A stretch of 64,000 nucleotides of DNA, from the NCBI GenBank assembly GCA_021325375.1, contig JAJPHG010000015.1, positions 1 to 64,000 of the forward strand. Direction: 5' to 3'. How positions within the stretch are numbered: position 1 is the stretch's first letter; every line of letters begins with the position of its first letter. The notes below the pieces were generated by a model. The model saw only the letters and a program-made list of their open reading frames with translations. It made no database searches and was not told the DNA's origin. Both the position numbers and the translations under genes were made by a program. Origin of the DNA: Alphaproteobacteria bacterium (GTDB taxonomy: Bacteria > Pseudomonadota > Alphaproteobacteria > Micropepsales > Micropepsaceae). Shown piece by piece: positions 1 through 64,000 of this stretch.

Positions 1-488
1 GCGCCGTAGGGCGAGCCGCCGGTGATCTCGTCCAGCGTCATCTGGCCGGCGTGACCGTAGTCCAGCCCCACCACCACCATGCCGAAATGCAACAGGTTGG
101 TGATGATGCCGAACAGCGTCGTCTCCTGGCCGCCGTGCTGGGTGGCGGTCGCGGTGAACGCGCCGCCCACCTTGCCGTGCAGCGCGCCCTTGGCCCACAG
201 CCCGCCTGCCTGGTCGAGGAAGTTCGCCATCTGCGACGACATGCGGCCGAAGCGCGTGCCGGTGCCGACCACGATGGCGTCGTAGTTCGCGAGATCCTCG
301 ATCCTGGCGACGGGCGCCTTCTGGTCGAGCTTGTAATAGGACTTGCTTGCGATCTCCTCCGGCACCAGCTCCGGCACGCGCTTGATGTCGACCTCGGCGC
401 CCGCCTCGCGCGCGCCCTCGGCCACAGCCTCGGCCATCTTCTCGATATGTCCGTAGGCGGAATAATACAGGACAAGCACCTTGGTCAT
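1..488 (-). CDS. wrbA: NAD(P)H:quinone oxidoreductase, WrbA type (3' end outside window)
   Basis: Flavodoxin-fold enzyme that reduces quinones by two electrons using FMN and NAD(P)H. The N-terminus reads [14 protein letters not shown], the beta-strand plus phosphate-binding loop of the flavodoxin fold. [13 protein letters not shown] stretch near residue 80 and an [13 protein letters not shown] stretch near residue 115 are typical WrbA flavin-loop sequences. About 162 residues are visible and the gene runs off the left edge; WrbA is normally about 200 residues, so roughly 40 C-terminal residues are missing. It lies downstream of and on the same strand as the pirin gene, with a hairpin in the 88-base gap. 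This pairing fits redox or quinone stress, which is inference. Identity is very secure. Confidence 0.93.
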
Positions 489-521
489 GACAACTCTCCT
501 TTGACGTTTGGCAAGAAGGGG

Positions 522-558
522 GCGAGCACGGCCCGGAGGGGCCGTGGGCCGTGCTCGC
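522..558 (-). terminator. 12-bp perfect hairpin between pirin and wrbA
   Basis: Arms at 522-533 and 547-558 are perfect 12-base reverse complements around a 13-base loop. The hairpin follows the pirin stop on the minus strand, so it may end or attenuate the pirin transcript before wrbA. No clear T-run follows it, so a classical intrinsic terminator is not certain. Confidence 0.5.
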
Positions 559-576
559 TTACGGTCGGCGGGCTTC

Positions 577-1275
577 TTAAGCCGCGTCGACCAGAACGAG
601 TTCGCTGTCCTCGAGCGCCTTGATCGTGAGCCCCGGCTCGCCGGTGATCGCGGCCCCGTCGCGCGCGTTCACGCGCACGCCGTTGATCTCGACCGCGCCG
701 GACGCCGGCACGAGATAGAGATGGCGTCCGGCAGGCGCGTCGTAATCCGTGCTCTCGCCCTGCTTCAGCGTCGCGCCCAGGACGCGCGCATCGGTGCGGA
801 TGGGAAGCGCGTCGGTGTCGTCCGCAAAGCCGCTCGCCAGCGTGATGAAGCGTCCGGAGCGGTCGCCCTTCGGGAAGGGCTTGGCGCCCCAGCCGGGCTG
901 GCCGCCCTTGGCCGTGGGCTGGATCCAGATCTGGAACAAGGTCGTCGTCTCGGGCTCCAGATTGTATTCGGCGTGGCGGATGCCCGAGCCCGCGCTCATC
1001 ACCTGGACGTCGCCCGCCTCGGTGCGGCCTTCATTGCCTAAGCTGTCTTTGTGGGTGATGGCGCCTTTGCGGACATAGGTCACGATCTCCATGTCGGCAT
1101 GCGGGTGGGGCGGGAAGCCGGTGTTGGGGGCGATCTCGTCGTCGTTCCAGACGCGAAGCGCGCCCCAGCTCATCTTCCTGGGGTCGTGGTACTCGGCGAA
1201 CGAGAAGTGGTGGCGGGCCTTCAGCCAGCCATGGTCGGCGCCGCCGAGCTCGTCGAAAGGTCTCACATCGATCAT
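577..1275 (-). CDS. Pirin family protein
   Basis: A 232-residue bicupin of the pirin family. The metal-binding set is complete: His57 and His59 in [12 protein letters not shown], and His101 and Glu103 in [10 protein letters not shown], the same spacing as human pirin. Some bacterial pirins have quercetin 2,3-dioxygenase activity and others act as redox-sensing co-regulators; the sequence does not decide which. The start chosen is the ATG of [10 protein letters not shown] because the family begins there; the open frame runs much further upstream but across the divergent LysR gene. It is transcribed divergently from that regulator, a standard arrangement for a regulator and its target, and shares a 108-base AT-rich promoter region with it. 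Confidence 0.92.
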
Positions 1276-1358
1276 CGGATTTCTCCTTCGCGGCCGGTTG
1301 CCGCTCTTTCCGGCACCAGAGATATCGACAGGGCCTGCAAATAAAAATAGAAACTCTC

Positions 1359-1373
1359 GAAACTCATTGTTTC
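1359..1373. promoter_or_regulatory. Palindromic operator candidate GAAAC-N5-GTTTC
   Basis: A perfect 5-bp inverted repeat with a 5-bp spacer sits in the divergent pirin/LysR promoter region, ending 10 bases before the LysR start codon. A further direct copy of GAAACT overlaps on its left at 1350-1355. Position and symmetry fit a LysR-type autoregulatory site; this is inference, not a matched consensus. Confidence 0.4.
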
Positions 1374-1383
1374 CGGATTTGAC

Positions 1384-2292
1384 ATGTCGACGCTTCCCGA
1401 TTTCGAAGCCCTGGCGGTCTTCGCCAAGGTCGCCGAGGCCCGCTCCTTCGCTGGTGCCGCGGCCGAGCTCAAGCTCTCCAAGCCCACGGTTTCCAAGGCG
1501 GTCAGCCGGCTGGAGGCGCGGCTGGGCACCCGACTCTTCAACCGCACCTCGCGCCGCCTGGCCTTGACCGACGCCGGCCGCCAGCTCGCCGTCCGGGCAA
1601 GCGCGATCCTGGCCGAGGGCGAGGCGGCGGAGAGCGAGGCGCTGGCCCAGTCGCTGAGCCCGCGCGGGCTGGTCAGGCTCGCGGCGCCGATGTCGTTCGG
1701 CGTCCTGCACGTGGCGCCGCTGCTGCCCGAATTCCTCAACCTCTATCCCGAGGTCAGCGTGGACCTGCACTTGAGCGACGCGATCGTCGATCTGATCGGC
1801 GAAGGGTTCGACGCGGCGCTGCGCATCGCGGCGTTGCCGGATTCCTCGCTGGTCGCCAGACGGCTCTGTCCGGTGACGCCGCATCTGGTGGCGGCACCGT
1901 CCTATCTGGCCCAGCACGGCACGCCGAAGCATCCGCTGCACCTCGCCGAGCATTCCTGCCTCGGCTACGCCTATCAGCCGACGCCGGGGACCTGGCGCTT
2001 CAGCAAGAAATCGGGCGAGGTCGCGAGCGTGCGTCCCGCAGGGCGGCTGCGCGTCAACAACGGCGACGCGATGATGCCAGCGCTGATCGCCGGGCTGGGC
2101 CTGGGCGTACTCCCCGATTTCATCCTGCGCGAGGCGCTCGCCGGCGGCTCGCTGAAGATCGTCCTCGGCGATTGGTCGCTGCCGGAGTCGGCGCTGCATT
2201 GGGTGACGCCGCCCGGCGGCCCCAGGCCCAAGCGCGTCGAGGTGCTGGCGGCTTTCCTCGCCGAGCGGCTTTCTCGCAAGAAGGCTGCTTGA
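1384..2292 (+). CDS. LysR-family transcriptional regulator
   Basis: A 302-residue LysR-type regulator, the usual family length. Residues about 5-64 form the winged helix-turn-helix ([20 protein letters not shown], then a [16 protein letters not shown] wing). Residues about 90-300 form the periplasmic-binding-protein-like effector domain. It belongs to the large subgroup with the ALTDAGRQL signature that often controls an adjacent divergent gene, so the pirin gene is the likely target, perhaps with wrbA. The ATG at 1384 is chosen because the HTH begins immediately after it. The effector is unknown. Confidence 0.92.
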
Positions 2293-2333
2293 TAGTGTCT
2301 CTTTCACGATTTTTTATAAAACGGGAGAGATCC

Positions 2334-2846
2334 ATGAGACTGGCTGGCCTTGTTCTGATCGCGGCGGTGGGAACAATTTCACCGGCGCTTGCGCAACAGG
2401 TGGGCACCTATACGGGCACAACGCAGGACGGCAGCGCCGTCACCATCATCGTCGCCACCGACCCCAATACGAGCAAGCTGGAGGTCAAGGGCATTTCCTT
2501 CGCCGTCGACATGCTGTGCCAGAAGACGATGGAGACGTTGTCCGACGTCGGCATCGGTCTCGGCGACGGCAGCGACATCGCGGACGACGGCACGTTCTCC
2601 TATGCCAGCTCGGGATTCTTCGACATCGATCTGGTGACGAGCATGACGTTCAAGGGCACCAAGAACCTCAAGGGCAAGGTCGGCGTGAATCTCGCGGCCT
2701 TCGTCCCCGCCATCGGCCACACAAAGCTCACCGACAAGGTGCAGCCCTGCGTGTCGGCGGACCAGCCTTTCACCGCCACCTTCTCCGGCGCCGACGTGTC
2801 GCGCGCGCTGCCGGCGGGCACGGTGAGCGTCAGCCCTCCGCGGTAA
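2334..2846 (+). CDS. Small secreted protein of unknown function
   Basis: A 170-residue protein starting with a clear Sec signal peptide (MRLAGLVLIAAVGTISPALA, cleavage after ALA). The mature part is rich in beta-prone Thr/Gly/Asp stretches and has two cysteines, near residues 62 and 139, that could form a disulfide. I recognise no domain. The ATG at 2334 follows a GGGAG Shine-Dalgarno. It lies 41 bases after the LysR gene on the same strand and overlaps the 3' end of the convergent hibernation-factor gene by 17 bases. It is probably periplasmic. Confidence 0.75.
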   Translation: MRLAGLVLIAAVGTISPALAQQVGTYTGTTQDGSAVTIIVATDPNTSKLEVKGISFAVDMLCQKTMETLSDVGIGLGDGSDIADDGTFSYASSGFFDIDLVTSMTFKGTKNLKGKVGVNLAAFVPAIGHTKLTDKVQPCVSADQPFTATFSGADVSRALPAGTVSVSPPR

Positions 2847-3153
2847 GCGTCTCCAGCTGGCGCAGCGCGCGCTTGAACGCGTCGTGGACGGCGTAGTCCA
2901 GGTCGGCGAGGCGTTCGTCGTCGGACGTGATGTGCCCGACATTGATCTCGCGGTGTGCCGGCAGCGCGATGCGAACGCTCACCTCGAACGGCTCGCCGTG
3001 CTTGTGATGGGCATTGGGTGCGCGCACCACGACGCGGCAGGCGGTCGCCCGCCCGTAACGCTTCTCGATCTTGGAAAGGTTCTTGTCCACCAGCGCGCGG
3101 ACGTGATCGGACGCGCGCAGGCCGTGCAGTTCCAGTTGCAATGGGCTTTCCAT
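2830..3153 (-). CDS. Short ribosome hibernation promoting factor / RaiA-like protein
   Basis: A 107-residue protein that matches the short HPF/YfiA ribosome-associated fold across its length: a beta strand (LQLELHGLRAS), a helix with LVDKNLSKIEKRYGRA, central strands ending VSVRIALP, and a final basic helix (AVHDAFKRALRQLETL). Such proteins bind the 30S decoding and tRNA sites and silence idle ribosomes in stationary phase. The C-terminal dimerisation domain of long HPF is absent, so 100S dimers are not expected from this protein alone. The last 17 bases overlap the convergent secreted-protein gene. Divergent from hutI, with 87 bases between them. Confidence 0.85.
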   Translation of the reverse strand: MESPLQLELHGLRASDHVRALVDKNLSKIEKRYGRATACRVVVRAPNAHHKHGEPFEVSVRIALPAHREINVGHITSDDERLADLDYAVHDAFKRALRQLETLTAEG

Positions 3154-3240
3154 GTCTGCACCTCTCTATCGATACAGAGCTAGGTATGCTAATCCCGCCC
3201 TGCAACGCTGCCTACGAAAAACCGGAAAAAAAGACGACAT

Positions 3241-4449
3241 ATGTGGGACGTGCTGCTCACCGATTGTAACGCGGCAACCATGGTGGGGGTTGCGCCTTAC
3301 GGCGCGATCCCGGACGCCGCGATCGGCATCGCGCAGGGAAAGCTCGCCTATGTCGGGCCGCGCGCGGGCGCCGGTCCGGCACATACGGTCAGGCCTCTGG
3401 ACGGCGCTTGGGTGACGCCGGGGCTCGTCGATTGCCACACCCATCTCGTCTTCGCCGGCAACCGCGCCGGCGAATGGGAGATGCGCCGAAAGGGCGCGAG
3501 CTATGAAGACATCGCACGTGCCGGCGGCGGCATCGTCTCGACCGTGAAGGCGACGCGCGCGGCAAGCGAGGACGCGCTGGTCGAAAGTGCTTCGCGCCGC
3601 GCCCGCGCGATGCGCGCGCAAGGCACGACGACGGTCGAAGTGAAATCCGGCTACGGCCTCGATCTCGCGACCGAGACGAGGATGCTGCGCGCGGCCGGGC
3701 GTTTGGGCGAGGGGCTGCGCGTCGCACGCACCTTCCTGGGCGCGCACGCCCTGCCGCCGGAGTTCAAGGACGACCGCGCAGGTTATGTCGATCTCGTCTG
3801 CGAAACGATGATCCCGGCCATCGCGCGCGAAAAGCTCGCCGATGCGGTGGACGCGTTCTGCGAGGGCATCGCGTTCACGCCTGCCGAGACCGAGCGCGTG
3901 TTCGCCACGGCCAAGGCGCACGGCCTGCGCGTCAAGCTGCATGCCGAGCAGCTCAGCGATTGCGGCGGCGCGGCGCTGGCCGCGAAATACAATGCGCTCT
4001 CCGCCGATCATCTGGAGCATGCGAGCGAAGCGGGCATCGCGGCCATGGCGCGCGCCGGGACGGCCGCGGTGCTCTTGCCGGTCGCGTTCTATTTCCTGCG
4101 CGAGACGAAGAAGCCCCCGGTCGCGGCGCTGCGCGTGGCGGGCGTGCCCATCGCCATCGCGACGGACTGCAACCCCGGCACCTCGCCCGCGGCCTCGCCG
4201 CTGATGGCGATGAACATGGCCTGCACCCTGTTCGACATGACGCCGCAAGAGGCCCTGGCCGGGATGACGCGCAACGCGGCCAAGGCGCTGGGCCTCGAAG
4301 ACGAGATCGGCACGCTGGAGGCGGGCAAAGCCGCCGACCTCGCGATCTGGCGGGTTTGCGATCCGTGCGAACTCGCCTATTGGATCGGCGCGGATCTGCT
4401 TGCCGACCGCTATTTCCAGGGACGCTCCGACAACGAGATTGCATCATGA
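3241..4449 (+). CDS. hutI: Imidazolonepropionase
   Basis: Third enzyme of histidine degradation: it hydrolyses 4-imidazolone-5-propionate to N-formimino-glutamate in the cytosol. The 402-residue length is that of the family. It is an amidohydrolase with the metal-binding motif VDCHTHLVF (His66 and His68), a later KLHAEQLSD His, an SADHLEHAS His and a metal Asp in [11 protein letters not shown]. Its stop overlaps the hutU start as ATGA (4446-4449), so the two are translationally coupled. No hutH, hutG/hutF or hutC regulator is present in this window, so the pathway must be completed elsewhere. Confidence 0.97.
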
Positions 4450-6104
4450 GCGACATGAAGAACACACGCGTGATCAGAAGCCCGCGCGGGCCCGAGCGGA
4501 CTTGCAAGACCTGGGGCGCGGAAGCGGCGATGCGCATGCTGATGAACAACCTCGATTCCGAGGTCGCGGAGCGGCCGCAGGACCTCGTCGTCTATGGCGG
4601 CATCGGCAAGGCCGCGCGCAATTGGAACGCCTTCGACCGCATCGTGGAGAGCCTGAAGACGCTCGACGCCGACCAGACGCTGCTCGTGCAGTCGGGAAAG
4701 CCCGTCGGCGTGTTCCGCACCCATGAAGGCGCGCCGCGCGTCCTCATCGCCAATTCCAACCTCGTGCCCAAATGGGCCGATTGGGCGCATTTCAACGAGC
4801 TCGATAAGAAGGGCCTGATGATGTACGGCCAGATGACGGCCGGCTCGTGGATCTATATCGGCAGCCAGGGCATCGTTCAGGGCACATACGAGACCTTCGC
4901 CGAGATGGGCCGCCGGCATTTCGGCGGCGATCTCTCCGGCAAATGGATCCTGACCGCCGGCCTCGGCGGCATGGGCGGCGCGCAACCGCTCGCGGCGACG
5001 ATGGCGGGCGCCTCGATGCTCGCCATCGAGTGCCAGCCCTCGCGCATCGAGAAGCGGCTGGAGACGCGCTATCTCGACAAAGGCGTCACCGATCTCGACG
5101 AGGCTTTGAAGCTTGTGCGCGAGTCGAAGACGCCGATCTCCGTCGGCCTGCTCGGCAACGCCGCGGAGATATTGCCCGAGCTCGTGCGCCGCGGCGTGCG
5201 CCCCGACGCGGTGACCGACCAGACGAGCGCGCACGATCCCGGCAACGGCTATCTGCCCGAGGGCTGGTCGCTGGCGGAATGGGAGGCGAAGCGCGTCTCC
5301 GATCCGAAAGCGGTCGATGCGGCGGCGCGCAAATCCATCGCCAGGCATGTGCGCGCGATGCTCGATTTCGCCAGGCAGGGCATTCCCACCTTCGACTACG
5401 GCAACAACATCCGCCAGGTCGCCAAGGACGAGGGCGTCGCGGACGCGTTCGACTTCCCGGGCTTCGTGCCGGCCTATATCCGTCCGCTGTTCTGCCGCGG
5501 CATCGGCCCGTTCCGCTGGGCGGCGCTGTCGGGCGAGGCCGAGGACATCTACAAGACCGACGCGGCGATGAAGGCGCTGTTCCCGCAGAACACGCATCTG
5601 CATCGCTGGCTCGACATGGCGCGCGAGCGCATCGCGTTCCAGGGCCTGCCCGCGCGCATCTGCTGGATCGGGCTCGGCGAGCGCGACCGCGCCGGCATGA
5701 TGTTCAACGACATGGTGGCGCGCGGCGAGCTCAAGGCGCCCATCGTCATCGGCCGCGATCACCTGGATTCCGGCTCGGTCGCCAGCCCCAACCGCGAGAC
5801 CGAAGCCATGCGCGACGGCTCGGACGCGGTGTCGGACTGGCCGATGCTGAACGCGCTGCTCAACACCGCGTCGGGCGCGACCTGGGTGTCCTTGCATCAC
5901 GGCGGCGGTGTCGGCATGGGCTATTCGCAGCACGCCGGCGTCGTCATCGTCGCCGACGGCACGGACGCGGCGCGCGAGAAGCTGGCGCGCGTCTTGTGGA
6001 ACGATCCGGCGACCGGCGTCATGCGCCACGCCGATGCCGGCTACGAGATCGCGCTCGACGCCGCGCGGGAGCACCATCTCGATCTGCCCGCGATCCTGCC
6101 CTAA
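4446..6104 (+). CDS. hutU: Urocanate hydratase
   Basis: Converts urocanate to imidazolonepropionate with a tightly bound NAD+ as electrophile, supplying the substrate of HutI. The 552-residue length matches the family. Recognisable stretches include [14 protein letters not shown] at the N-terminus, [11 protein letters not shown], the nucleotide-binding [20 protein letters not shown], and the C-terminal [15 protein letters not shown] containing family-conserved residues. The start is fixed by the ATGA overlap with hutI. The two genes form a minimal hutI-hutU operon, in the order reverse to the pathway. Confidence 0.97.
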
Positions 6105-6133
6105 GCGCTTCGCAAATCCGCGTCCGACCTGCT

Positions 6134-6346
6134 ATGACTGCGCCCATGGATCAGCAGAACCAGCCAGCCAAGCCGCATTGGGCTTGGCCGCACGTCATCG
6201 CGGTCGTGGCCGCAATCGTCGCCTATTTCGTGATCTTCCGCTACACGGGCGACGCCGACGTGCTGCCCACCATTGCCTTGGCAGTGGCGATGGGCGGTGC
6301 CGCCTGGGTCGCGGCCTGGGCCTATCTCTTCCGCGCGCGGCGGTAG
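6134..6346 (+). CDS. Small two-helix membrane protein
   Basis: A 70-residue protein with two hydrophobic segments (about residues 20-36 and 47-66) separated by a short polar loop RYTGDAD, ending in a basic RARR tail. It starts 29 bases after hutU on the same strand, so it may be cotranscribed. A second in-frame ATG at 6146 is an alternative start. Its 3' end overlaps the convergent sulfotransferase gene by 25 bases. I do not recognise a family; it is probably a real inner-membrane protein but its function is unknown. Confidence 0.6.
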   Translation: MTAPMDQQNQPAKPHWAWPHVIAVVAAIVAYFVIFRYTGDADVLPTIALAVAMGGAAWVAAWAYLFRARR

Positions 6347-7044
6347 CCGAAGGCTTTGGAATAGTCCTTCGTAGCAAGCTCGATCTTCCTCTGCTGCGCC
6401 GCAGTGAGCACCTTCTTGAACTTGCCCACGCGCCCGTCGCCGACATGGCCGGGATGCCACTGCGTCGTGAAGTCGAACGCGTTGGGATCGGTCTCGCCCT
6501 TGTGGAGCTTCTCGATCTTCTTCTGTACCGCCTCGCGCGTCAGCGAACGGAAGATGCGCGTGCGCGCCGCCTTCGAAAGGCGCACGCCGAGGAAGCGCGC
6601 TACATGATCGACGGTGCGCTCGTCGTCCGCGAAGCCGTCCTCGTAGCGCAGGATCATGGCCCCGCGCTCGCGCGAAAGCGCTACGACGTGTCCGGCGCCC
6701 ACGCGCACGTCGCGCAGCGACGATTCGAAGGAATGGCCGAAGCGCTGCATCAGCGAGGCCACGGAATCGCGCGGCTCGCGCACGCTCACCAGCACCTTGC
6801 CGCGCGCGAAACGGGTGAGGAACAGGATGGACCTCGAGGGCTCGTGGCTCTTGATGACCAGGATCTGCGCCTTCTCGGCGCCCACAGGCAGCATCGCCGA
6901 ATTGTCGGCGAAGAACGCCGCGACCGCGCCCCTGGGCAGGCGGGCCTCTTTGAGGATGCGGATGGCGACGTTATACAGCCACGTCGACCCGCTGCTCTTC
7001 AATCCGAGGCACAGGATCACGCGCGGCGGGGCTTGTTTGGGCAT
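6322..7044 (-). CDS. Sulfotransferase-family protein
   Basis: A 240-residue protein with a PAPS-dependent sulfotransferase N-terminus: the 5'-phosphosulfate-binding loop is LKSSGSTWLYN (residues 15-25) and the 3'-phosphate-binding region is VSVREPRDSVASLMQ near residue 80. A KSHEP motif lies between them. Such enzymes move sulfate from PAPS to a hydroxyl of a glycan or small molecule. The C-terminal part is basic. The ATG at 7044 places the PAPS loop at the expected distance from the N-terminus. It is divergent from the large GT4 gene (49 bases apart), and a second sulfotransferase lies just beyond that gene, suggesting glycan sulfation. Acceptor unknown. Confidence 0.8.
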   Translation of the reverse strand: MPKQAPPRVILCLGLKSSGSTWLYNVAIRILKEARLPRGAVAAFFADNSAMLPVGAEKAQILVIKSHEPSRSILFLTRFARGKVLVSVREPRDSVASLMQRFGHSFESSLRDVRVGAGHVVALSRERGAMILRYEDGFADDERTVDHVARFLGVRLSKAARTRIFRSLTREAVQKKIEKLHKGETDPNAFDFTTQWHPGHVGDGRVGKFKKVLTAAQQRKIELATKDYSKAFGYRRARKR

Positions 7045-7093
7045 CTTGGCGGGTTGAACAGCATGGCGGGCGGGCGGTTGTAAAGGTGGATTG

Positions 7094-10093
7094 GTGAGCG
7101 ACGAACAGATTTCCTCCGGCGCCGAGCAGGACACCGCAAGGCGCCTCGTGCGTATGTTCGACGCCGACCGGACGGCCGCGCTCGCCCGCTTCCGCGATCT
7201 TCTCGGCCGCAAGGGGCAGGCGGGCAGGGTGCTGCAGCTCATCAACCGCGCCGACCGGCCCGACGTGGTGGCGGCGCTGGCCGAAGTCCCGGCCTTCGAC
7301 GCCAAGACCGCGGAGCTCGTCGTCGTCGAAAGCGCGCGCGCCTTCATGCGCCGCGGCGAACGTGGGCGCGCCGAGGCGCTGCTCGCAAGCGCGTCGGCGA
7401 CGCGCAAGGGCGACTACAGTTTCCAATACGCCGCGGGGCGCGTGTTCGCGGAAGTGCGCCTGCACGACAAGGCGCTGCCCTATTTCGAGGCGGCGCTGGC
7501 CGCCAGGCCGACGCAGCAGGCGGCCGAGCGCGTTTTCGCCTGCCGCCTCGCGCTCCAGCAATATCGCGAGGCGATGGTCGCGATGGGCCGCATCGCGCGC
7601 GCCGGGACCTGGCGCGAGGCGATGGCGAAGGACTTCGCGTTCCTGCTCAGGCATATCGAGCTCGGCCGGCTCGATCCCGACATCGCCTATGCGCTGTCCG
7701 AGCTCACCGGCGCCGAGGCGATCGTCGCGCCCGCGCTGATGCCGCATCTGATCGCGCTCGACCTGCGCGATTGCGTGCTTTCTTCCGTCGACCGCGCGGT
7801 GGCGAGTCTGCGGCACTGGGACGAGGAGACGCTGCTCGCGGTCATCCCTTATCTCGCAAAGCTCGGCCAGATCGATCCTCTGCTGCGCATCCGCGACCAG
7901 ATCGATGCGCCATCGCCCGCTGTCGCCAAGGCCTTCGCGGAAACGCTCGACAAGCTTGCGCCCGCGAAGATGGCACAGCATCTGGTGCCCGATCTGAGCG
8001 GCTTCACGAACGACAAATCCTGGCGCGACGCCGACGGCGTGGCGCTGCTGCGTCTCATCCCCAGGCTTGTCGCAAAGGCCGATGCGCCGCGCTTCTATGC
8101 GCGCGAGCGGCACCGCATCGCGCGTCTTGCCGCGCGCGTGCTCGGAACCCAGGATGGCGCCGTCGAGGCGCTGGTCGCGCTCGTGCTTCACGTCGCGGAG
8201 CCGCAGGTCGCGCAGTTCTTCTCAGGCCCCGAGCTGCGCGATCTCTCCAGCGCCATCGGCGAGGCGACAAGGCAGGCACAGGCGCAGGCAGGTTCGCGGC
8301 TGGCGAAGCTGCGCGACGGCTATGCGGATTTCTTCTTCGAGCGGCGCGTCGCGGCCGACCGTCTCGCGCTCGAAAGCGACGTGAACTTCACCGAGGCCGC
8401 GTTCGACTATTTCGCGACGCTGGTCAATTGGCGGCCCGCGATCCAGACCCCGGTGGGCGAGGCGCTGGCCGAGCGCCTTGCCCGGCCCGCGCTCAAGCTC
8501 GGCGACGGGCCGGTGCTCGACGTGCTCGCCTGCTGGGGCTTGATGCAGGCGCGTCCGCCCTGGTCGCTCGCGGTACCGGAGCAGTTCGCCGAAGTGTGGC
8601 CGTGGTACCTGAACGGCCTCATCGCGCGGCGCGCGATCCCGCCGCGCTGCTTCGAGCCGGGCATCAAGGCCTATCTCGACGAGGTGCTGCTGAAGGACGA
8701 TCTGGCCGGACTGTCCGTCAACCGCTTCGCGCAGATCGTCAGCGCGCGCACGCCCGAATACCGCCGCTTCGATCTCGGCAATCTCGTCGACCGCATCCTG
8801 TTGGCGCTGGAGCTCACCGCCGGGCTTCTCGCGCAGACCCCGCAATTCCTGCCTTTCGTGAAGGCGATGTTCGACAGTCCCGTGCTCGCGCGCGCGATCG
8901 CCGAATTGGGCGGTGCGGCGCTCATCGATGCGGTGGGCGGCAAGATCGAGGCGCGGCCTGCCGCTCGCGCGTCCAGCAGCGTGCAGGACATCCTGCTCGT
9001 CGGCCATGGCGGGCGCGAGACGGGGCTGGGACGCAATTTCGGCATGCTGGCGAAGGGGCTTTCGAGCGAAGGCCTTGCCGTCACCCAGGTCAATTTCGAC
9101 GCGGGCGCGGACGCGATCAGCGAGGAGATCGCGCGCTGGTACGCCCAGCGCAGCTCCAAGCCCATCGTCGTGCTCGCGGTGAACGCGCACGACGCGCCGG
9201 ACATCTTCATGAAGGACCGCGGCAACATCGTCGCGGAATGCTACACCGCCGGCTTCTATCTCTGGGAAGTCTCACACGTGCCCGACGTGCAGAGGCTCGG
9301 CGTCGAGCTCGTCGACGAGATCTGGGCGCCGACGAAATACGTGGCAAGCATCTACGCGCCCCACAAGCCGACGCATGTCGTCGGCAAAGGGCTGTTCACC
9401 GGCGACGAGCCGTTCTTCGCGCATCGCAAGCTTGCGGGCCAGAACCCGCGCTTCACCTTCGTGACCGCCTTCGATTTCGATTCCTCGATCGAGCGCAAGA
9501 ACCCGCTCGCCGCCGTGCGCGCGTTCCAGTGTGCCTTCCCCGGCAACGAGAAGGTCGAGCTGGTGGTGAAGACCTCCAACGTCAATCCGCAGCATTGGAG
9601 CAACGTCTCGGGCCAATGGGAGCGCGTGGCCGCGGCGGCCGCGTCCGACAAGCGCATCCGGCTCGTCACCGAGCGCTACAGCGACGAGGCGATGACGGCC
9701 TTGGTGCGCGACGCGGATTGCATCGTCTCGCTGCATCGTTCGGAAGGCTTCGGCTATCTCATCTCGGACGCGATGGCGTTCGGCGTGCCGGTGATCGCGA
9801 CGGATTATTCCGGCAATGCCGATTTCTGCAACGTAGAGACTTCGTTCCCCGTGAGCTACCGCATGATCGCGGTGCCGCAGGGCGCGGCGCGCTGGCGCGT
9901 CGACGGCGCGCAGTGGGCCGACCCCGACGTGGACGCGGCGGCGGCGCAGATGCGAAGCGTTTTCCTCGACCAGCAGGGCGCGCTCGCCAAGGCCGCGCGC
10001 GCGCGCGAGGCGATCAAGATCCAACTCGGAATCGACACTTTCAAGACGACGCTCGCCGCGCGCATCCGCGCCATCGCCGAAAGGCTCAATTGA
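7094..10093 (+). CDS. Large glycosyltransferase with helical N-terminus and GT4 C-terminus
   Basis: A 999-residue protein. Residues about 1-600 are alpha-helical and TPR-like, with Ala/Leu/Arg-rich repeats. Residues about 630-999 form a GT-B glycosyltransferase. The acceptor half begins DILLVGHGGRETGLGR, and the donor half has the FTFVTAFDFDSS strand and the HRSEGFGYLISDAM loop near residue 885, where the second acid of the usual EX7E motif is Asp. The GTG at 7094 is chosen over the in-frame TTG one codon earlier because of the GGTGGA sequence upstream. Its stop overlaps the next start by one base. It probably adds sugars to the island's polysaccharide; substrate unknown. Confidence 0.8.
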   Translation: MSDEQISSGAEQDTARRLVRMFDADRTAALARFRDLLGRKGQAGRVLQLINRADRPDVVAALAEVPAFDAKTAELVVVESARAFMRRGERGRAEALLASASATRKGDYSFQYAAGRVFAEVRLHDKALPYFEAALAARPTQQAAERVFACRLALQQYREAMVAMGRIARAGTWREAMAKDFAFLLRHIELGRLDPDIAYALSELTGAEAIVAPALMPHLIALDLRDCVLSSVDRAVASLRHWDEETLLAVIPYLAKLGQIDPLLRIRDQIDAPSPAVAKAFAETLDKLAPAKMAQHLVPDLSGFTNDKSWRDADGVALLRLIPRLVAKADAPRFYARERHRIARLAARVLGTQDGAVEALVALVLHVAEPQVAQFFSGPELRDLSSAIGEATRQAQAQAGSRLAKLRDGYADFFFERRVAADRLALESDVNFTEAAFDYFATLVNWRPAIQTPVGEALAERLARPALKLGDGPVLDVLACWGLMQARPPWSLAVPEQFAEVWPWYLNGLIARRAIPPRCFEPGIKAYLDEVLLKDDLAGLSVNRFAQIVSARTPEYRRFDLGNLVDRILLALELTAGLLAQTPQFLPFVKAMFDSPVLARAIAELGGAALIDAVGGKIEARPAARASSSVQDILLVGHGGRETGLGRNFGMLAKGLSSEGLAVTQVNFDAGADAISEEIARWYAQRSSKPIVVLAVNAHDAPDIFMKDRGNIVAECYTAGFYLWEVSHVPDVQRLGVELVDEIWAPTKYVASIYAPHKPTHVVGKGLFTGDEPFFAHRKLAGQNPRFTFVTAFDFDSSIERKNPLAAVRAFQCAFPGNEKVELVVKTSNVNPQHWSNVSGQWERVAAAAASDKRIRLVTERYSDEAMTALVRDADCIVSLHRSEGFGYLISDAMAFGVPVIATDYSGNADFCNVETSFPVSYRMIAVPQGAARWRVDGAQWADPDVDAAAAQMRSVFLDQQGALAKAARAREAIKIQLGIDTFKTTLAARIRAIAERLN

Positions 10094-10692
10094 TGCTGCT
10101 CAGCCTGAACCGCAAATTCATCTTCATCGCGAACCTGAAATCGGCGTCCTCGGCGATCGAGGCGGCGTTGGCGCCCAAGGCCGACATCCGCTTCACCCAG
10201 ACCCAGTTCGGCAAGCACGATCCCTTGAGCGAGGTCTCGCGCAAATACGCCTGGGTGAAGAAATACGTTCCTTACGACGAGTTCTACGTCTTCGCGGTGA
10301 TCCGCGATCCGGTCGACTATCTGCTCAGCCTGTACAACTCCCACCACAAGGACGAGTTCGACGGCAAGATCCACTCGACCAAGAACATGGCCTTCGACGA
10401 GTTCCTCGACGTGTGGTGCGGGCGCAGCTGGCAGGCCAAGCCGCAGCATCTGCGTTTCGTCGACAGTCACGGCCGCTTCAAGCTCAGCCACCTGGTCCTC
10501 TATGACGACCTCGCCGACGAGTTCGGCCAGGTCTGCGTGCATCTCAAGCTCGGCTGGGTGGAACTCCCCCAAAGGAACCTGAGCCCCGTGATGCTCAACC
10601 GCGCCGACCTCACCGCCGCCCAGGTGGCGCTGATCAAGAGCCGGTATGCCGAGGATTACGAGTGGATCCGCAACCGTCCGCGGCTTCTCTGA
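10093..10692 (+). CDS. Sulfotransferase family 2-type protein
   Basis: A 199-residue protein of the carbohydrate sulfotransferase type (the family of chondroitin and heparan sulfotransferases). The 5'-PAPS loop is IANLKSASSAIEAAL (about residues 12-26), and the 3'-phosphate motif FAVIRDPVDYLLSLYN lies near residue 70, with the RDP and following Ser/Tyr in place. A basic, aromatic C-terminus ends YEWIRNRPRLL. The start overlaps the stop of the preceding GT gene by one base (TGATG), implying coupled translation, and the TPR gene follows closely. Together with the divergent sulfotransferase at 6322-7044, it suggests that the polymer made here carries sulfate esters. Confidence 0.82.
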   Translation: MLLSLNRKFIFIANLKSASSAIEAALAPKADIRFTQTQFGKHDPLSEVSRKYAWVKKYVPYDEFYVFAVIRDPVDYLLSLYNSHHKDEFDGKIHSTKNMAFDEFLDVWCGRSWQAKPQHLRFVDSHGRFKLSHLVLYDDLADEFGQVCVHLKLGWVELPQRNLSPVMLNRADLTAAQVALIKSRYAEDYEWIRNRPRLL

Positions 10693-10760
10693 CCGGCATC
10701 GTTAACGCGCCTCGCAAAGTGTTGCGCCCGGCTCCATTTCCGGCAATTAATGCGCCCCCG

Positions 10761-11486
10761 ATGCGAAACCAGCTCGCCCAGATTGCCGCCAAGCCGCTCC
10801 GCGCCATCCGCAGCGGGCGCTTCCCGCTCTCGCCCATCGTCGCAAGATTGTCGCCGCGTTACGGCAAGGTGATGGCTTCCTATCGCCACGAGGAAGAGGG
10901 TCGTTACGACGAGGCGCTCGAGGCGTGGTCCGGGCTCAGGGGGCAGCACAGCTCGCGCGAAGGTGCCTTCCGCCACACGCTGCGCGCGGCGAGGCTGGCG
11001 CACAAGGCCGAGCGCTACGGCGATGCGGTCAAGGATTTCAGCGTGCTCTATGCGCTCAGCCCCGGCGACGTTCGCGTCGCGCGGGGGCTGGAGGGGGCCG
11101 CATTGCACGCGGCGCGCCAGGCGCAATCCTCGGGCCGCTGGCTCGATGCGTGCCGCATGTGGGAAACCTATGGCCGCGTCGGCACCAAGCCGGACAAGGC
11201 CAAGCGGAACCTGCGCGAATGCGCGCGCTACGTCGCCCAAAGCGCCGACACGCCCGAGAAGACGCAAGCTGCAATCGACGCCTGGGGGCTTCTCAAGCTC
11301 GTCGAGCCGGACTCGCGCGAGGCGCAGCAGGGCCTGGAATGGTGCCATGTGTCGCTGGCGCGTTCGGCCGAACGTGGCGGCGACAAGGCCGCGGCGCGCA
11401 AGCATTGGAATGCGCTGCTCGAGCTGGTGCCCGGCGACCGGCGCGGGCTCGACGGCCTGGAGCGGCTCGATCTCACCGATGCCTGA
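10761..11486 (+). CDS. TPR-like protein of the polysaccharide island
   Basis: A 241-residue all-alpha protein. Tetratricopeptide-like helix pairs are visible at EEEGRYDEALEAWSGL, HKAERYGDAVKDFSVL, SSGRWLDACRMWETY and GGDKAAARKHWNALLEL. The N-terminal 35 residues are basic. I chose the ATG at 10761; the frame is open upstream to 10662, but that segment overlaps the end of the sulfotransferase gene. It probably scaffolds glycan-assembly proteins, since the neighbouring GTs carry similar helical repeats. No catalytic motif is seen. Confidence 0.7.
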   Translation: MRNQLAQIAAKPLRAIRSGRFPLSPIVARLSPRYGKVMASYRHEEEGRYDEALEAWSGLRGQHSSREGAFRHTLRAARLAHKAERYGDAVKDFSVLYALSPGDVRVARGLEGAALHAARQAQSSGRWLDACRMWETYGRVGTKPDKAKRNLRECARYVAQSADTPEKTQAAIDAWGLLKLVEPDSREAQQGLEWCHVSLARSAERGGDKAAARKHWNALLELVPGDRRGLDGLERLDLTDA

Positions 11487-11506
11487 GGCATTGCGGCAGG
11501 CGCGAC

Positions 11507-14500
11507 ATGTCTGACGACGAAACGAGCAAACCGTCTTTGCCGCCGGACATCGAGGCCGTGAGGGCCGAGCGCAAGGCGGCCAAGCGGCAGGCGCAAGCCG
11601 AGCGTCGCGCGGCCAAGCCGGCCGCGGCGCCCGAAGCGCAAGCCGCGCGTGCCGAGCGCAAGGCCGCCAAGCAGCAGGCCAAGGAAGCCAAGAAAAGCAA
11701 AACGCCCGACACCGAAGCGGCGAAAGCGCAGCGCAAGGCCGCCAAGCGGCAGGCGCAAGCCGAGCGTCGCGCGGCCAAGCCGGCTGCGGCGCCCGAAGCG
11801 CAAGCCGCGCGTGCCGAGCGCAAGGCCGCCAAGCGGCAAGCCAAGGAAGCCAAGAAAAGCAAAACGCCCGATACCGAAGCGGCGAAAGCGCAGCGCAAGG
11901 CCGCCAAGCAGCAGGCCAAGGAAGCCAAGAAAAGCAACGCACCCGACACCGAAGCCGCGAAAGCCGAGCGCAAAGAGGCCAAACGCCAGGCCAAGGACGC
12001 CGCGAAGGCCGCGCGCGAAGCCAAGGCTGCCGAAGCGCTCGCGGCCAGGGCCGCGCGCAAGACCGGCAAGCGTCAGACCAAGGAGGTCGAGAAGGCGCAG
12101 CGAAAAACGGCCAAGCCCGCCGCTTCTGCGGAAGCGCAAGCTCAGCGCGCCGAGCGCAAGGCCGCCAAGCGGCAGACGAAAGAGGCCAAGAAGGCCAAGG
12201 TGCCGGACGAGCTGGCCGCGAAGGCCGGGCGCAAGGCCGTGAAGCAAGCCGCCAAGCCCGAGAAATCTCCGCAAGCCAAGGCCGAGCGCAAGGCGGCCAA
12301 GCAGCAGGCGAAAGAGGCCAAGAAGGCCGAGACACCGGAAGAGCTGGCCGCGAAGGCACAGCGCAAGGCGGCCAAGCAGCAGGCGAAAGAGGCCAAGAAG
12401 GTCAAGACGCCGGAAGAGCTGGCAGCGATAGCCGAACGCAAGGCCGCCAAGCAGGGCGCCAAGCCCGAGAAACCGCCCGAAGCCAAGGCAGAGCGCAAGG
12501 CGGCGAAGCAGCAGGCGAAAGAAGCCAAGAAGGTCAAGACGCCGGAAGATCTCGCAGCAAAAGCCGAACGTAAGGCGGCCAAGCAGCAGGCCAAGGAACC
12601 CGCGCCCGCGGACGCCGGCAACGCCGAGGAGAAGGCCGCCAAGAAGCAGGCCAAAGCCGAGCGCAAGGCAGGCAAGGCCGAGAAGAGTCCGGAAGAAGCG
12701 GCCGCCAAGGCCGAGCGCAAGGCGAAGAAGGCGGCCGCCAAGGCCGCAGGTTCCGACGCTGCGTCCGAGGGCACCTCGCTCAAGGAGCGCAAGGCCGCCA
12801 AGGCCGAGAAGAAAGCGGCGAAGAGCAAGGCGAAGAAGGCGGCCGCCAAGGCCGCAGGTTCCGACGGTGCGTCCGAAGGCGCCTCGCTCAAGGAGCGTAA
12901 GGCCGCCAAGGCCGAGAAGAGAGCGGCGAAGAGCAAGGCGCGCGCGGATGGCGAGGGTGGCGAGCGCTCGGTCCGCCTGAACGTCGCCGGCGCGAGCCCC
13001 GAAGAGGTGACGCCGCTGGGCACGGCGCTGCAGGCCGCGTTCGCCGCCGCGGGTGCGCCGACCGAAGCGCCCAAACCGGAAGGCAAGGCCGACGTCGTCG
13101 TCCACACCTTCGACGATATGGGCGACGATGCCGATGCGGCGACCCTCGAGCGCTATGCCGCGGTCGTCGCCGGCCGGAAGGCGCGCGTCCACGTCTTCGT
13201 CGAGAAGCTCGAAGAGGACGGCGCGGTGGAGCGCGCCATCGCGCGCCTGGCGGCGCTGAACGGCGGCGCGGTGGTGAGCACGCGTGCCATGCTCAAGCGC
13301 TTCGGTCTCGAGCAAACCTCGTCCGACGGTCGTCCGAACGAAAAGGGCCTGGCGCTGATCGCGCAGGCCATCGTCGGCATCGGGGCTGCGCGCCTGACGA
13401 AGCACAGCGTCAACCCGCTAGCAGGCGAGGTGCCCGCCGACCTCGCCGAGGCGCGTGCGGCCGCGCAGCAGCCGATGGAACTGCTCGCGAAACTGCGCTG
13501 GAGCGGCATGACGCCGCCGCGCGCGCTCGGCGCCTCGATCCGCGAGGAAGACGTCATAGCGTTCGCGGATTCGAAGATCGTCTTCTCGGAAGAAGCCTCG
13601 CTCGCGCTCACTACGCCGGTCGATTGGAGCGTGGAGCTGCCCGACCGCAAGGCGAACTACATCTTCAACGGCCTGGATTTCCTCTCCGGTCCGCTCGCCT
13701 ATTGGTACGCCAAGGCGAACAACCAGGGTTCGGAGCGCACCGCCGCGATCGACGCGGCGCTCAAGGAGCGCGGCACCAATCCGAATGCGCTGCTCGCGCG
13801 CGCCACCCAGATCCTCGTCGATTTCACCGCCAGGCATCCCAGGTCCGCGGCGCCCAAGCTGTGGGAGGAAGAGCTCGTCCTGCGCCGCGCGCCCGTGCTC
13901 GCGCTGTTCGTGCTGTGCTGCCGCGTCGCCTATAGGCGCAAGCTCAAATTCAACGAGAGCGCCTTCACGGTGATCTACAACGCGCTGCTCGACCACGCCG
14001 AGATGCTGCGCGCGGACGATTTCTACGTGCCCTGCTCGGTCGACGGCATCAAGCAGGACAGCCTCGCGGTCGGCATCGCGCTGTCGCTGCGCGGCACGGC
14101 ATACGGCAACCTTCTCCTGGGCGACGCGCTCGAGCGGCTCAAGCGCCTGCAGTTGGGTCCGGGCCTGTCGGCGGAAGGCGTGTGGCTGGGCGATTCCTAT
14201 ACGACGCACAACAACGCGCTGTCGGAGATCACGGGCCTGTTCAACGATTTCCCGCCCGCCGAAACGGCGCGCCTGGAGCCTCTCGCCGCCGCCGCCAAGA
14301 AGATGACGCTGTTCTCCGAGGCCATGCTCAAGAGCAACGGCCAGCCGCCGGCCTTCGACGGCAGCAAGGAGAAGTCCTACGGCAACAAGATCTCAGGCAT
14401 GCGCAAGTCGATCGCGCGCGCCGGCGGCAAGCAGGTCTCGGCCGGCAAGGCCACGCTCAAGACCCGCATCACCGACACCTATGTCTTCCGCGAGGCGCAA

Positions 14501-15271
14501 TATTTCATCAGCCACTCGCAGCAGAAGGTCGTTGCCGAATCCTCGCTCGTGGTGCTGCATGCCGCCGCCCCCTCGGTCGTGCATGAGGATCCCGGCGGGG
14601 TGAAGCTCGTCTTCGCCTACAACGAAACCAACCTGCTCGTCCGCGCCGAGCCGCCGGAAGCGCAAGGCGAGGAGGAGCCCGACGAGACCGATCCGGGCTT
14701 GCGCAACTTCTATCGCGTCGCGGGCCAGGGCAACCTTGACCCCGAAAGCGGCTCGGACGGGACCGCGCACATGGTGAAGTCCTGGCGCGGGCCGGGCTGG
14801 GCGGCCGCCAAGGCGTTCGAGAACAACTATGACGGCGCCGCGGTCGCGCGCACGGTGATCCACTTGAAAGCCCAGCACGCGCTGATCGTCGTCGACGAGC
14901 TGGAGAGCGCAAAAGAGGCGCTCTTCGAGCAGTTCTGGAACGTCGGTCCGGATTTCACCACTCCCGAGACGCCGGAGATGCCGCTGCGCTTCGCCTCGGA
15001 CGGCAGGGGCGTGCTGAGCGTCGTCCTTGCCGGGACGGACGACGTATCGACCACGAAGGGCGAGACGGGCACGAGACTGCGCAGCGAGAAGCGGCTGACC
15101 CAGGATGTCGCGGCCGCGCTCTTTCAGTGGACGGACGAAGCGGCGCCCGCCGCTCTCGCCGTCGAGCGCCGGGGTGCGGGCGAATGGGCGGTGACGGCCT
15201 CCGGAAAGGGCTTTGCGGCCCGCCTTAACCATGCGGGCGACGAGCTGAGTTGCGAGCTCGGCGAGGGATAA
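11507..15271 (+). CDS. Heparinase II/III-family protein with long Lys/Ala-rich repeat N-terminus
   Basis: A 1254-residue protein. Residues about 12-480 are almost wholly Lys, Ala, Arg, Glu and Gln in imperfect units around AERKAAKQQAKEAKK, predicted as a very basic extended helix or disordered region. Residues about 485-600 are a small folded linker. The rest resembles heparinase II/III polysaccharide lyases: an alpha toroid (ANYIFNGLDFLSGPLAYWY, then GVWLGDSYTTHNNALSE) and a C-terminal beta-sandwich (residues about 980-1254). The family cleaves uronic-acid-containing acidic glycans, usually outside the cytoplasm. No signal peptide is visible, which is odd for a lyase, so it may act on the polymer inside the cell. 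It starts 20 bases after the TPR gene. Confidence 0.8.
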   Translation: MSDDETSKPSLPPDIEAVRAERKAAKRQAQAERRAAKPAAAPEAQAARAERKAAKQQAKEAKKSKTPDTEAAKAQRKAAKRQAQAERRAAKPAAAPEAQAARAERKAAKRQAKEAKKSKTPDTEAAKAQRKAAKQQAKEAKKSNAPDTEAAKAERKEAKRQAKDAAKAAREAKAAEALAARAARKTGKRQTKEVEKAQRKTAKPAASAEAQAQRAERKAAKRQTKEAKKAKVPDELAAKAGRKAVKQAAKPEKSPQAKAERKAAKQQAKEAKKAETPEELAAKAQRKAAKQQAKEAKKVKTPEELAAIAERKAAKQGAKPEKPPEAKAERKAAKQQAKEAKKVKTPEDLAAKAERKAAKQQAKEPAPADAGNAEEKAAKKQAKAERKAGKAEKSPEEAAAKAERKAKKAAAKAAGSDAASEGTSLKERKAAKAEKKAAKSKAKKAAAKAAGSDGASEGASLKERKAAKAEKRAAKSKARADGEGGERSVRLNVAGASPEEVTPLGTALQAAFAAAGAPTEAPKPEGKADVVVHTFDDMGDDADAATLERYAAVVAGRKARVHVFVEKLEEDGAVERAIARLAALNGGAVVSTRAMLKRFGLEQTSSDGRPNEKGLALIAQAIVGIGAARLTKHSVNPLAGEVPADLAEARAAAQQPMELLAKLRWSGMTPPRALGASIREEDVIAFADSKIVFSEEASLALTTPVDWSVELPDRKANYIFNGLDFLSGPLAYWYAKANNQGSERTAAIDAALKERGTNPNALLARATQILVDFTARHPRSAAPKLWEEELVLRRAPVLALFVLCCRVAYRRKLKFNESAFTVIYNALLDHAEMLRADDFYVPCSVDGIKQDSLAVGIALSLRGTAYGNLLLGDALERLKRLQLGPGLSAEGVWLGDSYTTHNNALSEITGLFNDFPPAETARLEPLAAAAKKMTLFSEAMLKSNGQPPAFDGSKEKSYGNKISGMRKSIARAGGKQVSAGKATLKTRITDTYVFREAQYFISHSQQKVVAESSLVVLHAAAPSVVHEDPGGVKLVFAYNETNLLVRAEPPEAQGEEEPDETDPGLRNFYRVAGQGNLDPESGSDGTAHMVKSWRGPGWAAAKAFENNYDGAAVARTVIHLKAQHALIVVDELESAKEALFEQFWNVGPDFTTPETPEMPLRFASDGRGVLSVVLAGTDDVSTTKGETGTRLRSEKRLTQDVAAALFQWTDEAAPAALAVERRGAGEWAVTASGKGFAARLNHAGDELSCELGEG
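11569..11892 (+). repeat. Two tandem 162-bp units inside the heparinase gene
   Basis: The 162 bases from 11569 recur almost perfectly from 11731, encoding two 54-residue copies of the Lys/Ala-rich unit; a shortened third copy begins at 11893. The near-identity at DNA level indicates recent unequal recombination or slippage within the coding sequence, keeping frame. Confidence 0.85.
12722..12937 (+). repeat. Two tandem 108-bp units inside the heparinase gene
   Basis: A second, separate in-frame duplication: 108 bases from 12722 recur from 12830 with few changes, giving two 36-residue copies containing KAAGSD, ASEG and LKERKAAKAEK. It marks the end of the basic tail before the folded region. 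Confidence 0.8.
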
Positions 15272-15334
15272 GGCGCATTGCGCCGCGGCCCGCGGTCCAA
15301 TATCTTGATATGATTGAACGATTTGGCGCTCCTT

Positions 15335-17419
15335 ATGTCCGGCCAGTATCGAGGCGTGGTCAAGGTCACCGGTGCCGCGATCCGCGGCTGGCTGGTCGAT
15401 GTCGCCCGTCCGGCGCGGCGCGTGAAGTTCGATCTCCTCATCGACGATCATCCGCGCGGCTCCTATGTCGCCGATGCGCGCAGAAGGTTCCTGTCGCCGC
15501 GCAAGGGCGCGGACGAGGACACGCACGGCTTCTCGATCCCGATCCGCAAACCCTGGATCAGCGGCGCGCTGCAGACGGTGCGCATCGAGGGGGGCGATGC
15601 TTCGGGCTTGCGCTTCTCGATGTCGGTTCGGCTCGGGCCGCGCGCGCATGAGCATTTCGAGGACCATGTCGTCAGCGGCCAGGGCTCCATCGGCCAAAGC
15701 TCCATCAGTCAGGGCGAGCGCGCGCCCGCGCGCCGCGCCGTCCAGCCTCTCGACGACGAGCCCGAGCCGGACCTCCGGCTGGCCGCGAACAAGGCGTTGC
15801 TCAGGCAGATCGGCGCGCTCTCCGATGCCGAGCTGATCAATCTCCTCGTCGCCGTCGACCGCGACGTCCTGATGCAGCGTCTCATGCGCTACGAGAAGAC
15901 GGGCGATTGGGAAAAGCTCGCGCCGTTCAAGCGCGCCATCGCGGGCGCCGCGGGCGAGCAGCTTCTGACCAGCTTCGGACGTTCCGCCGCGAAGGCGCAC
16001 AGCCATGCGCTCGCGGCGCGCGTGACTTCGGCCGCGGCGGCGCTGTATCCCGCTTCCTATGAAGCGCACTACCTCGCCGGCACGACCAAGGTGGCGCAGG
16101 GCGAGTTCGACGAGGCGCTGCGCCATCTGCGCGCGGCGGACAAGCTGGAGAAGGACGGCGCGCGCGCCAAGCGCGAGATGGCGCTGACGCTGGCCCGGCA
16201 GCTGCGCCAGGATATTCCCGTCGCGCGCCGCGCCGAGATCCGCGAGGAGCATATCGCGCTGCTGCGCGCGCTGAGCGGATCGGGCGATCTGGCGACGCAT
16301 GTGAAATACCGCGTTCCCTATGCGATGGCGCTCTATTCCGCCGGCCGCTACGAGGAGGCGATCCTGGCCGCCGACGCGGTGCTGGCGCCGGCGCCCAACG
16401 ACACGCGCGCGCTGATGGTCAAGGCGCGCGCGCTGGTGGCGCGCAATCTCGTCGGCGAGGCGCATGCGCTCTATGAGCGCGTGCTGGAGCTCGATCCCGG
16501 CCATCGCGGCGCCAAGGTGAACCTGCGCATCCTCACCACCCTGGTCGAGGACGAGAGCCGCGACGGCGACAAGACCGGCGTCGTCGCCGCGCGCGCGATC
16601 GCTGTGAAGAACGGCGCGCCGCTCGCCGACATCCTGAGCCGTCTGTCCGAGAGCTGGATCTGCATCGACGGCGCGGCGAAGGGCCATGCCCAGGACCACG
16701 AAGCCGAGCTCGCCCCCGCCGCGGCCCGGCGCGTGGGCTGCGTGGAGCTCAACGGCGCGGGCGAGTTCTGGCGCAGGGAAGCGCTTCTGGGCCTTGCCGA
16801 AAGCGGGCTGCTCGCAAGCCTCGACGACCGCGCGGCGCTGAGGCGCTGGAAGCCCTTCTATGTCGCGCGGCCCGAGCCGGCGCGCCTCGGGGCGCGGCGC
16901 GGGCTTGCGGTGCTGACCTCGCGCAACGGCGCCGATCTCTACGGCGGCGGCGAGCATTTCCTCGAGGAGACGGCGGAGCATCACGCGCGCCAGGGCTACG
17001 ACGTCGTCATCTTGGGGGCGCGTCCGGAGCGCGCCGGCGAGGAGCACAAGGTGGGTGGCCGGCGCGCGGCGTTCGTGGGCGAGCAGCCGGCCGAGCTGCG
17101 CCGTTTCGTGCTCGAGAACGGCGCGAGCCTGGTGCATGCGATCTCCGGCATGGGCTTTTCGGCGGTCGAGGCGCTCGCCTTCACCAACATCGCCTTCGTC
17201 TACGGCGTACATTTCTGGAACGAGCTTCTGGGCGATCCGGAACGCTCGGAATATTTCGACGACGTCTCGGGCGGTGCGCTGGCCAGGCGCGAGTTCCTCG
17301 TCATCCTGTCGCGCGCCACCGCCGTCTACGCCAATTCGCGCTACACCCAGAAGATCGTCGAGGAGGGCTTCGGCGTGCGCTGTCCGGTGCTCTACGCCGT
17401 GCCGCGCGAGCGGTCATGA
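15335..17419 (+). CDS. TPR-containing glycosyltransferase, apparently truncated after the acceptor domain
   Basis: A 694-residue protein. Residues about 1-110 form a beta-rich domain starting SGQYRGVVKVTGAAIRGWL. Residues about 200-410 carry TPR units (e.g. AGRYEEAILAADAVLAPAP). Residues about 515-694 resemble the N-terminal acceptor half of a GT-B enzyme (RGLAVLTSRNGADLYGGGEH, then LSRATAVYANSRYTQKIV). It stops just where the donor-binding Rossmann domain of a GT4 enzyme should begin (last residues PVLYAVPRERS). No continuation appears in any frame downstream; instead an opposite-strand lower-GC gene follows after 22 bases. It may be a broken GT or work with a separate donor subunit. An in-frame TTG at 15314 is an alternative start. 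Confidence 0.7.
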   Translation: MSGQYRGVVKVTGAAIRGWLVDVARPARRVKFDLLIDDHPRGSYVADARRRFLSPRKGADEDTHGFSIPIRKPWISGALQTVRIEGGDASGLRFSMSVRLGPRAHEHFEDHVVSGQGSIGQSSISQGERAPARRAVQPLDDEPEPDLRLAANKALLRQIGALSDAELINLLVAVDRDVLMQRLMRYEKTGDWEKLAPFKRAIAGAAGEQLLTSFGRSAAKAHSHALAARVTSAAAALYPASYEAHYLAGTTKVAQGEFDEALRHLRAADKLEKDGARAKREMALTLARQLRQDIPVARRAEIREEHIALLRALSGSGDLATHVKYRVPYAMALYSAGRYEEAILAADAVLAPAPNDTRALMVKARALVARNLVGEAHALYERVLELDPGHRGAKVNLRILTTLVEDESRDGDKTGVVAARAIAVKNGAPLADILSRLSESWICIDGAAKGHAQDHEAELAPAAARRVGCVELNGAGEFWRREALLGLAESGLLASLDDRAALRRWKPFYVARPEPARLGARRGLAVLTSRNGADLYGGGEHFLEETAEHHARQGYDVVILGARPERAGEEHKVGGRRAAFVGEQPAELRRFVLENGASLVHAISGMGFSAVEALAFTNIAFVYGVHFWNELLGDPERSEYFDDVSGGALARREFLVILSRATAVYANSRYTQKIVEEGFGVRCPVLYAVPRERS

Positions 17420-17441
17420 AGGAAAAACGGAAAGAGCGGCT

Positions 17442-17792
17442 TCAGTACAGGATGGAAGAAAGGATGCTGTAGAGGGCGATGCCCAGCCCAGCCACAAAAC
17501 CAATCATGGTCCCGGCCGCAGCCGACCAAAACACGATGGGATGGTCATGGTCAGCTGGCGGAGAGAGCAAGCCGGTGGGAAACTCACCGCCAGGTTGGAT
17601 GGCGGCCCACAGATTCCAGCCGCAGACGGCGCAGATGCAAAGCCCTAGGAGTGCGGTGCCCATCTGGGGCCAGCGTCCTGAATGACCAAGGACACCTATC
17701 ACATGCGCCACGCCTTCAAAAGGGGCGCCTATGTACCGGTGGGCGGCAGCATAAGGAGAAAATAAAGGTGATGGATCAAGGGTATCCGCCAT
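17442..17792 (-). CDS. Small membrane protein on the opposite strand within the capsule operon
   Basis: A 116-residue protein with two clear hydrophobic segments: TALLGLCICAVCGWNLWAA (residues about 46-64) and AAGTMIGFVAGLGIALYSIL near the C-terminus, with a Pro/His/Asp loop (LLSPPADHDHPIV) between. The start is the ATG of MADTLDPSP; a GTG six codons upstream is possible. Its base composition is visibly less GC-rich than its neighbours. It is the only minus-strand gene between 7 and 20 kb and lies between the truncated GT and the kpsM-like gene. This suggests an insertion or rearrangement. No family recognised. Confidence 0.6.
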   Translation of the reverse strand: MADTLDPSPLFSPYAAAHRYIGAPFEGVAHVIGVLGHSGRWPQMGTALLGLCICAVCGWNLWAAIQPGGEFPTGLLSPPADHDHPIVFWSAAAGTMIGFVAGLGIALYSILSSILY

Positions 17793-17837
17793 GTTAGAAC
17801 CGCGCGGCACAGCGCGCCCAAGGAACGCTTAAAGCCG

Positions 17838-18608
17838 GTGTTTTCCGATCTCAAGACCCAGTTCAACGTCATCAAGGCGCTGACCATCCGCGACATGCAG
17901 GGTCTGATGTCGAGCTACAATTACGGCTTCGCCTGGGCGCTGCTCGAGCCGATGATGTTCATCGGCATCATGCGCGTGCTGCGCTCGGCGTTCAAAGGGC
18001 TGACGCCGCCCAACATGCCGCCTTCGACCTTCCTCATCGTCGGCATCGTCCCGTTCTATCTCTACATCCAGGCGATCCAGGCAGCGAGCGGAGCGGTTTC
18101 GAGTTCCGACAAGATGCTCGAATTCCCGCGCGTCACGCCCGTCGATCTCGCGATCTCCTCGGCGCTGACCAGCTTCTGCATCTACTTCGCGCTGTTCTGC
18201 GGCTTCACATTGTTCTTCTCGAACTACGAAGGCGCGTGGCCGCCCAAGAACGCGATGGAGGTGCTTTTCGCCTTCGTCATGGTGTGGGCGCTCGGCGTCG
18301 CGCTCGGCCTCGTCGTCGGCACCACGGCGCGCGTCTTCCCGCCGATCAAGAATTTCATGTCCTATTACAATCTCGCCAACCGCATGATGGGCGGGATGCT
18401 GTTCGTCGCCACCATGTTCCCGCAGTCGTTCTGGCCCTATTTCACCTGGAACCCGATCTTCCACTGCATGGAGATGCTGCGCGAAGGCTGGTTCGTCACC
18501 TACACCTCGCCCGTCGCCGACCCGGCCTATGTGCTGGAATGGCTGCTCGGGCTCTCCCTGCTCGGCCTCTCGCTCGAGCGCTTCCAGCGCCGCGTGCCCT
18601 ATATATGA
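17838..18608 (+). CDS. ABC-2 polysaccharide export permease, KpsM-like
   Basis: A 256-residue inner-membrane permease of the capsule/O-antigen ABC-2 type. Hydrophobic helices are visible at about residues 30-50, 60-85, 105-130, 140-160, 170-195 and 225-245. The N-terminal amphipathic stretch KALTIRDMQGLMSSYNYGFAWALLEPM and the MSYYNLANRMMGGMLF segment are typical of KpsM/RkpM-type permeases. It would form the channel that carries a lipid-linked polysaccharide across the inner membrane. The start is a GTG. Its stop overlaps the next start as ATGA, so it is coupled to the KpsT-like gene, as in other capsule loci. Confidence 0.88.
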   Translation: MFSDLKTQFNVIKALTIRDMQGLMSSYNYGFAWALLEPMMFIGIMRVLRSAFKGLTPPNMPPSTFLIVGIVPFYLYIQAIQAASGAVSSSDKMLEFPRVTPVDLAISSALTSFCIYFALFCGFTLFFSNYEGAWPPKNAMEVLFAFVMVWALGVALGLVVGTTARVFPPIKNFMSYYNLANRMMGGMLFVATMFPQSFWPYFTWNPIFHCMEMLREGWFVTYTSPVADPAYVLEWLLGLSLLGLSLERFQRRVPYI

Positions 18609-19336
18609 GCATCGAGCTGCGCGACGTGACGAAGAAGGTGCGGCTGGGCCCGATCAGGCTCACCTACGAGAATCTCAACATCAACGTCCCCGACGGCTCG
18701 AGCGTGGCGCTCTTGGGGCGCAAGGAAGCCGGGCTCGACGCGATCACCAAGCTGATCTGCGCCGCCGACGCGCCGGACAGCGGCCGCGTCATCCGCTCGC
18801 ATTCGATATCCTGGCCGATCCCGAGCGCGAGCTTCGTGGCGTCCCATCTTCCGCTCATCGCCAATGCGCGCTTCATCGCGCGGCTCTATGAGGTGGACGA
18901 GAAGGCCTATCTCGCGCAGCTGGAGGAGTACGGCCGCTTCGGCGACGCGCTCCACACCGTCGTCAAGAACTGCCCGGCCGAGATCCGCTCGCTGTTCTGC
19001 TTCCTCTGCGGCATCATACTGCCCTTCGACCAGTACATCTTCACCAGCCTCAGCGTCGGCCCCAAGAGCGAGCGCGGGCGCATCGGCGAGATGGTGGACG
19101 ACCTGCGCCAGCGCGCCGGCTTCCTCCTCATCGGCCAGGACGTGAAGTCCGCTCAAGCCTATTGCAGCCAGGCCTATATCTTCGACCAGGGGGTGGCGAC
19201 CCACTACGACGACATGGAGGCGGCCATCGAGCACTTCAGCTCCATCGAGGAGAAGGACGTCGAGGATGACGGCTTCATGGCCGATCCGGAGCTGGAAGAC
19301 CTCGTCAATGTCGACTTCCAGAATGCCCTGCCGTGA
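18605..19336 (+). CDS. Degenerate KpsT-like ABC ATPase homologue
   Basis: A 243-residue protein that aligns along its length with KpsT-type ATPases but has lost the catalytic motifs. The Walker A position reads G38-RKEA-G43-L44-D45, so the essential Lys and Ser/Thr are gone. The signature loop is CPAEIRS rather than a YSSGM/LSGG-type motif. The Walker B and catalytic Glu region reads FDQYIFTSL, with no Asp-Glu. The H-loop is IGQD, Gln for His. An acidic C-terminal tail (EEKDVEDDGF) follows. ATP hydrolysis by this protein is therefore not expected. It is coupled to an apparently intact permease, and no second ATPase gene is in the window. It may be structural or a partner of another ATPase. 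Confidence 0.75.
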   Translation: MSIELRDVTKKVRLGPIRLTYENLNINVPDGSSVALLGRKEAGLDAITKLICAADAPDSGRVIRSHSISWPIPSASFVASHLPLIANARFIARLYEVDEKAYLAQLEEYGRFGDALHTVVKNCPAEIRSLFCFLCGIILPFDQYIFTSLSVGPKSERGRIGEMVDDLRQRAGFLLIGQDVKSAQAYCSQAYIFDQGVATHYDDMEAAIEHFSSIEEKDVEDDGFMADPELEDLVNVDFQNALP

Positions 19337-19396
19337 GGGGCCGAGTTGTCCAAATCAGAGCCGTGGCGCATGATGCGCCGGGTGGGAGCGTTGAGC

Positions 19397-20314
19397 ATGT
19401 CCAACTTTGAATCCTCCAATAGCGCGACCGAGCCGCGTTCGGGCCTGGCGGGCGTGACCGGCGTCGGCGGCGCGATCTGGGGCGCGCTCAAGGCGACCTT
19501 CCAGCGCATCGGCGAGAGCTTCTCGTTCTGGTCGGTGGTCGGGGCCGTGGCGCTGCTCTCGACCCTCTATTACTTCGTGTTCGCCGAGTCGCTCTACGAT
19601 TCCCAGGCGATCCTCAGCATACAGAACAAAGGCTCCACAGCGAGCGGCGTGGGCTCGATCCTGGGCAGCGCGCTGGGCAGCAGCGGCAGCTCGACGCAGG
19701 CTGGGCAGATCACCGACTACATCAACTCGATGGAGATGCTGCGCATCCTGGACAAGAAGTACCATCTGCGCACGCTCTACCGCTCGCCCGAGCGCAACCC
19801 GTTCTGGCGACTCTACTTCGCCGATACGGACGAGAACTTCCTGTGGTTCTACCAGCACATGTTCGCGGTCGATTCCGATACCGACGACGGCACCTTGACC
19901 GTCGACGTCTACGACTACGATCGCGGGCGCGCGCACCAGATCAGCGAGACGATCACCCAGGAATCCGAGAAGTTCATCAACGACATCAACACCAAGATGC
20001 AGCAGCAGACGATGCTGTTCGCGCGCAACGAGCTCTCCGCCTCCGTCAAGGCCGTGGCGGCTGCCAAGACGCCAGAGGACCAGTCCGTCGCCGAGATGCG
20101 CCTGACCGCGGCGCAGCAGGCGCTGGCCTCGGTGGAGGGCGCCGCGAATCAGCAGACGATCTTCATCGTGCCGATCTCCGCGCCCTCGCTTCCGACCGAG
20201 ACGACCGAGCCGGAGCGGCTGTTCAACATCATCACCATCACGGTGCTTGCCGCGCTCATCTACGCGGTCGGCTTCCTGATGTGGAGCAACGTGCGCGACC
20301 ACAGGAAGGCGTAA
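19397..20314 (+). CDS. Capsule polysaccharide co-polymerase, KpsE-like
   Basis: A 305-residue inner-membrane protein of the Wzz/KpsE co-polymerase type: an N-terminal transmembrane helix (SVVGAVALLSTLYYFVFAE, about residues 50-68), a periplasmic domain with a Gly/Ser-rich GSILGSALGSSGSS stretch and a helical region, and a second transmembrane helix (ITITVLAALIYAVGFLMW) near the C-terminus. KpsE links the ABC exporter to the outer-membrane channel. The ATG at 19397 has a GGGAG Shine-Dalgarno at 8 bases; an upstream TTG at 19346 with GAGGGG is an alternative. It is last in the exporter operon, 60 bases after the KpsT-like gene. No KpsD-type outer-membrane partner is present here. Confidence 0.8.
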   Translation: MSNFESSNSATEPRSGLAGVTGVGGAIWGALKATFQRIGESFSFWSVVGAVALLSTLYYFVFAESLYDSQAILSIQNKGSTASGVGSILGSALGSSGSSTQAGQITDYINSMEMLRILDKKYHLRTLYRSPERNPFWRLYFADTDENFLWFYQHMFAVDSDTDDGTLTVDVYDYDRGRAHQISETITQESEKFINDINTKMQQQTMLFARNELSASVKAVAAAKTPEDQSVAEMRLTAAQQALASVEGAANQQTIFIVPISAPSLPTETTEPERLFNIITITVLAALIYAVGFLMWSNVRDHRKA

Positions 20315-20333
20315 GGGAGTAATCCCGCCAACT

Positions 20334-20425
20334 CGTCATGGCCCGGCTTGTGCGGGCCACCCACGGACGTCTTCTCGATCTCGCAAGTTTGCCCTGGGTC
20401 GCCCGCATAAAGCGGGCGATGACGG
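20334..20425. repeat. GTCATGGCC-type dispersed palindromic repeat, copy 1
   Basis: An imperfect inverted repeat: CGTCATGGCCCG at the left end is mirrored by GGGCGATGACGG at the right end, and each arm contains its own short hairpin around GCGGGC. It lies between the convergent kpsE-like and epimerase genes and could serve as a two-way terminator. Confidence 0.7.
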
Positions 20426-20432
20426 TTTTTGG

Positions 20433-21485
20433 CTACAACGCCCCGCGCAGGATCTCAACGATCTCCTCCGCCGCATGTCCGTCGCCGTAGTCGGCGATGT
20501 CGCGGCGCGGCTTGTAGTCGGGCGTGCGCCACAGCCGGTTCCAGCCGCAATCGACGGTCTCGGTCCATTCGGTCTCGTCGCGCAGCGTGACGCAGGGCAC
20601 GCGGTGGAAATAAGCCTCTTTCTGCACGCCGCCGGAATCGGTGAGCACGATCGCCGCATGATGCAGCAGCCGACACATGTCGAGATAGCCGACCGGCTCG
20701 ATGACGATGATGCCGGGCCGCTTCGCATCAAGCCCCGCGCGCGCCAGCGCCGCGGCCGTGCGTGGATGCACGGGGAACACGATGGGCTGCCTCTTCGCTT
20801 CGGCCGCGACATAGTCGAGCAGGGGGCCGAGCGCGTCCGCGCCGTCGGTGTTGTGGGCGCGATGGATCGTGGCGACGCCGTATTTTCCGGGCACGAGGCG
20901 CAGCCGCTCGAGGATTCTCGACTTGCGTTCCGCGACCGGGGTCGCATGCAGCGTCGCGTCGTACATCAGATCGCCGGTGAGATGGACGCCCTGCGCGATG
21001 CCCTCGCGCGCGAGATTGGCGATTGCCCCGCGCGTGGGGCACAGCAGAACCCGGCTCAGATGATCGGTGACGACGCGGTTGATCTCTTCCGGCATGGCGC
21101 GGTTGAAGGAGCGTAAGCCCGCCTCGACATGGACGAGCGCAATGCCGAGCTTGGACGCGGCCAGGGCGCCCGCGAGCGTCGAGTTGGTGTCGCCATAGAC
21201 CACGACCGCATCCGGACGTTCGTCCAGCAGCACGCGCTCGATGCGCGCCAGCATCTCCCCCGTCATCGCGCCATGCGCCGCGCCGGGAATCGAGAAATGA
21301 TGCGCGGGCGGAGGGATGCCGAGCTCGTCGAAGAACACCGCCGACATGTTGTCGTCGAAATGCTGTCCGGTATGGATCAGGCGCTCGTCGAAATCGGGGG
21401 CGGCATCGAAGGCGCGCGACAGCGCGAAGGCCTTGACGAATTGCGGCCGGGCGCCGACGACGGTCGCGATTTTCCTGCGCTGCAT
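20433..21485 (-). CDS. wecB: UDP-N-acetylglucosamine 2-epimerase (non-hydrolysing)
   Basis: A 350-residue enzyme that interconverts UDP-GlcNAc and UDP-ManNAc in the cytosol, feeding surface-polysaccharide synthesis. Family motifs are intact: GARPQFVKAFALSRAF and HTGQHFDDNMSAVFF at the N-terminus, VYGDTNSTLAG, HVEAGLRSFNRAMPEEINR, TIHRAHNTD and LTDSGGVQKEAYF. The start is the ATG of MQRRKIATVVGARP; the open frame continues 13 codons upstream. It ends a three-gene minus-strand run with gnd and pgl (13 bases after pgl). The WecG/TagA-like transferase at 36384 could use a ManNAc-derived sugar made by this enzyme; this link is inference. Confidence 0.94.
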   Translation of the reverse strand: MQRRKIATVVGARPQFVKAFALSRAFDAAPDFDERLIHTGQHFDDNMSAVFFDELGIPPPAHHFSIPGAAHGAMTGEMLARIERVLLDERPDAVVVYGDTNSTLAGALAASKLGIALVHVEAGLRSFNRAMPEEINRVVTDHLSRVLLCPTRGAIANLAREGIAQGVHLTGDLMYDATLHATPVAERKSRILERLRLVPGKYGVATIHRAHNTDGADALGPLLDYVAAEAKRQPIVFPVHPRTAAALARAGLDAKRPGIIVIEPVGYLDMCRLLHHAAIVLTDSGGVQKEAYFHRVPCVTLRDETEWTETVDCGWNRLWRTPDYKPRRDIADYGDGHAAEEIVEILRGAL

Positions 21486-21498
21486 GGCGGGCACATAA

Positions 21499-22170
21499 TC
21501 ACGCGGCCGCTTCCCTGTCGACAAAGAACACGAGCTCGCCTTTGGGACGGATGCGCGACGCGGGCAGGCTCATGTCGCCGGAGAGCACGCGGCGCAGCGC
21601 GTCGCGCTTCTCCGCGCCCGTCACCAGGAACGCGACGTGATCGCTGTCGTCGAGCGCGGGATAGGTGAGGGTGACGCGCGTCCGGCCCAATCCCTCCACC
21701 ACGCCGGTCAGGCGCGTGCGCTCGTCGATCATCGGCGAGCCGGGGAAGAGCGAAGCGGTGTGGCCGTCGGGCCCCAGCCCCAGCAAGGTCACGTCGAACA
21801 GCGGACCGTCGCCGCGCAGCGCTTTGAGCTCGGCTTCATAGGCGAGCGCCGCGGCCTGCGCCGTCACGCCGACCGTCTGGACCGGATAGACGTTCTTTTC
21901 CGGCGCGCGATACAGCATCGCCTCGCGCGCCATGCGGTAGTTGCTTTGTCCATCGTCCGGCGGCACGAAACGCTCGTCGCCGAAGAACCAGCGCGCGCGG
22001 TCCCAGGGAAAGCCGTCGTCGCGCGCGAGCCGCTCATAGGCCGCGCGCGGCGTCGAGCCGCCGGAGAGCGCGACGTTGAAGGGACCTTGCTTGGCGCGCG
22101 CAAGCCCGCTCAGCCATTGCGCGACATGCGCGGCCAGCGCCCCCGGATCGGCGAAGGTCTCGACGTTCAC
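21499..22170 (-). CDS. pgl: 6-phosphogluconolactonase
   Basis: A 223-residue enzyme of the SOL/DevB type that hydrolyses 6-phosphogluconolactone to 6-phosphogluconate in the oxidative pentose-phosphate pathway. Characteristic sequences are [39 protein letters not shown], and [15 protein letters not shown]. The start is GTG at 22170, overlapping the gnd stop as GTGA, so the two genes are translationally coupled and produce consecutive pathway enzymes. The glucose-6-phosphate dehydrogenase gene (zwf) is not in the window. Confidence 0.95.
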
Positions 22171-23141
22171 GGCTTCGGCTCGACATGGCCGCCGAAGCCG
22201 TGGCGCATGGCCGAGAGCAGCTTGTCGGCGAAGCTCTCCCGCTCGCGCGAGCGGAAGCGCGCATAGAGCGAGGCGGAGAGCACGTCCGCCGGCACCGCCT
22301 CCTCGAGCGCCGCCATCACCGTCCAGCGGCCCTCGCCGGAATCGGCGACGGTGCCGGAATATTCCTTGAGGTCGGCATCGCCCGCGAGCGCGGCCGAGGT
22401 GAGGTCGAGCAGCCAGGACTGGATCACGCTGCCGCGCCGCCACACCTCTGCGATGTCGGCGATGTCGAGGTCGAAGCGCTGCTCTTGCGGCAGCTGATCG
22501 GAGTTCGCGTGGCGCAGGATGTCGAAGCCCTCGGCATAGGCCTGCATCAGGCCGTATTCGATGCCGTTGTGGATCATCTTGACGAAATGGCCCGAGCCGC
22601 TCGGCCCGCAATGGATGTAGCCCTGCGCCGCGCGGTCGTCCTTGGGCCGTCCCGGCGTCAGCGCCGTGTTGCCCACACCCGGCGCCATCGCGGCGAAGAT
22701 CGGATCGAGGTGGTCGATGGTCTCCTTGTCGCCGCCGATCATCATGCAATAGCCGCGCTCGAGGCCCCACACCCCGCCGCTGGTGCCGACGTCGACATAG
22801 TGCAGCTTGCGTTCGGCCAGCGCGCGGCCGCGGCGGATGTCGTCCTTGTAGAACGTGTTGCCGCCGTCGATGACGATGTCGCCGGGCTCCAGCAGATCGC
22901 GCAGCGCGTTCAGCGTGTTCTCGGTGATTTCGCCCGCAGGTAGCATGATCCACACCGCGCGCGGTTTTTCGAGCTTGGCGACGAGATCGGCGAGGCTGTC
23001 GGCGCCCACGGCCCCTTCTTTCGCGAGCCCCGCCACGGCGTGCGGATCCTTGTCGTACACCACGCAGGCGTGGGAGGCGCGCATCAGCCGACGCACGATA
23101 TTGGCGCCCATCCGGCCAAGTCCGATCATGCCCAGCTGCAT
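22167..23141 (-). CDS. gnd: 6-phosphogluconate dehydrogenase, short (decarboxylating) form
   Basis: A 324-residue enzyme converting 6-phosphogluconate to ribulose 5-phosphate and CO2. The N-terminal dinucleotide-binding loop is [16 protein letters not shown], followed by [12 protein letters not shown], the substrate motif [23 protein letters not shown] (read as [12 protein letters not shown] and RGYCMMIGG), and the catalytic [20 protein letters not shown] region with Lys and His. This is the short GndA/YqeC type (about 300-330 residues), not the 470-residue dimeric form, and such enzymes often prefer NAD+. Its stop overlaps the pgl start. Divergent from the sulfatase gene, with 100 bases between. 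Confidence 0.95.
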
Positions 23142-23241
23142 CGCTCTTCTCCGTGTTCAGGCTTTTAACGTCCGATCCGCCCCTTCTGTGCCCGGACCGC
23201 CTTGAGAAGCAAGGCCCGCGCAGGCATTCTCACCTTTCGTC

Positions 23242-24762
23242 ATGAAACGGCCATTCGACGTTCTCTTCATCACAGCGGACCAGTGGCGGGCGGAGTGCCT
23301 CTCGGCGCTTGGCCACCCGAGCGTGCGCACGCCCCATCTCGACGCCCTGGCGCAGGGCGGCGTGCTGTTCCGCAACCACTTCGCCAATGCGGTGCCTTGC
23401 GGGCCGTCGCGCGCCTCGCTGCATACGGGTATGTATCTTCAGAACCATCGCTCCGGCACCAACGGCACGCCGCTGGACGCGCGCCACACCAACTGGGCGA
23501 AGGAGGTGGGGCGCGCGGGCTACGATCCGGTGCTGTTCGGCTACACCGACACGAGCATCGATCCGCGCGGCGTCGAGGCGGACGACCCCTGGCTGCGCAC
23601 CTATGAGGGCCCGCTCCCCGGCATCCGCGTCGCCGTGATGATGGGCGAGAAGCCGCACCCCTGGACCGACTGGCTGAAGGCGCGAGGCTTCGCGGTGCCT
23701 GAGGACATCCGTTACGCCTATTCGATGCGCGGCCCCGGCCCCGACTATGAGGACGGCGCGGCTGTGCCCAAGCCGCTCGCGCTGCCGGTCGAGGCCGACG
23801 ACACCTCGTTCCTCGTCGACCGCTGCATCGATTATATCCGCGCCGCGAAAGAGCCGTTCGTGGCGCATCTGTCGATCCTGCGGCCGCACCCGCCCTTCAT
23901 CGCGCCCGAGCCCTATAATGCGATGTACGATCCGCTCGGCGTGCCGGGATTCGCGCGGCGCGCGACGCCGGAAGACGAAGCGTCCCAGCATCCCTGGCTC
24001 GCGCACCAATTGTCGCGCCGCCTGTTCCGCGCGCCTGCCGACGAGAAGAAGCTGCGCCGGCTGAAGGCCGTCTATTACGGGCTGATGAGCGAGGTCGACA
24101 CGGCGATCGGGCGCGTGATCGCGGCGCTGAAAGAGACCGGGCGCTGGGAGACGACGCTGATCGTCTTCACTTCCGACCACGGCGAGCAGATGGGCGACCA
24201 CTGGCTGCTCGGCAAATGCGGCTATTTCGACGAATCCTATCGCGTTCCGCTGATCGTGCGCGACCCGCGGCAGCCCCAAGTGCATGGCAGCGTCGTCGAC
24301 GACTTCACCGAGAATGTCGATATCATGCCGACGATGCTGGACGCGCTCGGCCTCGACATGCCCGTGCAATGCGACGGCCGTTCGCTCGCACCCTTCCTGG
24401 AGGGCAAGAGCGCGCCGGGCAACTGGCGGCAGGAAGCGCATTGGGAATACGATTTCCGCAATCCCGCCGACGACGCCGTGGAGAAGCGCCTCGACCTGAC
24501 GCTGCATCAATGCACGCTGAACGTCGTGCGCGGGCGGCGCTACAAATACGTGCACTTCACCAAGCTGCCGCCGCTCTTCTTCGATCTGGAGCGCGACAGA
24601 CACGAGTTCGAGGACCGCGCGCGCGATCCGGCCTATCTGCCGCTCGTGCTCGAGCATGCGCAGAAGCTGCTCTCGTGGCGCATGAACCACGACGAGCAGA
24701 CGCTCACCCATATCGCGCTCAGGGATGAAGGCCCGGTGCACCGCGCCGCGCCGCGCGTTTGA
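23242..24762 (+). CDS. Phosphonate monoester hydrolase / sulfatase-family hydrolase
   Basis: A 506-residue alkaline-phosphatase-superfamily hydrolase. The nucleophile motif is VPCGPSRASLHTG: Cys53 in C-x-P-S-R is the residue converted to formylglycine in sulfatases. Metal ligands are visible as ITADQ (Asp13) and FTSDHGEQMGDH, with LLGKCGY following. The whole sequence follows the Rhizobium/Burkholderia phosphonate monoester hydrolases more closely than classical arylsulfatases (GYDPVLFGYTDT, LRPHPPFIAPEPYNAMY, QEAHWEYDFR, YKYVHFTKLPPLFFDL). These enzymes are promiscuous for phosphonate, phosphodiester and sulfate esters. No signal peptide is seen, so it is probably cytosolic. It needs a formylglycine-generating enzyme encoded elsewhere. 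Confidence 0.88.
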   Translation: MKRPFDVLFITADQWRAECLSALGHPSVRTPHLDALAQGGVLFRNHFANAVPCGPSRASLHTGMYLQNHRSGTNGTPLDARHTNWAKEVGRAGYDPVLFGYTDTSIDPRGVEADDPWLRTYEGPLPGIRVAVMMGEKPHPWTDWLKARGFAVPEDIRYAYSMRGPGPDYEDGAAVPKPLALPVEADDTSFLVDRCIDYIRAAKEPFVAHLSILRPHPPFIAPEPYNAMYDPLGVPGFARRATPEDEASQHPWLAHQLSRRLFRAPADEKKLRRLKAVYYGLMSEVDTAIGRVIAALKETGRWETTLIVFTSDHGEQMGDHWLLGKCGYFDESYRVPLIVRDPRQPQVHGSVVDDFTENVDIMPTMLDALGLDMPVQCDGRSLAPFLEGKSAPGNWRQEAHWEYDFRNPADDAVEKRLDLTLHQCTLNVVRGRRYKYVHFTKLPPLFFDLERDRHEFEDRARDPAYLPLVLEHAQKLLSWRMNHDEQTLTHIALRDEGPVHRAAPRV

Positions 24763-24794
24763 AGATGGTTTCGATTGAACGCAATCACCCTCAA

Positions 24795-24885
24795 CCGTCA
24801 TGGCCGCCCTTGAGGCGGCCATCCAGCGCGAGCGATAGCGAGCAAGTGACTCTGGATGGCCGGATCAAGCCCGGCCATGACGATG
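24795..24885. repeat. GTCATGGCC-type dispersed palindromic repeat, copy 2
   Basis: The left arm CCGTCATGGCCGCC...GGCCATCCAG and the right arm CTGGATGGCC...GGCCATGACG are near reverse complements separated by a Ser-codon-like spacer of about 25 bases. It lies between the sulfatase gene and the next membrane-protein gene and closely resembles the copy at 63467. Confidence 0.75.
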
Positions 24886-24919
24886 GTGTGAGCCGCTTCA
24901 ATCGAGAACGGCTCCAGCG

Positions 24920-26407
24920 ATGAAATGGGTCTTTGGCGTCGCGATCCTGATGGCCGTGCCCTTGTGGTGCGTGCACCAGCCGGCGATGCCCGATTATCCC
25001 GCGCATCTTGCCAGCTACTGGCTTATCGCGGGCGGGCCGTCGAAATTCTATCACCTCGCCTGGGCGTTCCTGCCCAACCTCGCGGGCGAGATCGTCGTGC
25101 CGCTGTTGTCCAAGATCGTGGGCCTAGATTTCGCGGCCAGGCTGTTCATGACCTCTGGGCTGATGCTGTGGGTGATCGGGCCCGCGCTTGTCCAGCGTGC
25201 CCTGTTCGGCCGTGCGGGGATCGCCGCGCTGTTCGCCGCGTTCTTCGCCTACAACGCCAATTTCGTCTGGGGGTTCCTGAACTACGACTTCGCGATGGGC
25301 CTCGTGTTCGTCGTCTTCGCCGCCTGGATCGCGACCGAGGACAGGCGAACGAAGCTGCATCTTGTGGGCTTCGCGCTTGCCGCGACGGCGATCTATTTCA
25401 GCCATCTCTTCGCGCTCGCGGTGCTGGGGCTGCTGTTGGTGAGCTACGAGCTCGGCCGCCCCTGGCGCCGCATGGCGGAAGCGGGCGCGATCTTCGCACC
25501 GGCCGCCTTGTGCTTCCTGTTCCTCAAGCCGCAAGGCGCCGCCGGGGATGGCGTGACGTTCAATCTTCTCACCACGGCGTTCGACCGTCTCGACGCCATG
25601 ATCCAGATCGATTTCGACGATCCGTCCTACGTGCTGATCGCGGTTCTGGCGGTGCTGTTCGCCACAGGCCTGTGGCGCGGCTGGCTGGTGATGCACTCGC
25701 GCATGCGCGTGCCGCTGATCGCGCTCGCGCTCGCCACCGTGTTCATGCCCGAATGGGCGATGGGCGGGTGGGGCGTGCATATGCGCCTGCCCGCGGTGCT
25801 GGGCGCGCTCGCCTTCGCGTCGTGCGAGTTCCGCCTGGACCGCAACGCGGCGCGCGTGCTGGCGGCGTCCGCCGCGCTCGTCCTTGTCTACAATGTCTTC
25901 GCCCTGACGCGCGACTGGCTCGTCTATGACCGCCAGTTCGCCGAGTTCCGCGCGGTCGCGCGCGCGCTGCCCGTGGGCACGCGCCTGATGACCGTGCTCG
26001 ACGGCGACGCCATCGGCTTCCGCTCCGACCAGCCCTATTGGCACATGGCGGAGCTCGCGATCCCGGAACGCGGCGCGTTCACGCCGCTGCTGTTCACGAC
26101 GCGCGACCAGCATATCGTGCAGATCGATCCGCCATGGCAGGGGATCGCGGCCGCCTCGGCCGAGCAGGGCTCGCCGCCCGACATCGACGAGCTCGCCGAT
26201 CTCGCGGCCTCGCGCATCGACGAAGACGAGGACATCAAGAACGTGTTCCCCTATCTGATGCGCTTCCAGTGCAAATACGACGTCGCGGTGGTGATCCATC
26301 AGGGCGGCCCGCGCGCGCAAGTGCCCAAGATGCTCAAGCCGCGGCATGAGGGCAGCTTCTTCTCGCTCTACGACATCGTGCCCGACGCGGCCTGCCGAAC
26401 GCCATGA
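24920..26407 (+). CDS. Polytopic membrane protein, GT-C-like, unknown function
   Basis: A 495-residue protein with about ten hydrophobic helices in the first 330 residues (e.g. FGVAILMAVPLWCV, LVFVVFAAWIAT, LFALAVLGLLLVSYEL) and a soluble C-terminal region of about 160 residues. The first loop holds an acidic, aromatic MPDYPAHLASYW motif, the position where GT-C glycosyltransferases keep their catalytic Asp. This makes a lipid-linked sugar transferase possible but not proven. Its stop overlaps the start of the next membrane protein as ATGA, so the two are coupled. No Pfam-level identity comes to mind. Confidence 0.7.
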   Translation: MKWVFGVAILMAVPLWCVHQPAMPDYPAHLASYWLIAGGPSKFYHLAWAFLPNLAGEIVVPLLSKIVGLDFAARLFMTSGLMLWVIGPALVQRALFGRAGIAALFAAFFAYNANFVWGFLNYDFAMGLVFVVFAAWIATEDRRTKLHLVGFALAATAIYFSHLFALAVLGLLLVSYELGRPWRRMAEAGAIFAPAALCFLFLKPQGAAGDGVTFNLLTTAFDRLDAMIQIDFDDPSYVLIAVLAVLFATGLWRGWLVMHSRMRVPLIALALATVFMPEWAMGGWGVHMRLPAVLGALAFASCEFRLDRNAARVLAASAALVLVYNVFALTRDWLVYDRQFAEFRAVARALPVGTRLMTVLDGDAIGFRSDQPYWHMAELAIPERGAFTPLLFTTRDQHIVQIDPPWQGIAAASAEQGSPPDIDELADLAASRIDEDEDIKNVFPYLMRFQCKYDVAVVIHQGGPRAQVPKMLKPRHEGSFFSLYDIVPDAACRTP

Positions 26408-27747
26408 GGCGCGCGCTTACGATACTCGATGCCGTCCTCGTGCTCGCCTGCGCCATGGGGCTGTGGCGTGTCGTGGCGACGATAGGCCTGCATGTGCCGC
26501 TCGATCCGAACGAGGGCTGGAACGCCTATCACGCGGTTGCCGCGATGTCGGGCGGGCCGCTTTATCCCGGTACGGACAGCTTCCTGGCGAACAACTATCC
26601 GCCCCTGTCGTATTACGTCGTCGGCGCCGTCGGTTGGCTCACCGGCGACGAGATCGTCGCGGGCCGGATCGTGTCGCTGCTTTCGCTGCTCGCCGTCGCG
26701 GCCGGGATATTCGCCTGCGCGCGGCGCATGGGCGCGGGGGCCGAGGCGTCGCTGTTCGGCGTGCTGTGGTTCGTGCTCGGGCTTCTCGTCTTCAGCGACT
26801 ATGTGGGCATGGACGATCCGCAGCTTCTCGGCCACGCGGTGGCGATGGCGGGATTCGTGCTGCTCTTGCGCGGGAACCTCTTCGGCGCGGCGCTGGCGAT
26901 GGCGCTGGCGCTGTTCGTCAAGCACAACCTCGTGGCCATGCCGCTCGCGGCCCTCGTCTGGCTCGCGCTCACCGACCGCAAGGCCGCAGTGCGTTTCGCG
27001 GCCTGGGGCATCGGTTTCGCCGCGCTCGGCTTGATCCTGTTCCGGCTCGTCTATGGCGTGAGCCTCCTGCATGTGCTCGCGTCGCCCAGGCTCTATTCGC
27101 TCGCGACGCTGCGCGAGAACGTCGCGGCCTGGACGGTCTGGGGCGGCGCGGGGCTCGCCGTCATGGCCTCTCTGCTGGTCGTGCGCAGGGGCGACCGCGA
27201 CGTGGCGCTGTGCGCGATCTATGCGTTCGCGGCAGTGCTGATCGGTTTTTTCTTCGCGGGCGGCGCCGGCGTCGACATGAACATCTGGTTCGACGCGGCG
27301 ATCGCGCTGGCGATAGGCGCGGCACTCGCCATCGACCGGTTCGAGCGCGATCTGCACAAATTGCTCGCCGCTTCGGCTTACGCGCTCGCGCTCGTCTGCG
27401 GTCTCGCGCTCAATTGGAACGACGTTTGGGATCGCCCTCAGGCAGCGGATTCCGAGATCGCGTTCCTCAGAGACCAGCCAGGCCCAGCGCTCTGCGAGAC
27501 GCTGTCGCTCTGCTATTGGGCGGGCAAGCGCGCGGAGGTCGACGTGTTCAATACCGGAGAGGCCTTCGCGGCCGGTGCTCGGAGCGACGCGGCGCTGATC
27601 CGGCTGATCGCGGGCCGCCGCTATCACGCGATGGAATTCGACTCGATGGACGATTTCGCGCTCGGCTCGCGGGTGAGAGCGGCCGTGCTCGCGAACTACC
27701 GCATCGATCACGAAAGCGACGATGGCACGTTTCTGGTGCCGCGCTAA
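26404..27747 (+). CDS. GT39/ArnT-like membrane glycosyltransferase family protein
   Basis: A 447-residue polytopic membrane protein with about eleven hydrophobic helices. The first periplasmic loop carries VPLDPNEGWNAYHA, with acidic residues placed as in the DE/DD motif of PMT/ArnT-type GT-C enzymes, followed by ANNYPPLSYYVVGAVGWLTG, the family-like YPPLSYY motif. Such enzymes use polyprenyl-phosphate sugars on the periplasmic side. Coupled by ATGA overlap to the preceding membrane protein. Its last 4 bases overlap the convergent fusion-enzyme gene. Substrate unknown. Confidence 0.72.
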   Translation: MRRALTILDAVLVLACAMGLWRVVATIGLHVPLDPNEGWNAYHAVAAMSGGPLYPGTDSFLANNYPPLSYYVVGAVGWLTGDEIVAGRIVSLLSLLAVAAGIFACARRMGAGAEASLFGVLWFVLGLLVFSDYVGMDDPQLLGHAVAMAGFVLLLRGNLFGAALAMALALFVKHNLVAMPLAALVWLALTDRKAAVRFAAWGIGFAALGLILFRLVYGVSLLHVLASPRLYSLATLRENVAAWTVWGGAGLAVMASLLVVRRGDRDVALCAIYAFAAVLIGFFFAGGAGVDMNIWFDAAIALAIGAALAIDRFERDLHKLLAASAYALALVCGLALNWNDVWDRPQAADSEIAFLRDQPGPALCETLSLCYWAGKRAEVDVFNTGEAFAAGARSDAALIRLIAGRRYHAMEFDSMDDFALGSRVRAAVLANYRIDHESDDGTFLVPR

Positions 27748-30700
27748 ACGGTTTCGGCCTTCACCGTGCCGGCACGTTCCAGCTTGCCCCAGCCGACGAA
27801 GGGGCCGCGAAGCGCGGCGAAGATCGAGCGGATGACGACGTAGTACATGAGCTGACGGTAGCCGAAGCGCTGCAGCATCAGCCACCACAAGAGGTTCCAC
27901 TGCTCACGCTTCTCCATCAAGAAGCCGACCATCGCCGCCAGCAGGTCCACCACCATGAAGATGCAATAGTAGATCGCGATCTTCTGGACATTGGCGCTGT
28001 TGAACTCCGCGCCGTGCTGGAGATAGTTCATCAGCGCGGTGAGGATCTGCCAGATGAAGGAGAGATCGACCAGCGGCGCCAGGGCCGACAGGATGATCTG
28101 GAACATCCACACCTGCGGCAGCGCGATGAGACCGAGCGCGCCATAGCGCGGATTGAACGTCACGTCGCGGTATTTCCACAAACATTGCAGCGTGCCGTAG
28201 GCCCAGCGGAAGCGCTGGCGCGCCAGTCCGCGGAACGTCGCCGGCGCCTCGGTGCGCGCGATGGCCGTGGAATCGAACAGCACGCGATGGCCGGCGCGCT
28301 GCACGGCGATGGTGAGGTCCTGGTCCTCGGCCAATGTGTCGAGCGGGAAGCCGCCGAGCTCCATCAGCACCGAGCGCCGCCACGCGCCGACCGCGCCGGG
28401 CACCACCGTCAAGGTGTCGAGCGCGGAAAGCGCGCGCCGCTCCAGGTTCTGCGCCACGATGTATTCCAGCGCCTGCCAGCGCGTGATCGCGTTGATGCGG
28501 TTGCCGACCTTGGCGTTGCCCGCCACCGCGCCGATATGGGGATCGGCGAACCAGCGCGCCAGCTTCGAGATCGTGTCCGCATCGAACAGCGTGTCGGCGT
28601 CGAGCGCCACGACGATCTCGCCCTTGGCGCGCGCCAGCCCGGTGTTGAGCGCGGTGGCCTTGCCCGAATTGGGGATCGTGAGCACGCTGACGCGCGGATC
28701 GGCGCCGAACGCGTCGTGCAGCACTTGGGCGGTCGCGTCGCGCGAGCCGTCGTCGATGACGATGACCTCGAGCCCCGGATAGTCGCTCTTGAGGATGCGC
28801 TTGACGGTCTCGGCGATCACGACCTCCTCGTTATAGGCGGGGATCAGCACCGACACCGGCAGCGCCTGCGGGTCGGGCTCAGGCGGCGTGCGGTGCGCGT
28901 TGCGCGCGCGGTTCCAGAAGGCGAGGCCGGCGAGCAGCACGAGCCGCGCGATGCCGAGCGCGATGGCGACCAGGAACAGGTAGTAAAACGCGCGCCCAAG
29001 CCAGCTGAGCGTGAGGAACACCACACGGTCCGTCACCAGGGCCACGGTGGGCGGCAGGGGCGGCATGACCTGGTCGCGCGTGAAGCCGGCAAGTTCCGAC
29101 ACCGGCACGATCTTGTAATGCTGCGCGCGCAGCGTGTCGATCAGCGGGCCCAGCACCTGCACGGTGCGCGAGCGGTCGCCGCCGGAATCATGCAGCAGGA
29201 CGATGTTGCCGCGGAACTCGGGGTTGGGATTGGTGATCTCGGCCATCACGGTCTTGATCATCGTCTCGGGCGGCGGCAGCTCCCAATCCTCGGTGTCGGC
29301 ATGCTCGCCGACGGTGACGTAGCCCAGGTTCTGCGCGATCTCCACGGGTGTGATCTCGTCGCCGGAAGCAGGCTCGGCGTCGCCCAGATAGGGCGGACGG
29401 AACAGACGCATCGAGCGGCCGGTGAGCGCCTCGATCAGGCGCTGCGTCGCGTTCAGCTCCAGCGCCACCCCCTCGTTCGGCGTATCGGCGAGGTTGGGAT
29501 GGGTGAAGGTGTGATTGCCGAGCTCGTGACCCTCGTCGATGATGCGCTCGATGAGGCCGGGATTGGCCTCCGCGTTCTCGCCGATGACGAAGAACGTGGC
29601 CTTGACGTTCTTGGCCTTGAGGATGTCGAGGATCGCGGGCGTCCATTCCGGATCGGGCCCGTCGTCGAAGGTGAGCGCGATCTTGCCAGGCACCTGACCC
29701 ACGGTCTGGATCACATAGCTCGTCGGGATGGTGGTGTAGCTCTCGTCGTTGATGGCGCCGGTGTCCTTGTCGACCTCGAACTTGCGCGCGCCGGGCGTGG
29801 GATGGGATTCGACGCGCAGGATCTCGCCCGCGCCCTCGAAGTCGACGTCCTGGCTCACCGGGATGCGGTGCAGGCTGTCGGGCGCGGGCGCGCCATAGGC
29901 CTGGCCGACGACCGGCCATAGCGACGGGTCCTCGCTGCCGATGCGCCACACGGCATAGCCCGCGGGACGATAGGCGTCGGCGGCGTGGATCTGGTTGAAG
30001 GCGGTCACCGCGTCCAGGAACCAGACATCGTGCTTGGACTTGTCGTTCTCCAGATAGGAGAAATGCGCGTTGCCCGTGGCGTCGTCGAAATCGATGTCGG
30101 CTTCGCTGTCGCGCGCCGCCAGCACCGCGTCCTGGAAGTTCAGGCTCTCGGCAAATTCGGTGCCGTGCCAGTCGTAGCCGTAATTGCCGATGCCGACGAT
30201 GGTGGACGCAGGATCCAGCACGCGCATGCGCTCGGCCAGGTTCTGCTCGAACCAGTCCTGTCCCGCGATCGGGCCGGGCTCGTCGGAATCGTCGTGTTCG
30301 TCATAGGCCATCAAGATCGTGTAATCGACGATGTTGGCGTAGTCCTCGTAGGGCCAGGTCTTGTCGTCGAACGGCACGGTCTGAAGGATCAGCCAGCCAT
30401 GCGGCGCGAACGCCGCCGACAGGTCCGAAAGGAACGTCTTCAGATTGCCGTAAGCGGGCTGCGGCACCTGCTCGAAATCGACGACGACACCTGGGAATTT
30501 GTGCGCCGACATGAAAGCGACGAGCTGGCTCACCAGCGCGCCGCGCCGCTTCTCGTCGGCGAGCAGGCTTGCCAGCCCGTCGCTGTTCCACACGCCCTTC
30601 TCGATGTTCTGCACCATCGGAACGATCTGGGTGCCGGGCTTGTTCGTGCGGATCAGGTTGATCACGCGCCGGTCGATGGCGGGCGCAAGCTCGAGATTGG

Positions 30701-31163
30701 GGCCGTGCAGGCCGAGCCAGTTGGGGATCACCCAGTCCAGATGCGGCAGAGCGCGCTTCAGCGCGGGATAGCTCGCCTCCTCATAGGTCTCGTAGAAGCC
30801 GATGGAGAGCGAACGTCCGTCCTGCGGCTTCAGCGCGGCGGGAAAGGCCTTGATGGGCGTGTTGCGTGCGATCTTCCTCTGGTGCTGGCGGATCGCGTCC
30901 AGGCGCACGTTGCGCGCCTCGGCGGCGAGGCGGGCGGCGGATTTGAGAAGGCCCGGCGCGGTCGCCTTGTTGACCAGCTCGGGCAGGTGGATCGCGGTCA
31001 GCCGGTTGGTGAAGGTCACCGTCTGCATCTGCGGCGCCACGACCAGGCTCGCGATGAAGGCGATGCCCAGAATCGTGCTCAGGATCGCGACCGTCCATCC
31101 CACGAGGGAGAAGCGGGCGGCGCGCCGTCCCGTGGCGTCGAAGAAGATCGGTTTCTTGCTCAT
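27744..31163 (-). CDS. Trimodular GH18 - polysaccharide deacetylase (CE4) - GT2 fusion
   Basis: A 1139-residue membrane protein with three enzymatic modules. After an N-terminal transmembrane helix (about residues 20-42) comes a GH18-like barrel with the catalytic FPGVVVDFEQ near residue 224. A CE4 deacetylase begins with ALTFDDGPDPEWTP near residue 495, with HELGNHTFTH zinc histidines and FRPPYLG. Two or more transmembrane helices precede a GT2 domain (PVSVLIPAYNEEVV, DDGSRDAT near 803, DADT, EDQDL, QRFRWAYG near 983), followed by C-terminal membrane helices. All catalytic motifs look intact. The combination resembles PgaB plus PgaC in one chain: synthesis with deacetylation and hydrolysis of an amino-sugar polymer. 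An ATG four codons upstream is also possible. Confidence 0.88.
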   Translation of the reverse strand: MSKKPIFFDATGRRAARFSLVGWTVAILSTILGIAFIASLVVAPQMQTVTFTNRLTAIHLPELVNKATAPGLLKSAARLAAEARNVRLDAIRQHQRKIARNTPIKAFPAALKPQDGRSLSIGFYETYEEASYPALKRALPHLDWVIPNWLGLHGPNLELAPAIDRRVINLIRTNKPGTQIVPMVQNIEKGVWNSDGLASLLADEKRRGALVSQLVAFMSAHKFPGVVVDFEQVPQPAYGNLKTFLSDLSAAFAPHGWLILQTVPFDDKTWPYEDYANIVDYTILMAYDEHDDSDEPGPIAGQDWFEQNLAERMRVLDPASTIVGIGNYGYDWHGTEFAESLNFQDAVLAARDSEADIDFDDATGNAHFSYLENDKSKHDVWFLDAVTAFNQIHAADAYRPAGYAVWRIGSEDPSLWPVVGQAYGAPAPDSLHRIPVSQDVDFEGAGEILRVESHPTPGARKFEVDKDTGAINDESYTTIPTSYVIQTVGQVPGKIALTFDDGPDPEWTPAILDILKAKNVKATFFVIGENAEANPGLIERIIDEGHELGNHTFTHPNLADTPNEGVALELNATQRLIEALTGRSMRLFRPPYLGDAEPASGDEITPVEIAQNLGYVTVGEHADTEDWELPPPETMIKTVMAEITNPNPEFRGNIVLLHDSGGDRSRTVQVLGPLIDTLRAQHYKIVPVSELAGFTRDQVMPPLPPTVALVTDRVVFLTLSWLGRAFYYLFLVAIALGIARLVLLAGLAFWNRARNAHRTPPEPDPQALPVSVLIPAYNEEVVIAETVKRILKSDYPGLEVIVIDDGSRDATAQVLHDAFGADPRVSVLTIPNSGKATALNTGLARAKGEIVVALDADTLFDADTISKLARWFADPHIGAVAGNAKVGNRINAITRWQALEYIVAQNLERRALSALDTLTVVPGAVGAWRRSVLMELGGFPLDTLAEDQDLTIAVQRAGHRVLFDSTAIARTEAPATFRGLARQRFRWAYGTLQCLWKYRDVTFNPRYGALGLIALPQVWMFQIILSALAPLVDLSFIWQILTALMNYLQHGAEFNSANVQKIAIYYCIFMVVDLLAAMVGFLMEKREQWNLLWWLMLQRFGYRQLMYYVVIRSIFAALRGPFVGWGKLERAGTVKAETV

Positions 31164-31253
31164 GAGCGGGGGCACTATACAGGAAGGCGTGGCGAAAAGC
31201 GGGCGCGGGATAGCGCGCCGCGCCTGAAGCGGGGATGAATAGACGGATCGGCG

Positions 31254-32849
31254 TCAGGCCGCCAGGACCGTCGCGGCGGCGAGCTCGGGTCCCGGCCCGG
31301 GTTCGAGTTCGCGTTGGGGTTCGGCGGGCAATAGCGGCGCCGCCACCTCGACCTCGCATGCGGCCTGCGCCAGGCGCGCGATGCGCTCCGCCGCGTCGCT
31401 CAGGTTGATCGTGACCAGGTCGCATTCGGCGCTGCCTGTGTTCATGAGCGCATCGCCGCTCCAGCCCCACAGCCCCGCGATCATGCTCGCGCGGTGGAGG
31501 CGGGGCCTGAGACGGCGCACCAGCTTGCGCATCGCCGCCGCATCGGCCGCGTCCAGGCACGAGATGCACACCGCGCGGACGTCCTGCACGTCGAGGCGCG
31601 GCAGGTTGGCGGGCAGCGTCTGCGCGAACGGCACGACCCTGCTGCCCAGCCCCTTGCGGCGCAACGCCTCGGCAAGCAGCGCCGCTGCCGCCTGATCCAT
31701 CATGCCGGGGCCCGCGACGCAGAGCACCGGATCGTGCTGCCAGTGCAGGGCGAAGTGCTGCGCCCGCGTCTGCGTGTCGGTGAGGATGGCTGGCGCGAGC
31801 CGGACGGCAAGCTTGCCGGCATCGACGGCCTGTCCGCCGAGCTGGCGCTGGGCGGTGACGAGCGCGCGCAGGACGGGCTCGCTCTGCTCCGGCGGCGTAT
31901 CCAAAAGAGGCGCGTCGGCCAGCAGCCGGTTCAGGAAGCCGAGCTTCTCGTGGCGCCTGCCCAGGAGCACGGCGCAGAGCGTCAGCGGCATGGCGAGCAG
32001 AAGACCCGTCAGCCCCCAAAGGCAGGTCCAGGCGACCGTGGCGCCGACCGCGGCCAGCACCGAGAGGCGCGCGACCGGTCGCGGCAGGAACTTGCGCTCG
32101 ACGAAAAGCACCGCGGCATTGGCGCTCAGGAACAGCACCAGCGTCTTGCACAGGAGAAACAGCGCGGGCTCGAGCTTGGCCGTCAGCATCAACGGACAGA
32201 CCGCCGCCACCGGCACGCCCACGACGGGGACCGAGCGCAGCATCACGCCGAGCAGCGCCCACAATCCGAAATTGGGAACGCCTACGGCCCAAAGGCCTAA
32301 TCCGACCGTCATGCCGAAGCCGAGATCGAGCAGGCCTTGGCTCAGCAGATGGCGGCCGAACGCCGATCCGGCCTCGGCCGCGTCCGCGAAGCGTTCAGCG
32401 AGCGCGTCGCGATGCAGCAGCAGGAATGCCGCGAACAGGACGGCCACGCCCGCCGAGGTCAGCGGGTTGAGCAGCGGCTCGGCCAGCGTGGTGGCGATCC
32501 AGAGCGGCAGCGGCTCGTTCGGCGAGGCCGATGCGGCATGGGGCGCGACCGTCGCGGCGAGCTCGCCGAACTGGCCGCCCAGGAACAGCGCGATCGAGGC
32601 GACGACGGCGAAGGCAAGGCCCACGGTCGCGGCGACCGAGGTGATCGGGCCGACATTGAGCCTGCGCAAGGCGCCGGCTATGGGGGCGAGCGCGAAGGCG
32701 ATCAGGATGGCAAGGCCCAGCGGCACGAAGACCGGACGGCCGACATAGAGCGCCACGATGGCCGTCGCCGCGACCAAGGCGGTGGCGAGCTTCAGCCGGG
32801 CCGGCTCCTCGGCTCCTGTGTTCTGCTCGGACATTCCGGCGGCACTCAT
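31254..32849 (-). CDS. AI-2E-family membrane protein with extra C-terminal domain
   Basis: A 531-residue protein. The first about 345 residues match the AI-2E/PerM transporter family: two closely spaced N-terminal helices (TALVAATAIVALYV, FVPLGLAILIAFALAPI), a long variable segment, then clustered helices with GLWALLGVMLRSVPVVGVPV and a final LTGLLLAMPLTLCAVLLG. Residues about 350-531 form a soluble alpha/beta domain, with LCVAGPGMMDQAAAALLAEA and RLDVQDVRAVCISCLDAADA, not present in the usual 350-residue members. Some family members are Na+/H+ antiporters or export signals; the substrate here is unknown. The ATG of MSAAGMSEQ is chosen; the frame continues upstream without a good start. Confidence 0.75.
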   Translation of the reverse strand: MSAAGMSEQNTGAEEPARLKLATALVAATAIVALYVGRPVFVPLGLAILIAFALAPIAGALRRLNVGPITSVAATVGLAFAVVASIALFLGGQFGELAATVAPHAASASPNEPLPLWIATTLAEPLLNPLTSAGVAVLFAAFLLLHRDALAERFADAAEAGSAFGRHLLSQGLLDLGFGMTVGLGLWAVGVPNFGLWALLGVMLRSVPVVGVPVAAVCPLMLTAKLEPALFLLCKTLVLFLSANAAVLFVERKFLPRPVARLSVLAAVGATVAWTCLWGLTGLLLAMPLTLCAVLLGRRHEKLGFLNRLLADAPLLDTPPEQSEPVLRALVTAQRQLGGQAVDAGKLAVRLAPAILTDTQTRAQHFALHWQHDPVLCVAGPGMMDQAAAALLAEALRRKGLGSRVVPFAQTLPANLPRLDVQDVRAVCISCLDAADAAAMRKLVRRLRPRLHRASMIAGLWGWSGDALMNTGSAECDLVTINLSDAAERIARLAQAACEVEVAAPLLPAEPQRELEPGPGPELAAATVLAA

Positions 32850-32999
32850 GCGCCCCACGCCCCGCTGGTGACGGGGGAAGTGTATTCGGCAGACCTTTAC
32901 CGGTTCTGACCTGGCGCAATGGGAACGCCGTCGCGGGGATGCGGAAATATACCTAGGGCGGCTGTGCCAAATCGGGACGGGCCATGACAACGGTGGCCG

Positions 33000-33854
33000 T
33001 CAGCCCTCCGCCACCATGTGCGCCTCGAGCGCGCCGATGCGGTCGATCTCGACGCGGACCACGTCGCCCGCCTTGAGGAAGTTCGGCGGCTTGGCGGCGA
33101 AGCCGACGCCGCCCGGCGTGCCGGTGAAGATCACGTCGCCGGGCATCAGCGTCATCGCCTGGCTGAGCAGCGCGATCTGGTCGAAGACGTTGAAGACGAG
33201 GTTGCAGGTGTTGGAGTTCTGCCGCGTCTCGCCGTTGACGAGGCAGCGGATGCCGAGCGTATGCGGATCGCCGATCTCGTCGGCGGTCACGATCCACGGC
33301 CCGAACGGCGCATGCGTGTCGAAGGATTTCCCTAGGATCCATTGCGGCGTGTGGAACTGCCAGTCGCGCACGCTGACGTCGTTGCCCGCCGCATAGCCGA
33401 AGATCGCGCCCGGCGCGTCGGCCTTGGCGACGTGGCGGCAGCGTTTGCCCACGATGGCGACGAACTCCGCCTCGTAGTCGACCGCGCTCGACACTTTCGG
33501 CATCTCGATCGGGTCGTAGGGACCGTTGACGGCGTTGCCGAGCTTTGTGAACCAGATCTGGCGCTCGGGCTTCGGCAGGCCGCTTTCCTCGATGTGATCG
33601 GCGTAGTTGAGGCCGATGGCGAGCACCTTTTGCGGCCGGGGCACGGGCGCCTGGAGATGGATTTCGGCGAGCTTGAGATGCGGCTTGGCACTCTCGAGCG
33701 GCCGGACCTCGCGCTCGATGCGGGGCCAGGCTTCGATGAGCCCGATCATGTCGCGCGGCAGGCCGGGTGCTGCCTGCGCCAAATCGACGAGCGCATCGCC
33801 CGTCACGATGCCGACGCGCGCCGCGCCGCCTGTGTCGAACGTCGCAAGCTTCAT
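33000..33854 (-). CDS. Fumarylacetoacetate hydrolase family protein
   Basis: A 284-residue FAH-family enzyme. The metal-binding carboxylates are in place (VDYEAEFVAIVGK, then a downstream Asp-Val-Ser), along with the IGLNYADHIEESG opening of the catalytic domain and the conserved FTGTPGGVGFAAKPP motif. Members hydrolyse or decarboxylate 2-keto acids and ureidoglycolate-like compounds in aromatic and amino-acid breakdown (e.g. 2-hydroxyhepta-2,4-diene-1,7-dioate isomerase, 2,4-diketo-3-deoxy-sugar hydrolase). The exact substrate cannot be read from sequence, and no neighbouring catabolic gene helps. Located between the XRE regulator and the AI-2E gene, on the same strand. Confidence 0.88.
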   Translation of the reverse strand: MKLATFDTGGAARVGIVTGDALVDLAQAAPGLPRDMIGLIEAWPRIEREVRPLESAKPHLKLAEIHLQAPVPRPQKVLAIGLNYADHIEESGLPKPERQIWFTKLGNAVNGPYDPIEMPKVSSAVDYEAEFVAIVGKRCRHVAKADAPGAIFGYAAGNDVSVRDWQFHTPQWILGKSFDTHAPFGPWIVTADEIGDPHTLGIRCLVNGETRQNSNTCNLVFNVFDQIALLSQAMTLMPGDVIFTGTPGGVGFAAKPPNFLKAGDVVRVEIDRIGALEAHMVAEG

Positions 33855-33935
33855 GGTCGTGCTTTCCTGGCCGCGCGCGAAGCCAATCGCAACCGCGCGG
33901 CCGAAGCAAGCGGGACGAAGATCAGGCCCCGAAGA

Positions 33936-34376
33936 TCAGGCTCTGGCGTGTCCGCGGCGCGCCGGTGCGCGCACCGGCTGCTCGGGCTGGTCGTTGGCGA
34001 GCTGGCGCGCGAGGTTGAGGATGGCGCGCCGGCGCTTGGGCGACTCGATGCTGGCATAGGCTTCCAGCAGGTCGCTGGCGCCGGGCTCGGTCAGATGCGC
34101 GATCTGGCGCGACAGCGAGCCGGAGCTCTTGGACTTGTCGAGGTTGCCGATCAAATCGCCGACGCTGCAGTCGAGCGCCTCCGATATCTCGACGAGACGC
34201 GAGAAGCTTATGCGGTTTGTCCCATGCTCGTATTTTTGCACTTGCTGGAACGTAATACCCACCGAACGCGCCAGCTGGTCCTGACTCATCCCCAGCTCCT
34301 TGCGGCGCAGCCGCACGCGCGACCCGAGCGCGATGTCGAGAGGGTGTGGAGTATGTTCGTCCTTATCTTTTGCCAT
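33936..34376 (-). CDS. XRE-family transcriptional regulator (PraR/PhrR-like)
   Basis: A 146-residue regulator. Residues about 13-72 form a Cro/C1 helix-turn-helix: LGSRVRLRRKELGMSQDQLA, VGITFQQVQKYEHGTNRISF, then SRLVEISEALDCSVGDLI. The FQQVQKYEHGTNR recognition segment is characteristic of the alphaproteobacterial PraR/PhrR/PhyR-linked small regulators that control surface adhesion and polysaccharide genes. The C-terminal half (YASIESPKRRRAILNLARQL) is helical and basic at its end. It is divergent from the exopolysaccharide operon starting at 34523, so control of that operon is a reasonable inference. ATG at 34376 chosen over an upstream in-frame start at 34403. Confidence 0.88.
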   Translation of the reverse strand: MAKDKDEHTPHPLDIALGSRVRLRRKELGMSQDQLARSVGITFQQVQKYEHGTNRISFSRLVEISEALDCSVGDLIGNLDKSKSSGSLSRQIAHLTEPGASDLLEAYASIESPKRRRAILNLARQLANDQPEQPVRAPARRGHARA

Positions 34377-34388
34377 TTCGAATCCCGT

Positions 34389-34407
34389 AATTGCATTGCG
34401 CACAATT
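34389..34407. promoter_or_regulatory. AATTG-N9-CAATT operator candidate
   Basis: A perfect 5-bp inverted repeat lies 12 bases upstream of the XRE regulator start, in a locally AT-rich divergent promoter region (34377-34522). Another AATTGT lies at 34424-34429. It could be the regulator's own binding site and control the divergent polysaccharide operon; no consensus was checked. Confidence 0.3.
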
Positions 34408-34522
34408 GATCATCGCCGAACGAAATTGTCCAATGGGATGGTAGATCAACTGCCCTACAACTTAACGCTTAACCGATCCTAAAGATGCGCCGGTCGATCA
34501 TGAAATCTTGCCGGGGAATTCA

Positions 34523-35548
34523 ATGAGCGGTGGATTCGGACACGTGTTACGCAAAACCGGGAGCCTCGTCCCCGCGGCGCTCACGCGCGGCTTCGCGAGG
34601 CCCGTGGCGCTGTTTTTCCACGGCGTCGAGCACCGCATAGACGATTCACGCGCCCAGTCGAATCACCATGATATTGCGTCTTTTTCGAAGATCGTCCGAG
34701 TCCTCAAGGACAATTTCGACGTGCTGCCGCTTTCGATGCTCGACGAGGTCCTGAGCGCGCCCTTGCGTCATCGCCGCAGCGTGTTCCTCATGGCCGATGA
34801 TGGCTACGCGAACAACCTCAGCGTGGCCCAAGCCGTCCTGCAGGAGTTCAACTTGCCGTGGACTATTTTCCTGTCCACGCATCACGTCGATACCACAGAG
34901 CGAAACCCGGCCTTTCTCGCGCGGTTGTTTTTTCTTTTCGCCCCCAGTGCGAAATACGATATCGCGAACCTGCACGCGCAAATCACGCTCGACGACGGCC
35001 AAAACCGCGCCGCCGCCGCCGATCTTTGGGTGGGCAGGCTCAAGGCGCTCGATGCCGGACGCGCGCAAGCGGCGCTTGATTCGATGCGCGCGCAGTTCGA
35101 AGGCCTCGACGCGCTGGCGGGGAGGTATGCTTCGGACGCATTCCTGACCTGGCCCGAAGTCGCGGCGCTGAAGGCCGACGGCGTCGAGATCGGCGCCCAT
35201 GCCCATTGGCACTGGCCGATGCATGGCGCGCAGACGCCCGAATATCTGGGCGAGCAGGCGCGGCTGTCGCGCGCGCGCATCGAGGCCGAGATCGGGCCCT
35301 GCCGCTACTTCGCCTATCCCTTCGGGAACACGCAGGACATCGGGCGCGAAGCGTGGCGGGCGGTGCGCGACGCCGGCTACGACTACGCCTTCACCACGCT
35401 CTCCGGCTCGCTGGACGCGAGCACCAACCGCTGGCTGATGCCGCGCTACGGACTTGCGCTCCACGAGAAGCGGCTGCCCGCGCTGGTGCCCTGGCTCAGC
35501 GCCGGCAACAGCCGGTTGCGCGCCTGGCAAAGGCAAATGGCGGGTTAA
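34523..35548 (+). CDS. Polysaccharide deacetylase family protein
   Basis: A 341-residue CE4 (NodB-fold) protein. The catalytic Asp pair sits in FLMADDGYANNL, near residue 93, where the family has TFDDG. The zinc histidines are in GVEIGAHAHWHWPM, and a YFAYPFGNTQDIG segment is the family RPPxG-like strand. No signal peptide or transmembrane helix is evident. The family removes N- or O-acetyl groups from glycans. The ATG at 34523 has CCGGGG upstream; a TTG at 34508 is possible. It heads the Wzx/Wzy-type operon and may modify its repeat unit. Confidence 0.82.
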   Translation: MSGGFGHVLRKTGSLVPAALTRGFARPVALFFHGVEHRIDDSRAQSNHHDIASFSKIVRVLKDNFDVLPLSMLDEVLSAPLRHRRSVFLMADDGYANNLSVAQAVLQEFNLPWTIFLSTHHVDTTERNPAFLARLFFLFAPSAKYDIANLHAQITLDDGQNRAAAADLWVGRLKALDAGRAQAALDSMRAQFEGLDALAGRYASDAFLTWPEVAALKADGVEIGAHAHWHWPMHGAQTPEYLGEQARLSRARIEAEIGPCRYFAYPFGNTQDIGREAWRAVRDAGYDYAFTTLSGSLDASTNRWLMPRYGLALHEKRLPALVPWLSAGNSRLRAWQRQMAG

Positions 35549-35703
35549 CCACACGCCGTCCCAAAGCGGGAATGGCCTTGCGCAAGGCCCGTGCGCGGGC
35601 GTGCCGCTCTCGCACGCTTCTGTGCCGAATTGGCCGGCGCGATCCCATCGTCCCTGGCGCGTTCCCTGCAGCCTTCCAGCCGGATTTGAAGGCTTGTCGT
35701 GGC

Positions 35704-36384
35704 GTGAGCGTGCAAGAGCACTTCGTGGAAGCGGATCGGCAGGGCGATGCCCTCGGCCATCCCTTCGCGCTCGAGCCCACGGCCCCTCTGGCGCTCTATC
35801 CCGCCCTCAAGCGGCTGCTCGATCTGGTGATCGCCGTGCCGGTGCTGATCGCGGGCGCGCCGTTCCTGATCGCCATCGCGCTGTGGATCCGCCTCGACTC
35901 CAAGGGCCCCGCGCTGTTCCGCCAGACGCGGCTGGGGCAGGGTGGCCGTTCCTTCGGCATCCTCAAATTCCGCACCATGAACGTCGTCGAGGACGGCGCC
36001 TGCGTCGTCCAGGCGGCGCGCAACGATTCGCGCATCACAAGCGCGGGCCGTTTCCTGCGCGCTTCCAGCCTCGACGAGCTGCCGCAGCTCCTGAACGTCA
36101 TCAGGGGCGAGATGTCGCTCGTCGGCCCGCGCCCGCATGCGAGCGCGCACGACGCGCTCTATTCCGCGCTGATCCCCGAATACAACGGCCGCCAGGCGGT
36201 CAAGCCCGGCATCACGGGCTGGGCGCAGATCAACGGCTATCGCGGAGGCACGCCGACGCTCGACCTGATGCAGAAGCGCGTCGAGTTCGATCTCTGGTAC
36301 ACGCGTCACGGTTCGCTCGGCCTCGATCTTCGCATCCTCGCGCGCACGCCGCTCGAGATGCTGCGCGGCAGGAATGCCTACTGA
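35704..36384 (+). CDS. Priming undecaprenyl-phosphate sugar phosphotransferase
   Basis: A 226-residue bacterial sugar transferase of the short ExoY/Pss type (one membrane helix plus catalytic domain, without the WbaP/WcaJ N-terminal half). The helix is LLDLVIAVPVLIAGAPFLIA. Catalytic motifs are LFRQTRLGQGG, FGILKFRTMN, SSLDELPQLLNVIRGEMSLV, GPRP, and PGITGWAQINGYRGG. It moves a sugar-1-phosphate from a UDP-sugar to undecaprenyl phosphate, the first step of repeat-unit assembly. The start is GTG at 35704; a second GTG two codons on is possible. Its stop overlaps the next start by one base. Confidence 0.93.
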   Translation: MSVQEHFVEADRQGDALGHPFALEPTAPLALYPALKRLLDLVIAVPVLIAGAPFLIAIALWIRLDSKGPALFRQTRLGQGGRSFGILKFRTMNVVEDGACVVQAARNDSRITSAGRFLRASSLDELPQLLNVIRGEMSLVGPRPHASAHDALYSALIPEYNGRQAVKPGITGWAQINGYRGGTPTLDLMQKRVEFDLWYTRHGSLGLDLRILARTPLEMLRGRNAY

Positions 36385-37184
36385 TGGCCTCTCTTCCGAC
36401 AGAAAGACGCAGCGCAGACAGGGCTTTCAAGCGCGTCGTCGTCGGCGGCATCAAGACCGCCAGCGTCTCGCGCGATCAGATGGGCCGGCTCATGGTCGGC
36501 GACTGCCAGGCCGCGCGCAGGGGCGGGCGCAGGCCCAAGCTCGTCTTCGCCGCGAACGGCCATGCGGTCGCGATGGCGGGCACGAACGCGAAATTCGCCA
36601 AGACCTTCCAGGCGGCCGACATCGTCCATGCCGACGGCGCGCCGGTGGTGTTCGCCTCGAAGCTGACCGACGCGCCGATCCCCGAGCGCAGCGCCACGAC
36701 CGATTTCCTCCACGACGCGGCGAAGATGGCTGAGGCGCATGGCCTGAAATTCTTCCTCTTCGGCGCGACGGAAGAGATCAACGCCGCCTGCGCCAGGATG
36801 CTGAACGAGAACTATCCGAAGCTCGAGATTGCCGGTCGTCGCAACGGCTATTTCAACGGCGACGACGAGACCCTGATCTGCGAGGAGATCAACCGCTCCG
36901 GCGCGGACGTGTTGTGGGTGGGGCTCGGCGTGCCGAAGGAATACGAGTTCTGCGAGCGCAACCGCGACAACCTGACCGCGGGCTGGATCGTGACCTGCGG
37001 CGGCTGCTTCAACTTCGCCGCCGGCGCCTACAAGCGCGCGCCGGAATGGATGCAGAAGACGGGGCTGGAATGGGCGCACCGGCTGTGGCGCGAGCCCAGG
37101 CGGCTGTTCCTGCGCTATGCGATCACCAACCCCTTGGCGCTGTTCCTGCTTCTTACCAGGACCTTAAGGAAGCCCGCTTCGTAA
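36384..37184 (+). CDS. WecG/TagA/CpsF-family glycosyltransferase (GT26)
   Basis: A 266-residue GT26 enzyme, near the usual 240-260 residue length. The family core is visible: VFAANGHAVAMAG, IVHADGAPVVFASKL, KFFLFGATEEINAACARM, RRNGYFNGDD, VLWVGLGVPKEYEFCERN and CGGCFNFAAGAYKRAPEWMQ. A C-terminal helix (RLFLRYAITNPLALFLLL) probably docks on the membrane. The family adds ManNAc or ManNAcA as the second sugar on the lipid-linked repeat unit. The WecB epimerase at 20433 could supply the precursor. Coupled to the priming transferase by a TGATG overlap. Confidence 0.92.
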   Translation: MASLPTERRSADRAFKRVVVGGIKTASVSRDQMGRLMVGDCQAARRGGRRPKLVFAANGHAVAMAGTNAKFAKTFQAADIVHADGAPVVFASKLTDAPIPERSATTDFLHDAAKMAEAHGLKFFLFGATEEINAACARMLNENYPKLEIAGRRNGYFNGDDETLICEEINRSGADVLWVGLGVPKEYEFCERNRDNLTAGWIVTCGGCFNFAAGAYKRAPEWMQKTGLEWAHRLWREPRRLFLRYAITNPLALFLLLTRTLRKPAS

Positions 37185-37238
37185 ACGGGTCCGAAACTTG
37201 CTTCGTGCCTGATGGCGCGAACGTTTTTAGGACCTCAA

Positions 37239-38519
37239 ATGGGAACTGCCCTTCCCACGAGTGCCGTTTTGGAACGCAGCCGGCTGGTTCGCCTCGCCGG
37301 CCGCTACAGCTTGACGGCCGTCGGTCCCATCGCGGTCTCGGGCGCGCATTTCGCCGCTTCGCTCATCTTCCTGCACAAGCTTCCGCCGGCGCAGTTCGGC
37401 CTGTTCTCGTTCCTGCTCGTGGTCGTGCCTTTCGCGCTCAGCATCTCGTCGGGCCTGCTCGGCGCGCCGCTGCTCTCTGCGGTCGGCAGGACGGACGCCA
37501 TGGCCGGCGCCAAGCGCGCCGCCTTCCGCGAGGTGAACCGGCTCTATTGCGTCTTCGCTGGGCTTGCCACCGCGGCGCTGATGTATTTCAGCCAGGCGGG
37601 GGTGACCTGCGCGCTTCTGCTCGGCGGCTACGGCGCGGCGATGACGTTCCGCTGGTTCTCGCGCTACAGCGCCTACAATTCCGATCATCCGATGCGCGCG
37701 GCGGCATCGGACCTCGTCTACAGCGCCGTGCTGATGACGGGGCTGTTCGTGCTCGTCCTCGGCGGCCATCTGTCGCTGCGCCGCACCAGCGACGTGCTGC
37801 TGGCGAGCGCGCTGCTCGGCCTGCTGCCGTTCGGCTGGGAGTTCCTGAAAGCCGAGCTGCGCCGCCCGCCCGCGGGCGTGCTTTCGGTCTACGGCCCCAT
37901 CTGGCGCGACATGACGCGCTGGTCGCTGCTCGGCGTCGTGCTCTCGGAGATGACGGCGAACGCGCACGCCTATCTCGTGACCTTCATCTCAGGCACGCAT
38001 GTCTTCGCGGTGCTCGCTGTCGGCAGCCTGATGATGCGTCCGCTGTCGCTGGTCTTGAGCGCGCTGCCCGACCGCGAGCGCCCGGCCATCGTCCATTGCC
38101 TGGTCAAGGGCGACACCAAGGGCGCGTTGCGCATCATGGTCGAGTTCCGCGCGGCGGCGGCCGCGATGTGGATCGGCACCGTGGCGCTGTCGGCGGTGAT
38201 CCTGTTCTGGTTCCCCAAGCTCATCATCAAGGAGGGCTTCGATCCGCATGCGGTCGTGATGGTGACGGCGATCTGGACCCTGATCGTAGCAGCCCGTGCC
38301 GTGCGCGCGCCCGAGAACGCGTTCCTCATCGCCGCGGGCGAGTTCCATCCGCTGGCGCGCGCGGGGCTGACGGGCAGCGTCGTCTCGCTCGTGGGCACGC
38401 TGGTGCTGCTGCTTGCCGTCGGGCCCATCGAATCGCTGTTCGGCATCCTCGCGGGCGAGGTCGCGATGACGTTCCGCGTCCTGGCGCTGATGCGGCAATG
38501 GAGGCGCGCCCATGGTTGA
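37239..38519 (+). CDS. Polysaccharide flippase-like membrane protein (Wzx type)
   Basis: A 426-residue polytopic protein with about twelve hydrophobic helices (e.g. SLTAVGPIAVSGAHFAASLI, FSFLLVVVPFALSISSGLLG, GLTGSVVSLVGTLVLLLAV), in the pattern of MATE/Wzx oligosaccharide flippases. It would move the undecaprenyl-linked repeat unit across the inner membrane. The ATG at 37239 has an AGGA Shine-Dalgarno 7 bases upstream; an in-frame ATG at 37212 lacks one. The frame overlaps the next GT gene by 8 bases. The Wzx call rests on topology plus operon context, because these sequences diverge strongly. Confidence 0.8.
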   Translation: MGTALPTSAVLERSRLVRLAGRYSLTAVGPIAVSGAHFAASLIFLHKLPPAQFGLFSFLLVVVPFALSISSGLLGAPLLSAVGRTDAMAGAKRAAFREVNRLYCVFAGLATAALMYFSQAGVTCALLLGGYGAAMTFRWFSRYSAYNSDHPMRAAASDLVYSAVLMTGLFVLVLGGHLSLRRTSDVLLASALLGLLPFGWEFLKAELRRPPAGVLSVYGPIWRDMTRWSLLGVVLSEMTANAHAYLVTFISGTHVFAVLAVGSLMMRPLSLVLSALPDRERPAIVHCLVKGDTKGALRIMVEFRAAAAAMWIGTVALSAVILFWFPKLIIKEGFDPHAVVMVTAIWTLIVAARAVRAPENAFLIAAGEFHPLARAGLTGSVVSLVGTLVLLLAVGPIESLFGILAGEVAMTFRVLALMRQWRRAHG

Positions 38520-39432
38520 TGTGATCGTCGCCATCCCGACCTTCCGCCGTCCGCAGAGCCTGACGCGCCTGCTGAACGCGCTCGCCAAGTTGGACACCAA
38601 AGCCCGCGTCACGATCCTCGTCGCCGACAACGATGTGCAGCGCCATGAAGGCTTCGACGTCTGCGCGGCGCTTAAGGACTATCGCTGGCCGCTCGACTTT
38701 TTTCTCGCGCCCGAGCGCGGCATCGCGCAGGTACGCAACGCGCTGGCCGAGCGCGCGCTCGCGCACCCTTGCGATTTCATCGCCATGCTCGACGACGACG
38801 AATGGCCCGAGCCCCAATGGCTCGACGCATTTCTCAAAGTCCAGGCTGACACGGGCGCCGACGCGCTGCATGGCGACATCCTGCGCGACTTCGAGACGCT
38901 CCCCGGCCGCCTCGCAAAACGCTGCGACGGCATCGCGCCGCTCCTGGGCCAAACGGGACCGGTCGCGATGATCGAGGGTTCCGGCAACATCATCGTCAGC
39001 CGTGCCTGCTTCGAGGCTCTGCCCAAGCCCTGTTTCGATCCGGCCTTCGCACTTTCGGGCGGCGAGGACCGCGACTTCTTCGAGCGGTTGCGCCGTCAGG
39101 GCCGCCGCTTCGCCTGGGCGAAGGAGGCGCGGGTGCATGCCTGGGTGCCGGCGTCGCGCGCCACGCTCTCCTGGGCGTTGATGCGCGCCTATCGCGTCGG
39201 CAATTCCGACATGCGCGTGTTCCTCAAGCACAGCCACACCGCCGCGGACAGCGCGCGCGAGACCGCCAAGATCGCCGGCGCGCTCTTGTTGTTCCCGCTG
39301 CTGTTCGTCATCCTCGGCCTTGCGTCGAATCGCGCGGTGGATGCATTGCGCAGGCTGTTCCGGGCGGCGGGAAAGATCGCGGCGGCGCTCGGCCGCACCT
39401 ACAACGAATACGCCGTGACCCATGGCGCATGA
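38512..39432 (+). CDS. Glycosyltransferase family 2
   Basis: A 306-residue GT-A enzyme. The N-terminal nucleotide-binding strand is VDVIVAIPTFRRPQSLTRLL, the metal-binding acidic motif is AMLDDDEWPEPQWLD near residue 100, and the GGEDRDFFERLRRQG motif with its ED pair near 185 is the usual catalytic-base region. A hydrophobic helix (GALLLFPLLFVILGL) near residue 260 suggests membrane attachment. The overall layout is like ExoM/ExoW-type enzymes of rhizobial exopolysaccharide clusters. It overlaps both flanking genes (8 and 11 bases), so it is firmly within the operon. Confidence 0.9.
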   Translation: MVDVIVAIPTFRRPQSLTRLLNALAKLDTKARVTILVADNDVQRHEGFDVCAALKDYRWPLDFFLAPERGIAQVRNALAERALAHPCDFIAMLDDDEWPEPQWLDAFLKVQADTGADALHGDILRDFETLPGRLAKRCDGIAPLLGQTGPVAMIEGSGNIIVSRACFEALPKPCFDPAFALSGGEDRDFFERLRRQGRRFAWAKEARVHAWVPASRATLSWALMRAYRVGNSDMRVFLKHSHTAADSARETAKIAGALLLFPLLFVILGLASNRAVDALRRLFRAAGKIAAALGRTYNEYAVTHGA

Positions 39433-40711
39433 GACGCTCTCGGCGCCGCTCGCGCGGCCGCGTTCCGGCTTCGGCGTCATGGATGTGGCGTTCATCGCCC
39501 TGATGCTGCTCGCTTTCGTCGGCCTGCAGCCTTTCGCGATCCGCAATCCCGCGACCGACCTTCAGACCGGCCCCTATCAGATGACGGGCAGCGGCGATGC
39601 GATCCGCCAGGTGCTCTACATCCTCGTCTTCGCGACCGCGGTGATCGCCGCGTTCCTGCGCCGCGGCTTCGCGCTCGCGACCATCGTGCCGCCGCTGCTG
39701 AGCGTGCTGCTGGGCTGGTGTCTTCTGAGTGCCGCATGGGCCGCCGCGCCCGACGTGGCGCTGCGCCGCGCGGGCCTCGCCATCGTGGTGGCGCTGTCGA
39801 CGATGTTCTGCGTCGACACGCTGGGCACCGAGCGCAGCTTCAGGCTGTGGCGCTACGTGCTCGCGGCGATCCTCATCGTCAACTGGCTATCCATCGCACT
39901 TGTGCATCAGGCGGTGCACCTGCCGGGCGAGCAGGACCCCGGCCTCGTCGGCAACTGGCGCGGGCTGTACTTCCACAAGAACATCGCCGGCGCGGTCAGC
40001 GCGATCACGGCGATCGTCTTCTTCTTCAGCGCGCTTAGGACGCGGCATTGGGCTGACATGGTCCTGTGCGCGCTGGCCGTGGGCTTCACGGTGATGACGC
40101 ATTCCAAATCGTCGCTCGGCCTTCTGCCCGTGGCGGTGCTGGCCGGGCTCGCCTACCGCTTCGCGTGGAAGCGCAGCCTCGACCGTTCCATCGTCGCGGT
40201 CGTGGTTCTGCTCGCCGTCGTCCTTGTCGCCGCTTTCGCCGCCGCCGACGCCGACGCGATCTCGCGCGCTTTGGAGGATCCGACCGAGTTCACCGGCCGC
40301 GCCGCGATCTGGCAGGCCGAGCTCGCCTTCGCGCGCGATCATCTGTTCCTGGGCTCGGGCTTCGGCACCTTCGCCGATACCGGCGCGCTCTCGCCGCTGC
40401 ACAACTATGTCGCGGGATCGTGGGTGGAGGCGGTGGCGCATGGCCATAGCGGCTACCTGCAGATCCTCGTCACCATCGGCGGCGTGGGCCTGCTGCTCAC
40501 CGTCGCCGCGATCGTCGTGGCGCCCGGCTTGCGCTTCTGGCGCATGGATGACGGCGCCGATCTCGGCTTCAAGGCGATGCTGTTCGCGCTCTTCGTCTTC
40601 CTCGTCGCGCACAATTTCATGGAGTCGGACTTCCTCGAAGGCGACGCGCCCGCCTGGGTGGCGTGCCTTCTGATGCTGGCGTTCCTCTATCGTCTGCCGA
40701 GGCGGACATGA
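39422..40711 (+). CDS. O-antigen ligase / Wzy-type polymerase family protein
   Basis: A 429-residue polytopic membrane protein with about eleven to twelve hydrophobic helices and a large periplasmic loop between about residues 280 and 345. The Wzy_C/O-antigen-ligase-like segment ITGRAAIWQAELAFARDHLF is present (as FTGRAAIWQAELAFARD), followed by GSGFGTFADTG and HGHSGYLQILVTIGGVG, the typical motif where a loop His is catalytic. In this operon a polymerase for the repeat unit is more likely than a lipid-A-core ligase. Its stop overlaps the next start as ATGA. Confidence 0.87.
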   Translation: MAHETLSAPLARPRSGFGVMDVAFIALMLLAFVGLQPFAIRNPATDLQTGPYQMTGSGDAIRQVLYILVFATAVIAAFLRRGFALATIVPPLLSVLLGWCLLSAAWAAAPDVALRRAGLAIVVALSTMFCVDTLGTERSFRLWRYVLAAILIVNWLSIALVHQAVHLPGEQDPGLVGNWRGLYFHKNIAGAVSAITAIVFFFSALRTRHWADMVLCALAVGFTVMTHSKSSLGLLPVAVLAGLAYRFAWKRSLDRSIVAVVVLLAVVLVAAFAAADADAISRALEDPTEFTGRAAIWQAELAFARDHLFLGSGFGTFADTGALSPLHNYVAGSWVEAVAHGHSGYLQILVTIGGVGLLLTVAAIVVAPGLRFWRMDDGADLGFKAMLFALFVFLVAHNFMESDFLEGDAPAWVACLLMLAFLYRLPRRT

Positions 40712-41640
40712 AACCGCTCTTCTCCGTCGTGATCCCCGTCTACAACCGTGCCGATGTGCTGGGCTGTGCGATCCGCTCCGTGCTCGCGCAGGACGAGCAG
40801 GACTTTGAGATCGTCGTCATCGACGACGGCTCCAAGGACGATCCACAGACCGCGCTGCATGCGTTCGCCGATCCGCGCATCCGCTTTCATGCGCAGCCCA
40901 ACCGGGGCGGCGGCGCCGCGCGCAACGCCGGCATCGACCTGGCGCAGGGGCGCTTCGTCGCGTTCCTGGACTCCGACGATGTGTGGCTGCCCGGACATCT
41001 CAGCGCGATGCGCAGGCTGCTCGAAGACACGACGAACACCGCCGGTTACGCGCGCATGATCGTCGACCGCGGCGAGGGGCGAACCTTCCTGAAACCCCCG
41101 CGCGCATTGCGCGAGGGCGAGGACATGGCGAGCTACCTTCTCGCCGACCGCGGCTTCGTGCCGACGATCACGCTCGTCGTCGCGCGCGAGACGGCGGCGC
41201 GCGTGCGCTATCACGAGAACCTGCGCGCCGCGGAGGACACCGATTTCGCGATCCGCCTTGCTCTCGACGGCCAGCGCTTCGCGATGGCGGAAGAGCCCGG
41301 CGCGGTGTGGAAGGACATCCCCGATCCGAACCGCACGTCGGCGGGCCGAAAGGGCGGGCGCATGATCCCGTGGCTCGAGGAGATGCGGCCGCGCATCTCG
41401 CCGCGCGCCTATCACGGCTGCCGCGGCTGGGCGATCGCAAAGCACGCCGCGACCACCGACAGGCTCGCTGCGCTCAAGCTCTGGCTGAACGCGGTGCTGC
41501 GCGGCTGCTACCGCCCCGGGCTCGCGCCCATCGTGTTCCTGCAGATCTTCCTGTCCGACCGGGCCTATCGGGGCGTGGCCGACGGCGCGATCCGCTGGCT
41601 CAGGGCGGGCTTTCGCGGACGCAGGCCTGCGCGGGCATGA
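40708..41640 (+). CDS. Glycosyltransferase family 2
   Basis: A 310-residue GT-A enzyme. It opens with FSVVIPVYNRADVLGCAIRS, followed by VVIDDGSKDDPQTAL, the donor motif NRGGGAARNAGIDLAQG and the metal-binding FLDSDDVWLPGHL near residue 100. The acidic ENLRAAEDTDFAIRLAL near residue 180 holds the catalytic ED. The C-terminal third is basic and has a short hydrophobic stretch (GLAPIVFLQIFL). The start is fixed by the ATGA overlap with the polymerase gene. It probably adds one sugar of the repeat unit. Confidence 0.91.
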   Translation: MKPLFSVVIPVYNRADVLGCAIRSVLAQDEQDFEIVVIDDGSKDDPQTALHAFADPRIRFHAQPNRGGGAARNAGIDLAQGRFVAFLDSDDVWLPGHLSAMRRLLEDTTNTAGYARMIVDRGEGRTFLKPPRALREGEDMASYLLADRGFVPTITLVVARETAARVRYHENLRAAEDTDFAIRLALDGQRFAMAEEPGAVWKDIPDPNRTSAGRKGGRMIPWLEEMRPRISPRAYHGCRGWAIAKHAATTDRLAALKLWLNAVLRGCYRPGLAPIVFLQIFLSDRAYRGVADGAIRWLRAGFRGRRPARA

Positions 41641-41726
41641 AAAGAGTTTCCCGCCGTTAACCAAACGTCAGCGCATCCGCCCGTCTAATGGCCCAAACAC
41701 CCTGAAAAGGCTTCGAAATCCGGTCT

Positions 41727-43751
41727 ATGTCGCCCGTCTCCCAAGCTGCCGATCCGGCCCCCGCCTTCCGCGCGGGCGATGTCGCACGCGTGGCGCGCGC
41801 GCGCATCGGGCTGGTGCTGGGCGTGGCGACGCTCGTCGTGGTCGCGACGTTGGGCGTGCTGATGGTTTGGCCCACGATGTATTCGACCTCGGCGAGCGTG
41901 ATGCTCGACCCGCGCAAGAACAACGTCGCCGATCTTTCCTCCGTGCTGTCGCAGCTTCCGACCGATCCGGCATCGCTGCAGAACCAGATCCAGATCCTGC
42001 AGTCGCGCGACCTCGCCGAGCAGGTGATCGCCAAGCTCCATCTCTACGACGATGCGGAATTCACCCGCGTCGTGTCGCCGGACGACGACCAGCTCGCGGC
42101 GAAAGAGAAGATCGTCAATGCCTTCGAGAAGAACCTGACCGTGGCGGCGGAAGGGCTCTCGACCACGCTCACCGTCACCTTCACCTCGCGCGACCCGGTG
42201 AAGGCGGCTGCGATCGCCAATACGCTCGCCGACACTTACATCTCCGACCAGACCGATGCCAACCGCGAGGTCGGCGACAGGACGACGGGGTGGCTCGTCA
42301 CGCGCACGCACGATCTCGCCGCCCAGCTCCAGGCGCAGGAAGCGGCGGTGCAGAAATACAAAGCCGACAACAACCTCGTCGAGGGTCCGGACGGAAGCTC
42401 GCTCGCCGACCAGCAGATCAGCGCCGTCGCCAACCAGCTCGTCACCGCCAAGGCCGACCTCGCCCAGAAGCAGGCGACCGACGACCGTGTCGCCGCGCTG
42501 GTCAAGGCGGGAGACACCGCCGACGTGTCGCAGATCCTGGCCTCGCCCTTGATCGTGCAATTGCGCACCCAGCAGGCGATGCTCATCGCCCAGGAATCCG
42601 ATCTCAACACGCGCTACGGCCCGCGCCATCCCAAGCTCGAAGCGGTCCAGACCCAGAAGCGCGACCTCGACGCCAAGATCGCGACCGAGGTCACGCGGCT
42701 CACGGGCTCGATCTCCAACGACGTCGCGGTGGCACGCGCCAACGTCGCCTCGCTCCAGGGAAGCCTCACGGCGGCCGAGAAGCAGGCCCAGGCGCAGAAC
42801 CTGATCCGCGTGAAACTGCGCGCGCTTGAATCCAACGCCGACTCCACGCGCACCATGTACGAGGCCTTCGTCACGCGGCTGCGCGAGACGCAGGACCAGG
42901 GCGTCATCCAGAACCCCGACGCGCGCGTCATCAGCCGCGCCGCGGTGCCGACGGTGCCCAGCTCGCCCAAGCGCACGCTGATCCTGGGCGGCTCGATCCC
43001 GGCGGGGCTTCTGCTCGGTCTGCTCGCGGCGCTCATCGCCGAGCGTCTGGGCGGCGCGGTGCCCGAGCGCGCGCCCGTCCGTCCCATCGAAGCGTTCCGT
43101 CCGGCGCCCGCCGCCGCGCATCGTGGGCCGCCGGTGCTGGCGACGCTCAACGGCCTCACCGATCCGCGCGCGCCGGGCGCGGTGCTCGACTGGCCGCAGT
43201 CGGATTTCTCCCGCGACGTGGACGCGCTGCTCAGAAGCGTGATGCGGGGCGGGAAGGTCTTCGCCGTCACCACGGCGGAGCGCGGACCGGCGAAGACCGC
43301 GACCGTCGCCGCGCTGGCACGCATGGCGGCGCGATCCCGGATGCGGGTCGCGGTGATCGATGCGGGCCTTCGCAGCCCATCGACCGCGCGCGCTTTCGGC
43401 ATCGGCCCGGTGCGGTTCGGATTGCTCGAAGCGCTCACGGGTGCGGTGCCGCTCGCCCACGCCTTCTGCCGCGACCCGCGCTCGTCCTGCTCGGTGCTTT
43501 CGATCGCGCAGCGTCCGGCGGACCCGCAAGCGGTCCTGGCCTCGTCGAAGATGGCGGGGCTGGTCGCCCAACTCAGGCAGGGTTGCGATCTCGTCCTCAT
43601 CGACGCCCCGCCCGCCCAAAGCACGGGCGAGTTGCGCGCGGTAGCTGGCCTTTGCGACGGCGTGCTGGCGGTGACGCGCGATCCGGACGCCGCCTCCGAC
43701 GGCTATGCGAGGTTGGGCCTGACGCGGCTCGGCCTGGTTGTTGCCCGCTAG
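41727..43751 (+). CDS. Wzz-type co-polymerase with degenerate BY-kinase domain
   Basis: A 674-residue protein. Residues about 25-450 form a Wzz/ExoP-like polysaccharide co-polymerase: two membrane helices (about 28-52 and 418-440) around a long coiled-coil periplasmic domain. Residues about 490-674 resemble the cytoplasmic bacterial tyrosine kinase, but the motifs are altered. The P-loop reads TTAERGPAKTAT near residue 515 (usually GEGKS/T). Walker A' reads VAVIDAGLRSP, with Gly for the second Asp. Walker B is LVLIDAPP. There is no C-terminal tyrosine cluster, and the chain ends LTRLGLVVAR. It controls chain length in the Wzy pathway; kinase activity is doubtful. Confidence 0.85.
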   Translation: MSPVSQAADPAPAFRAGDVARVARARIGLVLGVATLVVVATLGVLMVWPTMYSTSASVMLDPRKNNVADLSSVLSQLPTDPASLQNQIQILQSRDLAEQVIAKLHLYDDAEFTRVVSPDDDQLAAKEKIVNAFEKNLTVAAEGLSTTLTVTFTSRDPVKAAAIANTLADTYISDQTDANREVGDRTTGWLVTRTHDLAAQLQAQEAAVQKYKADNNLVEGPDGSSLADQQISAVANQLVTAKADLAQKQATDDRVAALVKAGDTADVSQILASPLIVQLRTQQAMLIAQESDLNTRYGPRHPKLEAVQTQKRDLDAKIATEVTRLTGSISNDVAVARANVASLQGSLTAAEKQAQAQNLIRVKLRALESNADSTRTMYEAFVTRLRETQDQGVIQNPDARVISRAAVPTVPSSPKRTLILGGSIPAGLLLGLLAALIAERLGGAVPERAPVRPIEAFRPAPAAAHRGPPVLATLNGLTDPRAPGAVLDWPQSDFSRDVDALLRSVMRGGKVFAVTTAERGPAKTATVAALARMAARSRMRVAVIDAGLRSPSTARAFGIGPVRFGLLEALTGAVPLAHAFCRDPRSSCSVLSIAQRPADPQAVLASSKMAGLVAQLRQGCDLVLIDAPPAQSTGELRAVAGLCDGVLAVTRDPDAASDGYARLGLTRLGLVVAR

Positions 43752-43757
43752 CGCGCT

Positions 43758-43775
43758 GAAATCGTTAACGATTTC
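43758..43775. promoter_or_regulatory. 18-bp perfect palindrome GAAATCGTTAACGATTTC
   Basis: A perfect 18-bp palindrome lies 6 bases after the Wzz stop codon and about 160 bases upstream of the ialB-like gene. It contains a central GTTAAC. Symmetry this long suggests a dimeric regulator site for the downstream promoter; it is too short and loopless for a terminator. Confidence 0.4.
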
Positions 43776-43935
43776 CGCCATCTTCGAGTCCATCGGCGAC
43801 GGACCGGCCTGCGGGTAACCTTTCTAGAAATTATTTCATTGTCTTAGGCCGCGCATATGGGATACGCGTTGCGCCCGCCAAATCCGGTGGTTTGGGCCGC
43901 CGTTCCACTTCTCGAAAGCGAGACGAAACTTCGTC

Positions 43936-44514
43936 ATGGATGACAATACGCGAACTCTGCTGACGCGCGTGGGAATCGCCGTCGGCGTCCTCGCCGTGGG
44001 CCTGATTGCGGGCTGGATCGGCGGCGTCTCCTCGGCCCATGACGGTGCCGCGAAGATCGAGGTCTTCAAGGACTGGCGCTTGGCCTGTCCGGAAGACGAC
44101 AACGCGAAGGGCGCCTGCGCGCTCGCCACCGACGTCAACGACCAGGGCAGCGGCCAGCACCTCGCCCAGATCACGATGGGCGCCGAAGCCGGCAAGCCCG
44201 ACGTCGAGATGATGGTGATCAACGTGCCGCTCACCGTGCTGATCCAGCCGGGGCTGGGCGTGCAGATCGGCGCCGACACCAAGACCGTTCCCTATGCGAC
44301 CTGCGTGCCGTCCGGCTGCGTGGCGACGATGCCCGTCGACGACAAGACGGCCGAGGCGATGCGCACCGCGCAGACGATGAACCTGATCGTGACGGCCGAG
44401 AATTCGCGCAGCGTCAGCCTTCCGGTGTCCGTCCAGGGCTATCAGGACGCAAGCAGAAGAATGAACAGTGTCGAAGCGCGGCGCCGTTCCTGGTGGCGGA
44501 GATTGTGGTCATGA
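43936..44514 (+). CDS. IalB-family protein, membrane-anchored
   Basis: A 192-residue protein with an N-terminal transmembrane helix (VGIAVGVLAVGLIAGWIGG) followed by an invasion-associated-locus-B domain: FKDWRLACPEDD, then ACALATDVND, and a C-terminal YATCVPSGCVATMPV with two cysteines that normally pair. IalB proteins are periplasmic or envelope proteins of Alphaproteobacteria named after a Bartonella erythrocyte-invasion factor; the molecular role is not established. Here the function is likely general envelope maintenance. The stop overlaps the next, related gene as ATGA. Confidence 0.85.
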   Translation: MDDNTRTLLTRVGIAVGVLAVGLIAGWIGGVSSAHDGAAKIEVFKDWRLACPEDDNAKGACALATDVNDQGSGQHLAQITMGAEAGKPDVEMMVINVPLTVLIQPGLGVQIGADTKTVPYATCVPSGCVATMPVDDKTAEAMRTAQTMNLIVTAENSRSVSLPVSVQGYQDASRRMNSVEARRRSWWRRLWS

Positions 44515-45104
44515 CATCCCTGAAGTTCCTTCGTTCCGCCGCCTGGGCTGCGGCGCTGGTCTTCGCCGGCTCGTCCGCGCTCGCGCAGGACCAGCAGCCG
44601 CCGCCGAAGAAGCCGATCACGCCCACCACGATGAAGACCTTTTCGGGCTGGGACGTGCGCTGCTATCCGGTGCAGACGCCCGCGCCTTGCGACATGTGGG
44701 AAGCGATCGCCTTCAAGAAGGGCGGCCAGCTCGCGGTCAGCGTCTCCATCGTCTACGTGCCGTCGCGCGACCAGCATCTGCTGCAGTTCGTCGTGCCGCT
44801 CGGCATCGATCTCGCCCAGGGCGCCAAGCTCCTGACCGACAGCTACACGTCGGAAGCCTGGCACTTCCATCACTGCGACCGCATCGGCTGCTACGTCATC
44901 GTGGCCGAGGGCAACCCGGTGGTCGACGCGCTGAAGGGCCACGACGCCATGAAGGTCCACGTCGTCCAGTTCCACGGCAAGCCGGTGGACCTGAACGTGC
45001 CGCTCAAGGGCTTCGACGAGGCGCATGCCTCGATGGTCGAGCTCGCCAAGCAGAAGGCGAGCGACAAGCAGCCCGCCGCGGCGCCCGCGGACGCCAATCC
45101 TTAA
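44511..45104 (+). CDS. IalB-family protein, secreted
   Basis: A 197-residue protein. It has a Sec signal peptide (SAAWAAALVFAGSSALAQ, cleavage after ALA), a Pro-rich linker, and an IalB-like domain with FSGWDVRCYPVQTPAPCDMW and HHCDRIGCYVIV cysteine pairs. The ATG at 44511 overlaps the stop of the preceding IalB gene, so the two probably arose by duplication and are expressed together. A strong hairpin (45128-45148) follows. It is likely periplasmic and of unknown molecular function. A few-codon-longer start at 44493 is possible but has no advantage. Confidence 0.83.
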   Translation: MTSLKFLRSAAWAAALVFAGSSALAQDQQPPPKKPITPTTMKTFSGWDVRCYPVQTPAPCDMWEAIAFKKGGQLAVSVSIVYVPSRDQHLLQFVVPLGIDLAQGAKLLTDSYTSEAWHFHHCDRIGCYVIVAEGNPVVDALKGHDAMKVHVVQFHGKPVDLNVPLKGFDEAHASMVELAKQKASDKQPAAAPADANP

Positions 45105-45127
45105 ATTTTAGACGTACACGGTACGTT

Positions 45128-45148
45128 CCGGGGGCTTCGCGCCCCCGG
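45128..45148. terminator. GC-rich hairpin after the ialB pair
   Basis: An 8-base stem CCGGGGGC/GCCCCCGG with a 5-base TTCGC loop, 23 bases after the second ialB stop. No strong T-run follows, but position and stability suit an intrinsic terminator separating the ialB pair from the RND operon. Confidence 0.6.
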
Positions 45149-45258
45149 CGACAATTCGGACAAATTTCCGCTCCCCCGCCTTGTTATTCGACGGCGGTGC
45201 GCAGTGTTGCGCGTTAGGATGACGCGCCGATTCCGCGCGCGTGGAGCCCCCGCCCGAG

Positions 45259-46734
45259 ATGAGCAGCAGCGACAGCGAGAAGAACTGGTTCGGCCACGGT
45301 CTCGGCAAGGCGCGCGATCGCGTCCGCGACTATGCCGGCCGTGCGGTGAACGGCAGCGACGCGCGCGCGCCGCGCGGCATGTGGGTCGTGGCCGGCGTGA
45401 TCATCATCGGCCTCGTCATCCTCGGCGCGATCGGCTGGGCGGTGGTTCGAACCTCCACGCCGGCGACGCGTGCCGGACGCGGCGGCGCCGGCGGAGCCTT
45501 GCCCGTGGGCGTGGCCTCCGTCGCCAGGGGCGACGTCGACATCAAGCTCAACGCGCTCGGCACGGTCACGCCGCTCGCAACCGTCACCGTGAGGCCGCAG
45601 GTGAGCGGCCAGATCCTGCGCTTCAATTTCCAGGAAGGGCAGATGGTCAAGGCGAACGAGCTGCTCGCCGAGATCGATCCGCGCCCGTTCCGCGCCGCCT
45701 ACGACCAGGCATTGGGTGCGCAGAACCGCGACCAGGCGACGCTCGCCAACGCCGAAGTGGACCTCCAGCGCGACACCGCGCTCTATGCGCAGAAGGCCGT
45801 GTCGCAGCAGGTGCTCGCGACCCAGCAGGCCCTGGTGCGCTCGACGGCGGCGACGGTGAAGGCCGACAAGGCCGCGGTCGAGGCGGCGGCGATCAATCTG
45901 CAGTTCACCAAGATCACCTCGCCGGTGGACGGCCGCGTCGGCCTGCGTCAGGTCGATGTCGGCAATCTCGTCCAGGCCGGGCAGACGAACGGCGTGGTGG
46001 TCGTGACCCAGCTTCAGCCGATCTCGGTGCTGTTCTCGCTGCCCGAGGACAATATCTCCGACATCATGAGCCGCATCCGTGCCGGCGCCACGCTCAGCGT
46101 CGAGGCCTTCGACCGCGGCCAGACGGTCAAGATCGCCGACGGCAAGCTCGCCACCCTCGACAACGTCATCGATCCCACGACCGGCACGGTGAAGCTGCGC
46201 GCGATGTTCGACAATACGGGCGGCGAGCTGTTCCCCAGCCAGTTCGTCAACGTGCGCCTGCTCGTCAACACGCTGAGGAACCAGACCTGGGTGCCGGCCT
46301 CGGCGATCGAGCGCGGCTCTCAAGGAGCCTATGTCTACGTCGTGCAGGCCGATAAGACGGTGGCGATGCGCACGGTGACGCTCGGGCCCCAGGACGGCGA
46401 CCATGTGGCGATCATGAAGGGTCTCAACCCGGGCGAGACCGTCGTCACCGACGGCGCCGACCGCTTGAGCGACGGCGCCGACGTGATCGTGCCGAAGGGC
46501 ACCAAGGCCGGCGCCGCCAAGCCCGCCGCCGAGGGTGCGAGCGATGCCTCGCGCACCGCGCGGCGTGCGGCGCTGGCCAAGGCCTGCGGCGCGGACCTCG
46601 CGAAATACTGCCCCAACATGGAAGGCTCCGACCGCTTCCAATGCATGCGCGACCATCGCGACGATTTCAGCGCCGAGTGCAAGGCGGTGATGTCGAAGAT
46701 GCGCCGCGGCGGCGGCGGCCGCGGCGGGCAGTGA
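45259..46734 (+). CDS. RND efflux periplasmic adaptor (MdtA-like) with Cys-rich C-terminal tail
   Basis: A 491-residue membrane-fusion protein of a tripartite RND pump. It has an N-terminal helix (MWVVAGVIIIGLVILGAIGW, about residues 35-54), a lipoyl half (VTVRPQVSGQILRFNFQEGQ), a coiled-coil hairpin (about 125-190), a second lipoyl half with FTKITSPVDGRVGLRQVDVG, and beta-barrel and proximal domains to about residue 415. A tail of about 65 residues then holds CGADLAKYCPNMEG, FQCMRDHRDDF and SAECKAVM, four cysteines in a GLG1/FGFR-type Cys-rich repeat pattern, unusual for adaptors. An in-frame GTG at 45241 is an alternative start. It is the first gene of the RND operon. Confidence 0.9.
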   Translation: MSSSDSEKNWFGHGLGKARDRVRDYAGRAVNGSDARAPRGMWVVAGVIIIGLVILGAIGWAVVRTSTPATRAGRGGAGGALPVGVASVARGDVDIKLNALGTVTPLATVTVRPQVSGQILRFNFQEGQMVKANELLAEIDPRPFRAAYDQALGAQNRDQATLANAEVDLQRDTALYAQKAVSQQVLATQQALVRSTAATVKADKAAVEAAAINLQFTKITSPVDGRVGLRQVDVGNLVQAGQTNGVVVVTQLQPISVLFSLPEDNISDIMSRIRAGATLSVEAFDRGQTVKIADGKLATLDNVIDPTTGTVKLRAMFDNTGGELFPSQFVNVRLLVNTLRNQTWVPASAIERGSQGAYVYVVQADKTVAMRTVTLGPQDGDHVAIMKGLNPGETVVTDGADRLSDGADVIVPKGTKAGAAKPAAEGASDASRTARRAALAKACGADLAKYCPNMEGSDRFQCMRDHRDDFSAECKAVMSKMRRGGGGRGGQ

Positions 46735-46758
46735 CACGACGTGCGCGCCGTCCCTCCA

Positions 46759-46939
46759 ATGTCATGGCCCGCGAATGCGGGCCAACCAGGTCGGTTCGGC
46801 CCGATTTCGGAAGGACTCACGCGGAGGCGCGGAGATCGCGGAGTTGAGCTCCTCTCCGCGGCCTCCGCGCCTCCGCGTGAATCCTTTGTAAGAGCAAGTA
46901 GACGTCACCTGGGTGGCCCGCATTCGCGGGCCATGACAT
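46759..46939. repeat. Nested palindrome between RND adaptor and permease
   Basis: The outer arms 46759-46783 and 46915-46939 are perfect 25-base reverse complements. Inside them a second inverted repeat (about 46818-46835 with 46862-46879, built on CACGCGGAGGCGCGGAG) flanks a short TTGAGCT loop. The outer arms carry the GTCATGGCCCGC motif of the other repeats, so a second repeat type appears to be inserted into the first. It lies inside an operon. Confidence 0.85.
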
Positions 46940-46963
46940 CGAGATTGTCAAAGCAGTAGCGCG

Positions 46964-49900
46964 ATGAACCCCTCAGCCCCCTTCATCCAGCGTCCGGTGG
47001 CGACGTCGCTCTTGATGATCGCGATCATGCTGGTGGGGTTCGCGGGCTATCTCTATCTGCCGCTCTCGGCGCTGCCCGAGGTCGACTATCCCACCATCCA
47101 GGTGCAGACCTTCCTTCCCGGCGCCAGCCCCGACGTGATGACGACGACGGTCACCGCGCCCCTGGAGCGCCAGTTCGGCCAGATGCCGGGCCTCAACCAG
47201 ATGTCGTCGGTGAGCTCCGCCGGCGCCTCGGTCGTGACGCTGCAGTTCGACCTCTCGCTCAGCCTCGACGTCGCCGAGCAGCAGGTGCAGGCGGCGATCA
47301 ACGCTTCGGGAAACCTGCTGCCGCAGAGCCTTCCGGCGCCGCCGATCTACGCCAAGGTCAATCCGGCGGACGCGCCGATCCTGACGCTGGCGATCACCTC
47401 GACGGCGATGCCGCTGACCCAGGTGGAAGACCTCGCCGACACGCGCATCGCGGAGAAGATCTCGCAGCTTCCCGGCGTCGGCCTCGTCAGCATCAATGGC
47501 GGCCAGCGCCCCGCGATCCGCGTGCGCGCCAATCTGCAGGCGCTCGCCTCCTACGGCCTCAACATCGACGACGTGCGCACGACGGTCTCCAACGCCAATT
47601 CGAACGCGCCCAAGGGCAGCTTCGACGGCGCCTCGCGCTCCTACACGATCGATTCCAACGACCAGCTCTCCTCGATCGACGACTACAAGAGCATCGTCAT
47701 CGCCTACAAGAACGGCGCGCCGGTGCATCTCTCCGACGTGGCGACCGTCGAGAACGGCGCGGAGAACGACAAGCTCTTGAGCTGGATGAACACCACGCCG
47801 GCGATCCTGCTCAACGTCCAGCGCCAGCCCGGCGCCAACGTCATCGCGGTCGCCGACAGCGTCAAGCAGCTCCTGCCGCAGATCGAGGCGGGATTGCCCG
47901 GCAGCATCAAGGTCGTGGTCCTCACCGACCGCACCAACACGATCCGCGCCTCGGTCAGCGACGTCGAGTTCGAGCTCGGCCTCGCCGTCGTGCTGGTGGT
48001 GCTGGTCATCTATCTCTTCCTGCGCAACCTGCCGGCGACGTTCATCCCGAGCCTGTCGGTGCCGCTTTCCATCGTCGGCACGTTCGCGGCGATGTACCTG
48101 CTCGGCTATTCGCTCAACAATCTGTCGCTGATGGCGCTCACCATTGCGTCGGGCTTCGTCGTCGACGACGCCATCGTGATGATCGAGAACATCGCGCGCT
48201 ACATCGAGCAGGGCGAGACACCCTACGACGCGGCGATGAAGGGCGCGGGCGAGATCGGCTTCACCATCGTCTCGCTCACCGTGTCGCTGATCGCCGTCCT
48301 GATCCCGCTGCTCTTCATGCAGGAGGTGGTGGGGCGGCTGTTCCGCGAGTTCGCGGTGACGCTGGCGATCACCATCCTGATCTCCGCTTTCGTGTCGCTG
48401 ACCCTGGTGCCGATGCTCTGCGCCAAGCTCTTGCGCCACAAGACCGAGGCGAAGAAGCAGGGCGCCGTCGCGCGCCGCGCCGAGGAATATTTCGAGCGCC
48501 TGATCAAGGAATACGACCGCCTTCTCACCTGGGTGCTCGACCACCAGCCGCTGACGCTGATCGTCGCGGTGGCGACGCTGGTGGTGACGGTGCTGCTCTA
48601 TATCCTAATCCCTAAGGGCTTCTTCCCGATCCAGGACACCGGTCTCGTGCAGGGCATCACCCAGGCCGGCCCCACCGTCTCGTTCCAGGCGATGTCCGAG
48701 CGTCAGACGGCGCTCGCCAGATCGCTGCTCGCCAACCCGAACGTCTCGAGCCTGTCGTCCTTCATCGGCGTCGACGGCAGCAACAACACGCTCAACAGCG
48801 GCCGCTTCCTGATCAATCTCGTGCCCAAGGACGACCGCGCCGCCTCCATCGGCGACGTGCTGAAGCAGCTCGCGGATTCGGCGCACAACGTGCCGGGCAT
48901 CTCGCTCTATCTCCAGCCGGTGCAGGACTTGACCATCGATTCCACGGTCAGCCGCGCGCAGTACCAGTTCGTGCTCGAGGATTCGAGCACCGCGGCGCTG
49001 ACGCGCTACGTCCCCAAGCTTCTCGCGCGGCTGCGGCAGGCGCCGGAGATCACCAACGTCTCGACCAACTTCACCGACCGCGGCCTCGCGGCACAGGTGA
49101 CCGTCGACCGCGACACCGCGGCGCGTTTCGGCATCACCGCGGCCACGATCGACAACGCGCTCTACGACGCGTTCGGCCAGCGCATCGTGTCGACGATCTT
49201 CACCCAATCCAACCAGTACCGCGTCATCCTGGAAGCCGATCCGGGCGTGCAGAACACGGTCAGCGCGCTCTCCGACATCCACCTGCCGTCGGCGGGCGGG
49301 GGCCAGGTGCCGATGTCGGCGTTTGCGCGCGTCGAGCAGATGCCGGTGCCGCTGGAGACCGATCACCTGGGCCAGTTCCCCGCCGCGTCGATCTCCTTCG
49401 ACGTCGCGAACGGCTATTCGCTGGGCGCTGCCGTCGACGCGGTCAAGAAGGCCGAGCGCGACACCTCGGTCCCCACCAGCACGACGACGAATTTCGAGGG
49501 CTCGGCGCTGGCCTTCCAATCGGCGCTGTCGAGCGAGCTGCTGCTCATCCTCGCCGCCATCGTCACGGTCTATATCGTGCTCGGCGTGCTCTATGAGAGC
49601 TACGTCCATCCGATCACGATCCTTTCGACCTTGCCGTCGGCGGGCGTGGGCGCGCTGCTGTTCCTGATCCTGACCGGCAACGATCTGGGCATCGTCTCGA
49701 TCATCGGCATCATCCTGCTCATCGGCATCGTCAAGAAAAACGCGATCATGATGATCGACTTCGCGCTCGAGGCCGAGCGCGGCGAGGGCAAGAGCCCGCG
49801 CGAGGCGATCCATCAGGCGGCACTCCTGCGCTTCCGCCCGATCATGATGACGACGGTGGCGGCGCTGTTCGCGGCGCTCCCGTTGATGCTGGGCAGCGGC

Positions 49901-50065
49901 ACGGGCTCGGAGCTGCGCCAGCCGCTCGGCATCTCCATCGTCGGCGGGCTCTTGGTGAGCCAGCTCCTGACGCTCTTCACCACGCCGGTGATCTACATCT
50001 ATTTCGACCGCTTAAGCCAACGCATGCGCGGCGGGGAGAAGACCTCGCAGGCCACGGCGACATGA
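46964..50065 (+). CDS. RND multidrug efflux permease (MdtB-like)
   Basis: A 1033-residue inner-membrane pump of the HAE-1 RND family, the normal length. The N-terminus is typical ([20 protein letters not shown]). The transmembrane proton-relay Asp pair is in [20 protein letters not shown] near residue 400, and [16 protein letters not shown] lies near residue 925. It exchanges protons for lipophilic compounds, working as a trimer with the adaptor at 45259 and an outer-membrane channel not present here. The second permease follows with an ATGA overlap, giving an MdtABC-like adaptor-permease-permease layout, which suggests a mixed B2C trimer. Confidence 0.95.
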
Positions 50066-53000
50066 GCTTCTCCGACGTCTTCATCAAGAGGCCGATCGCG
50101 ACGAGCTTGCTGACGCTGGGCTTCGCGCTCGCGGGCGCCAGCGCCTATTTCCTGCTGCCGGTGGCGTCGCTTCCCAATGTCGACATCCCCACGATCTTCG
50201 TCACCGCCTCGATGGCGGGCGCCTCGCCGGAGACGATGTCGACCAGCGTGGCGACGCCGCTCGAGCGCCATCTCGGCTCCATCGCCGACGTGACCGAGAT
50301 GACGTCGCAGAGCTCGGTCGGCAACACCCGCATCGTGCTGCAGTTCGGTCTCGACCGCGACATCGACGGCGCGGCGCGCGACGTGCAGGCGGCGATCAAT
50401 GCCGCGCGCGCCGATCTTCCCGCCTCGCTGAAATCGAACCCGACCTACCGCAAGCTCAACCCCGCCGCCGCCCCCGTGCTGATCCTGGCGATGACGTCGG
50501 ACACGCTCTCGCCCGGCCAGATCTACGATTCTGCGTCCACCATCCTGCAGCAGAAGCTGAGCCAGGTGCCGGGCATCGGCCAGGTGCAGGTGGGCGGCTC
50601 GTCGCTGCCGGCGGTGCGCATCGATCTGAACCCGCGCGCGCTCTTCAAATACGGCATCGCGCTCGAGGACGTGCGCGCCGCGCTCTCCGCCGCCAACGCC
50701 AACGCGCCCAAGGGCGCCGTGGAAGAGGGCGCGGTCAAATACCAGCTCGCGGTCAACGACCAGGCGAAATCGGCCGCCGAGTACAAATCGCTGATCGTGG
50801 CCTATCGCAACAACGCCGCGGTGCGGTTGAGCGACGTGTCGGCGGTCAGCGACGGCGTCGAGGACGTGCGCAATATCGGCATGGCGAACGGCAAGCCCGC
50901 GATCCTGGTGATCCTGTTCGGCCAGCCCGGCGCCAACGTCATCGCCACCGTCGACACCGTCAAGGCGTTGCTGCCGGAGCTGCAGCGCGCCATCCCGCCC
51001 TCGATCAAGCTCGTCGTCGCCAACGACCGCACCGGCACGATCCGCTCCTCGGTGCGCGACGTGGAGATCACGATGGCGATCTCGGTCGTGCTGGTGGTTC
51101 TGGTCGTGTTCCTGTTCCTGCGCAACGGCCGCGCCGCGCTGGTGCCGAGCGTCGCGGTGCCGCTGTCGCTGGTCGGCACCTTCATGGTGATGTATTTCGC
51201 CGGCTACACGCTCGACAACCTCTCGCTGATGGCGCTGACGGTGGCGACCGGCTTCGTCGTCGACGACGCCATCGTGGTGCTCGAGAACATCACCCGCCAC
51301 ATCGAGGCCGGGATGCCGCGCGTGCAGGCGGCGCTGCTCGGCGCGCGCGAGGTGGGCTTCACCGTGCTTTCCATGAGCCTGTCGCTGACGGCGGTGTTCC
51401 TGCCGATCACCTTGATGGGCGGCGTGGTGGGACGCTTCTTCAACGAGTTCGCGATCGTGCTGTCGGCGTCGGTGCTGATCTCGCTCGTCGTGTCGCTGAC
51501 GACGACGCCGATGATGTGCGCCAATCTCGACCTGCACAAGCCCGACCGCAACCAGGGCTTCCTCCTGCGCGGCGCAGAGCGCGTCTTCGACGCGATGCTG
51601 CATTTCTACGACGTCACGCTCTCCTGGGCGCTGCGCATGCCGCTTCTCATCGTCGCGATCCTTTTCGGCACGATCCTTCTCAACGGCTATCTCTATTACG
51701 TCATTCCCAAGGGATTCTTCCCCGTCGAGGACACCGGCGAAGTCAATGGCGGCATCCGCGGCGACCAGTCGATCTCGTTCCAGCTCATGGAGCAGAAATT
51801 CGCAGCCTTCGTCGGCATCATCGCCAAGGACCCGGCCGTGCAGAGCGTGGTGGGCTTCGCGGGCGGCGGCGGCGGCGGACCGCGCGGCGGCGCGACCAAT
51901 TCCGGCAACGTCTTCATCCAGTTGAAGCCCAAATCCGAGCGCGGCGGCATGAGCACCGACGAGGTCATCGCGCGGCTAATGCACGGCAAGCTCAACGACA
52001 TCTCCGGCGCGCGGCCGTTCCTGCAGAACGCGGGCGGCGTGCCGGGCGCGGGCGGGCGGCAGGGCAACGGCGCCTATCAGTACTCGCTCCAGGCCGACAC
52101 GCTGGACGAGCTCAACGAATGGGTGCCCAAGATCACGGGCGCGCTGCAGGACGTGCCCGAGCTCGACGACGTCCAGTCCGACCGCGAGGACAAGGGGCTC
52201 GAGGTCGAGCTCACCATCGACCGCCAGACGGCCGCGCGGCTCGGCATCTCCTCGTCGCAGATCGACAACACGCTCTACGACGCCTTCGGCCAACGCCAGG
52301 TCTCGACGATCTACAACGATTTGAACCAGTACCACGTGGTGATGGGCGTGGCGCCGGAGTTCTGGCAGAGCCCGGAGACGCTGAAGGACATCTACGTCTC
52401 GACTGCGGGCGGCGCGGTCAGCGGCACGGCGGCGAGCGGCGCCGTCGCGGGCACCACGACGCTCACCGCCGCCGTCAACGCGGCGCCCACCACGACGGCG
52501 CCCACGGCGGCCGACGTCGCCGAGGACGCGCTGCGCAACCAGCAGCTCAACGCGCTCACCAACAGCGCGCGTGGCAGCGCCTCCACCGGCGCCTCGATCT
52601 CGAGCGAGGTCGAGACCATGGTGCCGCTTTCGGCGTTCTCGCATTTCGGGCCCGGCACGACGCCGCTTTCGATCAATCACGACGGGCCGTTCGTGGCGAC
52701 GACGTTCTCCTTCGACCTGCCCAAGGGCATCTCGCTCGGCCAGGCGACCGCCGCGATCGGCCGCACCATGGACACGCTGCATGTGCCGGTGTCGGTACAT
52801 GGCGGCTTCGCGGGCTCGGCGCGCATCTTCCAGCAATCGGTGTCGGGCGAGCCGCTGCTCATCCTGGCCGCGATCCTTGCGGTCTATATCGTGCTCGGCG
52901 TGCTCTATGAGAGCTACGTCCATCCGCTGACGATATTGTCGACGCTGCCGTCGGCGGGCGTGGGCGCGGTGCTGGCGCTCAGGCTGACCACCAACGAGTT

Positions 53001-53406
53001 CAATCTCTTCGCGCTGATCGGGGTGATCCTGCTCATCGGCATCGTCAAGAAAAACGCGATCATGATGATCGACTTCGCGCTCGTCGCCGAGCGCGAGGAG
53101 GGGCTGTCGTCGCGCGACGCGATCTACAAGGCGTGTCTGCTGCGCTTCCGCCCGATCATGATGACGACGTTCGCCGCGATCCTGGGCGCCCTGCCGCTCG
53201 CCATCGGCTTCGGCACGGGCTCGGAGCTGCGCCAGCCGCTCGGCATCGCGATCGTGGGCGGGCTCGCGCTCAGCCAGATCCTGACGCTCTACACGACGCC
53301 GGTGGTCTATCTCTACCTCGACCGCTTCCGCGGCTGGGCCAAACGCGGCTGGGACCGGTGGTATGCGGGGCTCATGGGCGACACGGTGCCGGGGGCGGCG
53401 GAGTGA
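50062..53406 (+). CDS. RND multidrug efflux permease (MdtC-like) with inserted Ala/Thr-rich segment
   Basis: A 1114-residue RND permease, about 80 longer than usual. The proton-relay region reads [20 protein letters not shown]. The extra length comes mainly from an Ala/Thr/Ser-rich low-complexity stretch at about residues 782-850, beginning [17 protein letters not shown] and ending before [12 protein letters not shown]. There the family normally has a short loop of the porter domain. A glycine-rich loop near residue 600 ([10 protein letters not shown]) is also longer than usual. It starts at an ATGA overlap with the first permease and ends the operon. Otherwise it looks functional. Confidence 0.94.
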
Positions 53407-53408
53407 GT

Positions 53409-53543
53409 CGACCCTCCCCTTGAGGGAGGGTCGAAAAATGCGAAGCATTTTTCGGGGAGGGGTCCGGTGCTCGCGGCCTTACCCCTCCCCGAAATTTGCT
53501 TCACTTCGTTTCGCAAATTTCGACCCTCCCTCAAGGGGAGGGT
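53409..53543. repeat. Large nested palindrome (CCCTCCCCTTGAGGG type) between convergent genes
   Basis: The arms 53409-53463 and 53481-53543 are reverse complements over most of their length. Each starts or ends with ACCCTCCCCTTGAGGGAGGG, carries a central hairpin (GAAAAATGC/GCATTTTTC on the left, GAAATTTGC/GCAAATTTC on the right), and closes with CGGGGAGGGGT. It fills the gap between the RND permease and mlaA stops, so it can end both transcripts and could form a cruciform. Confidence 0.85.
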
Positions 53544-53548
53544 GGCTT

Positions 53549-54295
53549 TTAGAGATTCGGCAGGTCCGTCGTGTCCGCGGCGCCGTTGTGGATCTCGTTG
53601 TTGCGGTACTGGCGGTAGAGGCTGCGCTGGGTGGCGTAGTAATCGACCGACGTGCGCTCGATCTGGTCGATCGTGTCCACGTTGCGGGCGCGCAGGTCGA
53701 GCACGCCCATGCCGGCGCGCGCGTAAGACAGCGTGTGGAAGCCGTCGAAGCGGATATAGGTGAAGGGATCCAGGAAGATGTCGACCACGCGCCCGGCGCT
53801 GTCGCGCGGCGGCGAGGGGCCGACGAAGGGCAGCACCCAATAGGGCCCTTCGCCCGAGCCCCACACGCCCAGCGTCTGGCCGAAATCCTCGTCGTGCGGC
53901 GGGATGCCCATCTTGGCTGCGATGTCGAACATGCCGCCGATGCCGAGCGTGCTGTTGAAGGTGATGCGGCCGAGCGTCTGGGTGGCGCGCACCGGCTCGC
54001 CCTGCAGCACGTCGTTGGCGAAGGTCACCGGCTCGTCCATGTTCGCGAGCATGTAGTGGAAGCGGTCGCGAATCTGCTCCGGCACCGTGTCGTTGTAGAA
54101 CACCGCGACCGGGCGCGCGACGTGCTTGTCCAGGCCCTGGTTGAACGCGAACATCTCACGGTTGGTGGGCTCGTAGGGATCGTTCTGCGCCAGCGAGTCC
54201 GGATTGGTCGTGGTCGTGCAGGCGCTCAAGCCGGCGCCGGCCAGGAAGATCGCCATAAGTGCGGAAGAACGGTTCATCTTAAAGCTCGAATTCAT
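53549..54295 (-). CDS. mlaA: Outer-membrane lipid-asymmetry lipoprotein MlaA (VacJ)
   Basis: A 248-residue lipoprotein. The signal peptide ends in the lipobox LSAC (Cys at about residue 26), followed by an MlaA core: NDPYEPTNREMFAFNQGLDK, RFHYMLANMDEPVTFANDVL, GIGGMFDIAAKMGI, DFGQTLGVWGSGEGPYWVLP and FVGPSPPRDSAGRVVD. It removes mislocalised phospholipids from the outer leaflet of the outer membrane and passes them to the MlaC/MlaFEDB system, whose genes are not in this window. A start at the next ATG (54277) gives a more typical 20-residue lipoprotein signal. Convergent with the RND operon. Confidence 0.94.
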   Translation of the reverse strand: MNSSFKMNRSSALMAIFLAGAGLSACTTTTNPDSLAQNDPYEPTNREMFAFNQGLDKHVARPVAVFYNDTVPEQIRDRFHYMLANMDEPVTFANDVLQGEPVRATQTLGRITFNSTLGIGGMFDIAAKMGIPPHDEDFGQTLGVWGSGEGPYWVLPFVGPSPPRDSAGRVVDIFLDPFTYIRFDGFHTLSYARAGMGVLDLRARNVDTIDQIERTSVDYYATQRSLYRQYRNNEIHNGAADTTDLPNL

Positions 54296-54387
54296 CCCAA
54301 TGGGAAAACGCTCATACGCGCGAATCGATGCCTTGCTTAATATCGGCTGCGATCATGACGGCGACAAGGGGTTGAACGCGCCCGTCC

Positions 54388-55161
54388 TCAGATTCCGCCG
54401 TACCAAGTGTAGCCCTGATCCTCCCAATAGCCGCCTTTGCCGCCGTTGATATTGGAGAAATGTTCTACAAGCTCAATTCGTTGTACGTACTTAGCCATTT
54501 TGTAACCCAATTGACGCTCCGCCCTGAGACGAACCGGCGCACCGTGCTCGACGGGCAACACCTGGCCGTTCAGTTGGTAGGCCAGGATCGTCTGCGGGTG
54601 GGTCGCCTCCAAAAGGTCGAGGCTCTCGTAATAATAGGGCACGTCGCCCGACAGCGAGCTGCCCATCGGATCGGCGCAATAGAACATGACGTAGCGGGCC
54701 TCAGGCTTCGGACCCGCGGCCGCCAGGATCGGCGCAAGAGGCGCCCCCGTCCATTCGCCGATGCAGCTCCAGCCCTCGACGCAGTCGTGGCGCGTGATCT
54801 GGGTGCGCGGCGGCATGGCGCGAAGCTCGGCCATGGAGAGCGACAATTTGCGCTCGACGAGGCCTCCGACCTCGATGCGCCAGTCCGCGAAATCCTTCGC
54901 GGCGTGGGCGGCGTATTCGTCGGTCTGGGGATTGAGCGTGCCGTTGGCGCGGAAGACGGGCGCGATGTCCTTCTTGGAGAATTCCGGCGCCAGCGCGTGG
55001 TGCCCAGCGAACAGGCGCTGCATCCGGCGCGTCAGGTTCTCCACCTCGCCCAGCGCGCTTACCACCCATTGCTGCTCGGAGAGCGGGGTGCAGGCCGCGA
55101 GCATCAGCGCGCCCGCGCTCGCCAGCATCCCCTTGAGAAGATTGCGCCGGGTCTCAGCCAT
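54388..55161 (-). CDS. Tat-exported molybdopterin-dependent oxidoreductase (sulfite-oxidase type)
   Basis: A 257-residue protein of the sulfite oxidase/YedY fold. It has a Tat signal (TRRNLLKGMLASAGALM) whose end, LAACTP, is also a plausible lipobox, so it may be a Tat lipoprotein. The molybdenum-ligating Cys127 is in ITRHDCVEGWSCIGEW. The substrate and cofactor surroundings include MFYCADPMG, TILAYQLNGQVLPVEHGAPV and RAERQLGYKMAKYVQRIEL. Function in the periplasm is expected; the substrate (oxidised methionine, sulfoxides or other) is not evident. It overlaps the b-type cytochrome gene upstream by 8 bases, a YedYZ-like electron-transfer pair. Confidence 0.87.
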   Translation of the reverse strand: MAETRRNLLKGMLASAGALMLAACTPLSEQQWVVSALGEVENLTRRMQRLFAGHHALAPEFSKKDIAPVFRANGTLNPQTDEYAAHAAKDFADWRIEVGGLVERKLSLSMAELRAMPPRTQITRHDCVEGWSCIGEWTGAPLAPILAAAGPKPEARYVMFYCADPMGSSLSGDVPYYYESLDLLEATHPQTILAYQLNGQVLPVEHGAPVRLRAERQLGYKMAKYVQRIELVEHFSNINGGKGGYWEDQGYTWYGGI

Positions 55162-56128
55162 TGGGCCTTTTCCCCTCGATCACATAGCGTCCCGTGATCA
55201 TCGAACGCACATTGTTCCACGTGCCCGAGAGCACGACCATGATCATGTGGACGATGAAGAAGCCCAAGAACCCGAACGCGCAAAGGAAATGGATCGTGCG
55301 CGCGGTCTGGCGCCCGAAGAACATCCAGGGAAGGATCGGGAACGCCGCGTCCATCGTCGGCGACATGGTCAGGCCCGTCAGCACCACCAGCGGCCCCAGC
55401 ACGAAGATCACGAAGGCATAGGCGAGCTTCTGCAGCGCGTTGTAGCGCTTGGCCGCCTCGCCTTTGGGGAAATTGAGCTTGGCATGGTCGACGATCTCGC
55501 GCGGCAGGTGCTTGAGGTCGGCCTTGGTCGGGATCAGGTCGCGCTGCGCGTGGCGCGTGTAGAACGCGAAGCCTGCGAAGATCAGCCCGTTGAGCACCAG
55601 CAGCCACGCGAACGCGAAGTGCCACTGCCGTCCCATCGCCAGCCATTGCGGGCCTGGGATCGTCGCCCAGTCGGGAAAGCCGCGCGCCGCCATCACGCCG
55701 TCGACCTTGGAGGCGCCCAGCACGCCGGTGGTGTCGAAGCTCCACGGCCCGATCTGGGTGATGCCCTGCGTCACTTCCGTGTCGTTGCCGCGCGCGGTCA
55801 GCGAGAAGACCGGGTGGTCGAAATCGGACTGCGCGCCCAGATAGAGGGCGGGGTGGGCGTTGAAGATCTGCAAGCCGCTGAGCAGCATCACGAACAGGAT
55901 GCAGGCATTGGCCCAATGCGTCAGGCGCACGATCAGCTTGTGGCGATAGAACGCATAATGCGGCCCCTCGGGCGCGAGGCCCAGCGCCTTGCGCAGCCAA
56001 CCCGGCACGCGCCATCCCGAAACCGCCCGTCCGACCGCGGACATGCCCGACATCCCAGCCAAATCACCCTGCCAGTCTAGCAGCCTTCGAGGGCTATACG
56101 GATGAGAAGGGGTGGCGGTTTCAGCCAC
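55154..56128 (-). CDS. Membrane b-type cytochrome (cytochrome b561/YedZ-like), electron donor for the molybdoenzyme
   Basis: A 324-residue di-heme cytochrome b561-type protein. Hydrophobic helices contain candidate heme histidines: IVRLTHWANACILFVMLLSG, RQWHFAFAWLLVLNGLIFAG and TIHFLCAFGFLGFFIVHMIM. A periplasmic insert of about 70 residues follows the first helix. It would take electrons from the quinone pool to the molybdoenzyme whose gene overlaps its 3' end. The start is uncertain: GTG at 56128 is used, while ATGs at 56053 and 56044 are alternatives, since the first 25 residues show no clear conserved features. Confidence 0.82.
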   Translation of the reverse strand: MAETATPSHPYSPRRLLDWQGDLAGMSGMSAVGRAVSGWRVPGWLRKALGLAPEGPHYAFYRHKLIVRLTHWANACILFVMLLSGLQIFNAHPALYLGAQSDFDHPVFSLTARGNDTEVTQGITQIGPWSFDTTGVLGASKVDGVMAARGFPDWATIPGPQWLAMGRQWHFAFAWLLVLNGLIFAGFAFYTRHAQRDLIPTKADLKHLPREIVDHAKLNFPKGEAAKRYNALQKLAYAFVIFVLGPLVVLTGLTMSPTMDAAFPILPWMFFGRQTARTIHFLCAFGFLGFFIVHMIMVVLSGTWNNVRSMITGRYVIEGKRPNG

Positions 56129-56183
56129 AAGGGGAGATGTTTCGTGCTAAGGGGGCAGGAATAGTCGCTGTCAGGAGACGGAC

Positions 56184-57509
56184 ATGATCGGTCGAGCGTT
56201 CGTGGTGCTGCTGTGCTCGTTTCTTTTCGCCGCTACGGGGGCCAAGGCGCAGACCTACAACAATATCTATGATTTCTGCGCACAGCCCAGCTGCGCCGAC
56301 GGCGACTCTCCGCAGACCGGCCTGATAGCCGATACGGCCGGAAACCTGTACGGAACAGCCCAAAACGGCTCGTTCACACGCGGCGTCGTCTTCGAATTGT
56401 CGCCGAACGGCAGCGGCGGCTGGACCTACTCGGTGATCCACGACTTTTGCGCCGTGCGCCAGTGCGCGGACGGGACCAATCCTTCCGGACCTTTGATCAT
56501 CGACGGCGCCGGCAACCTCTACGGCGTGGCGGGAGGTGGCGGCAAAACGGGCTACGGGCTTGTCTACGAGCTCATGCCCCAGGGCGGAGGCCTGTGGAAT
56601 CTCGCCGTCCTGCGCAGCTTCTGCAAGCAGGTCGCCTGCCTCGACGGCGCCTATCCCAGCGGCGCGCTCTCCTATCTCGGCCAGCGCGGCGGCGCGCTTT
56701 ACGACGGCACTTCGCCGCTCTACGGCACGACCACGGTCGGCGGCGCGTTCCAGCAAGGTACAGTTTACACGCTGACGCCGCCGCCGTCCGGCGCCCACCG
56801 GACCTGGTGGAGTTCCAAGATCCTCCACAGCTTCTGTCCCGAAGGCGGATACTGCCTCATGGACGGCAGCGGACCTTCAACAGGCGTCGTCGTCGATTCG
56901 AACAACGTGCTGTTCGGCACGACGCCGGACGGCGGCCAGTTCTATACCGGGACGCTGTTCAAGCTCACCCGTTCGGGCGGCGGCTGGACCAAACTGATCC
57001 TCCACACCTTCTGCAGCGCGAACCGCTGCGCGGACGGCGGCGTGCCTCTCGGGTTGGCGGAGAACGACGCGGGCGATCTCTTCGGCGCCACCACGATCGG
57101 CCCGCACAAGCCCGGCTGCGTCCAGACGGGCTGCGGAACGATTTTCGAGATGTCGCCGCAGACCGGCACGCTTACCACGCTGTATTCGTTCTGCAGCCTG
57201 CCCCGCTGTACCGACGGCCGCATTCCTTCCGGCCCGGTCACGATGCTGGACAATGGCGATCTCATCGGGGTCACCAGCGAGGGCGGCGACGGTTCCAACC
57301 AAAACCACGGGGGCGGAGTCCTTTACCGATTCAGCGGAACGACACTCACCGTGCTCCACGCCTTCTGCGGTTTGGCCAACTGCGACGACGGCCTCTTCCC
57401 GAGCGGCACCGTCGCCGTCGACGGGAAGGGCCGGATGTTCGGCACGACGACCAATGGCGGGACAGGCTTCTACGGGCAGTTGGGCACGATCTACGAGCTC
57501 GCGCCCTGA
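56184..57509 (+). CDS. Secreted seven-repeat beta-propeller-like protein (Gloeo/Verruco repeat type)
   Basis: A 441-residue secreted protein with a Sec signal (LLCSFLFAATGAKAQ). The rest is seven repeats of about 50-65 residues, each built as a strand ending FC, a loop with a second Cys and DG, Pro, then GNLYGT and GxVFEL-type strands. The seven FC-loops are DFCAQPSCADG, DFCAVRQCADG, SFCKQVACLDG, SFCPEGGYCLMDG, TFCSANRCADG, SFCSLPRCTDG and AFCGLANCDDG. The pattern is that of TIGR03803-like (Gloeo/Verruco) repeats and suggests a seven-bladed propeller with one disulfide per blade. Function unknown. Divergent from the cytochrome gene. Confidence 0.82.
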   Translation: MIGRAFVVLLCSFLFAATGAKAQTYNNIYDFCAQPSCADGDSPQTGLIADTAGNLYGTAQNGSFTRGVVFELSPNGSGGWTYSVIHDFCAVRQCADGTNPSGPLIIDGAGNLYGVAGGGGKTGYGLVYELMPQGGGLWNLAVLRSFCKQVACLDGAYPSGALSYLGQRGGALYDGTSPLYGTTTVGGAFQQGTVYTLTPPPSGAHRTWWSSKILHSFCPEGGYCLMDGSGPSTGVVVDSNNVLFGTTPDGGQFYTGTLFKLTRSGGGWTKLILHTFCSANRCADGGVPLGLAENDAGDLFGATTIGPHKPGCVQTGCGTIFEMSPQTGTLTTLYSFCSLPRCTDGRIPSGPVTMLDNGDLIGVTSEGGDGSNQNHGGGVLYRFSGTTLTVLHAFCGLANCDDGLFPSGTVAVDGKGRMFGTTTNGGTGFYGQLGTIYELAP

Positions 57510-57513
57510 GCCG

Positions 57514-58545
57514 CTAGTTGCCGATCCAGCCCTGCGCGCGCGCCGCGTCCTCGCGGACGCGCTCGGGCGATCCTAACAGCTGCCGGTTGAAGCCGATGCG
57601 CTTGAACCAATAGTGCAGGCCGAGCAGGTCGGTGAAGCCCATGCCGCCATGGACCTCGGTCGCGGTGCGCGCGACGAAGGGGCCGATCTCGGACGTATGC
57701 GCCTTGGCGTGGGCGGCGAGGCGGCGCGACTCCGCAGGGCACGCATCGAAGCCGTAGGCCGCATACCAGACGAGCGCGCGAGCCGGCTCGAGCTCGGCCG
57801 CCATCTCCGCGCACATATGCTTGACCGCCTGGAACGAGCCGATGACGCGGCCGAACTGCTTGCGCTCCTTGGCATAGGCGACGGCCTTCTCCAGCATGCG
57901 CGTGCCCGCGCCCAGCGTGTCGGCGGCGAGCACGACGCGGCCGGCATCGATGATGCGCAGGATGGAGGCGTCTTTCAGAGGCTCGGCGTCGGCGTCGTGC
58001 AGCTCCAGCTTGGCGACGGCGCGCGTCGTGTCGATGGTCGGAAGAAGCGTGATCTCGACGTCCTTCGCCTGGACGAGATGCAGATCGCCGAACTTGTCCG
58101 CGACGACGAAGATGTCCGCGCCGTCGGCGTCGAGCGCGAACATCGCCCGGCCGCTGAGCTTGCGGTTCCTGGATACGATGCCCGCATCCTCGCGCGCGCC
58201 GCTCGCGTGCTCGCTGACCGCGACGCCGCACCTGATCTCGCCGGCCGCGAGCTTCTTCAGCCATGGCGTGCCTTTGAGCGCCAAGGGCGCCATCACCGCG
58301 CTGGCCGTGAACGGCATCGGCGCCACGTGCCGGCCGAGCTGCTCGGCCACCACCGCCGCGTCGAGCAGGGTGAGCCCCAGCCCGCCATCCGCTTCGGGGA
58401 TCAGGATGCCGGGCACACCCAGTTCCTTCAGCGCCTCGAACGCGCTCGCGCCCTTGCGCACGGCGTCGAGCGGCACCGCGCGCTCGAGCGTGCGGCCGAC
58501 GCTCTCCTGCATCATCTTCTGGTCGTCGCTCAGCCCGAAATCCAT
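57514..58545 (-). CDS. Acyl-CoA dehydrogenase, probable non-catalytic partner subunit
   Basis: A 343-residue acyl-CoA dehydrogenase-fold protein, shorter than the usual about 380. FAD-binding RKQFGRVIGSFQAVKH and a C-terminal EVHGGMGFTDLLGLHYWFKR are present. The helix that carries the base in isovaleryl-CoA-type enzymes reads IIDAGRVVLAADTLG, with Gly instead of Glu, and no alternative base is obvious. It begins one base inside the stop of the larger acyl-CoA dehydrogenase upstream (TGATG). This resembles heterotetrameric (alpha2beta2) enzymes such as FadE28/29-type pairs, in which one subunit lacks the base; that parallel is inference. Confidence 0.83.
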   Translation of the reverse strand: MDFGLSDDQKMMQESVGRTLERAVPLDAVRKGASAFEALKELGVPGILIPEADGGLGLTLLDAAVVAEQLGRHVAPMPFTASAVMAPLALKGTPWLKKLAAGEIRCGVAVSEHASGAREDAGIVSRNRKLSGRAMFALDADGADIFVVADKFGDLHLVQAKDVEITLLPTIDTTRAVAKLELHDADAEPLKDASILRIIDAGRVVLAADTLGAGTRMLEKAVAYAKERKQFGRVIGSFQAVKHMCAEMAAELEPARALVWYAAYGFDACPAESRRLAAHAKAHTSEIGPFVARTATEVHGGMGFTDLLGLHYWFKRIGFNRQLLGSPERVREDAARAQGWIGN

Positions 58546-59723
58546 CAGCTTGCCGCCTTCGGCTCACGCGGCATGCCAAGGCCGCGCTCGGAGATGATGT
58601 TCTTCTGGATCTGCGCGGTGCCGCCGCCGATGATGAGGCCGAGATCGAACATGAAGCGGCTCTGCCATTCGCCATGGGCGCGCAGATGCGCCGACGCACC
58701 ATAAAGAATCCCAAGCTCGCCCAGGACGTCGTTGGCGAAGCCCGCGAGCTGGTGGTTGAGCTCGCAGCCCTGCAGCTTGACGATGAGGCGCGCCAGCCCC
58801 GGATCCTCGCCCTTCTGCGCACAGGTGAGCAGCCGCAAGCCGTGATATTCCATCGCCATCACGCGCGCCTGGAGCTTGAGCAGCCGATCGCGCCAGACGG
58901 GATGGTCCATCAGCCGGCGCCCGTCGAGCGTTTCTGTCTGCATCATCTCGACCAGCGCCCTGAGACGCGTGCCGGCCTGGTTGGGATCGCCCAGCATGCC
59001 GCGCTCATGTTTCAAGGTCGCGTTGGCCACGAGCCAGCCCTGGCCGCGCTGACCCACGATGTCCTTCTTCGGCACGCGCACGTCGGTAAAGAAGACCTCG
59101 TTGAACTCGGCGCGGCCGGTCATGGTGACGAGCGGGCGCACCTCGATCCCCGGAGTCCTCATCGGGAAGATGAGATAGGAGATGCCTTCGTGCTTGGGCT
59201 TGTCGGCTTCGGTGCGGACGAGACAGAAGATCATGTCGGCCTGCGCCGCCGTCGAGGTCCAGATCTTCTGGCCGTTGATGACGAAATCGTCGCCGTCTTC
59301 CGTCGCGCGCGTGGTAAGCGCGGCGAGGTCCGAGCCCGCGCCGGGCTCCGAATAGCCTTGGCACCAGATCACCTCGCCGCGCAGGGTGGGCGCGATCCAG
59401 CGCTGCTTCTGCTCCTCCGTGCCGAGCTCGAGCAGCGTCGGCACCAGCATCGAGATGCCCTGGTTCGCCATGCCCATCGGCAGGCCGGCGGCGATGAACT
59501 CCTCCGCGATGATGCGCGATTTCAGGATGTCGGGCTGGGCGCCATAGCCGCCATAATCTTTCGGTATCGTCCGCGCCGCGTAGCCGTGCTCGATCAATAG
59601 TAGCTGCCAGGCCCGCGCTTCCGCGCTGAAATAGCTCGCCGGCGCGCGGTCAGCATGCGTATGGCAGAACGCGCGAACCTCGGCGCGAAAGGTTTCGTAT
59701 TCGGGCGGGTAGGAGAGGTCCAT
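58545..59723 (-). CDS. Acyl-CoA dehydrogenase
   Basis: A 392-residue FAD enzyme that introduces a trans-2 double bond in acyl-CoA esters. Motifs: IPKDYGGYGAQPD, WCQGYSEPGAGSDLAAL, FVINGQKIWTSTAAQADM and VRVPKKDIVGQRGQGW. The possible base Glu lies in ATLKHERGMLGDP, where isovaleryl-CoA-type enzymes have theirs. The C-terminal IIGGGTAQIQKNIISERG has Gly where medium-chain enzymes have Glu. The substrate is unknown; the coupled partner gene suggests a bulky or side-chain acyl-CoA, as in steroid-type pathways. The ATG of MDLSYPPEYE is chosen, with AGGAG-type context less clear. Confidence 0.91.
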   Translation of the reverse strand: MDLSYPPEYETFRAEVRAFCHTHADRAPASYFSAEARAWQLLLIEHGYAARTIPKDYGGYGAQPDILKSRIIAEEFIAAGLPMGMANQGISMLVPTLLELGTEEQKQRWIAPTLRGEVIWCQGYSEPGAGSDLAALTTRATEDGDDFVINGQKIWTSTAAQADMIFCLVRTEADKPKHEGISYLIFPMRTPGIEVRPLVTMTGRAEFNEVFFTDVRVPKKDIVGQRGQGWLVANATLKHERGMLGDPNQAGTRLRALVEMMQTETLDGRRLMDHPVWRDRLLKLQARVMAMEYHGLRLLTCAQKGEDPGLARLIVKLQGCELNHQLAGFANDVLGELGILYGASAHLRAHGEWQSRFMFDLGLIIGGGTAQIQKNIISERGLGMPREPKAAS

Positions 59724-59724
59724 C

Positions 59725-60024
59725 TCAGTTCCGAAGCCGCGCGTTCGGAGCTTTTGAGATGCCTGGAATGCTGCGGATATTGAGTATGGCAGCATATGCC
59801 AGCGAGCCGGAAAGCAGGATGGGATTACTGTGCAGCAAATTGACCAATAGTGTCTGGCTGATGAATGGCGAAACAGCCATTGCCGTCAGGAGGAAACCCG
59901 ATGAGCCAGATGCAAAGCCAAGCAGGGCGTTCGATCCATCCAAACTCCCTGGACCACGCCACATGGCGTATATGGCCGCAAGAAGACCGCAGATCACAGC
60001 AGCTAGATCGTAATATGTGAACAT
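59725..60024 (-). CDS. Small membrane protein in lower-GC segment
   Basis: A 99-residue protein with three hydrophobic segments: YYDLAAVICGLLAAIYAMW, FASGSSGFLLTAMAVSPFI and LLHSNPILLSGSLAYAAIL. No signal beyond membrane insertion is seen and no family is recognised. Its codon use is visibly less GC-biased than that of the flanking acyl-CoA dehydrogenase and thiolase genes. It ends one base before the ATG of the acyl-CoA dehydrogenase and lies 32 bases after the DUF7689-like gene, so it may be part of the same small, transferred module. Confidence 0.65.
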   Translation of the reverse strand: MFTYYDLAAVICGLLAAIYAMWRGPGSLDGSNALLGFASGSSGFLLTAMAVSPFISQTLLVNLLHSNPILLSGSLAYAAILNIRSIPGISKAPNARLRN

Positions 60025-60056
60025 CGGGCAGGCCTTTCAGTTCGGAGACCGTCAAA

Positions 60057-60506
60057 TCACGGTCGGGGTCGCTCCAGATAGATGACGGCGCTTCCGTAGA
60101 CAGGGCCTTCGACTCCATCGACGGTACGATGCTCGATGTCTTCAACGGTGCCGAGCTTGCTGGTCCAGTTGCCGTTCGGCAGCTGACGCGCGGCATGTGT
60201 GGGTGTGATTTTCCCGAAGCTAACGGCTGCGTAAATCGCTATCTTTTCAATTCCCGGCTCTGCCAACCCATTTCGAGATGGAGAATATCCTAGTGTCGCA
60301 TATGCTTGGACGAATGCATCGACTGTTTCCTCCCGCGACACGCCTGCCGGCCAGTAGCTGTCGAAGGATTCGCTTGGCCACCACCATCGGTTTTGGTCGC
60401 CTGCCGCATGCGCGATGCAATTGTAGGTCGGGTCCCAGGGGCTCGTTTCTAGGTAATTTCCTTCGCTAAGATTGGGAAACCCGCCCAGGATGACCGGATC
60501 AAGCAT
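60057..60506 (-). CDS. DUF7689-like hypothetical protein
   Basis: A 149-residue protein. The core DPTYNCIAHAAGDQNRWWWP, followed by SYWPAGVSREETVDAFVQAY and a C-terminal GKITPTHAARQLPNG, GNWTSKLGTVEDIEH pattern, is the profile I associate with DUF7689. The Asn-Cys and later His give a cysteine-hydrolase-like look (NC...H), but no enzymatic function is known to me. It overlaps the next upstream gene by 8 bases. Lower GC than the neighbours suggests recent acquisition. These proteins often occur beside a second small protein of the type encoded at 60499, as here. Confidence 0.7.
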   Translation of the reverse strand: MLDPVILGGFPNLSEGNYLETSPWDPTYNCIAHAAGDQNRWWWPSESFDSYWPAGVSREETVDAFVQAYATLGYSPSRNGLAEPGIEKIAIYAAVSFGKITPTHAARQLPNGNWTSKLGTVEDIEHRTVDGVEGPVYGSAVIYLERPRP

Positions 60507-60990
60507 AGCCTCTGTTGCGACCCCACTTTAGCCAGAGTTTTGCCATTTCCATTCTGTTGCCACGCAGATGCTCCGGGACCGGATTGTCATTGGTGATCGC
60601 GTGCAAGGCCCAGAACCAGTTGTCGGGCTTATCGCCTTCTTTTTCCAATTGTTGAAAGATCAACGGCAACGCTTTTTGACCCAGCCCGATAATGCGCTGG
60701 TATGACGGGCACAAAACGATTTCCGATGTCGACGACTTCGCGCCGCGTTCTCGATACCAGTCGGCCACCAACGAAGAGAACAGCTGTTCGTCCAGCGTCA
60801 GACTGCTAATCGGATGCAGCCTGTGAACGTAGGCGACCGCCGCAGTTCCGCCAGCTAGTCCAAAAATAAGCTCAACCGACGGCTCGGCCAGCACGCGCAA
60901 GCCTGCTGCCGCGCCAATCCCGCTCACGAACAAAGCGAATATCAGCAGTCCTGACAGGAAAATCGGTATAGCTCGTGGAACGACGGACAT
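60499..60990 (-). CDS. Hypothetical membrane-anchored protein, partner of the DUF7689-like gene
   Basis: A 163-residue protein with two N-terminal hydrophobic segments (IFLSGLLIFALFVSGIGAAA, and PSVELIFGLAGGTAAVAYV) followed by a soluble part. The soluble half contains LGQKALPLIFQQLEKEGDKP, then NWFWALHAITNDNPVPEHLR, ending MAKLWLKWGRNRGYA. I recognise this WALxAIT...W signature as one that recurs in small unannotated proteins next to DUF7689-like genes, but I cannot name a function. It overlaps the DUF7689-like gene by 8 bases and is probably cotranscribed with it. Lower GC than flanking genes. Confidence 0.65.
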   Translation of the reverse strand: MSVVPRAIPIFLSGLLIFALFVSGIGAAAGLRVLAEPSVELIFGLAGGTAAVAYVHRLHPISSLTLDEQLFSSLVADWYRERGAKSSTSEIVLCPSYQRIIGLGQKALPLIFQQLEKEGDKPDNWFWALHAITNDNPVPEHLRGNRMEMAKLWLKWGRNRGYA

Positions 60991-61074
60991 CTTTCCTCGC
61001 AGGAGGTCAAAATACCTCCCAGGCCGTTATAATGCCAGACCGGTCAAGGATCGATTTGGTACCTTTTTTGCGGT

Positions 61075-62247
61075 CTACAACCGCTCCACGATCGTCACGT
61101 TCGCCAGCCCGCCGCCTTCGCACATGGTCTGCAGGCCCCAGCGCTTGTCGTTCTGCTGAAGCGCGTTGACCAGCGTCGTCATCAGCTTGGTGCCCGAGGC
61201 GCCGAGCGGATGGCCGAGCGCGATGGCGCCGCCATGGACGTTGAGCCTGGCAGGATCGGCGCCGGTATATTGCAGCCACGCGGTCGGCACCGAGGCGAAG
61301 GCCTCGTTGACCTCATAGAGATCGATGTCGCCGATCGTCATGCCGGCCTTCTCGAGCGCCTTCTTGGTCGCGGGAAGCGGCGCCTCCAGCATGATCACCG
61401 GATCGCCGCCGATCACCGTCATCTGGTGGATACGCGCCAAGGGCTTCACGCCGAGCGCCTTCAAGCCCTTCTCATTGACGAGCATCACGCCCGAGGCGCC
61501 GTCGCAGATCTGGCTCGACGTCGCCGCGGTGATCGCGCCGCCTTCGCGCAGGAGCTTGACGCCCTTGATGCCGTCCAGGCTCACGTCGAAGCGGATGCCT
61601 TCATCGACGGTGTGCGGCTGTGTCGAGCCGTCCTCCAGCTTGACGTCGAGGGGGACGATCTCGTCCTTGAACTTGCCGCCCTGCGTCGCCGCGATCGCCT
61701 TCTGATGGCTCTTGAAGCCGTATTCGTCGAGCTGGTCCTTGGTGAGCTTGTACTTCTCCGCCATCATCTCGGCGCCCGTGAACTGCGAGAACTGGATGCC
61801 GGGATAGCGCTTCTGCAGCTCGGGGCTCATATAGGTGCCCATGTCGGCCTTCATCGCCAGCATCACGGATGCGCCCATCGGCACGCGCGTCATGCTCTCG
61901 ATGCCCATGGCGATGACGCAGTCCATCGCGCCCGACATCACCGCCTGGGCCGCGAAATGCAGCGCCTGCTGCGACGAGCCGCACTGGCGGTCGACGCTGG
62001 TGGCCGGAACGCTCTCAGGCAGGCGCGACGCCATCACCGCGTTGCGCGCGACGTTGACCGCCTGCTGGCCGACCTGCATCACGCAGCCGCAGACCACGTC
62101 TTCCACCGACGCCGGATCGGCGCCGCTGCGGTCGAGCAGCGCGTCGATGACCTTGGCGCCGAGATCGACCGGGTGCCAGTCCTTCAGCTTGCCGCCTTTT
62201 TTCCCGCCCGCGGTGCGCGCCGCGGCCACGATGTATGCTTCGCCCAT
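61075..62247 (-). CDS. Acetyl-CoA C-acetyltransferase (thiolase)
   Basis: A 390-residue thiolase II-family enzyme that condenses or cleaves acyl-CoA and acetyl-CoA. The catalytic nucleophile is in SVDRQCGSSQQALHFAAQAV, the His in NVHGGAIALGHPLGASG and the second Cys in QTMCEGGGLANV, so the active site is complete. The length is the family standard. The ATG of MGEAYIVAAART has a GGAG Shine-Dalgarno 6-7 bases upstream and is preferred over the ATG four codons earlier. The acyl-CoA dehydrogenase pair nearby suggests shared fatty-acyl catabolism, though a lower-GC trio separates them. Divergent from the PLP enzyme gene. Confidence 0.94.
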   Translation of the reverse strand: MGEAYIVAAARTAGGKKGGKLKDWHPVDLGAKVIDALLDRSGADPASVEDVVCGCVMQVGQQAVNVARNAVMASRLPESVPATSVDRQCGSSQQALHFAAQAVMSGAMDCVIAMGIESMTRVPMGASVMLAMKADMGTYMSPELQKRYPGIQFSQFTGAEMMAEKYKLTKDQLDEYGFKSHQKAIAATQGGKFKDEIVPLDVKLEDGSTQPHTVDEGIRFDVSLDGIKGVKLLREGGAITAATSSQICDGASGVMLVNEKGLKALGVKPLARIHQMTVIGGDPVIMLEAPLPATKKALEKAGMTIGDIDLYEVNEAFASVPTAWLQYTGADPARLNVHGGAIALGHPLGASGTKLMTTLVNALQQNDKRWGLQTMCEGGGLANVTIVERL

Positions 62248-62348
62248 GCTAGTCTCCATGCTCTTAGAGGAATTGCGAATGGGTCCATTATCATCCCCTT
62301 CGCGCGCGCAACAAGCGCGTGTTTTCGAAGCTAACGTAGGGTAACGGC

Positions 62349-63458
62349 ATGAAAGACGCGACGAAGGCCGCACAAGGCCTGGGCTGGATCGACGAGGCGA
62401 CGCGTGCCATATCGCCGCCGCTGCATCTGTCCTCGACCTATCTGCGCGACATCGACAACGGCTACCGCTCGGGGCGCGAGTATATCCGCGCCGACAATCC
62501 CGCCTTCGACCAGCCCGAGGCGCTGCTCACCGCGCTCGAAGGGGGCAAGGACGCGGCGCTGTTCGCGTCGGGGATGGCGGCGGCGACGTGCGTGTTCCTG
62601 TCGCTCAAGCCGGGCGATCACGTGGTCGCGCCGAAGGTGATGTATTGGGGCCTGCGCCGCTGGCTCCTGGAATGGTGCCCCGGGATCGAGCTCGTCGACA
62701 TGTCGGACCCGGGTGCGGTGCGGCGCGCGATGCGGCCCAACACCAGGCTCGTATGGGCCGAGACGCCGTCGAACCCGACCTGGGAGATCACCGACCTGGC
62801 GGCGCTCGCGCAGATCGTGCATGCGGGCGGCGCGCTGCTCGCGGTGGATTCGACGTGTGCCACGCCGGTGTTGACGCGGCCGCTGGCCTTCGGCGCGGAT
62901 CTCGTGATGCATTCGGCGACGAAATATTTGAACGGCCATAGCGACCTGATCGCGGGCGCGCTCGTCGCCGCGCGCGACGACGAATTCTGGCAGCGCATCT
63001 TGACGCTTCGCGCGCAATTGGGCGGCGTGCTGGGCTCGTTCGAGGCGTGGCTGCTGTTGCGCGGCATGCGCACGCTTTACCCGCGCGTGCGCACGGCCTG
63101 CGCCAATGCGCAGGCGCTCGCGGAGCGGCTGTCGTCGAACCCGCACGTGGCGCAGGTGCTCTATCCGGGCCTGAAGGATTCTCCCGGCCACGCCATCGCG
63201 GCCAAGCAGATGAGCGGCGGCTTCGGCGGCATGCTGTCGATCCGCGTCAAAGGCGGCGAGCAGGCCGCGATCGGCACCGCGGCGCGGGTGAAGATCTGGA
63301 AACGCGCGACGTCGCTCGGCGGCGTCGAGAGCCTGATCGAGCATCGCGCCTCGGTCGAAGGCGCCGGCAGCCCATGCCCGCCGGACCTGCTGCGGCTGTC
63401 GGCGGGGATCGAGGATGTGGAAGATCTGATCGCGGATCTGGAGCAGGCGCTCGAATAG
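62349..63458 (+). CDS. Cys/Met-metabolism PLP-dependent enzyme (cystathionine gamma-synthase/beta-lyase family)
   Basis: A 369-residue gamma-type PLP enzyme. The cofactor Lys is in VMHSATKYLNGHSDLIAGAL, near residue 190, and other family motifs are ALFASGMAAATCVFLSLKPG, VWAETPSNPTWEITDL and AVDSTCATPVLTRPL. Members make or break cystathionine, or use related sulfur and homoserine substrates; the sequence does not decide between lyase and synthase. The start ATG has an AGGG Shine-Dalgarno. The 100-base upstream region shared with the divergent thiolase shows no recognisable SAM-II riboswitch fold. Confidence 0.9.
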   Translation: MKDATKAAQGLGWIDEATRAISPPLHLSSTYLRDIDNGYRSGREYIRADNPAFDQPEALLTALEGGKDAALFASGMAAATCVFLSLKPGDHVVAPKVMYWGLRRWLLEWCPGIELVDMSDPGAVRRAMRPNTRLVWAETPSNPTWEITDLAALAQIVHAGGALLAVDSTCATPVLTRPLAFGADLVMHSATKYLNGHSDLIAGALVAARDDEFWQRILTLRAQLGGVLGSFEAWLLLRGMRTLYPRVRTACANAQALAERLSSNPHVAQVLYPGLKDSPGHAIAAKQMSGGFGGMLSIRVKGGEQAAIGTAARVKIWKRATSLGGVESLIEHRASVEGAGSPCPPDLLRLSAGIEDVEDLIADLEQALE

Positions 63459-63466
63459 GCCAATTC

Positions 63467-63557
63467 GTCATGGCCGCCCTTGAGGCGGCCATCCAGAGTC
63501 GTTTCGCTCGCTGACGCTCGCTCGCTGGGTGGCCGGGTCAAGCCGGCCATGACGATC
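63467..63557. repeat. GTCATGGCC-type dispersed palindromic repeat, copy 3
   Basis: CGTCATGGCCGCCC and CGGCCATCCAGAG on the left mirror CTGGGTGGCC and CGGCCATGACG on the right, with a spacer of CTCGCTGACGCTCGCTCGC repeats. It lies between the convergent PLP-enzyme and helicase genes and strongly resembles copy 2 at 24795. Confidence 0.75.
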
Positions 63558-63561
63558 GGGA

Positions 63562-64000
<439 letters not shown>

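Follow-up and report, generated by a model that had tools for sequence, protein, structure and literature searches.

The 64,000-nucleotide stretch analysed here (the window) carries, in order on the + strand, genes for a KpsM-like permease, a KpsT-like protein and a KpsE-like protein (Table 1). The KpsT-like frame starts with ATG, is open over 243 codons, as the original prediction had read it, and overlaps the end of the permease gene by the four bases ATGA. In phmmer the protein matches the solved KpsT chain 8tsh_A with an E-value of 1.2e-26, residues 3-214 aligning with chain residues 2-218. The last 29 residues fall outside this alignment. The Pfam ABC_tran model gives the protein 14.9 bits, under its 25-bit cut-off, and the top NCBIfam match, VexC (E 1.1e-8), lies far under the cut-off of that model. 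The permease scores 107 bits with the KpsM model, whose cut-off is 300 bits, and matches the solved KpsM at E 9e-17.

Table 1. Features of the locus, with positions in the window.
Feature	Position	Strand	Basis
TPR protein whose C-terminal part is a GT4 N-terminal domain; Glycos_transf_1 not matched	15335..17419	+	domain search
KpsM-like permease, 256 aa, GTG start; W33 keeps the Trp45 equivalent, L23 replaces the Arg35 equivalent	17838..18608	+	profile, phmmer
ATGA, in which the stop of the KpsM-like gene overlaps the start of the KpsT-like gene	18605..18608	+	sequence
KpsT-like protein, 243 aa, all four ATPase motifs lost	18605..19336	+	sequence, phmmer, alignment
Codons 67-95 of the pseudo-ATPase, best conserved stretch, putatively permease-docking	18803..18889	+	alignment (docking role presumed)
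KpsE-like protein of the periplasm, 305 aa if translated from the ATG; earlier TTG at 19346 possible	19397..20314	+	profile, phmmer
UDP-GlcNAc 2-epimerase, WecB-like; neighbour also in L016, L017, L018 and L063	20433..21494	-	domain search, locus comparison

The residues on which an ABC ATPase depends are replaced throughout. In the window protein the Walker A Lys/Ser place is Leu44/Asp45, the signature place reads CPAEIRS, the Walker B Asp-Glu place is Thr147/Ser148 and the switch His place is Gln178. In 21 motif-intact relatives the Walker A Lys and Ser, the signature Ser and Gly and the Walker B Asp and Glu are each found in 21/21, and the His in 20/21. The replacements called in the original prediction (Leu44/Asp45, CPAEIRS, loss of Asp-Glu, Gln for His) are all correct. 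These 21 were chosen by us from 37 KpsT rows, leaving aside the eight rows of the window's clade, L015, L032 and L083 (which have the motifs; L083 is almost the same as L082), and the partly degenerate L090, L091, L096, L101 and L117. Judged by its sequence, the protein is a KpsT homologue over the ATPase domain that lacks all four motifs of an active ATPase. A predicted structure from a four-row alignment (pLDDT 52.9) was too weak to serve as evidence; the best fold matches of this low-confidence model were KpsT 8tsh/8tsl at a TM of about 0.5, which is consistent with homology.

The same gene, open and lying between KpsM-like and KpsE-like genes, is present in 8 of 96 genomes of the family, all eight in one genus. 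The first homologue search, in 61 genomes (the window's own and 60 relatives), gave eight with a match at E<=1e-5, and a further scan of genome contigs gave the loci L016, L017 and L018, which were taken as those of G013, G011 and G076, respectively. A profile built from the eight window-type sequences, run on the same 96 family genomes as the gene-order search, matched 17 of them at E<=1e-20. Eight, all in the window's genus, matched at E<=1e-97; the other nine matched at 1e-43 to 1e-21 and keep GKS, an S-x-G-M signature and Asp-Glu in 9/9. Searching by KpsM profile matched 17 genomes out of 69 in the genus at E<=0.001, and 27 of 387 class genomes at E<=1e-15, where the clade is represented by G000 and G074 only.

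Within the clade the loss of motifs is graded. Six members (the window, L016, L017, L018, L058 of G074 and L059 of G075) have no Walker A Lys/Ser, signature, Asp-Glu or His, while the two sister sequences L010 (G003) and L011 (G004) keep GKS and FDE, have CPRF at the signature place and lack the His. The eight therefore count 2/8 for each of the Walker A Lys and Ser and the Walker B Asp and Glu, and 0/8 for the signature Ser, the signature Gly and the His. Thus the substitutions of the window protein are shared by homologues in part: six lack every motif, but Walker A and Asp-Glu survive in two. Cys-Pro at the signature place (8/8) is a lineage-specific constant, and by eye the KpsT-like proteins of the clade have an acidic C-terminal tail. 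In the KpsT tree of 37 rows the eight are joined with support 99/96, the six with 100/99 and L010 with L011 with 98/92. The KpsM tree of 42 rows joins the six with 100/99 and all eight more weakly, with 88/65; the two trees give compatible relations for the eight. The original prediction took orthologues with intact Walker A and B as a sign of decay. L010 and L011 do keep both, yet the signature and His are already lost there while the frames are open, and we therefore read them as an intermediate step rather than as decay. Their state suggests that the motifs were lost stepwise, and the simplest sequence of events would be that the signature and the His went first and Walker A and Walker B later.

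The surroundings of the module are partly conserved. The window and L016, L017 and L018 have in common the order TPR protein, Lys/Ala-rich protein, half glycosyltransferase, KpsM-T-E and then WecB, a 6-phosphogluconolactonase and a 6-phosphogluconate-dehydrogenase-like protein (the last by eye). The WecB relative in L063 (62%) adjoins KpsE, and L059 has two weakly similar genes upstream. Since the remaining neighbours of L058, L059, L063 and L064 differ, KpsM-T-E is the constant unit. The Lys/Ala-rich protein, in which a very Lys/Ala-rich N-terminal half is joined to a C-terminal half, spans 11537-15271 of the window and has relatives of 42-51% identity in L016-L018; the piece 13100-15268 gave no Pfam, NCBIfam or PDB match. 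The half glycosyltransferase gave no match in a PDB search, and the donor-binding domain, Glycos_transf_1, was found neither in it nor in its L016, L017 and L018 orthologues. That domain does not follow downstream in L016-L018 either, because KpsM starts within about 100 bases. The TPR-glycosyltransferase is a possible second pseudo-enzyme beside the dead KpsT.

Two sulfotransferase-like genes (6322-7044 and 10093-10692) and a sulfatase (23242-24762) flank the KpsMTE locus of the window. L016 and L018 have a sulfotransferase, which is absent from L017, and also a sulfatase; the L017 locus ends before the place of the latter. These genes might point to a sulfated polymer. At 34544-43751 the window has a separate locus for exopolysaccharide, whose genes include those for a sugar transferase, a WecG-type transferase, Wzy_C and Wzz/AAA. 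Two marker searches were of little use. KpsC/KpsS (PF05159) gave no match in G000 and matched 3 of 69 genus genomes, one of them in the clade (G011, partial), but G026 and G081, two of three genomes of the genus with an intact KpsT beside KpsM, also lack PF05159 (the third, G016, does not), and we no longer treat its absence as specific evidence. Outer-membrane Poly_export proteins are uninformative, being present in 63 of the 69.

Both partners of the dead subunit have changed as well, as far as their sequences tell: KpsE clearly and KpsM slightly. The window KpsE matches 8tsh_E at E 1.9e-28 in two separate pieces (residues 44-225 and 232-303), and the alignment stops at chain residue 202 and resumes at 299, so that about 203-298 is absent. 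The KpsE proteins of L059 and of L063, which belongs to the L010 genome, align with a comparable gap, after which the match is weak (i-E 0.77 and 0.1), while a control KpsE from the same genus, beside an intact KpsT, aligns to 8tsh_E unbroken. KpsE is 305-328 aa long in the eight, whereas uncut copies elsewhere have frames that measure 368-674 aa from stop to stop, 19 of 21 rows being no longer than 492; L075 and L118 among these rows represent a single gene, and frames ending at the locus edge (L077, L078, L081, L086) were omitted. According to PMC11041684, residues 205-290 of the solved KpsE are disordered, are predicted to form an extra hairpin and are suggested to contact KpsD. By this alignment the window KpsE is without the segment thought to face KpsD. 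A structure prediction of the window KpsE from a four-row alignment was poor (pLDDT 51.9), and the short hairpin in it is a hint only.

The permease had been described as apparently intact. It is a KpsM relative with the Trp45 place kept, as in 8/8 clade members, but one mostly conserved canyon arginine is replaced: the Arg35 place is Arg in 0/8 of the clade, against 21/27 of the rest and 4/5 of the other degenerate rows with a letter there. Residue numbers follow the phmmer alignment plus an offset of three derived from several residues named in PMC11041684. The table of canyon residues has 42 KpsM rows, 28 of them in the rest group (27 with a letter), which includes two pieces of one gene (L100), the near-duplicates L082/L083 and the KpsT-less orphans L097, L120 and L121. 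Loss of Arg89 and Arg94 was considered as evidence of a changed substrate and dropped, as both vary in the rest group too (Arg in 10/27 against 0/8 of the clade, and in 8/27 against 1/8, respectively).

Several observations bear on whether the gene is kept. All eight frames are open; a TGA listed early on inside two members came from a match running beyond the gene end. Nei-Gojobori dN/dS ratios, which are biased by the high G+C and in part by saturated dS (the L010-L011 value for KpsT is infinite) and are read here only as lying below 1, are 0.32-0.56 for KpsT, 0.26-0.45 for KpsM, 0.20-0.51 for KpsE and 0.27-0.35 for WecB among the four closest members, with KpsT somewhat above WecB. Comparing the window with the distant L058 and L010 gives 0.59 and 0.60, respectively, for KpsT and 0.42 and 0.57 for KpsM, and for L058/L059 the ratio is 0.18 with saturated dS. 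Seventeen columns are invariant across the eight sequences, and 8 of the 17 fall inside residues 67-95, for which P = 2e-4 is optimistic as the stretch was picked after viewing the alignment. We take this to be the Q-loop-bearing, permease-contacting stretch. From the motif-intact relatives to the eight, mean information falls from 3.91 to 2.85 bits in Walker A, from 3.65 to 2.95 in the signature and from 3.62 to 3.02 in Walker B, that is, to about the level of the rest of the protein (2.52 to 2.88), and it rises from 3.06 to 3.38 in residues 67-95. The His region shows no drop (2.64 to 2.97 bits) though the His itself is absent. Because eight open frames stand in KpsM-T-E order, with dN/dS of 0.32-0.56 in the closest members and compatible trees, we read the gene as retained, which upholds the preference of the original prediction for a retained pseudo-ATPase. 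The sequence record thus supports the view that the gene is not decaying: stops, frameshifts and relaxed selection, the marks of a pseudogene, are not seen.

How could a KpsT without its catalytic residues be of use? We think it rather likely that the protein is a retained pseudo-ATPase in an inner-membrane complex derived from KpsMTE, which would no longer be powered by ATP hydrolysis of its own KpsT and would serve as a scaffold or channel. A Walker B mutant of StKpsT, the KpsT of Schlegelella thermodepolymerans, abolished detection of hyaluronan at the surface, according to PMC11041684; a motif-less KpsT should therefore not drive classical export. On the other hand, the constant association of the three genes, the open frames and the conserved residues 67-95 speak for a subunit that goes on holding the complex together. 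A scaffold or passive conduit is favoured because both of these considerations apply. The dead KpsT would still dock beneath KpsM, and once docked it would keep the permease dimer placed within the KpsE ring. The complex might then serve the polysaccharide locus as a scaffold or channel, static or gated passively, rather than as a classical capsule pump, perhaps as a platform for chain length or assembly, like a short PCP. A role other than export has a precedent in Bordetella pertussis, where BvgS oligomerisation was impaired without KpsT and the whole transport machinery was suggested to matter (PMC4264864).

A different way to rescue the permease would be to borrow a motor, with another active ABC ATPase pairing with the dead subunit or at times replacing it. 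The original prediction had offered such a heterodimer with an active ATPase, and heterodimeric exporters with one degenerate site are indeed known. A canonical KpsT elsewhere in the genome had been named as the thing to look for. The window's own genome, 4.77 Mb and rated 100% complete, yielded none: with the canonical query P0010 the dead gene is itself the top match (9.1e-28), generic ABC ATPases follow only from 1.4e-12 on, and the two next after the dead gene, GldA/DrrA-like and ModC, belong to other families. The 22 matches at E<=0.001, the dead gene included, do leave other ABC ATPases at hand. Each of the eight clade genomes gave a single match to KpsM (E<=0.001) and a single KpsT-like one (E<=1e-20, 29 of 41-63 first-look candidates scored in each), with no second KpsT or KpsM found at these thresholds; the other seven genomes are 91-100% complete, apart from G011 at 75%. 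That the dead subunit pairs with an active KpsT is therefore unlikely. In an ABC dimer, Walker A and B from one subunit and the signature from the other make up each composite site, and a subunit without all three would break both sites of a heterodimer. We consider a borrowed motor improbable.

We give about as little credence to two further explanations. The module may have lost its function in this lineage, the gene being a slowly decaying relic whose frames survive by chance or because the loss is recent. The stepwise loss of motifs and the KpsT dN/dS somewhat over that of WecB would fit such a course. Under neutral drift over the observed distance, 2.9, 3.4 and 3.8 stops would be expected in three pairs, with probabilities of seeing none of 0.058, 0.023 and 0.020, the three pairs sharing the window sequence; the 0.058 of the closest pair leaves some room for a relic. 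Against it stand eight of eight frames open when the seven other members are only 25-66% identical to the window protein, the low probabilities in the same pairs, the 0.18 for L058/L059 (saturated dS) and the invariant columns, and a relic is accordingly judged improbable too. The other explanation is that the KpsT fold now binds a ligand other than ATP, or another protein, and acts in the control of assembly or signalling without any transport, as a neofunctionalised regulator or assembly chaperone. The lineage constants (Cys-Pro in 8/8 and, by eye, the acidic tail) could be read this way, as could the link between KpsT and BvgS in B. pertussis (PMC4264864) and a sensor-histidine-kinase-like gene (by eye; L058 1869-4442), which in that one locus of the eight lies some 2 kb away from the module on its KpsE side. 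The constant co-inheritance with KpsM and KpsE weakly indicates a membrane complex instead, and a regulator or chaperone is likewise judged improbable.

Within the preferred reading of a retained scaffold or channel, a more specific proposal can be made tentatively, and we hold it to be less likely than not to be right: permease, dead ATPase, shortened ring protein and, in four genomes, half glycosyltransferase would have been kept as a polysaccharide machine that works without ATP, whether as a passive conduit with polymerisation as its driving force or as a structural platform for setting chain length. The altered KpsE and the upstream glycosyltransferase that enter into it are additions beyond the original prediction.

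Partly degenerate KpsT-like proteins are also found in other alphaproteobacterial families: L090 and L091 (f39), L101 and L117 (f60) and L096 (f12). The signature is altered in 5/5 and the His lost in 4/5, while Walker A is kept in 5/5, and unlike in the window's clade the KpsE frame is 430-457 aa in the four measured. In the KpsT tree L090/L091 are neighbours of the eight, with a low support of 86/50. Since the KpsM rows of these five do not group with the window's clade in the KpsM tree, ATPase decay may have occurred more than once, separately in these families. L103-L106 and L117 (G423, G214, G227, G278 and G372) likewise have partly degenerate KpsT-like proteins with an altered signature and Walker A kept, and Asp-Glu has become Asp-Gly in four of these five. 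Some permeases stand by themselves: in f22 genomes (L113, L114, L120) an orphan KpsM-like permease lies near dnaK-dnaJ (by eye), and neither KpsT nor KpsE was matched within the stretch read; L112 (G309) has KpsM and KpsE with no KpsT match; and L110 (G107) has a lone KpsM whose closest tree relatives carry a degenerate KpsT.

An ATP-driven motor is what defines an ABC exporter, and where degenerate sites are known they normally have an active partner beside them. A KpsT without its motifs was not found described in the open-access literature as represented by titles and the starts of abstracts, subscription papers and preprints lying outside this range. A lineage keeping permease and ring protein with only a dead motor would reveal which tasks an ABC complex can perform when hydrolysis is gone, and the intermediates L010 and L011 together with the shortened KpsE offer a testable series that separates the docking parts of KpsT from its catalytic parts. 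Heterodimeric exporters such as MsRv1273c/72c and BmrCD are alike in having a nucleotide-binding site that is catalytically impaired; their partner site is active, whereas here no active KpsT partner was found. Of the group 2-type KpsMTE export systems, the locus has KpsM and KpsE beside KpsT, but not the tip segment of KpsE. The ring protein compares with the class-3 PCP KpsE (8tsh_E), with which it aligns in two stretches without about 203-298, its total being 305 aa. The closest known system is the KpsMT-KpsE exporter of S. thermodepolymerans (PDB 8tsh/8tsl): the window protein resembles its KpsT in homology over residues 3-214 and in having its gene beside KpsM and KpsE, and differs from it in lacking all four motifs, in its extra acidic C-terminal tail and in having a shortened KpsE as its partner.
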